A DNA stretch of 64,000 nt from Theocolax elegans (Eukaryota > Arthropoda > Insecta > Hymenoptera > Cerocephalidae), in NCBI GenBank assembly GCA_026168455.1, contig CM047427.1:46478558-46542557 (forward strand). The letters run 5' to 3'. Positions 1 through 64,000 of this stretch are shown here, piece after piece; the first letter of the stretch is position 1, and each line of letters opens with the position of its first letter. Below the pieces are notes generated by a model. It was not told where the DNA came from. It searched no databases and saw only the letters and a list, made by a program, of their open reading frames with translations. Both the position numbers and the translations under genes were made by a program.

Positions 1-229
1 GAAACAAACTGCACTTTACACGAGGGTTTGGCAGTTCTGCCATCCTGTAAATTCACATAAATAAAGCTTTGCCACACGCTGCCTCATTAAGCTCAACGGA
101 GGGTCACCACGCCTATCAATCGTCGAGAGTACGGGAGAAACGATTTAGTCCCTCCGAGCCACGAGACATCTAATCCCATCTCAAACTTACGAACTGCGTA
201 AAGTCCGAAGGATTGACCAGTACGTTACA
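1..229 (+). repeat. 3' end of 5' LTR of copy A
   Basis: Ends in the CA of gttaca just before the primer binding site. It contains a polyadenylation signal aataaa at 60-65, matching 4495-4500 in the 3' LTR. About 2055 bases of this LTR should lie to the left of the window if it is full length. Confidence 0.85.
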
Positions 230-230
230 T

Positions 231-248
231 TGGTGACAGCGGAGGTGG
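231..248 (+). other. Primer binding site of copy A
   Basis: tggtgacagcgg follows the LTR after one spacer base. It begins with TGG (complement of CCA) and looks complementary to the 3' end of a tRNA-Leu-like molecule. Compared with the B/C family it carries two extra bases (ag) before gtgggat. The tRNA identity is inferred. Confidence 0.6.
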
Positions 249-281
249 GATTTTTCGTCTGAAAAAAAAATACAGAAACAA

Positions 282-283
282 GG
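282..283 (+). other. Exon-exon junction: leader joined to env
   Basis: The leader ends acagaaacaag (to 282) and is followed directly by gatgacc. In the unspliced family A leader at 15735 (- strand) the same acagaaacaag is followed by gtaaatg, a good 5' splice site. In copy E, gatgacc is preceded by cctttgtgcag, a good 3' splice site (20342). Copy A therefore shows the exact product of removing a GT-AG intron that spans gag and pol. Confidence 0.9.
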
Positions 284-2245
284 ATGACCACTGCGGCCAC
301 TCTTATTAGGCTACTTATGGCACTGCAGCTGAGCATCATCTCTAACGCCATCACAACGTACGACTGCAAAACAACTCATCCCAATATAACAGTTATTTCA
401 CTGACGAAGGTGGACGACTGTGACATGACTAACCTAAAACCAAAAATCGAAACAAAATATTTACAACTTTTGCAACGGACCGAATTTATGACAACCCAAA
501 CAGAACAATGTCTTGTAAAGGTCGAACAGAGCATCAAGTATTGTGGCATGCACTCACGTGTCTCAGACGTGAAAGGAGGCGAATCGACGTTTATTCTACC
601 GATTTCAAGGGAAGCATGTCACGATTTATTAAAATACGGACAACTAAAATACGGACAGACTCTCTTAGGCAATTTGGTAGCAAATAACACTAATAGGCGA
701 ACCATTACTGTGGCTGGAAATGTCGACCTCGAGGGTAACTGTAAAGGCACGACGTACGTGAGTAACAATTACGAATACTCTGATGTGGTTGTCACCGCCA
801 AATTGGAAATCCGAGCAGACTTAGTGACTGGCACCGTGAACAGGGAACAGGACGTTATCCTATTGCCTTCAGGAACCCGGTGTAGATTCTCTAAAACATT
901 TTGCATCGACGCTGACGAAAAATATGTATTTTGGAACTATATACCCAGAACTTCTTGTAAATTTGACGAGTACGCTATTCTTTACGAAGGACCAGGAATA
1001 AAAATCGACGATCCAGAAGGGAAGTCCCTAACCATGTACTTTAGTAATTCTACCGGAGAGACAGGATTCGGCTTGGCGAGAACGGAGGAGATAGACATTT
1101 GCGGGTATCGACTTATCAAAACCGACCAAACGAAATTGTACATTTTCGAAACGACGCCACACAGATCGTTCACGTCCATACGGAAACTAAACATACCCGA
1201 CGTTTCCCTAGGGTTATATTTTAACAGCAAAATAGGAAACATAGGACGTCACATTGAGATGGAAACTAAATCACTATACATGGAGACGGTAATCAACAAG
1301 TGTAAACTCGAAAAAATGATAATAGAAAACGCCCTAGCGACAGTCTACGACAATCCGGACGATTTCGCGCTCAACATCATGAAAGCACCAGGGTATCTAG
1401 CCATTCCAGCGGGAGAAGCCGCATACATTGTGCATTGCAAAGCCATTACATGCAAAGTGAGACAGACTGACAAATGCTACTACGACATACCGGTTGACTG
1501 TGGAGGACAAGAATTATTTGCCAAACCCAAATCTAGAATACTGACTAAGATAGGATCTTACCGCGATTGTAACGCATTGCTACCGACTTTATTTGAAGTA
1601 GAAGGTCAGTGGTATAAAAGTATAAAAGGAATTCATGAAGTCACACAGCCTCAAATTCTAAAACCAGCAAAGACCTTATCTTGGAAAACTACGGACTTAG
1701 AAAAGATCATGAACGCCGGAATTTATACACAGGACGACATTGACTCGCTACACAAACATTCCATTTTTCCAGCAGAGAAGGGACCTATCCTCGAAAGTAT
1801 AGCTAGGAGATTGAATGATAACACGGCAGGACAACGTTCCATCAATTACAGGAATCTCTTAACACCCGAAGAATTAGAGAACATGACCCAATCTACTCTA
1901 GCGAAATATTGGAATAAATTTCAGAAATTCGGGCAAATATCGGCCGGAATACTGATGATCATATTTCTAATACAAACTATAAAATTACTATTTGATACGT
2001 TCATACGGGGATATGCTATATACAAAGTGTTCGGATGGAGTACACGATTATTTGGAGCGATATTCGGGTCGTTGACTCACCTATTCCTGAACCTGTCAAG
2101 AACAACTCCACGCAGTACGGACGATACTGTAGACACACCAACCAGTCACGATACGGATGGACGACGTGTACGGAAAAATGACTCACTACATGACCTCGAA
2201 CTACGATTACTACGACCAAACGCTACAAACGTTACTCGACGATAA
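284..2245 (+). CDS. env: Envelope glycoprotein of copy A (653 aa, intact)
   Basis: Type I membrane glycoprotein ORF with no breaks. Residues 1-22 form a hydrophobic signal peptide, followed by an ectodomain rich in cysteine and N-glycosylation sites (NITV, NNT, NST). A membrane anchor begins near residue 552 (ISAGILMIIFLIQ) and a tail of about 80 residues follows, containing a second hydrophobic patch near 580-605. Motifs YDC near the N-terminus, YCGMHS, and cysteine-centred blocks are shared with the env of copies B and C. It differs from the env of copy E at only about five residues. The start is the ATG directly after the splice joint. The cysteine pattern resembles chuvirus-type glycoproteins captured by insect LTR elements; this is recognition, not a search. 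In this copy env is the only gene and would be expressed from the 5' LTR without splicing. Confidence 0.85.
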   Translation: MTTAATLIRLLMALQLSIISNAITTYDCKTTHPNITVISLTKVDDCDMTNLKPKIETKYLQLLQRTEFMTTQTEQCLVKVEQSIKYCGMHSRVSDVKGGESTFILPISREACHDLLKYGQLKYGQTLLGNLVANNTNRRTITVAGNVDLEGNCKGTTYVSNNYEYSDVVVTAKLEIRADLVTGTVNREQDVILLPSGTRCRFSKTFCIDADEKYVFWNYIPRTSCKFDEYAILYEGPGIKIDDPEGKSLTMYFSNSTGETGFGLARTEEIDICGYRLIKTDQTKLYIFETTPHRSFTSIRKLNIPDVSLGLYFNSKIGNIGRHIEMETKSLYMETVINKCKLEKMIIENALATVYDNPDDFALNIMKAPGYLAIPAGEAAYIVHCKAITCKVRQTDKCYYDIPVDCGGQELFAKPKSRILTKIGSYRDCNALLPTLFEVEGQWYKSIKGIHEVTQPQILKPAKTLSWKTTDLEKIMNAGIYTQDDIDSLHKHSIFPAEKGPILESIARRLNDNTAGQRSINYRNLLTPEELENMTQSTLAKYWNKFQKFGQISAGILMIIFLIQTIKLLFDTFIRGYAIYKVFGWSTRLFGAIFGSLTHLFLNLSRTTPRSTDDTVDTPTSHDTDGRRVRKNDSLHDLELRLLRPNATNVTRR

Positions 2246-2369
2246 ACTAGACAAAGACTGTACGGGGTAACAAGAAGGAAAATATGAAAAAAAAGAAACA
2301 GAAAAATTTATGGCGAGCCTCGCCTTGGAGAGCAATCGCGACACTCTACGTGTGCCGCGCTTGTTACTT

Positions 2370-2380
2370 AAGGGTGGGGG
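2370..2380 (+). other. Polypurine tract of copy A
   Basis: aagggtggggg lies directly before the LTR start TGTTACG. The same tract precedes the LTR of copy E (18243-18253 on the other strand). It is the expected primer for plus-strand DNA synthesis. Confidence 0.8.
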
Positions 2381-4664
2381 TGTTACGATATGAGGCTCAG
2401 CTCGCAGAATTTGCGACCTTACTATGTTGTTCTTATTGTATAACTAAGAAATATAAACGATCTAACTTAATTGTTAATTACATACTATTGTTATTTTAAG
2501 TACAATATTATTTCAATAAATGTTAAACACTTTTATCTGCGTAGGCGAATAGATGGCAGTATGTAGATCTTAAGCGACTAATATGAAATCGGTCTCAGAT
2601 GCATATCTTGAATGCTGTAGGAGTGGGAGTGACTTGGGTCCACACACCAAACATCGACCTGTCGAGCACTTCTATTCTCAATAACGACCATGGAATATAC
2701 CGCCTAAACCGATATTTATTATTATTTTTATTATTGTATGACTACTCATATATACATATATAAATATCAATTCAAGCACTGTGACGTAACTGTACGCTAC
2801 TATTGGAGTTTACTAGACAACGACGACAGATATCAAAATTTTGATAAGAGCCCCACCCCCCCTAAAATTCATCGTTCTATACGATATGCATATTTGTTCC
2901 CACCTATACCATCCATTGTCACTATAGTTAACACATATTCGTATATACAGTATACTAATGTATGTTCACCCTCGCGGTGGTTGGATAAATGATCAAAATT
3001 CTAGATCGCCCACTACAGAGACGAGCCACGCACGTCCGCAGATGAGGTTGGCCCTGCTACGCAAACGTCCCAACACCAATAATAGTCGATACACCGACCA
3101 TTTCTGGCAGATGAGAGTTCTATCAACGTTGATCGAGTGATACGTAACTAAACGAGGCGGCTGCCGGTAAATGTTACCAGAGGGAGACGATAAGCTGCCG
3201 ACGACCATCAACATGCGACAGTCGGTAGTATATTACCCACCATCGATAAGGAGTGAAACTGTCTTACCGACATACGGCAAATCTTCCCGAAACAATTTCT
3301 CGATCATGAATAGCGTCGACTGGTACCATCTGAAGACTCTTACAACGCAATTGTTTATTTATAATTTTGTTTAAACATATAAAGGGACAAGAACTATATG
3401 AATATTATTGTATTACACGTATTGCACCAATCGCAAGAAAAACCAGCGTTACTTATATACATACTTTTTATACTAATATACGCATGCTTATTATAGATGA
3501 ATGTAATGTTACCATTTAAAATTATTATAAATAAGAAAGGAATATTTCTAATCACAGGAAACATCAGCAAACAACACCGCGAAACACAAAAACGTCTCTA
3601 TTTCGAAATTTAACTTAAGCGATCGACTCGAAATTTCATATACAACAGACTTTTGTAATAAAGATCCTTTTCCCCTCCCGATAATCAATAATATATTAAC
3701 GAATATTGTAAAACCAACGAACATAGAACATTCTAGAAGCATATAGAGTAATTATACGACGTAGAAGCCAACGGAATAAATATCATGTATCCTTATAACA
3801 TCCGGTGTTAGATATCGTCGCCAGTTACGATATTTTCGCGTAGAGTTTAAGTCAGCGTTTTCGCGCTTGACAACAACGGACCAATAAAAAGAGACCAACG
3901 CTTCTAGAACCTTCTATGTATCGTCACGCGCGACCAATCAGACTGAACTATCCCCGCCACGATGCTACTCACGAGCGCAGTGTGCTCGTCGACTCCCGCC
4001 AGTGCTCAGACTGCCTTGATACCAAACGGACGTGCAATCGCGCCACTCCGATAATCTTCGAACAGTCTTCTTCTATTAAGATACAAAGTATATTCTAATT
4101 TATACCGATAGTAAGCGGACGCGTTTTAATTACCGTTCCAGTCAATATTTCATTGTTAGTATCGCTTAATTATACTGATATATATTCGTACGTGCACGAG
4201 CACCCGCGACATAACGCGAAGAGTGTACACTAAAAATAAATAAATAATCGTACCACTTTATCAGGTTAAAGTTGATTATCGAGTTATTTATTTCTTTACT
4301 AATCTTTCCTTATATACGTAGAAGGAACTAAGTATTAATAAAGGTATAACGTCGAGGTAAAGTATATAATTTAAAGGCACGAAAAGTAAATATACGTCGG
4401 ATCATCGAGGAGGACCAGGCTTTCCAATCACGAGAGAAACAAACTGCACTTTACACGAGGGTTTGGCAGTTCTGCCATCCTGTAAATTCACATAAATAAA
4501 GCTTTGCCACACGCTGCCTCATTAAGCTCAACGGAGGGTCACCACGCCTATCAATCGTCGAGAGTACGGGAGAAACGATTTAGTCCCTCCGAGCCACGAG
4601 ACATCTAATCCCATCTCAAACTTACGAACTGCGTAAAGTCCGAAGGATTGACCAGTACGTTACA
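2381..4664 (+). repeat. 3' LTR of copy A, 2284 bp, family A
   Basis: Starts TGTTACGATATG and ends ACGTTACA. The same 2284-bp length is found in the solo LTR at 51853-54136. It is long for a Gypsy LTR. A polyadenylation signal aataaa lies at 4495-4500, about 165 bases from the end. No convincing protein is encoded; short ORFs across it are scattered and not kept in frame between copies. Confidence 0.9.
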
Positions 4665-5521
4665 TTAGGTTGTTCGGTTTTTATCATTTTATAGCCGCAA
4701 ATTGTATGTTCTCCCTCATTGGAGAGAGCAAATTTAACTCCTAAGGTGTCGTTAGCGTAATAAATTTCTGGGGCCTGTATATTATTGTCACTAGCTTTTG
4801 TTACTAAACCTTCATATAAAATTACGTAACGATCAAAGTTACATTCCTGTGAATGTAACATAGTCCAAAAAGTGAAATCTTCCGTGTGATCAATGCAACG
4901 ACCTTCTGTGTATTTACATTTAGTGCCAGATCTGAGCGTAAGCTCGTTTCGATCTTTATTTACGGTAGCCGTAAATGACTGTATAGTGATCTCGAGTTTA
5001 GCTGTGACTACTACATTCTTATAGATTTGTCCGTCCGAGATGTAAACCTTGCCTTCGCAATTGCCATCCGAATCTACGTATCCGGATAAAATTATATTTC
5101 TGCGATTTGTTGCGTTTGCTACTAATTTTTCAACCACGATTTCTCCAAATTTAAATTGTCCGTATTTATGTATATCTTTACAGGCTTCACTCGATACATA
5201 CTGCATATAGGTGGAATCACCACCTTTTACTAAACTACTATGTGAATTCATCCCGCAATGTCGTATTGTTTTTTCGACTTTTACTTTACATTGTTCAACA
5301 AATATTGGCGCATATTCGGTATATTGTAATAATTGTACATATTTTGATTCTAGTGTTGGTGTGAGGTCTTTAAAATCGCATTCACCTACTTTTAACAGAG
5401 ACACAGTCGTGACGTTGGGTGTTGATGAGGTGCCGCAGTTGTAGCCGACGAGTGCCTCGATGTTTGATAGGTGAAGCAGTACGGTGTTGATGATGAGTAG
5501 TGCGGTGACGAGATTCATCAT
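4665..5521 (-). pseudogene. env: env of copy B, first ~285 codons, cut by copy A
   Basis: The first 285 or so residues match the env of copy C almost residue for residue: signal peptide, YNC start of the ectodomain, YCGMNSH motif and the cysteine blocks up to CGYKMIKTEQPN. At 4665 the frame runs into the LTR of copy A and stops after about 14 foreign residues at 4622. The membrane anchor is absent. The start lies just downstream of the pol stop, as in copy C. The break is an insertion. Confidence 0.85.
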
Positions 5522-5539
5522 GAACGTAGTGATCTGCAG

Positions 5540-8500
5540 TTATTCGTCGATGGAGGTTCCTGTAACATGAGAAGAGGAGTGATCAATTTCACTCTGTCTT
5601 CTAAGTCGCGTTAAACGCAATTTGTTCGCATGTACAATACGAGTTTTATTATTCTTATAACTTATTTCTATATTAACGCCATTATCGAAAATTCTTAATA
5701 TTTTATATGGTCCCATATATTCAGGGATAAACGGATTTGTTTTTGGTTCTTGTAAAAGTAGAACCGTATCTCCGACTTTGAACAAACACGGATTTACTTT
5801 CTGATCATAATATTCTTTCGATTTTTCTTTCGAACGAACTAGATTGTCGCGGGCTAATTGTTGTATTTCGCTAAGTTTTTCATGCAATTGGGTAATGTAG
5901 TCTAAATAAGTGCCTTCTAGATGATCTTCGGCTGTGATATTAGCAGATGGTACGCGCGCAATCTTACCGAATATAAGTTCGAATGGTGTAAAGTGAGTTC
6001 CCTCGTGTACGCTCGTGTTATACGCAAAAGTGGCGCATGATAGCCATTCGTCCCACAATCGTTGATTATTTAAATAACATTTTAGATATTGCTTGATTAC
6101 GTGATGCATTCTTTCAATTGAGCCATTAGATTGAGGCCTGTATGCCGTGGTAGTAATGTTTTTAATTTTACAGATTTTCGAAACGTTACGTATTAAACTA
6201 CTTGTAAAATTTTTTCCTTGGTCAGTAAGAATTATTTTTGGAGAACCGAATATGAAAACAAGATTGTGTAATAAAGCTGTAGCAATATCCATAGATGTAG
6301 CATTTTGTAATGCTACCGTTATGATGTATTTTGTTAGTAGACATTGCATTGTCAGTATGTAGGTGTTACCTTTAGGTGTTGTAGGTAAAGGTCCAACGAT
6401 GTCGAGACTGATTTTGTCGAAACTCGATCCTGGAGTGTCAGTGATCACTAGTGGTTGTTTTACTTTCTTGCGCACTAGCTTGTTCAATTGACACACTCGG
6501 CACTTAGATACCACTTCTTGAACTTGTGCTTTCAATCCGGACCAAAAGAAATCTTGGCGAATTCCCTTATAAGTTTTTGCTACGCCTTTGTGTCCGTTGA
6601 TTGGTGAAGTGTGTGTATCGATGATCAATTGTTCTCGTAGGCCGGGATCTGGTATTTTTACTAAGTGTCGACAAATTATAATTTTGACTGGAGTTTCTTT
6701 AAACACGTCTCGTAGAATGTTAAGTATCTGATTGCGTTTCATTTACGTTGGCGGGTTCGTTTGAATCGATATCGCTGTTTACGTTGACTAAACGTTCGTC
6801 ATCTTCGTTACCGATTTTGTTTACTTGGTCATGAGTCGGTGTGGAAATGTTTTTGTTAAACTCTTCGTTATCGGTTAGGTTTGCAGATTGCCGTGTTCGA
6901 TTTCGCGGAGTAAATATTTCGTCAGTATCAGATGTTAATGTAAATACGTTACTCATTTCTTGTGTTGGCGGGTTTCTAGATAACGCGTCGGCTACGACGT
7001 TTGTTTTACCCGGAATATAAACTATTTTATATTCGAATTCTCTGAGCTTAAAATAAAATCTTTTCAATCTTGAAGTTGGTTCTTTAATGTTGTGTAACCA
7101 AATTAAAGGCTTATGATCAGTATAAAAGGTAAATGTACGACCGAAAAGACAATGTCTAAATTGAAAGGCCGCATCAAGCATCGCGAGTAATTCTTTCTAT
7201 ATTACAGCATATCGAGTTTCAGCGCTTTTTAAGAGTCTTGAATAAAATGCTACAGGGAGATCGGAACCGTTTCTTTTTTGGCTAAGAACTGCGCCGATCG
7301 CATATTGCGATGCGTCGGTAGTGACATGAAATTCGAGTGAAAAATCGGGATGTTGGAGAATTGGAGCTTTGCACAACTTTTGAGATAATTGTTTGAAGGC
7401 CTTTTGTTGTTCTTCTTTCCAATTAAAGATACTTTCATTTTTTAGCAAATCAGTAAGCGGTTTGGCGATTTTTGCATAATTAGGTGTAAATTTTCTATAA
7501 TATCCCGTTAGTCCAAGGAACTGCTTAATATTTTTCTTCTCTTTCGGTAAAGGGAAGTTTTCAACAGAATTAATTTTTCTAGGATCAGGTTTTACGCCGT
7601 TTGCTGATATGCTATGACCAAGGTATACGACTTCGGTTCGGTAAAATTGACATTTTTCCGCTTGTAACTTCATGCCTGCGTCGCGTAATCTTTGAACTAC
7701 CACTTCCAATTTTTTATCGTGCTCTTCCAAGGTTTTAGCAAAGATGATGCAATCATCAGCAAATACAAAAATTGAGTTACCTTGTAAGCCTTTGAAGAGA
7801 GCATCCATTAAAGACTGGAAGGTGGCAGGCGCGTTTTTCAGCCCGAAAGGCATTCGTTTGAATTGATAGTGACCATAAGGGGTAGAAAAAGCGGTATATT
7901 TACGATCTTGTTTACGCATATTTATTTGGTGAAATCCCGAAGCGAGATCGAGACAAGAAAAATATTTATTTCCGCCTAGACTATCGAGAATATCATTAAT
8001 ATTTGGTAAAGGATAAGCGTTACTGATTGTTTTTTCATTTATACATCTGTAATCGATGACTAAGCGCCATTTCTTCTCTCCCTGTGGACCATCCTTTTTG
8101 GGAACGATCCACAAGGGGCTAGAATACGCGCTATCTGAAGGCTCTATTATTCCTTATTCGATCAGCTTCGAGATTTGTACATTAACTTCTTCTTTTAAAA
8201 TTTGTGGCAATCGGTATTGTTTAGCTACTACTGGTATATCGTCTATTAAATCAATACGATGTTCGGTCATATTCGTAGCATGGAGTGTGTCTCCCGGTAG
8301 TAAGAAAACATCGTTATATTCTTCGCTTATTTTATTAATCCTTATATTAGTGTCAGAGTCGCATTTTTCGGTTTGTAAAATCTGACGCAGTTTATCAGAT
8401 CGCGTGATGTTCAAAGTGGGAGTTACTACCGCGTTATTCGATGTGTAACTAAATGTATAAATACAGTTCCCCATCATGGGAAGTTCGTGATCCGCGAGTA

Positions 8501-9691
8501 TTAGTTCTGCTTGTGCATCATTGTTTATATGTCCGTCGCTTGTCCAGTATGTTATGTGGGTCTCGTCGTCGTTAATCGCGTCTTCCTCAATGAGGATTTC
8601 ATTTATGTATTTATTGTTATACAGTTCATCGGCTAATAATTTAGTGTAGTCGGTCATTGTTAATGTCTCTGTTTGATCGTCGTCTGCGAATACTGATGGA
8701 TGATTTTGTTGTAAGAATTCGTATTCGGACGGAGAGAATGTAGGGGTATCGTCTATGCTTATTTCGTCATTGTTTAAAGTTCGTGTCGAGTTGGTAGTGT
8801 CAGTATGCGTATGTGTTTTTTCCGCATGTGTTGTTGACTTTTCCCTAGTTTTACTGATTTCGCGAGCCTTTATACTCTTTATTTTAGATATGCCGTGAGT
8901 TTTACTGAAGGTGACTGGGCATTCGCGGGATGGACGTACATCGTCGTCGCATTCGACCGGATTACTTTGCATCTTTTCTTTTGTCTTATCGTTCGCTAGG
9001 TAAACGCAGGATGGGGCATCGCTGGCTCCGCATTCGACTGGATTACTTTCATCTTCCGATATCGTTTGTATTTCGCTTGTGCATATGAGATCGTCATCGT
9101 TAACAATTGTAACTCGCGGTATTCGTATTATTACGTCATAATTATTGTCGTTTGTAACTGGCACTACGACCGAACCGTAAAAATTTGTAGTACGTACGCC
9201 TCCGATCCGTACGCCCTTAGCTATTGTCGTTGTTTTCACGTATCCTATTTTCATGTCTGTTCTAGTTTTTGCTACTATATGTCGTGTGGAAGAAGCGGGC
9301 AAGTTTATGACGATTTGTTCATCAAATGTAATTTGTGTATTTCTCGATTGAATGGTTTCTTTAACAAAATCTATTGTAACGAGGTTTTCGCGGAAAAATC
9401 TGGCTCCTAAAAGTGCAGGGGTGCGCAAGGGAAAGTTGTTTGGCATTACTATAAATTTCGCGTCAGCTTCGAATTTATCTAGTCTTAATGTGACCGATCC
9501 GAGTGATTCTAATGGCGTGTTTGATATTCCCGCTAAAAAGGGTCGATCATCTGCGTTGATTGCTATGTTGCTTTTCAGATATCCTACTTTTATGACATTT
9601 AACTGCGCGCCCGTGTCGATCATAGTTTCTACTTCATTACCGATTATATCCTTGCTAGAAAGAACGATTATAGGAATATCTAATAAACCAT
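5540..9691 (-). pseudogene. pol: pol of copy B: protease, RT, RNase H, integrase, broken
   Basis: Read on the minus strand: aspartic protease with DTGA near 9615; RT with FADD near 7760; RNase H with TDAS near 7310; the tether with its ALSRNPP motif; integrase with zinc-binding HHCC segment, DIVGPLP, TDQGKNFTS and NGSIERMHH; and a C-terminal GPYKIL segment. Breaks: stop codon at 8154-8156 (Gln in copy C), stop codon at 7197-7199 (Glu in copy C), and a deletion of about 427 bases at 6725-6728 relative to copy C, with 3-bp microhomology (tat), which removes the spacer between RNase H and integrase and shifts the frame. Pol lies in the -1 frame relative to gag, as expected for ribosomal frameshifting. 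The protein is not functional as read. Confidence 0.9.
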
Positions 9692-11130
9692 TTACTGCTG
9701 CGAAGTGGACGGTTTTACGTTCAGTGTGTTCATCGGGCGATTGAGGGAGTTTCGTGCGGGATTGCCCGTTTTGCCCGTCTCCCTGTGTCCGTTTCCCGAC
9801 GCGTAAATTTTAGCGCGGCACTCCTTTTCTTCGTGTCCGTTACGTTTACAGTAATTACATACCGTGGTGTCGTATTTCTTCCGTAGGCATTCGCGTTCAA
9901 AGTGACCAGGTTTACCGCAATAATTACAATTATTATGAAAATCTTTACTTTTAAAATAACGCTCGTCGTGTCCGGACGTTTGCAATAATTACAACAGCGA
10001 TCATTACTATTCCTTTGTTTGTTGTCAAAATTGTTTTCTGTGCGCATAATGTGTCTATTTTCCGTTCGTCTGTTATCAAAGTTTCGATGACGCTCGTCTC
10101 GGTTTTCGAATCGCGGAGGGGGTTCTCTGTTACGGTTCTGTCGCGGGCGTTCGTCGTAATTATTGTAAAGTCCGTATTTCTGTCTGTCTATTTCCATTCG
10201 TTTCTCCATTTTTAACGCGTCATCAAAGGCATCATTTAACGTATCATAATAATTTAACAGTCCTATTCTATAAGATGGCGGAAGGCCATAGCGAAATCCT
10301 TCGAGCATTTCGTGTTCAATCTTTCCTAGTTGATGACGATCCAACACCTCGAGTCTATCTTCATGCATTATCGCGTCGATCAAATTAATTTTAATTTCGT
10401 TCACTCTACCGATGAATTGTAGCATGTCTTCGTTGTGCCTTTTTGCCAACGTAGCAATCTGACCGCGATAATGATTCGAGGTATCATTTGTGGAGAACAC
10501 ATTTTTTAATCGCGTAAGCAGTTCGTCAATCGTCGCTAAATTAAAATCTTCCACTGCCGTATATGCATAATCGTGCAGTTTAGTATTTTTTATCAAATTC
10601 GCGACTTCCGCGTGAGTGTTAGGGGTCAATTGATTTTGTACTTTGCGACATGCTTTCACAAACTGAGCTAAGTTATTGCCCGTAAACATAGGGATACTAT
10701 TTAATAATTCGCGCATAATGATGGCGGACGTGGTATTTTCGCGCGGACGGTCTACTACTTTTGTTAACATTTCTGTAAACATCTTCATTAATTCGCTGTC
10801 ATTCTGGTCGGCGGATGGACGGTGTACGTCGTTTTGTTCGGTTTCAAAAGGATTACTTGTACGTTCGTTCTGACTATCATTCATCCCGCTATCTTTACGT
10901 GTTTGCATACCGTTTAGTCTTTCTTGTAATTCCAAATTTCGCCGTCTTTCCTCGGCAATTTTGTTCGCGCACTCTTCGGTCATTTGTTGGTAACGCGCTT
11001 CTAATTCGGCCTTTTGATTTTCGAGTGCAATCTCACTTTGTTTAAGTCTGTTAGCGCGTCGTTCCATCTCTTCCCGAAGTAATTCGAGTTCGCCCGTGTT
11101 TAAATCAGTCATGCTTCGTGTGATTGGCAT
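9692..11130 (-). pseudogene. gag: gag of copy B, one-base frameshift in the zinc knuckles
   Basis: Structural protein of the element. The N-terminal 85 residues are charged and heptad-like (coiled coil), followed by the capsid region, then an Arg/Asn-rich segment and three CCHC knuckles. Compared with the intact gag of copy C, one base is missing near 9974 inside the first knuckle (CNYCKRP then loss of frame). The reading frame changes to another frame and the original continues only in the ORF at 9692-9985. Otherwise the copies are nearly identical. Confidence 0.88.
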
Positions 11131-11372
11131 TATGATGAATGCAAAGAGATTTTATTTTAAGAATCGATTTATTAAATATTTCGAATTTATCACTTCCCGT
11201 TCGACCATTAACACTGGTATATTGCAAAATATCGCGAAAAAATTGTTTTATACTTGAATGATAAATATATTCAATCTTCCATTTACAAAAAAAATGATAT
11301 ATATATATATTCAAAAATATACGTATGTGTTCGTCTATATATATGTATATTATTTATTTTTTTTTTTTTTCG
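11131..11372 (-). other. Leader of copy B between PBS and gag
   Basis: AT-rich untranslated leader containing short TA runs (11295-11350) and a poly-T run. The same sequence with small length changes lies at 57173-57429 in copy C. A splice donor for env is expected here, but none can be chosen with confidence. Confidence 0.6.
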
Positions 11373-11391
11373 TATCCCACCGCTGTCACCA
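11373..11391 (-). other. Primer binding site of copy B
   Basis: On the minus strand it reads tggtgacagcggtgggata, five bases after the LTR end. The match to the 3' end of a tRNA-Leu-like molecule is longer and cleaner than in family A. Confidence 0.7.
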
Positions 11392-11396
11392 AAAAA

Positions 11397-13080
11397 TGTT
11401 GTGTCGATAATTTTACAGATAAAAAAAAAATTAAAGTTATGATTTTACTGATTTTGATTTTGTAAACAGAAGAATGAACTAAATAACTTTACTTAACTTT
11501 TACTGACGAAAACCGTGGTAGAGCGAGGCAGGTCTTAGCAGTTCCTGTGAAGGGTGTATAGGGTGAATTGGTAGGGCAGCAGCTGTCACCAGGAGAAGAT
11601 TTCGGCTTCCTCCAAGCCAAATCCAGGACGACGAAGATGTGTGAGTCGAAACAAGTCCAAAACGACGATGACGGGAAGATTGATTTCGAGAGTGAACGCA
11701 ACAGTTTGTGAAACACGGGATAGTGGATGTAAGTCCGGATAAAGTCAATTACGAGATCACAGATTTATATTTTACACTCAATTTAATTAAAATAGCATAA
11801 TTATATTTCACAGGATTAATAGCTTTTGACAAACAGGTACGAATTTAAAACAACAGTAATTATTGTCCGAACTGAGGTACAAAATTTAAAGTAGTTGAAA
11901 ATACGCGAAGATACAATCTCTTATACATGTGAGAGTAGGAAGACCGACTTATTCGAGTCCGCTCGATCGACTGACTACGACTCTCCTCGACTGACTGTTG
12001 ATGCGCGTCCTCTCTCGAGGTGGTATGAAGGGAACGACTGCTGCGCATCTTGTGGTACGCCGTTCTTGAAGGCGGAGCTGTTCTTGATTGGTTGTGGGCG
12101 GCCCTTCGGTGGTGTACGGATGGGGCTGCGAATCCACTTATTGGTTGGAGGTGGGGCGTTGTCAGCAAACTGATGAGATCTTCGGCGTCTCTTGATTGTT
12201 TTGGCGAATGTTTTGATGACGTACTTATTTAGGTGATTTGGTGTATACTATTGCAATTTTGTGAAGTCATGTTTTTCTCAAACACATTAGTCATTCGAGT
12301 GAGAAGATATTTAAATAGTAATATTAGCGGAGTCGAGAGTCAGTTTCGTAAACACGAGTGTGTTCGTGGAAAGACATTAATTCGTATATGTAACTTAATA
12401 TTAAATAAATGTTATAATAGCAAGTATTAGCGGCATTATACAATTCATAATGCATAAGATTATTATTAATATAACGTATTGTGGCGCGAAACGCATGAAT
12501 CTATTGGGAAAGGATTAGGAGAACATGACATATGAGTAGGTGGCAGAGGTTGCGTGGAGAATTGACGGTGGCGCTAGTCTGGTGGTGCAGAAGGGAACTA
12601 AGGATTTGACTTTGTGCGAGAGAGAAAGGTATAGGTGATGTATGCGATAGTGGCGCTAGTCTGGTGTCGTGGAAAGGAACTAAGGGTTTGACTATGTGCG
12701 AGAGAGAAAGGTATAGGTGATTCATGCGATAGTGGCGCTAGTCTGGTGGCGCGGAAAGGAACTAAGGATTTGACTTTGTGCGAGGGAGAAAGGTATAGGT
12801 GATGCATGCGATAGTGGCGCTAGTCTGGTGTCGTGGAAAGGAACTAAGGATTTGACTATGTGCGAGAGAGAAAGGTATAGGTGATTCATGCGTGTACAAT
12901 ATATGCGTAGACATAACATATGAATATTGTATTTGAATACATTAATAACTAACTGCTAAGTATATATATTGTTATATTTGAATACGATCATTACTAACTT
13001 ACTATTTTATACTTATTTTGGATAAATCGTGGTTATTGTTGACTATTATAAAAGTATAAAAAAAACTGCCCGACATTACA
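11397..13080 (-). repeat. 5' LTR of copy B, 1684 bp
   Basis: On the minus strand it starts TGTAATGTCGGG and ends GACACAACA. It matches both LTRs of copy C (44288-45961, 57454-59142). It contains four 82-bp tandem repeats in its first third. A long antisense ORF found in both LTRs of copy C is broken here by small indels. Confidence 0.88.
12571..12898 (-). repeat. 82-bp tandem repeat, four units, inside LTR
   Basis: The word gcgctagtctgg recurs at 12571, 12653, 12735 and 12817, an exact 82-bp spacing. Each unit carries a gcgagagagaaagg-type GAGA tract (one unit has gcgagggagaaagg). The units alternate in type: 2 and 4 resemble each other, as do 1 and 3. The repeat lies 180-510 bases from the LTR start, where promoter or enhancer sequence is expected. 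Confidence 0.85.
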
Positions 13081-15604
13081 CTCTAGTAATTACTCTAAGC
13101 GTTAATTTTCGCTCCCAGATTCCTATTAGTACCGTCTGGTTATTTCGGCCATTCGAGACTGCTTATTGATATTCCATACTCAGAATATATGAAGCCATCG
13201 ACATTTTAATAAATGGCAGTGCTTGATATACGATAATTTCAATCATTCAGCAGAGTAATAAATACAATTCATCTAGGCACCGAATATGAGAACCTTGCTT
13301 AAAATTAAGTGCTCTCGTACAGTTTGGATTATCCTAGAATTATTTCTCCCATCCCTGCCGGTAACGTTAATGCAAATCAGCCGTTTAGTGGTGTCGAGTT
13401 ATTGCTACTGTATTGTAAGAAACAAACAATCGAGGATAATTTGTTAAACATTAAGGCTAGAAGTTTGGCACTTTCTGTCAAGCAGGCAAGGAGCAAACAG
13501 CATGCATTTAGGCTCCAGAATAGTGAACACTAGTTCCATTTAAGTGTGCTCGATTAATTCTTCTAAGCGTTAAATTTTCTCTCCCAGATTCCTAATAGTA
13601 CCGTCTGGTTATTTCGGCCATTCGAGACTACTTATTGCTATTCCATACCCAGTACATATGAAGCCATCGACAATTTAATAAATAGCAGTGCTAGATATAT
13701 GACAAATTTCAATTACTCAGCAGAGTAATAAGTACTATTCATCTAGGAACTGAATATGAGAAGCTTCGTTAGAATCAAGTGCTCTCGTACAGAGTGGATT
13801 ATCCTTGAAATATTCTCCCATCTCTGCCGGTAACGTTAATGCAATTCAGCCGTTTAGTAGTGTCGAGTTATTGCTACTGTATTGTAAGGAACAAACAATC
13901 AAGGATAATTTATTAAACATTAAAGCTAGAAGTTTGGTACTTTCCGTCAAGCAGGCAAGGAGCAAACAGCATGCATATAGGCTCAAGATTAGTAAAGACG
14001 ACTTCCGTTTATGTGTGCTCGATTAATTCTTCTAAGCGTTAAATTTTCTCTCCCAGATTCCTAATATTACCGTCTGGTTATTTCGGCCATTCGAGACTAC
14101 TTATTGCTATTCCATACCCAGTACATATGAAGCCATCGACAATTTAATAAAGAGCAGTGCTAGATATATGACAAATTTCAATCACTCAGCAGAGTAATAA
14201 GTACTATTCATCTAGGAACTGAATATGAGAAGCTTCGTTAGAATTAAGTGCTCTCGTACAGTTTGGATTATCCTTGAAATATTCTCCCATCCCTGCCGGT
14301 AACGTTAATGCAATTCAGCCGTTTAGTGGTGTCGAGTTATTGCTACTGTATTGTAAGAAACAAACAATCAAGGATAATTTGTTAAACATTAAAGCTAGAA
14401 GTTTGGCACTTTCCTTCAAGCAGGCAAGAAGCAAACAGTATGCATTTAGGCTCAAGATTAGTAAAGACGAGTTCCATTTATGTGTGCTCTAGTAATTACT
14501 CTAAGCGTTAATTTTTCGCTCCCAGATTCCTATTAGTACCGTCTGGTTATTTCGGCCATTCGAGACTGCTTATTGATATACCGTACCCAGAACATATGAA
14601 GCCATCGACAATTTAATAAATGGCAGTCCTTGATATATGACAAATTTCAATCACTCAGCAGAGTAATAAGTACTATTCATCTAGGAACTGAATATGAGAA
14701 GCTTCGTTAGAATCAAGTGCTATCGTACAGGGTGGATTATCCTTGAAATATTCTCCCATCTCTGCCGGTAACGTTAATGCAATTCAGCCGTTTAGTAGTG
14801 TCGAGTTATTGCTACTGTATTGTAAGGAACAAACAATCAAGGATAATTTGTTAAACTTTAAAGCTAGAAGATTGGCACTTTCTGTCAAGCAGGCAAGGTG
14901 CAAACAGCATGCATTTAGGCTCCAGAATAGTGAACACTAGTTCCATTTAAGTGTGCTCGATTAATTCTTCTAAGCGTTAAATTTTCTCTCCCAGATTCCT
15001 AATAGTACCGTCTGGTTATTTCGGCCATTCGAGACTACTTATTGCTATTCCATACCCAGTACATATGAAGCAATCGACATTTTAATAAATAGCAGTGCTT
15101 GATATACGATAAATTCAATCATTCAGCAGAGTAATAAATACAATTCATCTAGGCACCGAATATGAGAAGCTTGGTTAAAATTAAGTGTTCTTGTACAGTT
15201 TGGATTATCCTTGAATTATTTCTCCCTTCCCTGCCGGTAACGTTAATGCAATTCAGCCGTTTAGTGGTGTCGAGTTATTGCTACTGTATTGTAAGAAACA
15301 AACAATCAAGGATAATTTGTTAAACATTAAAGCTAGAAGTTTGGCACTTTCCGTCAAGCAAGCAAGGAGCAAACAGCATGCTTTTAGGCTCAAGATTAGT
15401 AAAGACGAGTTCCGTTTATGTGTACTCGATTAATTCTTCTGAGCGTTAAATTTTCGCTCCCAGATTCCTATTAGTACCGTCTGGTTATTTCGGCCATTCG
15501 AGACTGCTTATTGATATTCCATACTCAGAATATATGAAGCCATCGACATTTTAATAAATGGCAGTGCTTGATATACGATAATTTCAATCATTCAGCAGAG
15601 TAAA
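13081..15604. repeat. 469-bp tandem satellite, about 5.4 units
   Basis: The word ctcccagattcct recurs at 13112, 13581, 14050, 14519, 14988 and 15457, exactly 469 bases apart with no net indel. Units come in two subtypes: units 1, 4 and 6 read gctcccagattcctatt and gactgcttattgat; units 2, 3 and 5 read tctcccagattcctaat and gactacttattgct. Short ORFs of 65-74 codons recur in each unit, but 469 is not a multiple of three and the ORFs have no recognisable product, so they are not called as genes. The left end is the LTR of copy B; the right end is the leader of a family A element. Confidence 0.9.
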
Positions 15605-15766
15605 AAAAATAATAAAAAATAATAATAATAAAATTCATGCAATTTATCAATAAGTATTTGAATACAATCATGCCAAAGTTATATAAATGTTTGTAAGAAA
15701 ATTGCAAAATATGAAATAATGGTAATGCATTTACCTTGTTTCTGTATTTTTTTTCAGACGAAAAAA
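15605..15766 (-). other. Family A leader with 5' part of the env intron
   Basis: Read on the minus strand, downstream of the primer binding site: leader exon, splice donor (15734), then AT-rich intron sequence ending in an (aat)-rich run at the satellite border near 15604. In a full element gag should follow; here the satellite follows instead. Confidence 0.65.
15730..15738 (-). promoter_or_regulatory. 5' splice site of family A leader
   Basis: Minus strand caag/gtaaat, with the intron starting at 15734. The exon side is identical to the bases before the env exon in copy A (272-282), which shows that this donor was used. Confidence 0.85.
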
Positions 15767-15787
15767 ATCCCACCTCCGCTGTCACCA
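15767..15787 (-). other. Primer binding site, family A
   Basis: Minus strand tggtgacagcggaggtggga, one base after the LTR end at 15789. It is identical to the site of copy A, including the two extra bases ag. Confidence 0.7.
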
Positions 15788-15788
15788 A

Positions 15789-16106
15789 TGTAACGTACTG
15801 GTCAATCCTTCGGACTTTACGCAGTTCGTAAGTTTGAGATGGGATTAGATGTCTCGTGGCTCGGAGGGACTAAATCGTTTCTCCCGTACTCTCGATGATT
15901 GATAGGCGTGGTGACCCTCCGTTGAGCTTAATGAGGCAGCGTGTGGCTGTAACGTACTGGTCAATCCTTCGGACTTTACGCAGTTCGTAAGTTTGAGATG
16001 GGATTAGATGTCTCGTGGCTCGGAGGGACTAAATCGTTTCTCCCGTACTCTCGATGATTGATAGGCGTGGTGACCCTCCGTTGAGCTTAATGAGGCAGCG
16101 TGTGGC
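15789..16106 (-). repeat. 159-bp tandem duplication of the LTR end
   Basis: tgtaacgtactggtc starts at 15789 and again at 15948, and the two copies read the same through gcagcgtgtggc. The duplication covers the U5-side end of the LTR. Confidence 0.9.
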
Positions 16107-18242
16107 AAAGCTTTATTTATGTGAATTTACAAGATGGCAGAAGTGCCAAAACCCTCGTGTAAAATGCAGTTTGTTTCTCTCGTGATTGGAAAGCCTGGTC
16201 CTCCTCGATGATCCGACGTATATTTACTTTCCGTGGTTTTAAATTATATACTTTACCTCGACGTTATACTTTTATTAATACTTAGTTCCTTCTATGTATA
16301 TAAGGAAAGATTAGTAAAGAAATAAATAACTCGATAATCAACTTTAAGCTGATAAAATGGTACGATTATTTATTTATTTTTAGTGTACACTCTTCGCGTT
16401 ATATCGCGGGTGCTCGTGCACGTACGAATATAAATCAGTATAATTAAGCGATATTAACAATGAAATATTGACTGGAACGGTAATTAGAACGCGTCCGCTT
16501 ACTATCGGTATAAATTAGAATATACTTTGTATCTTAATAGAAGAAGACTGTTCGAAGATTATCGGAGTGGCGCGATTGCACGTCCGTTTGGTATCAAGGC
16601 AGTCTGAGCACTGGCGGGAGTCGGCGAGCACACTGCGCTCGTGAGTAACGTTTGTGGCGGGGATAGTTCAGTCTGATTGGTCGCGCGTGAAAATACATAG
16701 AAGGTTCTAGAAGCGTTGGTCTCTTTTTATTGGTCCGTTGTTGTCAAGCGCGAAAACGCTGACTTAAACTTCACGCGGAAATATCGCAACTGGCGACGAT
16801 ATCTAACACCGGATGTTATAAAGATACGTGATATTTATTCCGTTGGCTTCTACGTCGTATAATTACTCTATATGCTTCTAGAATGTTCTATGTTCGTTGG
16901 TTTTACAATATTCGTTAATATATTATTGATTATCGGGAGGGGAAAAGGATCTTTATTACAAAAGTCTGTTGTATATGAAATTTCGAGTCGATCGCTTAAG
17001 TTGAATTTCGAAATAGAGACGTTTTTGTGTTTCGCAGTGCTGTTTACTGATGTTTCCTGTGGTTAGAAATATTCCTTTCTTATTTATAATAATTTTAAAT
17101 GGTACATTACATTCATTTATAATAAGTATGCGTATATTAGTATAAAAAGTATGTATATAAGTAACGCTGGTTTTTCTTGCGATTGGTGCAATACGTGTAA
17201 TACAATAATATTCATATAGTTCTTGTCCCTTTATATGTTTAAACAAAATTATAAATAAACAATTGCGTTGTAAGAGTCTTCAGATGGTACCAGTCGACGC
17301 TATTCATGATCGAGAAGTTGTTTCGGGAAGATTTGCCGTATGTCGGTAAGACAGTTTCACTCCTTATCGATGGTGGGTAATATACTACCGACTGTCGCAT
17401 GTTGATGGTCGTCGGCAGCTTATCGTCTCCCTCTGGTAACATTTACCGGCAGCCGCCTCGTTTAGTTACGTATCACTCGATCAACGTTGATAGAACTCTC
17501 ATCTGCTAGAACTGGTCGATGTATTGACTATTATTGGAGTTGGAACGTTTTCGTAGCAGGGCCAACCTCATTTGCGGATGTGCGTGGCTCGTCTCCGTAG
17601 TGGGCGATCTAGAATTTTGATCATTTATCCAACCACCGCGAGGGTGAACATACATTAGTATACTGTATATATGAATATGTATTAACTATAGTGACAATGG
17701 ATGGTATAGGTAGGAACAGATGTGCATATCGTATAGAACGATGAATTTTAGGGGGGGTGGGGCTCTTATCAAAATTTTGATATCTGTCGTCGTTGTCTAG
17801 TAAACTCCAATAGTAGCGTACAGTTACGTCACAGTGCTTGAATTGATATATATATATATATATATATGTATATATGAGTAATCATACAATAATAAAAATA
17901 ATAATAAATATCGGTTTAGGCGGTATATTCCATGGTCGTTATTGAGAATAGAAGTGCTCGACAGGTCGATGTTTGGTGTGTGGACCCAAGTCACTCCCAC
18001 TCCTACAGCATTCAAGATATGCCTCTGAGACCGATTTCATATTAGTCGCTTAAGATCTACATACTGCCATCTATTCGCCTACGCAGATAAAAGTGTTTAA
18101 CATTTATTGAAATAATATTGTACTTAAAATAACAATAGTATGTAATTAACAATTAAGTTAGATCGTTTATATTTCTTAGTTATACAATAAGAACAACATA
18201 GTAAGGTCGCGAATTCTGCGAGCTGAGCCTCATATCGTAACA
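15789..18242 (-). repeat. Family A LTR shared by copy E and the satellite-side leader
   Basis: Minus strand TGTTACGATATG (18242) to ACGTTACA (15789). It follows the polypurine tract of copy E and so is its 3' LTR, yet its other end runs into a primer binding site and leader, so it also acts as a 5' LTR. This is an internal-LTR-internal arrangement. Its last 159 bases are duplicated in tandem (15789-15947 and from 15948), making it 2454 bp. Confidence 0.85.
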
Positions 18243-18253
18243 CCCCCACCCTT
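18243..18253 (-). other. Polypurine tract of copy E
   Basis: Minus strand aagggtggggg directly before the LTR start, identical to copy A (2370-2380). Confidence 0.8.
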
Positions 18254-18378
18254 AAGTAACAAGCGCGGCACACGTAGAGTGTCGCGGTTGTTCTCCAAGG
18301 CGAGGCTCGCCATAAATTTTTCTGTTTCTTCTTTACCCATATTTTCCTTCTTGTTACCCCGTACAGTCTTTGTCTAGT

Positions 18379-20340
18379 TTATCGTCGAGTAACGTTTGTA
18401 GCGTTTGGTCGTAGTAATCGTAGTTCGAGGTCATGTAGTGAGTCATTTTTCCGTACACGTCGTCCATCCGTATCGTGACTGGTTGGTGTGTCTACAGTAT
18501 CGTCCGTACTGCGTGGAGTTGTTCTTGACAGGTTCAGGAATAGGTGAGTCAACGACCCGAATATCGCTCCAAATAATCGTGTACTCCATCCGAACACTTT
18601 GTATATAGCATATCCCCGTATGAACGTATCAAATAGTAATTTTATAGTTTGTATTAGAAATATGATCATCAGTATTCCGGCCGATATTTGCCCGAATTTC
18701 TGAAATTTATTCCAATATTTCGCTAGAGTAGATTGGGTCATGTTCTCTAATTCTTCGGGTGTTAAGAGATTCCTGTAATTGATGGAACGTTGTCCTGCCG
18801 TGTTATCATTCAATCTTCTAGCTATACTCTCGAGGATAGGTCCCTTCTCTGCTGGAAAAATAGAATGTTTGTGTAGCGAGTCAATGTCATCCTGTGTATA
18901 AATTCCGGCGTTCATGATCTTTTCTAAGTCCGTAGTTTTCCAAGATAAGGTCTTTGCTGGTTTTAGAATTTGAGGCTGTATGACTTCATGAATTCCTTTT
19001 ATACTTTTATACCACTGACCTTCTACTTCAAATAAAGTCGGTAGCAATGCGTTACAATCGCGGTAAGATCCTATCTTAGTCAGTATTCTAGATTTGGGTT
19101 TGGCAAATAATTCTTGTCCTCCACAGTCTACCGGTATATCGTAGTAGCATTTGTCAGTCTGTCTCACTTTGCATGTAATGGCTTTGCAATGCACAATGTA
19201 TGCGGCTTCTCCCGCTGGAATGGCTAGATACCCTGGTGCTTTCCTGATGTTGAGCGCGAAATCGTCCGGATTGTCGTAGACTGTCGCTAGGGCGTTTTCC
19301 ATTATCATTTTTTCGAGTTTACACTTGTTGATTACCGTCTCCATGTATAGTGATTTAGTTTCCATCTCAATGTGACGTCCTATGTTTCCTATTTTGCTGT
19401 TAAAATATAACCCTAGGGAAACGTCGGGTATGTTTAGTTTCCGTATGGACGTGAATGATCTGTGTGGCGTCGTTTCGAAAATGTACAATTTTGTTTGGTC
19501 GGTTTTGATAAGTCGATACCCGCAAATGTCTATCTCTTCCGTTCTCGCCAAGCCGAATCCTGTCTCTCCGGTAGAATTACTAAAGTACATGGTTAGGGAC
19601 TTCCCTTCTGGATCGTCGATTTTTATTCCTGGTCCTTCGTAAAGAATAGCGTACTCGTCAAATTTACAAGAAGTTCTGGGTATATAGTTCCAAAATACAT
19701 ATTTTTCGTCAGCATCGATGCAAAATGTTTTAGAGAATCTACACCGGGTTCCTGAAGGCAATAGGATAACGTCCTGTTCCCTGTTCACGGTGCCAGTCAC
19801 TAAGTCTGCTCGGATTTCCAATTTGGCGGTTACAACCACATCAGAGTATTCGTAATTGTTACTCACGTACGTCGTGCCTTTACAGTTACCCTCGAGGTCG
19901 ACATTTCCAGCCACAGTAATGGTTCGCCTATTAGTGTTATTTGCTACCAAATTGCCTAAGAGAGTTTGTCCGTATTTTAGTTGTCCGTATTTTAATAAAT
20001 CGTGACATGCTTCCCTTGAAATCGGTAGAATAAACGTCGATTCGCCTCCTTTCACGTCTGAGACATGTGAGTGCATGCCACAGTACTTGATGCTCTGTTC
20101 GACCTTTACAAGACATTGTTCTGTTTGGGTTGTCATAAATTCGGTCCGTTGCAAAAGTTGTAAATATTTCGCTTCGATTTTTGGTTTTAGGTTAGTCATG
20201 TCACAGTCGTCCACCTTCGTCAGTGAAATAACTGTTATATTGGGATGAGTTGTTTTGCAGTCGTACGTTGTGATGGCGTTAGAGATGATGCTCAGCTGCA
20301 GTGCCATAAGTAGCCTAATAAGAGTCGCCGCAGTGGTCAT
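18379..20340 (-). CDS. env: Envelope glycoprotein of copy E (653 aa, intact)
   Basis: Same protein as copy A env, differing at about five residues. Signal peptide 1-22, cysteine-rich ectodomain with several N-glycosylation sites, membrane anchor near 552-571 and a basic, Ser/Thr-rich cytoplasmic tail. The frame is open upstream to 20397, adding 19 residues, but those bases are intron: the ATG at 20338-20340 lies one base after a 3' splice site and is the start in the spliced copy A. It lies 81 bases downstream of the pol stop. Expression therefore needs a spliced subgenomic message, as in errantiviruses. Confidence 0.88.
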   Translation of the reverse strand: MTTAATLIRLLMALQLSIISNAITTYDCKTTHPNITVISLTKVDDCDMTNLKPKIEAKYLQLLQRTEFMTTQTEQCLVKVEQSIKYCGMHSHVSDVKGGESTFILPISREACHDLLKYGQLKYGQTLLGNLVANNTNRRTITVAGNVDLEGNCKGTTYVSNNYEYSDVVVTAKLEIRADLVTGTVNREQDVILLPSGTRCRFSKTFCIDADEKYVFWNYIPRTSCKFDEYAILYEGPGIKIDDPEGKSLTMYFSNSTGETGFGLARTEEIDICGYRLIKTDQTKLYIFETTPHRSFTSIRKLNIPDVSLGLYFNSKIGNIGRHIEMETKSLYMETVINKCKLEKMIMENALATVYDNPDDFALNIRKAPGYLAIPAGEAAYIVHCKAITCKVRQTDKCYYDIPVDCGGQELFAKPKSRILTKIGSYRDCNALLPTLFEVEGQWYKSIKGIHEVIQPQILKPAKTLSWKTTDLEKIMNAGIYTQDDIDSLHKHSIFPAEKGPILESIARRLNDNTAGQRSINYRNLLTPEELENMTQSTLAKYWNKFQKFGQISAGILMIIFLIQTIKLLFDTFIRGYAIYKVFGWSTRLFGAIFGSLTHLFLNLSRTTPRSTDDTVDTPTSHDTDGRRVRKNDSLHDLELRLLRPNATNVTRR

Positions 20341-20356
20341 CCTGCACAAAGGAAAT
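20341..20356 (-). promoter_or_regulatory. 3' splice site for env message
   Basis: Minus strand tttcctttgtgcag/g then ATG. A pyrimidine tract and AG are present, and the exon begins at 20341. Its use is confirmed by the joint in copy A at 282/283. Confidence 0.85.
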
Positions 20357-20421
20357 CTAATGTTATTCATATTATAATAAGTGTATATATTAAGCATATA
20401 TATTAATCTTAGAGTTAGTAA

Positions 20422-23400
20422 CTACGTTGTCATATCGGAATCGCGCAATTCAGACTCTGTGTCAAGTCTCGTTTTCCTTAATTTATTTGAATGTACTACG
20501 CGTGTGCCATTTTTATAAGTAATTTTTACATCGTGATTCGGTAGTAATTCTAGAATTTTATGAGGTCCAGAGTGTTGGGGTGAGAATTTATCTTTCCTTG
20601 GCTCCACTAGGAGCATTACCCTGTCACCCACCTTAAAGTTACATGGGTTCAAGCGTCTATCATAGTATCCTTTTGAACGAATCTTTGCATTACGTAAATT
20701 CTCCGCCGCAACCCTCTGGATGTCATTAAGTTTTGATCTTAAATCAACTATATATTCATTATAAGTTCCGATCGTCTGGTCGGTTACAATTGGTTTGTCA
20801 GATGGTACACGCGCGATTTTACCGTAAACGCATTCGAATGGGGTGAGCTTCGTAGCTTCGTGCACACTGGTATTATATGAAAAAGCAGCGCATTCACACC
20901 ACTCATCCCATTCCCTTACGTTGGTTATGTAGTTCTTTAACCATTCCGCAAGCGAATGGTGCATCCGCTCGATCGAACCGTTCGCCTGCGGATAGAAAGC
21001 TGTTGTGGTTATTGTTTTAATTTTACATAATTTGGCTATGTTCTTCATTAGTGCCGAAGTAAAATTCGCGGCCTGATCTGTCAAAATTACCCTTGGCGAA
21101 CCATGTACAAATATAAACCTTTTCAATAGCGCATCGGCGATATCCCTGGAAGTGGCATTCCTTAATGGGGCGAGTATACAAAATTTCGTTAATAAATCCT
21201 GCATGGTGAGGATGTAAATATTGTCTTTCTTGGTTCCGGGCAACGGTCCGACGAGGTCCATGGCTAATTTCTCGAACGCTTCACCCGGAGTGTCAGTTAA
21301 GACCATTGGCTGTCTGACTTTCCTTCTAACCAGCTTGTTTGTTTCACAGATTCTACATTTACTTATTAATTTTTTAATATCTTCTTTCATATTAGGCCAA
21401 TAGTAATTTTGACGGATCCGGTTATAAGTCTTCGTGATACCCTTATGACCGTTCGTGGGAGCACCGTGAATATCTGTTATTATTGAATCCCTTAATTCCG
21501 GGTCCGGTATTTGGGTTTTATTATTGCAAATTATTAATTTTGTAGTATCGTCCGAAAAGTTATTCTTTAAAACGTTCACGATGTCTGTCCACGTAAGATC
21601 ATCGATATTCGAAGTTTTCGATAATCGAACGGATTTCAAATTCATTGATAGGCATACATCACGAACCGACGCGATTGCTTCTTCAAAAATGTCATAATCA
21701 ACCCGAATGTGTAAATTTTCTTTGATAGGAGCGGCTATCAACACCTTACCGTTTCGTTCCGTGGTTTTTGCCCTACCTAGCGTCAAGTGATCGTTTACCG
21801 GTAACTCATCTCGATCTGATAGTTGTTTGGCTCCAGTACAAAGAGGTTGGTTTTTCTGTGTGACGAAATAGATGATATTGTCACGATTTAAAAGAAATGA
21901 ATCTCGCGTTTCTATAATGTTCCTACAAATATATGGTCGGTTTTGTTCTCGCGCATTTACGTCATATTCGACTGCAGGGGGATCTATGATGTCTGTCGTT
22001 TCGTTTTGTGTATTCGTTGTGTCGGATGAATCTGAATGACTTTGAGTCGAGTCTCCAGTAGTCGAGTTGTCAGTGTTTGTATCTCCCGTATCGCAATTTT
22101 TACTAAGCCGTTCTTCTAATGTCGTAATTTCGTCGACCGTTGGTTGTTCATGATCTATAACAGTAGTTAGGGGGTCTTGTTCGTCTGCGTGATCAGTTTG
22201 TTGGGGCGTAGGAATAGTCTTCTGTTTCGAAGATGTTGCTTTGGAATATATCTCCATTGATGAAGACGAGCTCGTACTTAGTCGCGTTTCTCTGTGTGAC
22301 AAGTCGGGTGTGTTATTGTGCGCATCTTCAAATTTCTTTTCAATAATATTCACCTGGTCTAACTCTGGAGGATTCCGGGAAAGAGCATCTGCTACGTAAT
22401 TGGTCTTTCCTGGTTGGTAAATTACCTCAAACTGAAATTTTTCCGTTAATTTAAAATACCAATTTTTGAGACGAGAGGAGGAGTCTTTTATACGATGCAG
22501 CCAGACGAGTGGTTTGTGATCGGTGACAAACATAAATTTCCTACCGATTAGAAAGTATTCGAATTGGTTTGCACAGTACAGCATTGCGAATAGTTCTTTT
22601 TCGATCGTGCTGTATCTTGTTTCCGTATTCGTGAGAGATTTGCTGGCGTAGGCGATCGGAAGGTCAGCTGATTCCTTTTTTTGTGATAAAACTCCACCGA
22701 TCGCATAGTTCGATGCGTCTGTAGTTACATAGAAATTTTTATTAAAATCTGGGTATTGAAGTATGGGTGCTTCTACTAATTTTAGTTTTAAAGTTTCGAA
22801 TGCTTCAGACTGTTCGTTACCCCATACAAATTTACGATCCTTCTTCAACAAATTAGTTAAAGGTTTGGCTAGTTTGGACATGTTGGGAATGAAGTTCCTA
22901 TAATATCCGCAAATTCCCAAGAATTGGCGTATGTTCTTCTGTGTTTTTGGTATCGGGTAGTTGACAATTGCTTTTATATTTTCCGGATTTGGTTCCAATC
23001 CTCTAGCGCTTACGGAATATCCCAAGAATATGACGTTGTCCTTATAAAATTGACACTTGTTTGGATTCAGTTTTAAATTGGCCTCCTTTAGTTTACTAGA
23101 CAATTCCACAAAGACTTGATCTAGTTCATCGAGCGTCTCAGCGAATAGGATTATGTCGTCAATGTAGCCGAGCATACCTTTGACTCTTGTTCTACCTTCC
23201 ATGGTGAGTGGCTTCTGGCCCACAACTTTGTTGGTAAGCTCCTGGAATGTACTCGGAGCAGTAGAGATTCCGAAAGGCATTCGCTTAAAATGATAGTGCC
23301 CAAAAGGAGTAGAGAAGGCCGTTTTCTCGCGATCTTCAGGTCGAATTTCTATTTGATGGAATCCGCTATACATGTCAGCAACGATGAAGTATTTTGCGCC

Positions 23401-25020
23401 ACCTAACTGTTCAACTAAGTGTGTGATGTTTGGAATCGGGAAGGGATAAGGTCGCGTCTTCTCGTTCAGTTTTCTAAAGTCGACTACAACCCTCCACTGC
23501 GAGTTTCCCTGGTTATCGTCACGTTTTTTGACAACCCACAATGGATTATTGTACGGCGAATCACTGCGTTCTATAATACCGGTGTCTAATAATTTAATAA
23601 CTTGTTCGTAGACTACCTCCTGTAATTTCTGTGGGATCGGATATTGCTTGACATTGAGTGGTATTTCATCGTATGTTTCGATCTTGTGCTGTATCAACTT
23701 AGTCGACGATAAAGATTCCCCTTTAAGGTGAAATATGCTACCTGTGTTCTCAATGAGCTTTCCCAGCCTATCCTGTAATTCGGGATTTAAGTGGTCTTGA
23801 TTAATTTCCTCCAGAATCCTTCTGTTCCTGGTTCTCTCGTCCAATGCGAAAAGGTCTTGATTTTTGTGCAAGGCTTTCCTTTCATCCTTCTTCGCTGCAT
23901 CTTGGTAGCGGTAATTTTCAATAATCCCTGTTATATCCGTAAACGACTGTGCTAGATACGGACGAACCTGTTCGTAGTCCTCTATCAATGGATCTTTGCA
24001 CTCCATAGTTTCCAAATTTTCGGTTCCCGATACGTAAACATTAAATAATTGTGTATCTAAAAGACTATTTACTTGTAAATTCGTAAGATTCACTTCCTGA
24101 AGTTTTTCCGATGTCGTGCCTACTAAGCATACGTTCGGGTCTCGCTCGCATATGTCAAGGTAATCCTCATACTCTTCACTTGCGACTGATTGCGTCTGCA
24201 ATGGCGCGTTAGTTAAGGTTGATTTACAATAATACGGTATCCCACTTGGAAGAGCAGGTGAGTCGGGTTCGAGAGGAACCAGTTTGTCGAGCCACTCCTT
24301 AAGTACCGATTCGTTGGATCTTTCGCTGTTTCCGGTGTAGTTATCCATCATGTAATTATCCATCTTACTTAGAGGAAGTAAGGTGACATTGGTTAGGAAT
24401 ATTTCAGCCTCTATGTCGCCGTCATTGAAAAATTCCACGTCAACGTATCCATTATCGTTTGTAACAACGACGTCCCCCGCTCTGATTCGATTATCGGTGA
24501 ATTCTATTTTCGGTATATAACCATACTCGTGTTCATCCGGATTGTCTAATGTTAATTTTACCATTACGCTGCTAAATGGTTTTATTAATGTTGGTCCATT
24601 GGTATTAATAAAATCCAATTTTTGATTCTCAAAAATGAACATATTTCCCTGGAAATCTAACTTTGCTTTTCTATCTTCAAAGAACATGGAGCCTAATAGC
24701 GCGGGAGCCAAAAGTGGGAATGTATCTTTTACTACGACAAAGTGGCTTAGTTTTCCATATAAATTTATTTCACATGTTCCCAGTGGGAAAATATCCTCTC
24801 CACTTATTCCTATCAATATAGGAGTCTTCTCCGTTTTGATTTTTACGTGATCTCGCAACTGTGATTCCTTTATGACGTTCGGTTGTGCACCCGAATCTAA
24901 CATTGTATATACTTGGTTTTCCTTTAGATCCTCCGAGGTTATCTCCACGTGCGGTATACTAGTGCTCTTGTTTAGTTTGACGATGTAGACTGGCGCATCC
25001 TCACTTGGTTTGTGGGGCAT
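20422..25020 (-). CDS. pol: Pol polyprotein of copy E (1532 aa): protease-RT-RNase H-integrase
   Basis: Intact. Aspartic protease with DSGA at residues 42-45. RT with LPF-type FKRMPFG and catalytic YIDD at 619-622. RNase H with TDASNYAIGG. Tether with ALSRNPP, then a long Ser/Thr-rich acidic spacer. Integrase zinc-binding segment (NGHKG, CRIC), catalytic D1255, D1315 and E1351, which gives the expected D,D(35)E spacing. C-terminal segment with GPHKILELL, like the GPY/F module. It lies in the -1 frame relative to the gag remnant and overlaps it (24972-25020), so translation probably uses a -1 frameshift and the listed ATG need not be the true start. The domain order is Gypsy/Metaviridae. No stop codon or frameshift is seen. 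Confidence 0.92.
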   Translation of the reverse strand: MPHKPSEDAPVYIVKLNKSTSIPHVEITSEDLKENQVYTMLDSGAQPNVIKESQLRDHVKIKTEKTPILIGISGEDIFPLGTCEINLYGKLSHFVVVKDTFPLLAPALLGSMFFEDRKAKLDFQGNMFIFENQKLDFINTNGPTLIKPFSSVMVKLTLDNPDEHEYGYIPKIEFTDNRIRAGDVVVTNDNGYVDVEFFNDGDIEAEIFLTNVTLLPLSKMDNYMMDNYTGNSERSNESVLKEWLDKLVPLEPDSPALPSGIPYYCKSTLTNAPLQTQSVASEEYEDYLDICERDPNVCLVGTTSEKLQEVNLTNLQVNSLLDTQLFNVYVSGTENLETMECKDPLIEDYEQVRPYLAQSFTDITGIIENYRYQDAAKKDERKALHKNQDLFALDERTRNRRILEEINQDHLNPELQDRLGKLIENTGSIFHLKGESLSSTKLIQHKIETYDEIPLNVKQYPIPQKLQEVVYEQVIKLLDTGIIERSDSPYNNPLWVVKKRDDNQGNSQWRVVVDFRKLNEKTRPYPFPIPNITHLVEQLGGAKYFIVADMYSGFHQIEIRPEDREKTAFSTPFGHYHFKRMPFGISTAPSTFQELTNKVVGQKPLTMEGRTRVKGMLGYIDDIILFAETLDELDQVFVELSSKLKEANLKLNPNKCQFYKDNVIFLGYSVSARGLEPNPENIKAIVNYPIPKTQKNIRQFLGICGYYRNFIPNMSKLAKPLTNLLKKDRKFVWGNEQSEAFETLKLKLVEAPILQYPDFNKNFYVTTDASNYAIGGVLSQKKESADLPIAYASKSLTNTETRYSTIEKELFAMLYCANQFEYFLIGRKFMFVTDHKPLVWLHRIKDSSSRLKNWYFKLTEKFQFEVIYQPGKTNYVADALSRNPPELDQVNIIEKKFEDAHNNTPDLSHRETRLSTSSSSSMEIYSKATSSKQKTIPTPQQTDHADEQDPLTTVIDHEQPTVDEITTLEERLSKNCDTGDTNTDNSTTGDSTQSHSDSSDTTNTQNETTDIIDPPAVEYDVNAREQNRPYICRNIIETRDSFLLNRDNIIYFVTQKNQPLCTGAKQLSDRDELPVNDHLTLGRAKTTERNGKVLIAAPIKENLHIRVDYDIFEEAIASVRDVCLSMNLKSVRLSKTSNIDDLTWTDIVNVLKNNFSDDTTKLIICNNKTQIPDPELRDSIITDIHGAPTNGHKGITKTYNRIRQNYYWPNMKEDIKKLISKCRICETNKLVRRKVRQPMVLTDTPGEAFEKLAMDLVGPLPGTKKDNIYILTMQDLLTKFCILAPLRNATSRDIADALLKRFIFVHGSPRVILTDQAANFTSALMKNIAKLCKIKTITTTAFYPQANGSIERMHHSLAEWLKNYITNVREWDEWCECAAFSYNTSVHEATKLTPFECVYGKIARVPSDKPIVTDQTIGTYNEYIVDLRSKLNDIQRVAAENLRNAKIRSKGYYDRRLNPCNFKVGDRVMLLVEPRKDKFSPQHSGPHKILELLPNHDVKITYKNGTRVVHSNKLRKTRLDTESELRDSDMTT

Positions 25021-25263
25021 CTGGATGTACTTGGCAGCGCTTGCCCCTTCTGCGCCGCCATGCTCTCGTTTCCCTGGTTTCTTAGTTTATCTTCCTGGTC
25101 ATTTCGCCACTTTAATTTCCTGCATTCGCTGACCTCGTGACCGTAGTTTTTGCAATAATTACACGTCGGCATTACTTTTGGTCCATCTTGTCGACTACTC
25201 GGTTCTCTAAAATCTCTGTTTAAATTCCTCTCGTATCTTCCTGAGTAGTAATTATCATAATTT
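24972..25263 (-). pseudogene. gag: gag of copy E, C-terminal remnant with one zinc knuckle
   Basis: About 97 codons of the nucleocapsid end: an Arg/Tyr-rich stretch, one CCHC knuckle (CNYCKNYGHEVSEC) and a polar tail. The ORF continues to 25304, but its first 14 codons come from the inverted LTR fragment, so the N-terminal coiled coil and capsid are gone. This family shows one knuckle here against three in B/C. Confidence 0.85.
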
Positions 25264-25824
25264 CCGATAGTAAGCGGACGCGTTTTAATTACCGTTCCAG
25301 TCAATATTTCATTGTTAATATCGCTTAATTATACTGATTTATATTCGTACGTGCACGAGCACCCGCGACATAACGCGAAGAGTGTACATTAAAAATAAAT
25401 AAATAATCGTACCACTTTATCAGGTTAAAGTTGATTATCGAGTTATTTATTTCTTTACTAATCTTTCCTTATATACATAGAAGGAACTAGGTATTAATAA
25501 AAGTATAACGTCGAGGTAAAGTATATAATTTAAAAGCACGGAAAGTAAATATACGTCGGATCATCGAGGAGGACCAGGCTTTCCAATCACGAGAGAAACA
25601 AACTGCATTTTACACGAGGGTTTTGGCACTTCTGCCATCCTGTAAATTCACATAAATAAAGCTTTGCCACACGCTGCCTCATTAAGCTCAACGGAGGGTC
25701 ACCACGCCTATCAATCATCGAGAGTACGAAAAAAACGATTTAGTCCCTCCGAGCCACGAGACATCTAATCCCATCTCAAACTTACGAACTGCGTAAAGTC
25801 CGAAGGATTGACCAGTACGTTACA
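25264..25824 (+). repeat. Family A LTR fragment, inverted relative to copy E
   Basis: Matches 4105-4664 on the same strand, from ccgatagtaagcgg to ccagtacgttaca. It covers the 3' quarter of the LTR. It joins the gag remnant on its left and a LINE remnant on its right. Copy E is on the other strand, so this is not its own 5' LTR in place. Confidence 0.9.
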
Positions 25825-25949
25825 ATATCGTTTCGGCATTGACTGTAGGCAAGTCAATGCAGTTACTAAGAAAATAACTTATAACTCACCTTCTGTTTAA
25901 TTCAACAAAAACGACTACGATAAAATCTTTAAAACAGCCGACACAGTAA

Positions 25950-26595
25950 CACCCGCCGGTGACTTTAACGCTAAACATACACGCGGGGGAGTCGCACTAT
26001 AAACGCACTCTGTAGCCAACTAAGTAAATATTGCATTAATAAACAACTTTACATTCACGCCCCAACGAGCTTCGCTCACTATCCTTACAACAAAAAATGC
26101 AAACCCGATATAATAGATTTCATGATCTTTAAAAACTTAAATATTTCGTCTAATATCTGCACTCTCCCAGATTCCGAATCAGACTCAGACCATTGCCCCG
26201 TATACATAACTATCAACTTAACAAAAATTTACAATCAGACAAAAATTAAATACAACTTTGCAAAAACTAACTGGCAGACATTTAACAATTACTTTGACGA
26301 AAACATCACTACACTACAAAACGTAGACACAAAAGACGAAATAGACACTGCTAGCACTGACTTTGCACAAACCATCCACAAAGCAATAGACATTTCCACA
26401 CCATTAAACGAAAATAAAACCGGCAACCTTCCGTTACCGGACGAAATAATTAAATCAATAAAACATAGAAATGTATTAATCCGCGAAAACCGTAAACGAT
26501 ATAATCCAATCCTCAAAAACCATATTAATTCAATTCGACGCTTAATAGACAACCAAATAAACACTTTAAATGCGAATCGTGGAATAATAAAGTAA
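25950..26595 (+). pseudogene. Endonuclease region of the Jockey-clade element
   Basis: GDFNAKH is readable at about 25952, and PDIIDF then SDSDHCPV at 26100-26205, the conserved motifs of the APE-type endonuclease that nicks target DNA. Stop codons and frame changes separate the first motif from the rest. The part from 26122 is open for 157 codons and ends at 26595, before the RT region. Confidence 0.7.
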
Positions 26596-26630
26596 AATCC
26601 CTAAACATTTAAGACAATAGTTTGTGAAGA

Positions 26631-28258
26631 ATGACTAAAGCATTTACGCGACCTCATACTAATATTCCACCATTAAAAGATCCAAATAATCAACTTAAAT
26701 ATTTTTCACCGGACGATAAAGCTAACCAACTAGCCGAAAACTTCGCGAAAACGTTGAAACCGCATAAAATGCCTCATAACAATTCCAATTTTACTGCAGA
26801 AACGGATAATTTAATCCCAAATTTTCTAAACAATTCTAATAATAACCCTAATACAATTCCACCGATAATTCCGTTCGAACTTAAAAAATATCTTAAACGC
26901 GCGAAAAACAATAAAGCACCCAGCTCGGATACAATAAGTAACTTCATTTTGAAAAAATTACCTATAAAAGCATTAACCCACTTAACCGACATACTCAACG
27001 CGTGCATTAAACATAAATATTTCCCAGACGCCTGGAAAACGGCGACCGTCTTGTGTTTCCCAAAGCAGGTAAAGACCCGACCCTCCCGACTAGCTACAGA
27101 CCAATTAGCCTCCTTAACACAATGAGTAAGGCATTCGAGCACTTGCTCATCAATAGACTTCGGGACCACATGACTGACCGCCTAACGATCAGAAAGGAAC
27201 AATTCGGGTTTAGACAGGCTCATTCTATACAACACCAAATACTTAGACTAAGCGAAAACATTACTCGGAACTTTGACTGGAAACGAAACACCGGGGCGGT
27301 ACTTCTCGACGTCGAGGAAGCCTTTGACAGCGTCTGGATAAACGGTCTCCTTCGCAAACTAATCGAAAATAAAATAATCTCTAACCTAATTCACATTTTA
27401 GCTTCCTATCTAAACAACCGGAAATTTAAAGTTAAACTAAACGACGCAGAATCTCGCGAATTTCCTATAAACGCGGGAGTCCCTCAGGGAAGCCTGTTGG
27501 GACCTCTGCTCTTTTTAATTTACATTAACGACCTACCCTCGACCGACAACGTAAATATCGGGATCTACGCGGACGACACGGTAATATACGCGATCTCGCG
27601 AAGTAACGAAAAAATCGTAAAATTACTCAACAACGCACTAAACGACATTTATCAATTCTGCAGTAAATGGAAAATTAAAATCAACGCGACTAAATCCGAA
27701 GCAATAATGTTCTCTAAAAAGAGAGCGTCAACCGCAAACCTAAATCCACCTAACTTCGATAAAACACCAATAGAATGGAAACCCACGGTAAAATATCTCG
27801 GCGCAACACTCGATCGTAAACTCACCTACACACAACACACTACTAACGTTCGGAACAAAGCCATCGGGGTCTTAACTAAACTAAATCCGCTTTTAAGAAA
27901 TCACTCGTCTCTAAACCTAAAAAACGGCATAATAATGTATAAAGCCTTAATCCGACCAATACTAACATACGCCTCAGTGGTCTGGGGCGGTACGTGTAAA
28001 ACAAACGTTTATAAACTTCAAATAATTCAAAATAAAAGTTTACGAAAAATAACAAACGCTATACGGTACACTAAAAATTCATTAATCCATAGAGAACTCG
28101 AAATAGAATATTTACATAATCTCATTAAAACTTCGACCGAAAAATTCTACGAAAACTCCGCGAAATCAAAATACGCTCTAATAAATAACCTCGGTAAATA
28201 CGAATTCGATCCTAAAAACAAACTTGCGCGACCAAAGGACTTTCTGTCCGCCTCGTAG
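26631..28258 (+). pseudogene. Reverse transcriptase of the Jockey-clade element, frameshifted
   Basis: RT with YRPISLLN, FGFRQAHS, LLDVEEAFDSVW, AGVPQGSLLGPLLF and catalytic YADD in order, then a thumb region with YLGATLD and a C-terminal segment ending at 28258. The frame changes once near 27050, between the N-terminal part (26631-27125) and the main part (27053-28258). The first part lacks an upstream link to the endonuclease. Clade placement is by motif style. Confidence 0.82.
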
Positions 28259-28838
28259 AAACAACTATTCGTCATTCAAAAAAAAATTCTATTTAATTGA
28301 CATTGATGGGATGGGGAGGAAACATATGCAGGGTGGATGGCTGCTTCTCGTAGGCATTTTGCCGGAAGAACCAGCCGGAGCTCTGTAGAATGGCCTGCTC
28401 GGCTCAACAATGCACCCCATCACATAGTCTATTTATTTCTCTTTCTTTTTCCACTCAACCTCATATCCATTCCACCATTCATCTTATTTTCCATTCTTTT
28501 TACTAACACATTACTACAAGTAGGTTTTTTCAGCCTAGTGCTTTTTCCTACTTATCGTAAGCTTATGCTTACTTCTGCTTTCTCTAAACGTTCTGTAAAC
28601 TCAGCTTTTTATTATTGTGCGAAAATGCTAACTTTAGTAATGCACTTTCACCTCCCACGCGATTCTTCCTTCTTAAGGAGGGTTAACGGGATTGGAGCTA
28701 TGCCTCCCGCCGTGGATTTCATTCACGACGGGGACATATAAACAATCTTCCGGGCTGGACGTACCTCACTGGTTGGGGCGTTGGAGGGGCCCCACCATCC
28801 CTCCTTTTTTTCTTTTTTTAGCCCCCAAAAGCCGAGAA
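28259..28838. other. Unassigned stretch, possibly LINE 3' untranslated sequence
   Basis: No recognisable protein. It holds a pyrimidine-rich run, a GC-richer block around 28680-28790 and poly-T at 28802-28818. It lies between the Jockey RT and a Gypsy pol remnant. Confidence 0.4.
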
Positions 28839-29800
28839 ATGCCTTTGCCCTCCCAGGAAAGGGTTTATTTCAATTCACACGCGTATCCTATGCCTTTGCC
28901 CTCCCAAGAAAGGGTTTACTTCAATTCACACGCGTACCCTACGGTCTAGCAAACGCACCAGCCATGTTCCAGAAAATAATGCACAATTTAATACAGCCAG
29001 AGTGACTTACTTAGATGACATAATCATCACAGCCAAAACTTTTGAGGAACACATTCGGTGGCTTAAAATAGTATTAGCAGCCCTTAAGAAAGCCAATTTG
29101 TAGCTAAACCGCGAAAAATCTGAAATTGTTGCGCGGAGGTTACATACCTAGGTTATAAAGTTAACCAGGATGGCCTGAAAACAAACAATGACAAAATAAA
29201 GCCGATATTAGAATACCCAGCCCCTACTAATTTAAAGCAGCAACGGAGATTTACCGGATTAATCGGTTGGTATTCCCGATTTATCGACAAATTAGCAGAC
29301 TACCGAGCACCCTTGAATTATCTTACAAGGAAAGATGTCAGATGGCACTACACAAAGAGCAGCAAGAAGCGTTTGAGAAGATGAAGTTAGCCCTCACCCA
29401 AGCCCCCGTTTTTTCCCTCCCATTCTGCCTCCAAACTGATGCCAGCGAGTACGCAATAGCCGGAGTTATCACGCAAAAGATAAACGGAGAAGAGCATCCG
29501 ATATTCTACGTGAGCAGAACCCTAAGCAAAGATAGTGGAATTACACCGTCACGGAAAAGCAGTGCTTGGCCGTGTTATGGTGTGTAGACCGACTCAAGGG
29601 TTATTTGCAAGGAGAAGAGTTCACAGTAGTAACGGATCACCACAGTCTTCTCTGGTTGCATAATATTAAGGATCCAACGGGGAGATTGGCCCGTTGGAAT
29701 ACCATCCTCCAAAATTATAATATAAAATTTGTGCACCGTAAAGGAGCGTTACACAAAGTGCCGGATGCATTATCTGTTCATCTATTCATATATTACGAAC
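28839..29800 (+). pseudogene. pol: Degraded Gypsy-type pol: RT and RNase H fragments
   Basis: Readable pieces in different frames: PYGLANAPAMFQ near 28940, YLDDIIITAKTFEEH at 29008, a connection region near 29260-29330, the RNase H start with TDASEYAIAGV near 29440, and DRLKGYLQGEEF with TDHHSLLWLHN to about 29790, ending in the PDALS tether. Stops and frame changes separate them. It is a different Gypsy lineage from copies A-E, closer in style to elements with YLDD. Integrase and env are absent. Confidence 0.8.
28840..28941 (+). repeat. 51-bp tandem duplication inside the Gypsy RT remnant
   Basis: tgcctttgccctcccargaaagggttta starts at 28840 and 28891. The second copy continues into the RT reading frame; the first does not. 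Confidence 0.85.
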
Positions 29801-29905
29801 ACTGACCTCTCGAACATGCCGACAACCAGAGCTCTACGGTTGACCCGACTACACCGAACGCAGCTGTAAGAGTGTGACGGAGTGTGTGAGAAAGAGGGCG
29901 AGAGA

Positions 29906-29957
<52 letters not shown>

Positions 29958-30310
29958 GCAGCCTCCAGACCAAGTGTCCCGGATTTATTTCAAAGGTTGG
30001 TGATTATCTATCTCTCTGCTGACGGTACCGCCGAGTACCATATACATTGTGCGAGCATCCTGGCACTTCTCGTCTTTCCCCCTTCCTTCCCTTCAGCATA
30101 CAGCGATCAACCGGACCTGGTCACGCAGCGGACGGTGGTTGGAAAGCAGTAGCATAGTTCGGCTACTATCACCCGCGAACTATCGGTATTCGTCGCGTAT
30201 TTACGCAGCTGGCGCCCACCCAATAATTATTATTTTGTATAATAAATTCATATTTTATTTATAGTCAATTGACCATTAACCTGCACCCTGATCCCCAGTG
30301 CAGCGTTACA
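29801..30310. other. Sequence after Gypsy remnant with (GA)n; possible LTR remains
   Basis: Contains a (GA)n microsatellite, an AATAAA at 30240, and ends cagcgttaca near 30310, which could be an LTR end. No matching start or partner was found, so this is only a suggestion. Confidence 0.3.
29902..29953. repeat. (GA)n microsatellite
   Basis: About 50 bases of GA repeat with a few interruptions at the left end. Confidence 0.95.
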
Positions 30311-31891
30311 AGCTACATATATGCTGCGTGTTAGCAGAGCAATAATATCTGTATACACAATTAAAGCAGTATTGCAAATGCTAAATAAAAATCCGCTCAC
30401 AAAATAATTTTTTAAGCAATAAAAAAAAACGTTAATTTTAGCTTGCTAGCAACAATAAAATTAAATTAAATTCGTTAAGCTATTTTCAGCCACACGGTTG
30501 AATCAAAATGGCCGTGCTTTGTCGACTCGCGTGTGTGTGCGTACGAACAAACGGCAACAAAGATGCTGAAGAAAGAGCTACCTAATAAAGTTGCACAAAC
30601 TACACATCGAACCTCATAATCGAAGGTGAACAAGGGAGCAGTCGAACACAGCACCCGCATTTCAGTGCAAAGGAGCGATTAATTATTGTAATTTATATAT
30701 TTACTATTCACCTCACCTATACTCCAGTGCAGCGTGATAGTTTCAAATGTTCTCAAAAAACTTATTAATTGGTTATATTAAATACTTTTTTCCAATTTTA
30801 ACCCTGTCTTGTCCCCTTAATTAACCATAAACTTGACACTATCATATTATTGAGCAAAGGCAAAATATCAAAATAGGTTGAAACAGGGGTATTTTTAAGT
30901 TATCTTGTATTGAGTGCCCTGCTATTTATATTGGAGAAATAAAACGCTGCCTTAAAAGCATAAAAAAATCCAGAACAATGTAAATTACAATTTTAATTGA
31001 GACGATGTCAAAATAATAGATAAAAAATCTTGTTCTAAAAAATAACTTATTTCGGAAATACTACGTACTAATCGCCATAGATCAACGATTAACAGATACT
31101 CAATATTTAAACCGACAATATAGAAATATTATGAATATAATTTAAAAAGACTAATATACATAAACTATGATGTATAGTTTATAAATACACATCTAATTTG
31201 ATTTGTGTCAATACTCGTTGACTTCGTTTCACATGTTATACAATGCAGCTCACTTGGTCTATAACATTATATTTAATATTCGGGTAAAATTTAATTTTGA
31301 AAATATTAAGAATCATTGTGAAACTTAATTCGTGCCATAAATTCAGAACTTGAAGAGGTCTGCATACCTGGCAGACGAAATGTTGTACACTTACCCTAAT
31401 TCAGGAGGAAGAAAATGATCACCGTTTATATTTTGCTAGTTCAATAAATAGTTAACGCATTGAAATGAAGACAAGTATAAATTATCAGAAATTAACGTGC
31501 ATTTAAAGACTAAGTAGGCTTATATTCAGGGAATAGATTAATAAGTTAAAAAGTCACGAAGTTCATAATATTTAAGTAGTATCTAAGAGGTAGTATCTAA
31601 GAGGCGACATATAGTGAGCACAGCATTGAGATTTGCTTGTCTTGAGAACCTTTCCTGGTCAAATACATGTGACACAACCTGTATTTGTATTTGTATTTTT
31701 GAACATTATCGGAACGAGTTCCTGAGTATATAGTCCATATTTTTTCAAATAAGTGCGAAGACGTACTCTATGATATAAAATTATATTTATGATAAAGTAA
31801 AATTATCACTGTGAACTACGTCGATAAAGTAAATACAAATTCATTACCTGCAGCACAATCTTTATTTGATAATATTCTAAACTTTTTTCAG
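30311..31891. other. AT-rich intergenic DNA, no gene seen
   Basis: No ORF with a recognisable product and no clear repeat except a small direct repeat, agtatctaagaggt, near 31577-31605. Confidence 0.5.
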
Positions 31892-32040
31892 ATATTCAAG
31901 AATTTTATGAAATTACAGTATTGGATGGAATAAAAAACAATAATTTAGTTATTTCGAACTCTAACATATTATTAAATAATTGGAAACTAAATGAAACTAG
32001 TACAAGTTTAAGTGATTCTATTTATGACTATTATAAAAAT
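31892..32040 (+). pseudogene. Exon-like island resembling the dlg1 L27-domain exon
   Basis: Flanked by a good 3' splice site (acttttttcag) and a good 5' splice site (gtaagt), and open throughout in one frame (49 codons plus two bases). The start reads IQEFYEITVLD, which closely resembles the end of the L27 domain of Discs large 1, where DIQEFYE-T-LLD occurs with the same phase-1 entry. After about 15 residues the likeness fades. No neighbouring dlg1 exon (PDZ, SH3, guanylate kinase) is seen nearby. It could be a captured or duplicated gene fragment, or a lineage-specific exon. The assignment is from recognition, not a search. Confidence 0.5.
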
Positions 32041-32976
32041 GTAAGTAAAAGACAGTAAATTATACTACCTTAATTATGCTTATATATTTCATATTATAAT
32101 ATTTAGTAGAGAAACGTTGTTATATTATATCACAAAAAATTATTTTCATGAAACATAATTTCTAGCAAATAAGAGTTTATTCAGAATCTATTTTAGTTTA
32201 AATGTCTATTTAAACTGAAATCTTGGCGCAATTTCTCATATCTTCATTCTGTCACGTCCAGACTTGTACCAATCACTATAAAAAATATTACAATAAGGCA
32301 AATGGTTAATAAACCATTCGCGTTCCTTTCGCTCTTGTTTGACTAGGACTAGCCTTACTTTGAGAGTAGAGATGCAGGATATAATGTGGGATAAATAAAA
32401 TAATATATGTTTTATTTCGTATTAATCATGCATTATTTATTTAAATATAATATGCTGTTTTCCTTTAAATGAACACGTGCAACTAAATTATTACAGCTTT
32501 TTAATTGGCAAAAACACATAAATTCACACTATTTTATTAACAATTGCATAAATTTATTTAAGTCAAATAACGATTTTAATTTTGATTAAATAAACAAGTG
32601 TGCGGCGAACTCGTTAACACATTATAGAATAAAATATTCGCAAGGTTATTTTATTATAAACATTAATAATTAATAATCGAAATAAGAATTATTATAAATA
32701 AATGCAGATAGAATTAAAAATTGTTGTCGTTTAAAACATGAATTATAATTAATAAATTGCAATTCAAACCGTGAATATTGCAAATAAAATGCAATACAAC
32801 GAATAATTATTATAAATAAATTGTAGTATCAAATAATAATTGTTTAAAAGAAAACAGTTGGTTCAGCAATCGAAATAACATAAAATATCAGGTTTGCCTT
32901 TACGAATAATACAAGCGTATAGATAGCCGAAAAGAATATACCTTAAGTACCCAAATATATAGATATATATATATAA

Positions 32977-33030
<54 letters not shown>

Positions 33031-33039
33031 ATACGGTGA
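32041..33039. other. AT-rich DNA with a (TA)n/(TG)n microsatellite
   Basis: No gene seen. A TA-rich microsatellite ending in a short TG run lies at 32953-33032. Confidence 0.6.
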
Positions 33040-33400
33040 GGAACGAAGGTCCGCCTCGAACGTGGATAGCGGTGTCAAATTGCCGGATAATGTCCTGCTA
33101 GACCTGCGGGCGTCGATGTTAGATGTGTACGCTGTTGGAGCCCGATGATTTCCAGATGTCGAAGTCGTTGACTATGGCTCGTAGATGTCAACGATGCGTC
33201 TCGATTCCCGAATAGAAGATCTCTCTTGATTTTGAATGCGTATTGTTTTAAAGTCCGAGTAGCAGTGCCACGCCCTCGGATAAAAATCAAAAAGTTGACA
33301 AGCAGAGCTTCGCCTTATGAAAACTTTAGATGAAAAATTAAGAGTGGCTGTGTCTGTTCTGGGTCCTCTTTATATACCCTAAAAATCAATGCATCTGTCC
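33040..33400 (-). promoter_or_regulatory. Promoter-like block, possibly an old LTR
   Basis: On the minus strand a TATA-like ggtatataaagagg (near 33369-33382) is followed by agaacagacacagcc and then a GC-richer stretch down to about 33040, the layout of an LTR core promoter. No paired LTR or TG/CA ends could be fixed. Low confidence. Confidence 0.25.
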
Positions 33401-34125
33401 TTGTCTTACACTTTGCCTTATATGGAAATTGTGTAAGTAGTTCTCGATTTTTCTGTGCTTGCACCCGATTGGGCCGTTAGATGTGCGTGATTAAAAATTA
33501 TCAAATCCCGTGCATTTTCTGTATCGCTTCGTAGTTAATTAGGAGAATTTGCTGTCCCCCTTTTATTACTGCGACGTTACCCAAAGAACGGCTTAATTTA
33601 TTACTTCCTTCTAATGCTCGAATTTTCTAGTCGATGTTTCCCATTGCCGGCTCTTCTCTGAGCATTGATTTTATAGTGCAGTACAAAAAAGCTCTTGCGT
33701 AACCCTTCGTTTCGATCTCACTATCGGCGATCCCGCTTATATGCGTATTGGCTTTGAATAATATCTTCAACTCTACTTATCAGTCTCTTTTTCGTTTCAA
33801 ACACTCGTAAAATAATCTGTTCCTTAGCTCTATATATTATATTTTATATTGCTGCATTTACTTAAAATCATTCTTTATCAACCTTATTTTGTTCGTTTTC
33901 TACGCCGTATTTTTATTCTAAACTACGCAGTACTTTTTACGAAAAATAATGTTATAATTTTCGTCGGGACACGACAAATTATTCACTTAAATAAGACTTG
34001 TTGCAAAAAATTGTTATACACTTTTATCATCTAAATACTGCTCGAGATAAACATCTTTCTCTTCTTTTAGTGCATATTTATATAATTAGTATATAAAATA
34101 AGTACTTAGCTTTTATTTTATTTAG
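33401..34125. other. No gene seen
   Basis: Moderately AT-rich, with no recognisable ORF or repeat. Confidence 0.5.
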
Positions 34126-34172
34126 ATGGATCATGAGGTACTGGATATAATAAGACATTTGGATGAGTGTAA
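34126..34172 (+). pseudogene. Exon-like island interrupted by an LTR
   Basis: A 3' splice site (ttttatttag) precedes ATGGATCATGAGG. The frame is open up to the LTR at 34173, and on the far side (from 35215) the same frame remains open for about ten further codons before a stop. The product is not recognised; the charged MDHEVLDIIRHLDEC start looks helical. Not enough to name a gene. Confidence 0.3.
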
Positions 34173-35210
34173 TGTAACGGAAATCGTCACACAATCTATT
34201 CACGACGAATAGAGTACTTAAATTCGCGAATTGTAAGTCGTCGGAGCCTTTCGTATGTCAAGGCCAACCGACGACACTTGTTTACTTTTCTACGAGTGTG
34301 CAATTACGCGCGCGTCTATACGTAGGGATGGGAGCGCGAAAGAGTGTGTGAGTTTCCCCACTCCCATCCCTTTTTCGAGAAATTAGGCGATCGCCTAATC
34401 AGTGCGTAATGATCCGTCGATCGTGACGGATTGTTATATTGTCTGGACGTTCCGTACTGCTCGTGAGTGCCGAGAGTGCGCCCCACCCCCTCCTGCATTA
34501 AGCTCTGTGAACGGTTGTTCCGGAGCAGAGCTAGGTGCGGAGACCCGGGTGGACCGAACGCGTGTCCGTACAGTTTTGTGTGTGGGTTTGTGTGTGTGTG
34601 TGTGTGTAATCAAGGACGGGGTCGTGCGCGAGTGATACCGCGAATCGCCGCGGCAAGGGCCGCCTTCACCACCTCAACCACCGGTCGTCCCCTTGTCAAG
34701 GAGGTCGACCAGTCGCCGAGGATCGGCTGGGCCATCCTCGAGGAGCGTCACCGGTAAGTGATAATTTATTATCGTGACCCTCCCCCTCCCTTGTGTGTGT
34801 GTACCACAGGAGTGTAACCTGTCGCAGGCGAGGATCTCGATCCGGCAGGTTTCCCGGGACTTCCGCCCGCGCGAAATAACTTTGTCGCGGCATACGGCCA
34901 GAGTGGCCATTTGTTAATTAAATTAATTTAATAAATGTTTTATTAATTTTTTATTTTAATTAATTGAATATATATTTATTGTTCTCCCCGCTCACCCCGA
35001 CATCCTTTAATTTTATATCGTGTCGAGGCTAGGAGGATTGCCCGAATCCTCCATACCGATCGTCCCAGCGAACTAGTGTTCCTGGCGACAGCCCGCAGTT
35101 CGCGATAAAATAATTAATTGTGTGCGCGGTATTGGGCAACGCGGCCCAACGGTTTTTATTAATTATATAAATTAATTAATTTTACCCGGGCACGCGAATA
35201 CCACGTTACA
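34173..35210. mobile_element. Putative solo LTR, 1038 bp, unknown family
   Basis: Starts TGTAACGG and ends CCACGTTACA, with TGTAAC/GTTACA inverted ends. It is flanked by gtaa on the left and gtat on the right, a 4-bp target duplication with one mismatch. Inside are a hairpin (gggatgggag ... ctcccatccc, 34326-34371), a (GT)n run at 34580-34606, GC-rich transcribed-looking sequence and an AATAAA at 34928. No coding capacity was recognised. It splits an exon-like island. Confidence 0.55.
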
Positions 35211-35361
35211 GTATAATTCGGGCTGAAAAACTGAAGGATTGTATAGAATGAAGAATAATGTTATTATTAATTAATAGAAATAATAAAATAATATAGTATA
35301 ATTGTAAAAAATTAATATAATAATTACTATAAGAATTAATTTTATTATTATTTTTATGTAG

Positions 35362-35502
35362 ATTGTAAAATTGCTTCGAAACGACGATTTATTGTATACA
35401 ATTACCAATAGAAATGAAGAGCAAGCTATCAATAAAAGACCGATCCCTTTTCATTATTATAGGTCAAAAGTAAAATACGTCATTTTAAACGTTTTTGAAA
35501 AT
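35362..35502 (+). pseudogene. Exon-like island of 47 codons, unknown product
   Basis: Preceded by tttttatgtag and followed by gtatgt, open in one frame for exactly 47 codons (phase 0 at both ends). It begins IVKLLRNDDLLY and ends YVILNVFEN. No family recognised. It may belong with the other exon-like islands on the same strand. Confidence 0.35.
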
Positions 35503-36690
35503 GTATGTATGCTTGTATGAATTGTACTATGTAAACAAGCCAATCGAAAAATTCAGTCAATTTCTACCTATTTGGCTAAAATTTATTTTTATAGTAACTT
35601 TTAAATGTTATGGTCGTTTATGTTTTTAAAACATTTAACGATCGTGCCTGGAATATATAAACGTATAGTTTTTACATATTTCGGATCCTCTAATTTATTA
35701 TTAAGAAAGTTTATATACAATATTTTTATGTGTTGTACTCTTAAATTAAAATTGAATATAAAATAGGTGAACTTAGCAAATTTAATGGACTAAGCGGACG
35801 TGCTCGAGGTGCGTCCGCATACTTCGACTGCATATTTATCAAAACTGATAATCTTATATTGATCCCATTAGTTTTATCACCTTTATTTGTTTTAAAAATA
35901 ATCGTTTTTAAATTAAATTATTAATATAACATATTAACATAATTCATAGAGATATTTTCTAAATGAAACTGCAGAATATATGCTAAACTTTTACATTTTT
36001 TAAAAGTGACTTCTAATAGATCAATAACTCGACTATTCAATATTGAAATTGCCTTTTAAATTTGTTATTTTTTAACAATTTTCAATAAATGATTATACAG
36101 TGTAAATTAAATTAGCGAAACTGTACGCTTATAATAAAGGTTAATTTGTTATAGAATCGAATTTTTTAAAGTTAGTTTTATTGAGTTTTATTAAATGTGT
36201 TAAAAAAATAATGTATAAACACCCTTAACTCCTCTTGACCATTGCTTTTGGCATTATGCAAGATTTTTGAGACTGTTTTTGGAGAATTCTGGCACAGTTT
36301 TATGAATCATTAGCAATAATATTTCTTTCGTATCAGTCATAAAGCATCACTGCTTTATTATTAGCATTACACATTTTTCTTGTAGGTAATAAACATACCG
36401 CATTAACAAGATTTTGTGAATATTTACATAATTCTTGAATATTCTTAGAGTAATCATTGTTTGTTAAATGAATTTTTCTTGTTTAAAGAATATTTATATC
36501 AGAAAAAGTCATAAAACCTAATCTAATACGTGAAAGAATTTCCTGAGTATTCCTTGTCATTTTTCTGTCTCATATTAATTATCAATTTATCGTATGCGAA
36601 TAACTTCCATAACTTAAGTAATCTTTGATTTGATATATTTATCAATTTAATTCTTTTTTATTCCTGCGAATATAAAATCATCACGAAGTG
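35503..36690. other. AT-rich DNA, no gene seen
   Basis: A short palindromic word gcggacgtgctcgaggtgcgtccgc lies at 35795-35819. Otherwise nothing recognisable. Confidence 0.5.
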
Positions 36691-36777
36691 CTGCAGTAGA
36701 TCACCAAAAATAAGGACGTCGATTTTCGTGCTACAGGAAGCTGCAGTAGATCACCAAAAATAAGGACGTCGATTTTC
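36691..36777. repeat. 50-bp direct repeat upstream of BEL/Pao remnant
   Basis: ctgcagtagatcaccaaaaa and the following gacgtcgattttc occur at 36691 and again at 36741. Confidence 0.85.
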
Positions 36778-36875
36778 TCAAATCATCTATCCTTATCATC
36801 AATTTAATATACATGTAAACAACATACGACACCATTTACATATATAAAACATGAAGATTCATTGAACAAAACCAG

Positions 36876-38730
36876 ATGAGAAGGGAACTTTCTTTGGGAG
36901 ACTCCACAACAGTAACTACTTGGACGGAGTTGGATACATTTCTAAAATCGCGCATACAGGCTCTTGAGATACCCAACACTCAGAAACCTGCGTCATCAAC
37001 TGGCGGTGACTTATCGCAGATGACGTCGTCCAACAAAAAATCCAATTCATCTGGACTCACCGCGCATAACTTATCCAAACAATCTTGTTCTTGTTTTTAT
37101 TGTAGCGAAGAACATTATATTAATGTTTGTAATAAATTTCGATCTTGCTCAATCGACAATCGTAATACACAGTTCATGCAAAGCAGCCTTGCATGAACTG
37201 CCTTGGTGCATATCAATTTTCCAAGTGCAAATCTACGGGTAGCTGGTTCACTTGCCAAGGTCCTCATCATACTTTGCTACATCGACCATCAACTTCACAA
37301 TTGACAATCGTAATACACAGTTCATACAAAGCAGATTTGCATGAATTGCCTTGGTGCATATCAATTTTCCGAGTGCAAACATACGGGTAGTTGGTACACT
37401 TGCCAAGGTCCTTATGATGCTTTGCTACATCGACCATCAACTTCAAGCAACGCAACAACCGTTCGCAGGAACTGCAGACGTCCGTACAGCAGCAGCTGAA
37501 TCAATCTACCAACATTTTTGCCGAAGAGAGTTCACATCAGGTTATCAATGGATGTCTAAACAATCCAAGTGTGACCCTTCAAAACTCTGATGTAACGTCG
37601 CATGCAACCAATTTAACTCCGCAACCTCGCTTTGCCTTGCACGCGACAGCAGAGGTTTTTGTGTCATCAAAACGCAATCGTACTTGGTTTGCCCGAGCAC
37701 TTATCGATTCGTGCTCAGATGCTACTTTTATATCTTAATCACTTACTCAACGTATAAGGAAACAATCTCTTCAATCTGCATTTGTTTTTGTTTCGAACGA
37801 CTAAATCGACAGATCACTGGCGCAAACATCTATCAACAGCTTATTCGAGAAGGTCTATGTAAAAGTCCTGATAACTATCTTATTGCACAAGCTTCTGCTG
37901 TAGCATGGATTCTTACTGGTTCAGTTTCAACGTCAAATGATTTATCTACTGTGTTCAGTTTCACCTGCTCATTTGCAACCACTACTTGACGCTTTTTATT
38001 TTCAATTTAACTTTGTTACTTCTTCATCAAAAGTTATAAAAAAGACTGCCTTATCCTTAATCGCTCAACTCTGCGATGTGATAGGCTAGATTTTGCAAAC
38101 AACAATATCATTTAAAATGTTTGTGCAATCTCTCTGGCATGTTGGAGTTGAGTGGGACGATCTTCTTCCTGCTCATTTAATACATAAATGGGAGACTCTT
38201 ATCAACGATTAAGCACATATTCGACACTTTTCTGTACCTCATTGAATTGGATCATCTAAAACTCTACAAGTTATAAAATTGCACATTTTTTGTAATGTCT
38301 TGAAACGTGCCTACGCAGCGTGCTTTTACCTACAGACAATTGACAACGAAGGTATCATAAAATCCATTCTACTAGACGTTTGGAACTTTGTGGAACATTA
38401 CTGCTAATACGTCTAACTCAATGAGTTCATAGCATTTTATCTCTCGAAAATGAACGATGTCATTGTTGGTAAAACTGTATCATCACATTGGCCTTGATTC
38501 AAGAACACCCTACTAACTGGAAAACGTACCTAGCAAACAGACTTTCCGATAAACAGACAACGTTGTCTCATGCTTTATGGCATCACGTTTCTGAAAAATC
38601 CTAAAGACTTGCCTCCTTGAGTCGTATCAACAGCTGACATAGTAAACTCAACTCTATGGTTACAAGGCCCTTCATTTTTAAGAGGGTCTCGTACTCAATT
38701 CTGCGATTTTACCGTTCTAACTGCCGGTAA
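36876..38730 (+). pseudogene. Degraded BEL/Pao LTR retrotransposon: gag and pol fragments
   Basis: Gag end with a zinc-knuckle region (CFYCSEEHYINVC near 37090; CLGAYQFSKCKSTGSWFTC near 37200) and HHTLLHRPS; a protease-like ALIDSCSDATF near 37700; and the BEL-typical region between RT and integrase around 38040-38340 (SLIAQLCDVIG, SLWHVGVEWDD, RAYAACFYL), then a remnant near 38640. Many stops and frame changes. RT and integrase catalytic cores are missing. It contains a 148-bp tandem duplication (37153-37448). Confidence 0.8.
37153..37448 (+). repeat. 148-bp tandem duplication in BEL/Pao gag
   Basis: tygacaatcgtaatacacag starts at 37153 and 37301, and the two copies follow each other to accatcaacttca with scattered substitutions. 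It repeats the second zinc-knuckle segment. Confidence 0.85.
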
Positions 38731-40375
38731 TGCAGGTTATACATAAGAAATGATAACTCTCATCAAGAGCGCCATCTATGGGAAATCGCAATCGAAGTGA
38801 TCGTAGATGGCGCTACTTATGTCGATAGCTTTATAATAAAAATAGTGTAACTATTTTTTTTGTGCAATATAAAAATTAAAAAATAACTTATTTGACTTAC
38901 ATGCATTTTCTATTGTATCTATTATAATCCGTATTTGGATACGTATATGTATATACAGGACAAAATTCAGGAGAACTACTAATAAATATTGCTATAACTG
39001 TGGGAATATCTTTTAGAGGTATACAGTAGTTCTCCTAAATTTTTTCAGATTTTTTCAGGGTCATTATTTTAAGTTACAGAGAGTCAAAGTTGACGTTGTA
39101 GCACTTTTCTGCATTATATGCCCATTTTCATGAATTTGTAGCTCCCAGGCGATGTATTTTTCACTTAAACCATGACTTTTTTTTGTATAATTTTCTGAAT
39201 TTTTCATTAATAATACTTTTAAAGCCATAAATGTATGCCGTCACACTTTCATGAGCCATTTAAACTTTTAATAGTGAAAATAAGTCATTCTGCTCCGGAC
39301 TCTGCAAACCTAATGCTGTCTAAAAGATATCTTTTTATAGTCAGAAACTGCCTACAAATTTCCAGAGTGGGTCTTAATCATTAAGATTACTTACGATCAA
39401 AATACCTGGGAAAAGTGCCCGAAATATTAATAGAAATGTATATTTCTTGCCTTATAACGATGAGTCTATTAGCATGATCATTGCAAAAAAATTTATGCAC
39501 TTACCTTGGAGTGGTAGAAAAGTATCTTCACTTGTTTCAATATCCATCTTATCTCCTGTAAGCTGCTAAAAATACAAATATTATTATACAATTATAAAAA
39601 ATTAATTATCAAATATATATAATGCTGGATTTTCAATTTAACAACCATTTTAAGAATTATGATACTAATCTGAAAGTATTATAAAAGTATAAACATTATT
39701 ATTAGTATTTTTCAGCAATACATTGTTTGAATTTCACAAACTTGTCACTGTCAGTTAATCAAAAGGCGCGGCAGCGCCTGATGCAAGTATAGGCGCGAGA
39801 GCCATTATATACAGCTAACTAGCCCCCCCCAGATTTTTGCTTTTTAACCACTTCAATATTACTTAATTATTTTGTGCTATTGGCCACGCATTACTTTCCT
39901 TATTGCTAACCCTCACTGTAAAACAAGTTTTGTCCGAATTCATTCACACATAATTAAGAAAATCGATGCCAAAGATATTGCTTGCTGAATTCCTTTTCTC
40001 GATTTTTGCTTCTTCCCTTTTTTCGTCTCCCTAATGTATATATATATATATGTCTACAGAAAGCGAAAAGAGTTAGCGATATGGGAGATGTGTGAGATAG
40101 AAAGACAGCGTTGCGTGCCAGCCGGTTAAAGAGCGCGTACAAGGCTCCCAACGATTGGCAGGACATTTAGTTTAGAAGTGCCAGCGAGAGGGCGCTATAT
40201 TATACTGTTACTGTCAGCTTAGTACTCTCTGTTGACATGTATTTTGTTTGGTTATAGTTTTATATCAAAGTATAAAGTATTCAACATTCATTTATTGTGA
40301 CAATTTTTTTATTAATTTAAATTTTTTGAATTATTCTGATTAAAAATTTATTTTTTTATTTTTTTATAATCATAG
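38731..40375. other. AT-rich DNA with small hairpins, no gene seen
   Basis: A palindrome agcgccatctatg ... gtagatggcgct (38769-38813) and a small inverted repeat ggagaactact/agtagttctcc (38972-39038) are visible. A short TA run lies at 40034-40050. No coding sequence recognised. Confidence 0.5.
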
Positions 40376-40540
40376 GAAGGTTGTCGATACAATGCTTTGC
40401 ACATTGCAGTCAAAGTTACACTAAGTCCACAAATGTGTAAATTAAAATTTTGGTACGTTGGACATCCAGAATTTGTTAAAATGTTTTATGATGAAACCGA
40501 TAAAACCAAAAGTTATGTAGATAGGGCATACATGTTATAA
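40376..40540 (+). pseudogene. Exon-like fragment resembling ANKLE2 (LEM4) ankyrin start
   Basis: A 3' splice site (ataatcatag) is followed by an open frame of 54 codons ending in TAA. It begins EGCRYNALHIAVK, the signature at the start of the ankyrin region of ANKLE2, and continues with MCKL and PEFVKMFYDE, in the expected spacing for that family, before drifting and stopping. The rest of the ankyrin repeats and the downstream domain are absent. It is probably a truncated duplicate or captured exon. Assignment by recognition. Confidence 0.55.
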
Positions 40541-42233
40541 GATTTTATTTAAACATAGTGAAATTCACTACAGCTCCAGTGATTGAAAATGAATAGTACA
40601 ATTATTATATTACTCGAGTAACTGGGAAGTCCATTCAGATTATTCACAAGCTATCATATGTGTTGAATTCTTATCAATTAGTTTGTTTTACATTTATTTG
40701 TTTGACACCAAGTCTCTTGAGAGGATATATTCATGAAGTAAAATAGAAACTTTATATATATAAAATAGCTTGCGTATAGTCTCAATAGGCTTCCCAGTGA
40801 CTCCAGTCTAGTGGATATAAATTAAGAATTGTTTAAACATGGTGAAATTCACTACAGCTTCAGTTATTGGTAATAAATAGTACAATATTAACTCGAGTAA
40901 CTGGGAAGTCCATTCAGATTATATTAGTTTATACTTTTCAATAGAGCAAAAGTTCCACTTTCTTCTTTCTTTAAAGGACAATTTTTACTTTTTACCCTAA
41001 TGTAAAGAGTAATTTTTATATTTTGCACTGTTCAAAGAGTAATTGTAGCTGTTGATCGTTTAAAAGGTGTTGTTTTGGGATTTTTAACGTTACTTAAAGA
41101 GTAGTAAAGTCGTAAAATTACTCATTTAAGGTTCAGTTTTTACTCTTTGGGGTTAAGAGTGTGTGAAGAAACTTTTTTAATTTAACTGAATTTTCCTGAA
41201 CGAAATGTCAGATCCAAATTACACGGATCTACACCTTTCAACATAAATATTATAAATAATATATTAAATAAAAATCTAAAAAAATTCATACAGATAGCTT
41301 AAAACAAAAGCAAGGGCATAGCTTTTGATTTTTTAAGAAATAATAATTTTTTTAATAATAATTGAGTAAACATTTTTTAGATGCTAATTATTAGTAAATA
41401 AGTCATAAACTTTCAACGCAAACATTGTAATTTTAAATAATCAATTTAAAAATCTGGAAAATTTTAGGTCTATTGCTAAAACATTCAGACTAAGACATTC
41501 ATTGCTAAGACATTTTTAAGTTTTAATAATCACAAAATATAAATTAAAAATAGATGAATTTCATTAATCAATAGGTAAAGCAAAAAAATTTTTTTGAACA
41601 TAGTTTATAAGAACAACATGAAAAAAATATCTCACTTCTGCGCTTAAGCGTACAAATTTTGTAGCGACTTTACAATGCGATGGTTTTTGTTATTGGCATT
41701 CAAAAAATTTTGCTTACACATACTCTGATGTAGAATTTTGTGCTGCTTCAAAATCCCTGGTCAAATATTTGGCCAGATTTAAAGGAGAAATGACAAAACC
41801 AATTTAAATACTACAAAAAACACCAATATTAATTAAAAAAAAACTTTTACTCCTTTTTTTTCAGAATGTTATTGCAAATATAATCTATGCTCAAAATATG
41901 AAGAAAAGTGAAGAGAATAGTTGCTGTTTAAATCAGTATTTTTTTAATAATACACGTTTTTTCAAATTATTGTTAATTTATCGAATAAGTAACCTTGAAT
42001 CATCATAATAACTTATATATTACAGCTTCTTTGATAAACATAAATATCTTACCATATAGTTTATACATAGCGGGATCTATATGGCCATCGTAAATGTATC
42101 AACAAAGTAACAAATCGTAAATTTTTGTTCATTTCAGGGGTTATTTGCAGATTATAAGGTAGATAAAAATAATTTTTTTCACTAAAAGTTACTTGTTTAA
42201 AGTGCAACTATTCTCTTCGCTTTTCTTCACATT
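40541..42233. other. AT-rich DNA with a dispersed direct repeat, no gene seen
   Basis: Two copies of a roughly 90-bp segment lie at 40550-40640 and 40831-40922 (shared words gtgaaattcactacagct and ctcgagtaactgggaagtcc). The second starts about 281 bases after the first. Confidence 0.55.
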
Positions 42234-42249
42234 TTGAGTATACATTATA
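42234..42249. repeat. Left 16-bp target-site duplication of SINE
   Basis: ttgagtatacattata, identical to 42688-42703. Confidence 0.9.
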
Positions 42250-42687
42250 AATTTAAATTTTTTGGTAGTTTCCACGTACACCTTTTTACAGGTTTTTACG
42301 TATCCCCTACACCTTTATTCCATTTCCAATTTTTTACCCCTCTTTACCCCACCTTCTCGCATTCGCCCGGGGTTATGCCCGTGGAGAGAGGGAAAACCCG
42401 TGGCCAAACCCGTTGGGATAAATGCCATTTAGGAAAACCTCCTCCGAGAAGGGCGGTGTATTCGAGAACAATTCTGTTTGGGTGGCAAGGTCACATTGCG
42501 TAGACTTTAACACCGAAACCGAATGCCTCACACCTCCCGCTCGCGTTGTGGAATGTAAAAAAACACTTAACCGATCATTTAAGCTAAGCCCGAGAACGGT
42601 CACCCATCCAAGTGCCAACCGCGCTCGGTGCTGCTTAACTTTCATGACCGGCCGAGGTGCGTTTCCGCCACTCCGCCACCGTGTCGG
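42250..42687 (-). mobile_element. SINE with 5S rRNA-like head, 438 bp
   Basis: On the minus strand the head (about 42660 down to 42596) reads gttaagcagcaccgagcgcg and then cacttggatgggtgaccg, matching the internal promoter half of 5S rRNA. The body follows, and the far end is A-rich (aaaaaatttaaatt). Perfect 16-bp direct repeats flank it (42234-42249 and 42688-42703), which fits LINE-machinery insertion. A second copy of the head and part of the body is at 59991-60216. This is a SINE3-type layout; the partner LINE is unknown. Confidence 0.8.
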
Positions 42688-42703
42688 TTGAGTATACATT
42701 ATA

Positions 42704-43760
42704 TTTTTTTAAGTATACATTATATTAGCAATAAAATTCTAAAAAACTCGAGAACAAATTTTTTTCTCAAATTTTGGTGTATTTTTGTTTACATTGGTCT
42801 TATCATTTTTGCTTTAAATCAGGCCAAAATTTTAACAAGGGATTCTGGCAGCAGAAAATCTTACGTCAGAATGTCTAGAAGCAAAATTTCTTTTTAACAC
42901 GCACGAATTTCGCGTTTTGCGCCATAAAAATAGGATCTAAAGTATCCCTTTAGCAACCGGCGGGCGCAAAAGTACTTTAGCGCTGCCGAGATTCAACAAA
43001 TAAGAAAGACACATTATCTTATCTGCTCCCTAAATTTAGCGATTTAGATATTTATTTAGATATTGGTGTGTGTGTATAATATTAAGCTCCATAAAAAGTT
43101 TCTGTAATTGAAAGTACTGAAATCAAAATAGTAACGGCAAATATTTTATAGCTATCAACAGAAATTTATTTATTTCTTAAATATTCCACGTTGAATTTGT
43201 GCCTCTAGACAGTATACTTTATATAAAACACCTTCTAGGAAGGTGTCAACATTCGCAAGTATGGTTTACAATCACACTTTCAAAAATGTTATCTGAAAAA
43301 AAATCTTTAATTATTACTCTTATCCTATTTCTACTTATATTTTGCTTAAACTCCATAAAAAGTTTCTGCAATAGAAAGAACTGAAATCAATCCGAAATAA
43401 TCGACAAGTATTTTTTACCATACCATACATTGCATTTTTTTTAATTAAACTTTTATATATTTTGCTTAAACTCTATAAATAGTTTTAACTAATTTCCATA
43501 AAACTGATAAAAAGGAAACTTCTTTTTTTTTATTCTCTTAAAATAAACAATGTATATCCTTCCCGTGCTTTACATTAGTATATACACAATTGTATAGAAT
43601 AATAATAATTCATTTGTGCAAAATTAATTTCTGCATAACTAATAAAAAGTAATTTCTCTCCTTTTTGAGCTCTTTAAATAAAATAATACTTGCACCACCA
43701 TTGATTCAGTATTTCAGTAGAGTTATTTTTGACCTACTAATCAAAAATAATATCCTCTTA
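42704..43760. other. AT-rich DNA, no gene seen
   Basis: A short internal repeat of atttattttgcttaaactc-type words lies at 43330-43480. No product recognised. Confidence 0.5.
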
Positions 43761-44287
43761 CACTACCGCTCAAAAGTTTGAGTTCACCTAAATAAAAATT
43801 GACCCAACTTCAAAGCTTCATAACTTTGGTGCAAATAATGCTACAAAAACCTGTTACATACCGTTCGAAAGGAAATTTAAAAAGCTTTAAAATAACCTGG
43901 TACAAAAGTCTATTTTTTAATTTTTTATTTGTGTAAAATACCAAAGTTTAAAACTGAAAAAAAACAGGTCTCTCTATAAATGCCTGCATTTTCCAGGAAA
44001 AAGTGTATTTTTAAATGTTATACAATGTAAATTAAAGCATTTTTTAAGAGCTTTCGAATGCTTTTTATAAATTTATCCTAGCATCATTTTTAAGGAAGTT
44101 ACGACAGTTTTTATGCACACTAGAGTTTTTATTACTTTTTTTAATATCATAGCGGTTTTAAATATTATCGGATCACTCCAAAGAAACAAATGATGTGTTT
44201 CTAAATGATGAAAAAGTTTTCAAATTTTTAATATATTTTTAAATGAAGATATTTTTAGTGTTTTTTATTCATATATTAGGTAACTAC
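43761..44287. mobile_element. Left half of a Tc1-type inverted-repeat element
   Basis: Starts cactaccgctcaaaagtttg after a TA dinucleotide. The first 383 bases are repeated in reverse complement at 59366-59748, ending ggtagtg before TA. Together with 59147-59748 it would form a 1129-bp element once copy C is removed. Ends with CTCAAAAGTTTG are typical of Tc1-like transposons. No transposase was found, so it is non-autonomous. Confidence 0.8.
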
Positions 44288-45961
44288 TGTTGTGTCCCGG
44301 ATAATTTTACAGATAAAAAAAATTAAAGTTATGATTTTACTGATTTTGATTTTTGTAAACGGAAGAATGAACTAAATAACTTTACTTAACTTTTACTGAC
44401 GAGAACCGTGGTAGAGCGAGGCAGGTCTTAGCAGTTCCTGTGAAGGGTGTATAGGGTGAATTGGTAGGGCAGAGAAGATTTCGGCTTCCTCCAAGCCAAA
44501 TCCAGGACGACGAAGATGTGTGAGTCGAAACAAAGTCCAAAACGACGATGACGGGAAGATTGATTTCGAGAGTGAACGCAACAGTTTGTGAAACACGGGA
44601 TAGTGGATGGAAGTCCGGATAAAGTCAATTACGATATCACAGATTTATATTTTACACTCAATTTATTTAAAATAGCATAATTATATTTCACAGAATTAAT
44701 AGCTTTTGACAAATAGATACGAATTTAAAACAACAGTAATTATTGTCCGAACTGAGGTACAAAATTTAAAGTAGTTGAAAAAACGCGAAGATACAATCTC
44801 TTATACATGTGAGAGTAGGAAGACCGTCTTATTCGAGTCCGCTCGATCGACTGACTACCACTCTCCTCGACTGACTGTTGATGCGCGTCCTTTCTCGAGG
44901 TGGTATGGAGGGGAACGACTGCTGCGCATCTTGTGGTACGCCGTTCTTGAAGGCGGAGCTGTTCTTGATTGGTTGTGGGCGGCCCTTCGGTGGTGTACGG
45001 ATTGGGCTGCGAATCCACTTATTGGTTGGAGGTGGGGCGTTGTCAGCAAACTGATGAGATCTTCGGCGTCTCTTGATTGTTTTGGCGAATGTTTTGATGA
45101 CGTACTTATTTGGGTGATTTGGTGTATACTATTGCAACTTTGTGAAGTCATGTTATTGTCAAACACATTAGTCATTTTAGTGAGAAGATATTTAAATAGT
45201 AATATTAGCGGAGTCGAGAGTCAGTTTCGTAAACATGAGTGTGTTCGTGGAAAGACATTAATTCATATATGTAACTTAATATTAAATAAATGTTATAATA
45301 GCAAGTATTAGCGGCATTATACAATTCATAATGCATAAGATTATTATTAATATAACGTATTGTGGCGCGAAACGCATGAATCTATTGGGAAAGGATTAGG
45401 AGAACATGACATATGAGTAGGTGGCAGAGGTTGCGTGGAGAATTGACGGTGGCGCTAGTCTGGTGGTGCAGAAGGGAACTAAGGATTTGACTTTGTGCGA
45501 GAGAGAAAGGTATAGGTGATGCATGCGATAGTGGCGCTAGTCTGGTGTCGTTGAAAGGAACTAAGGATTTGACTATGTGCGAGAGAGAAAGGTATAGGTG
45601 ATTCATGCGATAGTGGCGCTAGTCTGGTGGCGCGGAAAGGAACTAAGGATTTGACTTTGTGCGAGAGAGAAAGGTATAGGTGATGCATGCGATAGTGGCG
45701 CTAGTCTGGTGTCGTGGAAAGGAACTAAGGATTTGACTATGTGCGAGAGAGAAAGGTATAGGTGATTCATGCGTGTACAATATATGCGTAGACATAACAT
45801 ATGAATATTGTATTTGAATACATTTATAACTAACTGCTAAGTATATATATTGTTATATTTGAATACGATCATTACTAACTTACTATTTTATACTTATTTT
45901 GGATAAATCGTGGTTATTGTTGACTAATATAAAAGTATAAAAAAAACTGCCCGACATTACA
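44288..45961 (-). repeat. 3' LTR of copy C, 1674 bp
   Basis: Minus strand TGTAATGTCGGG (45961) to GACACAACA (44288). It lacks the 14 bases cagctgtcaccagg that the 5' LTR has near 57638. The stop codon of env is formed by bases 3-5 of this LTR. It contains four 82-bp repeats (about 45450-45780). Confidence 0.9.
45452..45779 (-). repeat. 82-bp tandem repeats in LTR of copy C
   Basis: gcgctagtctgg recurs at 45452, 45534, 45616 and 45698, the same array as in copy B, with the same GAGA tracts. Confidence 0.85.
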
Positions 45962-48038
45962 CCCCCCCGGTTAAGTCAGAAGTCGCTGGTGTGAATGGCA
46001 CCTGCGGCTTCTTAACGAGAGCGGGTGCTGTGGCAACGTAAAATTGTGCTCTTGTTTTTTCTAAGTTTTCCGTGATTGATGGATATAATTGCGGAGGCTC
46101 ATTATGCAAACGTGGTGGCACTTGAGGTTTACTGTTTTCATTTTTATTTTTTATTTCTTCGAAATTAGCTTCTACATCGGTTTTTTGTTTTTTATTGCTT
46201 TTTGGAAGTGAACCTGAACTCATATGTATTATTAAGTTTGCTAGTGCGCTCCAAAATGCGGCTAAAAGTCTAATACTAATTCCGTATATATTATATATTG
46301 CGATTCCATGAATTATAGTGCTGGCTATGTATTTGAGGGAGCCTAATATAAACATTATTGACATTACGCCTGCGCTAAATGATCCGAATATAATGAATTT
46401 TTGCCATATCTTATTGGATGTTGACTCAGTAAATTTTTCTAATACATTGTCGTCTATTAAATTTACTAGATTAATATTGGTTGATGGGTTTTCTATTCCC
46501 ATGGCACTTTGGGCTAAAGAATTTAATACAGCTGGCTTTTCTGCGGGGAACATAACAGTTTCTCTTAATTTTTCGAGATCTTCTTGGGAGTATATACCGC
46601 TATTTGCGAGTTTACCTGGGTCCGTATATTGCCAAGTGGGTTTGTTTAATGGTTGTATGATGTGGGGTATTTCTGCGGTCGTTAATGTAGGTAAAAATTT
46701 ATACCAAACGTTTTCTATGTTATAAATTGTCGGTAATATAGGATTGCATGTGCGTACTGTTCCCATCTGGGTGAGAATATGTGATTTGGGTGTTAAGAAA
46801 TAACTTTCATTGTGGAATGTCACCGGTAATTCTAAGTAACAATGATCGGTCTTACGGATTTTTACGTTTTCCGGCGTGCATTGAATCAAGTGAGCAACTT
46901 CTCCTGCTATTATTGCCATGTATCCTGGTGTTTTCATTATAGAGTAAGCGAATTCGTCTGGGTTTTGAGTTGACTGTGTTAATGTATTTTGTATTACTTT
47001 CCGTTCTAAATTGCATCTGTGAGTCACAATGTCGCGGTATAGTGAATTTATTTCGCGTTTAATATGTTGGGATAAGAAATTAATTTTTGTATCAAAATAT
47101 GCAGTTATTTTTACGTCGTGTGAGTGAATAGGATTTTTATTAGCGAATGATCTACCGGGATTAGTTTCAAATAAGAATAGATTAGGTTGTTCGGTTTTTA
47201 TCATTTTATAGCCGCAAATTGTATGTTCTCCCTCATTGGAGAGAGCAAATTTAACTCCTAAGGTGTCGTTAGCGTAATAAATTTCTGGGGCCTGTATATT
47301 ATTGTCACTAGCTTTTGTTACTAAACCTTCATATAAAATTACGTAACGATCAAAGTTACATTCCTGTGAATGTAACATAGTCCAAAAAGTGAAATCTTCC
47401 GTGTGATCAATGCAACGACCTTCTGTGTATTTACATTTAGTGCCAGATCTGAGCGTAAGCTCGTTTCGATCTTTATTTACGGTAGCCGTAAATGACTGTA
47501 TAGTGATCTCGAGTTTAGCTGTGACTACTACATTCTTATAGATTTGTCCGTCCGAGATGTAAACCTTGCCTTCGCAATTGCCATCCGAATCTACGTATCC
47601 GGATAAAATTATATTTCTGCGATTTGTTACGTTTGCTACTAATTTTTCAACCACGATTTCTCCAAATTTAAATTGTCCGTATTTATGTATATCTTTACAG
47701 GCTTCACTCGACACATACTGCATATAGGTGGAATCACCACCTTTTACTAAACTACTATGTGAATTCATCCCGCAATGTCGTATTGTTTTTTCGACTTTTA
47801 CTTTACATTGTTCAACAAATATTGGCGCATATTCGGTATATTGTAATAATTGTACATATTTTGATTCTAGTGTTGGTGTGAGGTCTTTAAAATCGCATTC
47901 ACCTACTTTTAACAGAGACACAGTCGTGACGTTGGGTGTTGATGAGGTGCCGCAGTTGTAGCCGACGAGTGCCTCGATGTTTGATAGGTGAAGCAGTACG
48001 GTGTTGATGATGAGTAGTGCGGTGACGAGATTCATCAT
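45957..48038 (-). CDS. env: Envelope glycoprotein of copy C (693 aa, intact)
   Basis: Signal peptide (MMNLVTALLIINTVLLHL), cysteine-rich ectodomain beginning GYNC with YCGMNSH, several N-glycosylation sites, a membrane anchor near FSAGVMSIMFILGSLKY and a long Lys/Pro-rich cytoplasmic tail of about 110 residues, longer than in family A. It is homologous to the family A env over the full ectodomain but clearly diverged. It starts 19 bases downstream of the pol stop, after ataactgcag, a possible 3' splice site. The stop TAA lies inside the LTR. It resembles chuvirus-type glycoproteins by cysteine and motif layout (recognition only). Confidence 0.85.
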   Translation of the reverse strand: MMNLVTALLIINTVLLHLSNIEALVGYNCGTSSTPNVTTVSLLKVGECDFKDLTPTLESKYVQLLQYTEYAPIFVEQCKVKVEKTIRHCGMNSHSSLVKGGDSTYMQYVSSEACKDIHKYGQFKFGEIVVEKLVANVTNRRNIILSGYVDSDGNCEGKVYISDGQIYKNVVVTAKLEITIQSFTATVNKDRNELTLRSGTKCKYTEGRCIDHTEDFTFWTMLHSQECNFDRYVILYEGLVTKASDNNIQAPEIYYANDTLGVKFALSNEGEHTICGYKMIKTEQPNLFLFETNPGRSFANKNPIHSHDVKITAYFDTKINFLSQHIKREINSLYRDIVTHRCNLERKVIQNTLTQSTQNPDEFAYSIMKTPGYMAIIAGEVAHLIQCTPENVKIRKTDHCYLELPVTFHNESYFLTPKSHILTQMGTVRTCNPILPTIYNIENVWYKFLPTLTTAEIPHIIQPLNKPTWQYTDPGKLANSGIYSQEDLEKLRETVMFPAEKPAVLNSLAQSAMGIENPSTNINLVNLIDDNVLEKFTESTSNKIWQKFIIFGSFSAGVMSIMFILGSLKYIASTIIHGIAIYNIYGISIRLLAAFWSALANLIIHMSSGSLPKSNKKQKTDVEANFEEIKNKNENSKPQVPPRLHNEPPQLYPSITENLEKTRAQFYVATAPALVKKPQVPFTPATSDLTGGV

Positions 48039-49315
48039 GAACGTAGTGATCTGCAGTTATTCGTCGATGGAGGTTCCTGTAACATGAGAAGAGGAGTGAT
48101 CAATTTCACTCTGTCTTCTAAGACGCGTTAAACGCAATTTGTTCGCATGTACAATACGAGTTTTATTATTCTTATAACTTATTTCTATATTAACGCCATT
48201 ATCGAAAATTCTTAATATTTTATATGGTCCCATATATTCAGGGTTAAACGGATTTGTTTTTGGTTCTTGTAAAAGTAGAACCGTATCTCCGACTTTGAAC
48301 AAACACGGATTTACTTTCTGATCATAATATTCTTTGGATTTTTCCTTCGAACGAACTAGATTGTCGCGGGCTAATTGTTGTATTTCGCTAAGTTTTTCAT
48401 GCAATTGGGTAATGTAGTCTAAATAAGTGCCTTCTAGATGATCTTCGGCTGTGATATTAGCAGATGGTACGCGCGCAATCTTACCGAATATAAGTTCGAA
48501 TAGTGTAAAGTGAGTTCCCTCGTGTACGCTCGTGTTATACGCAAAAGTGGCGCATGATAGCCATTCGTCCCACAATCGTTGATTATTTAAATAACATTTT
48601 AGATATTGCTTGATTACGTGATGCATTCTTTCAACTGAGCCATTAGATTGAGGCCTGTATGCCGTGGTAGTAATGTTTTTAATTTTACAGATTTTCGAAA
48701 CGTTACGTATTAAACTACTTGTAAAATTTTTTCCTTGGTCAGTAAGAATTATTTTTGGAGAACCGAATATGAAAACGAGATTGTGTAATAAAGCTGTAGC
48801 AATATCCATAGATGTAGCATTTTGTAATGCTACCGTTATGATGTATTTTGTTAGTAGACATTGCATTGTCAGTATGTAGGTGTTACATTTAGGTGTTGTA
48901 GGTAAAGGTCCAACGATGTCGAGACTGATTTTGTCGAAACTCGATCCTGGAGTGTCAGTGATCACTAGTGGTTGTTTTACTTTCTTGCGCACTAGCTTGT
49001 TCAATTGACACACTCGGCACTTAGATACCACTTCTTGAACTTGTGCTTTCAATCCGGACCAAAAGAAATCTTGGCGAATTCTCTTATAAGTTTTTGCTAC
49101 GCCTTTGTGTCCGTTGATTGGTGAAGTGTGAGTATCGATGATCAATTGTTCTCGTAGGCCGGGATCTGGTATTTTTACTAAGTGTCGACAAATTATAATT
49201 TTGACTGGAGTTTCTTTAAACAAGTCTCGTATAATGTTAAGTATAAGAATCCATGGTATGTCGTCGATGGAGTCTGTTTTCGATATTCTGAATGAGCCTA
49301 GTTTATGCGTGACGA

Positions 49316-50946
49316 CAAATTCTTTGAGTAAATTGAGCGTGACACGCACGTTCTCTGATTCTGTTCGTGAGTGAAGATCTTCCTTGACTGGTAGCGCAAA
49401 GAGGTATTTCGTTCCTTGCGTAGCCACGTTTATCTCACCTAAACTGATATTATTGAGTGGAGGCAGATTGCGGCAATCTAAAAGACTATCGGCTCCTTTA
49501 TCGAGCGGTTCATTTTGTAATGTGACGAAGTAAGCTACGTTATCTTTAGCCATGAGTAAACCGTCTCTTGATTCGACGATGTTTGGAGCTGGTCTTGGAT
49601 TCTTTTGTCGAGTCGATAAGGTATTGACGGAGGATCAAAGATATCACTATTGTTGGAGCTTTCTCCGCTATCTGATTGCGTTTCATTTACGTTGGCGGGT
49701 TCGTTTGAATCGATATCGCTGTTTACGTTGACTAAACGTTCGTCATCTTCGTTACCGATTTTGTTTACTTGGTCATGAGTCGGTGTGGAAATGTTTTTGT
49801 TAAACTCTTCGTTATCGGTTAGGTTTGCAGATTGCCGTGTTCGATTTCGTGGAGTAAATATTTCGTCAGTATCAGATGTTAATGTAAATACGTTAGTCAT
49901 TTCTTGGGTTGGCGGGTTTCTAGATAACGCGTCGGCTACGACGTTTGTTTTTCCCGGAATATAAACTATTTTATATTCGAATTCTCTGAGCTTAAAATAA
50001 AATCTTTTCAATCTTGAAGTTGGTTCTTTAATGTTGTGTAACCAAATTAAAGGCTTATGATCAGTATAAAAGGTAAATGTACGACCGAAAAGACAATGTC
50101 TAAATTGAAAGGCCGCATCAAGCATCGCGACAAATTCTTTGAGTAAATTGAGCGTAACACGCACGTTCTCTGATTCTGTTCGTGAGTGAAGATCTTCCTT
50201 GACTGGTAGCGCAAAGAGGTATTTCGTTCCTTGCGTAGCCACGTTTATCTCACCTAAACTGATATTATTGAGTGGAGGCAGATTGCGGCAATCTAAAAGA
50301 CTATCGGCTCCTTTATCGAGCGGTTCATTTTGTAATGTGACGAAGTAAGCTACGTTATCTTTAGCCATGAGTAAACCGTCTCTTGATTCGACGATGTTTG
50401 GAGCTGGTCTTGGATTTCTTTTGTCGAGTCGATAAGGTATTGACGGAGGATCAAAGATATCACTATTGTTGGAGCTTTCTCCGCTATCTGATTGCGTTTC
50501 ATTTACGTTGGCGGGTTCGTTTGAATCGATATCGCTGTTTACGTTGACTAAACGTTCGTCATCTTCGTTACCGATTTTGTTTACTTGGTCATGAGTCGGT
50601 GTGGAAATGTTTTTGTTAAACTCTTCGTTATCGGTTAGGTTTGCAGATTGCCGTGTTCGATTTCGTGGAGTAAATATTTCGTCAGTATCAGATGTTAATG
50701 TAAATACGTTAGTCATTTCTTGGGTTGGCGGGTTTCTAGATAACGCGTCGGCTACGACGTTTGTTTTTCCCGGAATATAAACTATTTTATATTCGAATTC
50801 TCTGAGCTTAAAATAAAATCTTTTCAATCTTGAAGTTGGTTCTTTAATGTTGTGCAACCAAATTAAAGGCTTATGATCAGTATAAAAGGTAAATGTACGA
50901 CCGAAAAGACAATGTCTAAATTGAAAGGCCGCATCAAGCATCGCGA
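49316..50946 (-). repeat. 816-bp tandem duplication inside pol of copy C
   Basis: caaattctttgagtaaattg starts at 49316 and 50131. The copies are 815 and 816 bases and nearly identical. 816 is a multiple of three, so the duplication itself kept the frame; the one-base loss near 49600 in the left copy came later or with it. The repeated part spans the RNase H C-terminus (MLDAAFQ onward), the ALSRNPP tether and the spacer to KEFV. Confidence 0.92.
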
Positions 50947-51852
50947 GTAATTCTTTCTCTATTACAGCATATCGAGTTTCAGCGCTTTTTAAGAGTCTTG
51001 AATAAAATGCTACAGGGAGATCGGAACCGTTTCTTTTTTGGCTAAGAACTGCGCCGATCGCATATTGCGATGCGTCGGTAGTGACATGAAATTCGAGTGA
51101 AAAATCGGGATGTTGGAGAATTGGAGCTTCGCACAACTTTTGAGATAATTGTTTGAAGGCCTTTTGTTGTTCTTCTTTCCAATTAAAGATACTTTCATTT
51201 TTTAGCAAATCAGTAAGCGGTTTGGCGATTTTTGCATAATTAGGTATAAATTTTCTATAATATCCCGTTAGTCCAAGGAACTGCTTAATATTTTTCTTCT
51301 CTTTCGGTTAAGGGAAGTTTTCAACAGAATTAATTTTTCTAGGATCAGGTTTTACGCCGTTTGCTGATATGCTATGACCGAGGTATACGACTTCGGTTCG
51401 GTAAAATTGACATTTTTCCGCTTGTAACTTCATGCCTGCGTCGCGTAATCTTTGAACTACCACTTCCAATTTTTTATCGTGCTCTTCCAAGGTTTTAGCA
51501 AAGATGATGCAATCATCAGCAAATACAAAAATTGAGTTACCTTGTAAGCCTTTGAAGAGAGCATCCATTAAATACTGGAAGGTGGCAGGCGCGTTTTTCA
51601 GCCCGAAAGGCATTCGTTTGAATTGATAGTGACCATAAGGGGAAGAAAAAGCGGTATATTTACGATCTTGTTTACGCATATTTATTTGGTGAAATCCCGA
51701 AGCGAGATCGAGACAAGAAAAATATTTATTTCCGCCTAGACTATCGAGAATATCATTAATATTTGGTAAAGGATAAGCGTTACTGATTGTTTTTTCATTT
51801 ATACATCTGTAATCGATGACTAAACGCCATTTCTTCTCTCCCTGTGGACCAT

Positions 51853-54136
51853 TGTAACGTACTGGTCAATCCTTCGGACTTTACGCAGTTCGTAAGTTTG
51901 AGATGGGATTAGATGTCTCGTGGCTCGGAGGGACTAAATCGTTTCTCCCGTACTCTCGATGATTGATAGGCGTGGTGACCCTCCGTTGAGCTTAATGAGG
52001 CAGCGTGTGGCAAAGCTTTATTTATGTGAATTTACAAGATGGCAGAAGTGCCAAAACCCTCGTGTAAAGTGCAGTTTGTTTCTCTCGTGATTGGAAAGCC
52101 TGTCCTCCTCGATGATCCGATGTATATTTACTTTCCGTGCTTTTAAATTATATACTTTACCTCGACGTTATACTTTTATTAATACCTAGTTCCTTCTATG
52201 TATATAAGGAAAGATTAGTAAAGAAATAAATAACTCGATAATCAACTTTAACCTGATAAAGTGGTACGATTATTTATTTATTTTTAATGTACACTCTTCG
52301 CGTTATGTCGCGGGTGCTCGTGCACGTACGAATATAAATCAGTATAATTAAGCGATATTAACAATGAAATATTGGCTGGAACGGTAATTAGAACGCGTCC
52401 GCTTACTATCGGTATAAATTAGAATATACTTTGTATCTTAATAGAAGAAGACTGTTCGAAGATTATCGGAGTGGCGCGATTGCACGTCCGTTTGGTATCA
52501 AGGCAGTCTGAGCACTGGCGGGAGTCGGCGAGCACACTGCGCTCGTGAGTAACGTTTGTGGCGGGGATAGTTCAGTCTGATTGGTCGCGCGTGACGATAC
52601 GTAGAAGGTTCTAGAAGCGTTGGTCTCTTTTTATTGGTCCGTTGTCGTCAAGCGCGAAAACGCTGACTTAAACTTTACGCGAAAATATCGTAACTGGCGA
52701 CGATATCTAACACCGGATGTTATAAGGATACGTGATATTTATTCCGTTGGCTTCTACGTCGTATAATTACTCTATATGCTTCTAGAATGTTCTATGTTCG
52801 CTGGTTTTACAATATTCGTTAATATATTATTGATTATCGGGAGGGGAAAAGGATCTTTATTACATAAGTCTGTTGTATATGAAATTTCGAGTCGATCGCT
52901 TACGTTGAATTTCGAAATAGAGACGTTTTTGTGTTTCGCAGTGCTGCTTACTGATGTTTCCTGTGGTTAGAAATATTCCTTTCTTATTTATAATAATTTT
53001 AAATGGTACATTACATTCATTTATAATAAGCATGCGTATATTAGTATAAAAAGTATGTATATAAGTAACGCTGGTTTTTCTTGCGATTGGTGCAATACGT
53101 GTAATACAATAATATTCATATAGTTCTTGTCCCTTTATATGTTTAAACAAAATTATAAATAAACAATTGCGTTGTAAGAGTCTTCAGATGGTACCAGTCG
53201 ACGCTATTCATGATCGAGAAGTTGTTTCGGGAAGATTTGCCGTATGTCGGTAAGACAGTTTCATTCCTTATCGATGGTGGGTAATATACTACCGACTGTC
53301 GCATGTTGATGGTCGTCGGCAGCTTATCGTGTCCCTCTGGTAACATTTACCGGCAGCCGCCTCGTTTAGTTACGTATCACTCGATCAACGTTGATAGAAC
53401 TCTCATCTGCTAGAACTGGTCGATGTATTGACTATTATTGGTGTTGGAACGTTTTCGTAGCAGGGCCAACCTCATCTGCGGATGTGCGTGGCTCGTCTCT
53501 GTAGTGGGCGATCTAGAATTTTGATCATTTATCCAACCACCGCGAGGGTGAACATACATTAGTATACTGTATATACGAATATGTGTTAACTATAGTGACA
53601 ATGGATGGTATAGGTGGGAACAAATATGCATATCGTATAGAACGATGAATTTTAGGGGGGGTGGGGCTCTTATCAAAATTTTGATATCTGTCGTCGTTGT
53701 CTAGTAAACTCCAATAGTAGCGTACAGTTACGTCACAGTGCTTGAATTGATATATATATATGTATATATGAGTAATCATACAATAATAAAAATAATAATA
53801 AATATCGGTTTAGGCGGTATATTCCATGGTCGTTATTGAGAATAGAAGTGCTCGACAGGTCGATGTTTGGTGTGTGGACCCAAGTCACTCCCACTCCTAC
53901 AGCATTCAAGATATGCCTCTGAGACCGATTTCATATTAGTCGCTTAAGATCTACATACTGCCATCTATTCGCCTACGCAGATAAAAGTATTTAACATTTA
54001 TTGAAATAATATTGTACTTAAAATAACAATAGTATGTAATTAACAATTAAGTTAGATCGTTTATATTTCTTAGTTATACAATAAGAACAACATAGTAAGG
54101 TCGCGAATTCTGCGAGCTGAGCCTCATATCGTAACA
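51853..54136 (-). mobile_element. Solo family A LTR, 2284 bp, inside pol of copy C
   Basis: Minus strand TGTTACGATATG to ACGTTACA with no internal sequence. Flanked by ccat on both sides (51849-51852, 54137-54140). Copy B shows the uninterrupted target (ggaccatccttttt). It is the product of LTR-LTR recombination of a former family A insertion. Confidence 0.95.
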
Positions 54137-55732
54137 CCATCCTTTTTGGGAACGATCCACAAGGGGCTGGAATACGCGCTATCTGAAGGTTCTATTATTC
54201 CTTGTTCGATCAGCTTCGAGATTTGTACATTAACTTCTTCTTTTAAAATTTGTGGCAAACGGTATTGTTTAGCTACTACTGGTATATCGTCTATTAAATC
54301 AATACGATGTTCGGTCATATTCGTAGCATGGAGTGTGGTAGTAAGAAAACATCGTTATATTCTTCGCTTATTTTATTAATCCTTATGTTAGTGTCAGAGT
54401 CGCATTTTTCGGTTTGTAAAATCTGACGCAGTTTATCAGATCGCGTGATGTTCAAAGTGGGAGTTACTACCGCGTTATTCGACGTGTAACTAAATGTATA
54501 AATACAGTTCCCCATCATGGGAAGTTCGTGATCCGCGAGTATTAGTTCTGCTTGTGCATCATTGTTTATATGTCCGTCGCTTGTCCAGTATGTTATGTGG
54601 GTCTCGTCGTCGTTAATCGCGTCTTCCTCAATGAGGATTTCATTTATGTATTTATTGTTATACAGTTCATCGGCTAATAATTTAGTGTAGTCGGTCATTG
54701 TTAATGTCTCTGTTTGATCGTCGTCTGCGAATACTGATGGATGATTTTGTTGTAAGAATTCGTATTCGGACGGAGAGAATGTAGGGGTATCGTCTATGCT
54801 TATTTCGTCATTGTTTAAAGTTCGTGTCGAGTTGGTAGTGTCAGTATACGTATGTGTTTTTTCCGCATGTGTTGATGACTTTTCCCTAGTTTTACTGATT
54901 TCGCGAGCCTTTATACTCTTTATTTTAGATATGTCGTGAGTTTTACTGAAGGTGACTGGGCATTCGCGGGATGGACGTACATCGTCGTCGCATTCGACCG
55001 GATTACTTTGCATCTTTTCTTTTGTCTTATCGTTCGCTAGGTAAACGCAGGATGGGGCATCGCTGGCTCCGCATTCGACTGGATTACTTTCATCTTCCGA
55101 TATCGTTTGTATTTCACTTGTGCATATGAGATCGTCTTCGTTAACAATTGTAACTCGCGGTATTCGTATTATTACGTCATAATTATTGTCGTTTGTAACT
55201 GGCACTACGACCGAACCGTAAAAATTTGTAGTACGTACGCCTCCGATCCGTACGCCTTTAGCTATTGTCGCTGTTTTCACGTATCCTATTTTCATGTCTG
55301 TTCTAGTTTTTGCTACTATATGTCGTGTGGAAGAAGCGGGCACGTTTATGACGATTTGTTCATCAAATGTAATTTGTGTATTTCTTGATTGAATGGTTTC
55401 TTTAACAAAATCTATCGTAACGAGGCTTTCGCGGAAAAATCTAGCTCCTAAAAGTGCAGGGGTGCGCAAGGGAAAGTTGTTTGGCATTACTATAAATTTC
55501 GCGTCAGCTTCGAATTTATCTACTCTTAATGTGACCGATCCGAGTGATTCTAATGGCGTGTTTGATATTCCCGCTAAAAAGGGTCGATCGTCTGCGTTGA
55601 TTGCTATGTTGTTTTTCAGATATCCTACTTTTATGACATTTAACTGCGCGCCCGTGTCGATCATAGTTTCTACTTCATTACCGATTATATCCTTGCTAGA
55701 AAGAACGATTATAGGAATATCTAATAAACCAT

Positions 55733-57172
55733 TTACTGCTGCGAAGTGGACGGTTTTACGTTCAGTGTGTTCATCGGGCGATTGAGGGAGTTTCGTGCGG
55801 GATTGCCCGTTTTGCCCGTCTCCCTGTGTCCGTTTCCCGACGCGTAAATTTTAGCGCGGCACTCCTTTTCTTCGTGTCCATTACGTTTACAGTAATTACA
55901 TACCGTGGTGTCGTATTTCTTCCGTCGGCATTCGCGTTCAAAGTGACAGGGTTTACCGCAATAATTACAATTATTATGAAAATCTTTACTTTTACAATAA
56001 CGCTCGTCGTGTCCAGGACGTTTGCAATAATTACAATAGCGATCATTACTATTCCTTTGTTTGTTGTCAAAATTGTTTTCTGTGCGCATAATGTGTCTAT
56101 TTTCCGTTCGTCTGTTATCAAAGTTTCGATGACGCTCGTCTCGGTTTTCGAATCGCGGAGGGGGTTCTCTGTTACGGTTCTGTCGCGGGCGTTCGTCGTA
56201 ATTATTGTAAAGTCCGTATTTCTGTCTGTCTATTTCCATTCGTTTCTCGATTTTTAACGCGTCATCAAAGGCATCATTTAACGTATCATAATAATTTAAC
56301 AGTACTATTCTATAAGATGGCGGAAGGCCATAGCGAAATCCTTCGAGCATTTCGTGTTCAATCTTTCCTAGTTGATGACGATCCAACACCTCGATTCTAT
56401 CTTCATGCATTATCGCGTCGATCAAATTAATTTTAATTTCGTTCACTCTACCGATGAATTGTAGCATGTCTTCGTTGTGCCTTTTTGCCAACGTAGCAAT
56501 CTGACCGCGATAATGATTCGAGGTATCATTTGTGGAGAACACATTTTTTAATCGCGTAAGCAGTTCGTCAATCGTCGCGAAATTAAAATCTTCCACTGCC
56601 GTATATGCATAATCGTGCAGTTTAGTATTTTTTATCAAATTCGCGACTTCCGCGTGAGTGTTAGGGGTCAATTGATTTTGTACTTTGCGACATGCTTTCA
56701 CAAACTGAGCTAAGTTATTGCCCGTAAACGTAGGGATACTATTTAATAATTCGCGCATAATAATGGCGGACGTGGTATTTTCGCGCGGACGGTCTACTAC
56801 TTTTGTTAACATTTCTGTAAACATTTTCATTAATTCGCTGTCATTCTGGTCGGCGGATGGACGGTGTACGTCGTTTTGTTCGGTTTCAAAAGGATTACTT
56901 GTACGTTCGTTCTGACTATCATTCATCCCGCTATCTTTACGTGTTTGCATACCGTTTAGTCTTTCTTGTAATTCCAAATTTCGCCGTCTTTCCTCGGCAA
57001 TTTTGTTCGCGCACTCTTCGGTCATTTGTTGGTAACGCGCTTCTAATTCGGCCTTTTGATTTTCGAGTGCAATCTCACTTTGTTTAAGTCTGTTAGCGCG
57101 TCGTTCCATTTCTTCCCGAAGTAATTCGAGTTCGCCCGTGTTTAAATCAGTCATGCTTCGTGTGATTGGCAT
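55733..57172 (-). CDS. gag: Gag of copy C (479 aa, intact)
   Basis: N-terminal charged coiled coil (residues about 12-85), a capsid-like region (about 120-310), an Arg/Asn-rich segment, then three CCHC zinc knuckles at 380-393, 402-415 and 425-438 and a 41-residue polar tail. In the second knuckle the conserved Gly before His is Cys (KPCHFEREC), where copy B has Gly. It begins MPITRSMTDL after an AT-rich leader. The pol frame overlaps the tail in -1. Role: forms the particle and binds the element RNA. Confidence 0.9.
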   Translation of the reverse strand: MPITRSMTDLNTGELELLREEMERRANRLKQSEIALENQKAELEARYQQMTEECANKIAEERRRNLELQERLNGMQTRKDSGMNDSQNERTSNPFETEQNDVHRPSADQNDSELMKMFTEMLTKVVDRPRENTTSAIIMRELLNSIPTFTGNNLAQFVKACRKVQNQLTPNTHAEVANLIKNTKLHDYAYTAVEDFNFATIDELLTRLKNVFSTNDTSNHYRGQIATLAKRHNEDMLQFIGRVNEIKINLIDAIMHEDRIEVLDRHQLGKIEHEMLEGFRYGLPPSYRIVLLNYYDTLNDAFDDALKIEKRMEIDRQKYGLYNNYDERPRQNRNREPPPRFENRDERHRNFDNRRTENRHIMRTENNFDNKQRNSNDRYCNYCKRPGHDERYCKSKDFHNNCNYCGKPCHFERECRRKKYDTTVCNYCKRNGHEEKECRAKIYASGNGHRETGKTGNPARNSLNRPMNTLNVKPSTSQQ

Positions 57173-57429
57173 TATGATGAATGCAAAGAGATTTTATTTT
57201 AAGAATCGATTTATTAAATATTTCGAATTTATCACTTCCCGTTCGACCATTAACACTGGTATATTGCAAAATATCGCGAAAAAATTGTTTTATACTTGAA
57301 TGATAAATATATTCAATCTTCCATTTACAAAAAAAAAATGATATATATATATATTCAAAAATATACGTATGTGTTCGTATATATATATATGTATATTATT
57401 TATTTTTTTTTTCGTATCCCACTTTTTCG
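57173..57429 (-). other. Leader of copy C
   Basis: AT-rich with TA runs. A cgtatccca segment next to the primer binding site is duplicated (57412-57437), absent in copy B. Confidence 0.6.
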
Positions 57430-57448
57430 TATCCCACCGCTGTCACCA
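57430..57448 (-). other. Primer binding site of copy C
   Basis: Minus strand tggtgacagcggtgggata, five bases after the LTR, identical to copy B. Confidence 0.7.
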
Positions 57449-57453
57449 AAAAA

Positions 57454-59142
57454 TGTTGTGTCCCGGATAATTTTACAGATAAAAAAAAATTAAAGTTATG
57501 ATTTTACTGATTTTGATTTTTGTAAACGGAAGAATGACCTAAATAACTTTACTTAACTTTTACTGACGAGAACCGTGGTAGAGCGAGGCAGGGCTTAGCA
57601 GTTCCTGTGAAGGGTGTATAGGGTGAATTGGTAGGGCAGCAGCTGTCACCAGGAGAAGATCTCGGCTTCCTCCAAGCCAAATCCAGGACGACGAAGATGT
57701 GTGAGTCGAAACAAAGTCCAAAACGACGATGACGGGAAGATTGATTTCGAGAGTGAACGCAACAGTTTGTGAAACACGGGATAGTGGATGGAAGTCCGGA
57801 TAAAGTCAATTACGATATCACAGATTTATATTTTACACTCAATTTATTTAAAATAGCATAATTATATTTCACAGAATTAATAGCTTTTGACAAATAGATA
57901 CGAATTTAAAACAACAGTAATTATTGTCCGAACTGAGGTACAAAATTTAAAGTAGTTGAAAATACGCGAAGATACAATCTCTTATACATGTGAGAGTAGG
58001 AAGACCGTCTTATTCGAGTCCGCTCGATCGACTGACTACCACTCTCCTCAACTGACTGTTGATGCGCGTCCTCTCTCGAGGTGGTATGGAGGGGAACGAC
58101 TGCTGCGCATCTTGTGGTACGCCGTTCTTGAAGGCGGAGCTGTTCTTGATTGGTTGTGGGCGGCCCTTCGGTGGTGTACGGATGGGGCTGCGAATCCACT
58201 TATTGGTTGGAGGTGGGGCGTTGTCAGCAAACTGATGAGATCTTCGGCGTCTCTTGATTGTCTTGGCGAATGTTTTGATGACGTACTTATTTGGGTGATT
58301 TGGTGTATACTATTGCAACTTTGTGAAGTCATGTTATTGTCAAACACATTAGTCATTTTAGTGAGAAGATATTTAAATAGTAATATTAGCGGAGTCGAGA
58401 GTCAGTTTCGTAAACATGAGTGTGTTCGTGGAAAGACATTAATTCATATATGTAACTTAATATTAAATAAATGTTATAATAGCAAGTATTAGCGGCATTA
58501 TACAATTCATAATGCATAAGATTATTATTAATATAACGTATTGTGGCGCGAAACGCATGAATCTATTGGGAAAGGATTAGGAGAACATGACATATGAGTA
58601 GGTGGCAGAGGTTGCGTGGAGAATTGACGGTGGCGCTAGTCTGGTGGTGCAGAAGGGAACTAAGGATTTGACTTTGTGCGAGAGAGAAAGGTATAGGTGA
58701 TGCATGCGATAGTGGCGCTAGTCTGGTGTCGTTGAAAGGAACTAAGGATTTGACTATGTGCGAGAGAGAAAGGTATAGGTGATTCATGCGATAGTGGCGC
58801 TAGTCTGGTGGCGCGGAAAGGAACTAAGGATTTGACTTTGTGCGAGAGAGAAAGGTATAGGTGATGCATGCGATAGTGGCGCTAGTCTGGTGTCGTGGAA
58901 AGGAACTAAGGATTTGACTATGTGCGAGAGAGAAAGGTATAGGTGATTCATGCGTGTACAATATATGCGTAGACATAACATATGAATATTGTATTTGAAT
59001 ACATTTATAACTAACTGCTAAGTATATATATTGTTATATTTGAATACGATCATTACTAACTTACTATTTTATACTTATTTTGGATAAATCGTGGTTATTG
59101 TTGACTAATATAAAAGTATAAAAAAAACTGCCTGACATTACA
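57454..59142 (-). repeat. 5' LTR of copy C, 1689 bp
   Basis: Minus strand TGTAATGTCAGG to GACACAACA. Carries the 82-bp repeat array at about 58633-58960. An antisense ORF of 178 codons (57956-58492) is also open in the 3' LTR (44775-45311). Confidence 0.9.
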
Positions 59143-59146
59143 CTAC

Positions 59147-59748
59147 ATAAAGATATTCAGATAAAAATAACAAAATGTAAGTAAGTTTAAATAGGCAAAA
59201 TAATTATATTTATATATATACACACATTTAAATTTTAATATCATTAATATAACCATCTCGACTATTGACATCTCTAAATGTGTTATGCACTTAAAACGCG
59301 TGTGCTTAATTTTTATATAAAAACCTATAATTTGTCTAATTTGGTATTTTCCAATATTTAAAAAAAAGTAATAAAAACGCTTGTGTGCATAAAAACTGTC
59401 GTAACTTCCTTAAAAATGATGCTAGGATAAATTTATAAAAAGCATTCGAAAGCTCTTAAAAAATGCTTTAATTTACATTGTATAACATTAAAAAATACAC
59501 TTTTTCCTGAAAAATGCAGGCATTTATAAAGAGACTTGTTTTTTTAGTTTTTCAGTTTTAAACTTTGGTTTTTTGCGCAAGTAAAAAATTAAAAATTAGA
59601 TTTTTGCACCAAGTCATTTTAAAGCTTTTTAAATTACCTTTTGAACGGTATGTAGCAGGTTTTTGTAGCATTATTTGCACCAAAGTTATGACGCTTTGAA
59701 GTTGGGTCAATTTTTATTTAGGTGAACCCAAACTTTTGAGCGGTAGTG
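59147..59748. mobile_element. Right half of the Tc1-type inverted-repeat element
   Basis: The right terminal inverted repeat spans 59366-59748 and is the reverse complement of 43761-44143. It ends ggtagtg followed by TA. The inner part (59147-59365) is AT-rich without a transposase. Confidence 0.8.
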
Positions 59749-59990
59749 TAAATCGATGGTATTTAGTAGGTTATCGTGTAAAATAATATGGTCAAATAAA
59801 GTATTCTAATGTTTTACATCTAAACTTAAATGTATTTCCATTTTTTATTATATCCATTTCTTATTTTACCATAAAATTATTATCAAATACTAGTGCTTCA
59901 TTTCACTGCAAAAGCAAATCAAAATCAATCGCTGTGTCGACATATAGGCCTCATTAGAAAGATATAATGTCGAGTGCTCGACGAGATGGC
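59749..59990. other. AT-rich spacer, no gene seen
   Basis: No ORF or repeat recognised between the Tc1-type element and the SINE copy. Confidence 0.5.
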
Positions 59991-60216
59991 CGGTGTATTC
60001 GAAACATTCTTTTTGGGTGTCAAAGTTACATTGCGTAGGCCTTGACACCGAAACCGAATGTTTCACACCTCCCGCTCACGTTGTGAAGTGTGAAAAAACC
60101 CGCCACGAAAGCCAAGCGACCGAGAACGTCACCCATCCACTTGGGTACCGCGCTCAATACTGCTTAACTTCCGTGACCGGCCGAGGTGCGTCTCCGCAAC
60201 TCCGCCACCGCGTCGG
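59991..60216 (-). mobile_element. Second, shorter copy of the 5S-headed SINE
   Basis: Aligns with 42454-42687: ggtgtattcga, gacaccgaaaccgaatg and the 5S-like part acttgggtaccgcgctc with ctgcttaac. It is more diverged and lacks the A-rich half, so it is truncated at the 3' end. No clear target duplication found. Confidence 0.7.
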
Positions 60217-60790
60217 TGATTTGTTTATATATTTTTTGTATTAAATACGTATATTCAGTTATTGTAATAATAATGTTAATATATTTACATAAATCCTTAA
60301 GCAGTAGATCTTAAATATATATTTGTAGATAGGCATGTAGCAGTGAATCTTGGATGTATTCTGCAGTTGAGCATGTGCGAACAGCGACAGCATAAGTTGA
60401 AGGTACAGTTAAAACAGCAGCAATACATACAGGACGGATACCAGCAACTAAGCTTGTACCTGCAGTAGTAGCCGCAGGTGCAGGAAAAATAGCACCGTCA
60501 ACTGTAGGCCTTGAATGCATATCTACATATCTATAGATCTTATACAAACGGTATGAAGAAAATATGAAGATTTATAGCATGAGCAGCATCCGTATAACCG
60601 GTGACAAGTAGTAACAAGATTAGCTGAAGCTGTATTAGTACCAGCAACCATATAATCTGTGTATATTAGTAGTAGTAGAAGTAGTAGTAATAATATATTT
60701 TGGGTAAGCAGCAGCAGTAGAAGCTATATGTATGACAGATGTAGTTGATCATAGCTGTATTATCATTGTCTAATTTTATACACGATTTTA
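60217..60790. other. No recognised gene; Ala-rich minus-strand ORF of unclear status
   Basis: Contains a 78-codon minus-strand ORF (60311-60547) rich in Ala, Thr and Val, and a run of agtagtag trinucleotides near 60670. No family recognised; may be chance. Confidence 0.3.
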
Positions 60791-61956
60791 TAATATATAA
60801 ATAAACAGTACATTATATAATTTTTGAAAGATTACTTGTCTACTTGCCCAGCGTTGGTTCGAAGTTTCTATATATTTTTTACCATCATTTCATCGAAATA
60901 CATTAAAATGTATTAATAATTAAAAAAATGGATTATATACCTATTAATGTGGAGTTATATGTGATTGAATTATAAAAAAATTTGACATTTCACTTTTCAT
61001 CGATGTTCTTTTTGCCTTAATCAAGTAGAAAATTTTTTGATAAACATACGAGGAAATGTCAACAGTGTCCATAATGTTGTCATTTAAACTTACTGAATAT
61101 ACTTTTTAATTAACACATTTTACGTAATATTTACAAGACTTATTCAAAATTAAAATCTATGTATTGATAAATGCTTTATGTAAAATTCTCATGCAATAGC
61201 ATTAAAAATGAATACATACCAGTAATATCAGTAGTCATTGCTTGATGCTCAAATACATAATGGAAAAGCAGCTATAAACAGGGTGATACAGAAACGTAAA
61301 TATATATATTCTCTATAATATATAAATAAACAGTACATTATATAATTTTTGAAAGATTACTTGTCTACTTGCCCAGCGTTGGTTCGAAGTTTCTATATAT
61401 TTTTTTACCATCATTTCATCGAAATACATTAAAATGTATTAATAAATTAAAAAAATGGATTATATACCTATTAAATGTGGAGTTATATGTGATTGAATTA
61501 TAAAAAAATTTGACATTTCACTTTTCATCGATGTTCTTTTTGCCTTAATCAAGTAGAAAATTTTTTTGATAAAACAATACGAGGAATGTCAACAGTGTCA
61601 CATAATTGTTGTCATTTAAATTACTTGAATTATAATATGAAAAACACCGATGAAAAGCAAAATGTGCATTTTCCTTTGAAAGTTATCTACAATTATCTGT
61701 ATATGCTGTAATTTCAGTATATTAAATTTATTTTTGTTATTTATTTTTAATTAACACATTTTACGTAATATTTACAAGACTTATTCAAAATTAAAATCTA
61801 TGTATTGATAAATGCTTTATGTAAAATTCTCATGCAATAGCATTAAAAATGAATACATACCAGTAATATCAGTAGTCATTGCTTGATGCTCAAATACATA
61901 ATGGAAAAGCAGCTATAAACAGGGTGATACAGAAACGTAAATATATATATTCTCTA
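60791..61956. repeat. Tandem duplication, units 525 and 641 bp
   Basis: taatatataaataaacag starts at 60791 and 61316, and the same end words recur at 61957. The second unit has about 116 extra bases (around 61630-61745). Otherwise the units are nearly identical, so the duplication is recent. No coding content recognised. Confidence 0.88.
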
Positions 61957-62058
61957 TAATATATAAATATTTCGTCGCCGCCGCCGTGTCTAAGAATTCA
62001 GAATTCAACATATATATATGTTATATGTATGTGTGTGTATGTGTGTGCGTGCGTGCAT

Positions 62059-62059
<1 letters not shown>

Positions 62060-62104
<45 letters not shown>

Positions 62105-63812
62105 CGAAGAGGTGGAGAAATGCTTAATGCACCATGACTGGAGCCATGCGAGACTCCCCGTGTGTCAGACTCTCCTACCGAAGGATGTCGATAGGCATAC
62201 CCACTAAATCTCCACCTCTTTTCTTACCTTTATTCCCCAACGGAAACCGCCGCAAGGCATTACTTCGCGGGGGGAGGCAACGGCTAGATTAGCCCACTAC
62301 TGTTGCTATCGCAACTCTTCTCTCCTCGTCTCTTCTGATGAGACCCAGCCTGTTCACTACGGACGTACAGAGGGTCACTACCGCGTTCCATCCCTCCTGG
62401 GAGCCAAGCAGGCGCGCCCCGATGCCCTCAGGGGTGAGGGGACCGCTCCAAATGATTCGAAACAGGTCCCGTTCCTCCCTGAAACAAGGACATCGTAGGA
62501 GGACGTGTTCCACGTCTTCGTCCACCCCTGGATAATCCGGGCACTCTGCGCTGCCGTAGACCCCTATACGAAATAGGTAGCTACGGAAGCATCCATGCCC
62601 GGTCAACACCTGGGTAAGCTGGAAACTGACGGAGCCGTGTTTCCTGCTCGCCCACTCCCGGATCCGCGGGATGATGCGGTAGGTCCAGCGGCCGTCCCTG
62701 GCTGAGTCCCATCTCCGCTGCCACTCCTCTACGGTTTCCCAATGACCATCGGTTATGGTAGCGATTCTCTTCTACGCGTCGCCCACTCTCACGGTGTCTT
62801 TCAGCTCTCTCGGCTGCCAGGAGGTCGAAGGGGGCGGTCCCCGCGATCACCGAGAGCGCAATGTCAGATACGGTTCGGTACGCCCGGGCCACCCTTAGCG
62901 CAGCTATCCTGCAGGCTCGCTGACACGGAGCACCAAAGCTCTTGTGCCTGTTCAGGTCATCAGCCCAGATAGGAGCTCCGTATAAAATTACGGAGCTCAC
63001 CACCGAGGCAAGGAGGGACCTTCGCGGTTGCTGGGGTCCCCCGATGTTGGGCATGATGCCCGCCAGCGCACGGGCCACCTTTGCCGCCTTTGAGCCTGCG
63101 TTTGCGAGATGGTTTTTGAACGACAGCCGCGCGTCTAGTGTGACCCCTAAATACTTCAACGTTTTCACCGACCGTATACGTTCTACACCTACCATGAAGG
63201 TGGCGGTCCTCTCCTTTTTGTGCGAGAGATGAGCACCGTCTCCGTTTTTTCCGCCGCCAGACTAAGTCCGTGGTCTCTCAACCAAGTGGCGACCACTTCT
63301 ATAGAGACGTCTCCGAGATATTCGATCTCTTCGACACTCTTTGCGACCACCACTAGCACCACGTCGTCCGCGAAAGCCACCATCGAGACACCCTCCGAAA
63401 GTTGCTGCCTAAGCAGGCCGTCATAGACAACGTTCCAGAGTAGGGGCCCAATGACCGAACCCTGCGGCACGCCTCCCGTGATGTTATGGGAGTGCACACC
63501 GTCGTCGGTGTCGTAGAGCAGAGTACGGTCAGTCAGGTAACTCGAGGTGACCTTCCTGAGATAGAGTGGCACTTGGAAGTGCTGCAGGGACAGCATGTTG
63601 TCCCATCTGGCAGAGTTGAAGGCATTCCGGATGTCCAAGGTTATGGTGGCACACATCCGCCTTGCACTCCGACCAGCATTGGGGGCGTTTGTGGCTATAC
63701 CAACAACTCTACCTACAGCGTCCATGGTCGATCGACCCTTTCGGAAGCCGAACTGGTTGTCGGAGAGGTCTCCGGCCCGACCGATGGCCGCTGCGAGCCT
63801 GGCGCAGATCAT
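62060..63812 (-). mobile_element. R1-clade non-LTR retrotransposon, 5' truncated
   Basis: On the minus strand an RT and C-terminal region is followed by a short 3' untranslated region and a poly(A) tail (45 T at 62060-62104 on the + strand). The 5' end breaks off inside the RT at about 63812, the usual outcome of incomplete reverse transcription. GC content is clearly higher than the surroundings. No target duplication could be fixed. Confidence 0.85.
62289..63812 (-). pseudogene. RT and C-terminal region of the R1-clade element, frameshifted
   Basis: RT motifs in order: NQFGFRKGRSTMDA, LDIRNAFNSA, GGVPQGSVIGPLLW, catalytic FADDVVLV (63189-63812); then the thumb with LKYLGVTLD (62581-63195); then LTGHGCFRSYLFRIG and a C-terminal cysteine-histidine segment CPDYPG-EDVEHVLLRCPCF (62289-62609). 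The frame changes near 63190 and 62600, so it is not translatable as one protein. Motif style fits the R1 clade. The endonuclease half is missing. Confidence 0.85.
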
Positions 63813-64000
63813 AGATCATAGATTATATAATTGGATTTATTGGAATTTTAATAAGTTTCAGGTATTTATTCTATTATATAACGGTGTAACTGCTTATATC
63901 TACTGCTTTGTGTTTGTAAGCAGCTTGGAGATTGAAAAGTATCAGTAACTAACATTAAATAGTATATTATAGAATTATTGAAGAATAATAGTGCCAGGTT
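63813..64000. other. AT-rich flank, no gene seen
   Basis: Begins with a small repeat (gatcatagatcatag). Nothing else recognised. Confidence 0.5.

What the first reader, a model, noticed from the sequence alone, without database searches (positions are those of the whole stretch)
1..4664. Integrated copy of a spliced env mRNA: an env-only provirus with intact env
Copy A has LTR, primer site, leader, env, polypurine tract and LTR but no gag or pol. Its leader joins env at 282/283 exactly where a GT-AG intron would be removed: donor caag/gtaaat at 15734 (- strand) in a family A leader, acceptor gtgcag/g at 20342 (- strand) in copy E. The spliced subgenomic message must have been packaged, reverse transcribed from its primer site to regenerate both LTRs, and inserted (target ttag). 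Env is open over 653 codons, and the visible LTR ends are identical. The result is a stand-alone, LTR-driven envelope gene that no longer needs splicing, a plausible first step to host use of env.
Basis: partly seen in the sequence, partly recalled or inferred. Interest (0 to 1): 0.88.

Follow-up and report, generated by a model that had tools for sequence, protein, structure and literature searches.

The report
Spliced envelope messages re-inserted repeatedly
In what looks like an insect genome, a retrovirus-like element has several times copied its spliced envelope message back into the chromosomes, leaving stand-alone, intron-free envelope genes flanked by the element's own control regions, by a route already known from a mouse retrovirus.

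Summary
Confirmed and extended. Copy A is LTR, primer site, leader, env, polypurine tract, LTR, with no gag or pol. The leader joins env exactly at a GT-AG pair (first intron base 15734, last 20342, minus strand). The unseen left side was fetched: a full 5' LTR (1 mismatch, 1 gap against the 2284-bp 3' LTR) preceded by the TTAG predicted from the right flank. In the same genome 40 of 167 candidate places were scored: 7 env copies carry this joint, 33 keep the acceptor, none shows another joint. Two further env-only copies have their own perfect 4-bp duplications. The seven are not one family: env, UTR+LTR and leader-side trees each reject one clade and need 5, 6 and 5 changes. Seven of 8 sampled full copies carry donor and acceptor 6.7-7.2 kb apart. 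So spliced env RNA was reverse transcribed and integrated more than once. Host use of env has no support: A differs from its nearest full copy by 4 non-synonymous and 0 synonymous changes; 15 of 33 unspliced copies also have open env. The route is known (MLV SDARE); this is a recurrent germline variant in Ty3/gypsy elements with chuvirus-type env.

The parts
1..229 (+). 3' part of the 5' LTR of copy A; the other 2,054 bases lie left of the window (from G000:C3:46476504), preceded by target duplication TTAG
230..250 (+). primer-binding site region directly after the LTR end (tRNA not identified)
   Evidence: sequence
230..282 (+). 5' leader up to the splice donor
282..283 (+). splice joint: leader joined to env with no intron
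284..2245 (+). env, 653 aa, chuvirus-type fusion glycoprotein (PF24664), open
2246..2380 (+). 3' untranslated stretch ending in a polypurine tract
2381..4664 (+). complete 3' LTR of copy A; its last AATAAA is at 4495, 169 bases before the end
4665..4668 (+). right target duplication TTAG, in the env of a family B element
4665..13081 (-). family B element (B2) into whose env copy A is inserted
15734..15788 (-). family A primer site and leader with splice donor (first intron base 15734)
18379..20340 (-). env of unspliced copy E, counted from the ATG after the acceptor
20341..20357 (-). splice acceptor of copy E (last intron base 20342)
20422..25020 (-). pol ORF of copy E: RT, RNase H, integrase in Ty3/gypsy order
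47182..47185 (+). TTAG in the uninterrupted family B env (B3): the empty site of copy A

Best explanation
Copy A is the integrated DNA form of a spliced, subgenomic env messenger RNA of a Ty3/gypsy-type endogenous retrovirus with a chuvirus-type envelope. The full element is transcribed from its LTR; removal of one intron of about 7.1 kb, from the leader donor just after the primer site to the acceptor just before the env start, gives the env mRNA. That mRNA keeps R, U5, primer site, polypurine tract, U3 and R, so the element's reverse transcriptase can copy it and rebuild both LTRs, and its integrase inserts it with a 4-bp target duplication. Shown here: the joint, both LTRs, the target duplications, splice sites in full copies, and several origins of the joint. 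Inferred: packaging in particles and copying in trans by a full element. The result is an LTR-driven env unit that needs no splicing; nothing here shows that the host uses it.
For: Exact GT-AG joint. Complete LTRs on both sides of A, 1 mismatch and 1 gap apart, with TTAG on both sides. Two further env-only copies on other contigs with own duplications: CAAG (LTRs 0 mismatches of 2297) and ACTG (9 mismatches of 2285, 3 gaps). Of 40 scored copies 7 have the joint, 33 the acceptor, 0 another joint. 7 of 8 sampled full copies have leader and donor 6,694 to 7,181 nt before env. Strong acceptors within 40 nt of the env start in copy E and both family B copies: 3 of the 12 acceptor-like sites scoring 10.5 or more on both strands of the window. 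One clade of env-only copies is rejected: env p 2.8e-91, UTR+LTR p 3.3e-6, 430 bp beside the joint p 1.5e-4. The 3' LTR runs 169 bases past its last AATAAA to the exact LTR end, which LTR reverse transcription makes and a LINE copy of a poly(A) message would not have (established knowledge; assumes that signal is used).
Against: No RNA was seen; packaging is not shown. Only 40 of 167 candidate places were scored, and the query favours copies with the joint, so 7 and 33 are no census. A's nearest full copy (L029) has no leader at the expected place, so it may be incomplete. Nearest full copies differ between env and LTR for C4, C5, C2 and C551, so copies look mosaic. In the env tree the env-only label is slightly clustered (27 of 500 shuffles as low; 237 of 500 in the LTR tree, 330 of 500 in the leader tree), and the leader tree has no strongly supported branch.
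Confidence: 0.93

Rival explanations
1. A single ancestral env-only provirus arose once and then spread as a non-autonomous element, later exchanging env and LTR pieces with full copies by template switching or gene conversion.
For: Mosaic affinities of several copies; slight clustering of the label in the env tree, where the C324 and C551 copies fall near each other with weak support; tandem env-only arrays exist, so secondary change does happen.
Against: One clade is rejected for env, for UTR+LTR and for the 430 bp linked to the joint. In that 430-bp piece C2 shares one variant with L037 alone and one with L037 and L041, in line with its env and LTR place.
Confidence: 0.08
2. An ordinary genomic or reverse-transcription deletion between leader and env happened to end at the splice sites.
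For: The two ends share a 3-nt microhomology, as many deletions do.
Against: The joint is one of 10,723 junctions with 3 or more shared bases in the stretches examined, it fits a donor and an acceptor, and it recurs in copies that are not one clade, with no other joint among 40 scored copies.
Confidence: 0.01
3. A spliced cDNA did not insert anew but replaced the inside of a resident full provirus by homologous recombination, leaving the old LTRs and target duplications.
For: Would leave the same map; copies look mosaic.
Against: A's two LTRs differ by one mismatch and one gap, and C4's by none, as expected of fresh insertions; reverse transcription of the spliced RNA is needed in either case.
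Confidence: 0.05
4. A LINE-type machine copied the env mRNA as a processed pseudogene.
For: An ORF with an RVT_1 reverse transcriptase that looks LINE-like to me lies in the window (27053-28258).
Against: Complete LTR ends, LTR sequence past the last AATAAA, no poly(A) tail, 4-bp duplications at 3 of 3 complete single copies.
Confidence: 0.01

Closest known systems
MLV SDARE (splice-donor-associated retroelement)
   Same: A spliced retroviral RNA is packaged, reverse transcribed and integrated as a provirus that then gives the product without splicing (PMC2925334 and PMC10496198, passages seen)
   Different: SDARE uses an alternative donor SD' and is described for MLV in cultured or infected cells; here it is a leader-to-env joint present several times in a genome assembly, in a Ty3/gypsy element
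SpIREs of human LINE-1
   Same: Spliced element RNA re-integrated, found with splice-joint probes across a genome (PMC5860796, passages seen)
   Different: LINE mechanism with target-primed reverse transcription and poly(A); here an LTR mechanism with rebuilt LTRs
LTR-env-LTR elements listed in bovid genomes
   Same: LTR-flanked env without gag and pol, 82 in cattle (PMC3879100, passages seen)
   Different: A count by automatic annotation; words beginning with splic do not occur in that main text, so no joint was analysed
Anakin elements of mosquitoes
   Same: LTR element with a chuvirus-type glycoprotein (PMC7642597, passages seen)
   Different: Anakin is BEL-Pao; this pol has Ty3/gypsy-type domains
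Insect errantiviruses / iERVs (ZAM)
   Same: Ty3/gypsy-type element with env made from a spliced message (ZAM, PMC12992720, figure-legend passage seen)
   Different: Their env is env-F; here it is PF24664

Membership tests
Spliced-RNA-derived LTR provirus (SDARE-like) | Internal joint exactly at donor and acceptor of the parent element | tested here: met
Spliced-RNA-derived LTR provirus (SDARE-like) | Both LTRs complete and near-identical | tested here: met
   A, C4 and C5; of the other four, C324a, C324b and C551 lie in tandem arrays and C2 is broken
Spliced-RNA-derived LTR provirus (SDARE-like) | Target-site duplication of the element's own integrase (4 bp) | tested here: met
   3 of 3 complete single copies; a solo LTR in the window also has 4 bp, ATGG
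Spliced-RNA-derived LTR provirus (SDARE-like) | Spliced RNA packaged and reverse transcribed | not testable with these tools
   no RNA or particle data
SDARE proper | MLV SD' donor (in gag, by recall) | tested here: not met
   the donor lies in the leader, 51-54 nt after the LTR end
Ty3/gypsy (Metaviridae) | RT, RNase H, integrase in that order | tested here: met
   copy E
Errantivirus | F-type env | tested here: not met
   env hits PF24664 alone
Anakin (BEL-Pao) | BEL-Pao pol | tested here: not met
   no BEL-type family among the Pfam hits of pol
LINE processed copy | 3' poly(A) tail, end at the message's poly(A) site | tested here: not met
Host-adopted env gene | Purifying selection on the env-only copy after it formed | tested here: inconclusive
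   A against its nearest full copy: 0 synonymous, 4 non-synonymous; six env-only copies against nearest full copies pooled: 18 and 30 (C324b left out as identical to C324a): no sign of it, few changes

The most novel reading that the evidence does not exclude
Conversion of spliced env RNA into env-only proviruses is a regular product of this element family, so that the genome keeps a standing set of LTR-driven env units beside full copies. These could supply envelope in trans or interfere with it, and their RNA, which lacks the intron, could again be packaged: a division of labour between gag-pol and env copies, and a ready source of intron-free env genes for a host to take up.
Probability: 0.15. 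Interest if true: 0.82.

Novelty: new variant of a known kind. Interest (0 to 1): 0.64.

Why it matters
It shows in one genome, with several separate origins, that a spliced env message can re-enter the chromosome as a clean LTR unit. That gives a direct route to stand-alone env genes other than decay of gag and pol, and it says that the RNA needs no sequence of the 7-kb intron to be copied and integrated. It also documents a chuvirus-type envelope on Ty3/gypsy-type elements (two families in this window), an association for which one survey reported no clear evidence (PMC10084718, passages seen).

Tried and rejected
Deletion, LINE copying and a single founder were tested and are disfavoured (see rivals). 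Host use: dN/dS between A and the more distant copy E is low (15 synonymous, 5 non-synonymous, ratio 0.095), but that reflects the shared history of active copies; against its nearest full copy A shows no sign of constraint, on only 4 changes. The scan of viral contigs with env patterns found nothing, ARAGORN no tRNA in the window, phmmer no PDB chain at E up to 1. The donor of family B was not clear: its leader sites score lower than that of family A or lie in the primer region. Literature: ten searches (one search found no paper). I saw titles and abstract starts of capped lists and passages of nine papers; in these I saw no description of recurrent env-only germline proviruses at the splice joint in insects. 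The library is open access only, so this is weak evidence of novelty.

A complete genome-wide count of the joint, and of donor and acceptor apart, was not obtained: the genome search answered once and was busy otherwise.
Full report
The observation. Env is open for 653 codons at 284-2245 and belongs to the viral fusion glycoprotein family PF24664. The leader ends in AAACAAG and env begins GATGACC. A second family A leader in the window reads AAACAAG|GTAAAT with the first intron base at minus 15734, and copy E reads TTTGTGCAG|GATGACC with the last intron base at minus 20342. The joint occurs once in the window within 3 mismatches. In the visible 5' part the only ATG is env's own start; in copy E an in-frame ATG lies further upstream, in the intron, and would be removed by splicing.

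Splice sites. With an approximate splice matrix that I recalled, the donor scores at a level reached by 72 of 127,948 positions and the acceptor at a level reached by 10 of 127,948. Another donor-like site in the leader scores slightly higher and is not the one used. Of the 12 acceptor-like sites scoring 10.5 or more on both strands of the window, 3 lie within 40 nt before env genes: copy E and both family B copies.

The left side. The window lies at C3:46478558-46542557 of a 658-Mb assembly of 1277 contigs. The stretch to its left (L009) holds the rest of the 5' LTR; whole, it is 2283 bp and differs from the 3' LTR by one mismatch and one gap. Before it stands GAATAGATTAG, the family B env sequence seen in the uninterrupted family B copy; the duplication TTAG is therefore present on both sides. 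Copy A is 6,718 bp from LTR to LTR (coordinates). A solo LTR of the same family in the window also has a 4-bp duplication, ATGG, with the empty site in the sister copy.

Other copies. A query across the joint scored 40 of 167 candidate places. All 40 were fetched or lie in the window and were examined: 7 carry the spliced joint and 33, copy E among them, carry the acceptor with intron sequence; none carries a different joint. The counts are no census, and the query favours copies with the joint. Among the seven, A, C4 and C5 are single and complete, with duplications TTAG, CAAG and ACTG and with 1, 0 and 9 LTR mismatches. C324 holds two units in tandem sharing an LTR, with a third LTR cut short, and C551 another tandem; C2 is interrupted. 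C551 has many short indels that look like read errors, which is my reading.

Full copies. For 8 of the 33 unspliced copies I fetched the stretch where a leader was expected. Seven have primer site, leader and donor ACAAG|GTAAATGC; the intron is 6,694 to 7,181 nt. The eighth, 5' of A's nearest relative L029, matches nothing in the window or in the other loci. The stretch between leader piece and env was not read for these copies.

One origin or several. Nearest relatives of the env-only copies are different full copies: A with L029 (0.20% in env, 0.04% in UTR+LTR; L017 is as near in UTR+LTR), C4 with L030 in env and L040 in LTR, C5 with L025 in env and L018 in LTR, C2 with L041 in env and L037 in LTR, C324 with L020-L022 in env, and C551 with the same in env but L043 in LTR. 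The env tree (36 of 40 rows, those with over 1,400 env bases) needs 5 changes of state and rejects one clade (p 2.8e-91; bootstrap not fully settled); the UTR+LTR tree (30 of 40 rows, those with over 1,800 bases) needs 6 (p 3.3e-6); well-supported branches alone force 4 in each. Against this, the label is slightly clustered in the env tree (27 of 500 shuffles as low; 237 of 500 in the LTR tree). For the 430 bp beside the joint, 14 rows (7 env-only and the 7 full copies with leaders) need 5 changes and reject one clade (p 1.5e-4), but no branch there is strongly supported and supported branches force only 1. Repeated formation is the best reading, with some exchange between copies.

Deletion as a rival. 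In the stretches examined (1,598 nt from the primer site and 499 nt up to env), 542,208 different junctions are possible, 10,723 with 3 or more shared bases; the observed one shares 3. Repeated hits on this one are not expected from deletion.

Env. The protein is of the chuvirus kind: relatives include a glycoprotein of Soybean thrips chu-like virus 3 and proteins of Habropoda and Odontomachus. The model is of low to middling confidence (mean pLDDT 66, pTM 0.37); its best matches are chuvirus-type glycoproteins among viral models and herpesvirus gB among solved structures, with low TM-scores (0.53 and 0.35 for the first rows); that these are class III fusion proteins is recalled. All 14 cysteine columns shared by at least 90% of 21 aligned sequences are kept in A. 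Of A's five amino-acid differences from E, one lies where 17 of 19 relatives side with E and one where 18 of 19 side with A. Env is intact in 4 of 7 env-only and 15 of 33 unspliced copies; A differs from L029 by 0 synonymous and 4 non-synonymous changes; six env-only copies against their nearest full copies give 18 and 30, and 13 nearest-neighbour pairs of unspliced copies 72 and 66 plus 1 stop. The intact env of A is explained by youth.

Mechanism. The spliced message keeps R, U5, primer site, polypurine tract and U3. Reverse transcription with its two strand transfers rebuilds two LTRs, and integrase inserts the product (established retroviral biology). In MLV a spliced RNA does this (PMC2925334, PMC10496198; passages); a review says that up to 10% of packaged RNA may be spliced in HIV-1 and RSV (PMC5086612, passage). 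Packaging here is inferred. A corollary is that the intron is not needed for copying and insertion.

Host. Unnamed. Named pol relatives near the top of the list are from ants and bees, so a hymenopteran is likely; this is inference. One survey found no clear Gypsy capture of such a glycoprotein (PMC10084718, passage). Here both families carry it together with Ty3/gypsy-type pol domains: RT, RNase H and integrase in copy E of family A, RNase H and integrase in family B copy 3, whose env lies between its two LTRs; and an Anthophora retusa protein in the database has both pol domains and PF24664 (P0132).

Noticed in passing
window 44288-59143 and 4665-13081: Family B: a second Ty3/gypsy-type element with a PF24664 env (40% identical to that of A), 82-bp tandem repeats in its LTR and, in copy 3, a GTAG duplication; its env is also preceded by a strong acceptor.
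   Followed up: partly
window 15789-16106: The last 159 bp of copy E's 3' LTR are tandemly duplicated (100% identical), and a primer site and leader follow directly: perhaps the trace of a tandem provirus.
   Followed up: partly
window 51853-54136: Solo family A LTR inside family B copy 3, with duplication ATGG and an empty site in family B copy 2.
   Followed up: yes
L010 936-10000 and L015 1-7432: Env-only units in tandem arrays sharing LTRs.
   Followed up: partly
L029 (C3:46471147-46476100) and L009 1034-1504: A's nearest unspliced relative sits 471 bp left of A in the same family B env and the same orientation; its 5' side lacks a leader where expected.
   Followed up: partly
window 13087-15603: Satellite-like array of a 469-bp unit, 5.4 copies, between a family B LTR and a family A leader fragment.
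   Followed up: no
window 49313-50956: A stretch of about 815 bp in the pol region of family B copy 3 is tandemly duplicated (99.4% identical).
   Followed up: no
window 25264-25824: Truncated family A LTR in opposite orientation cuts copy E upstream of pol.
   Followed up: no
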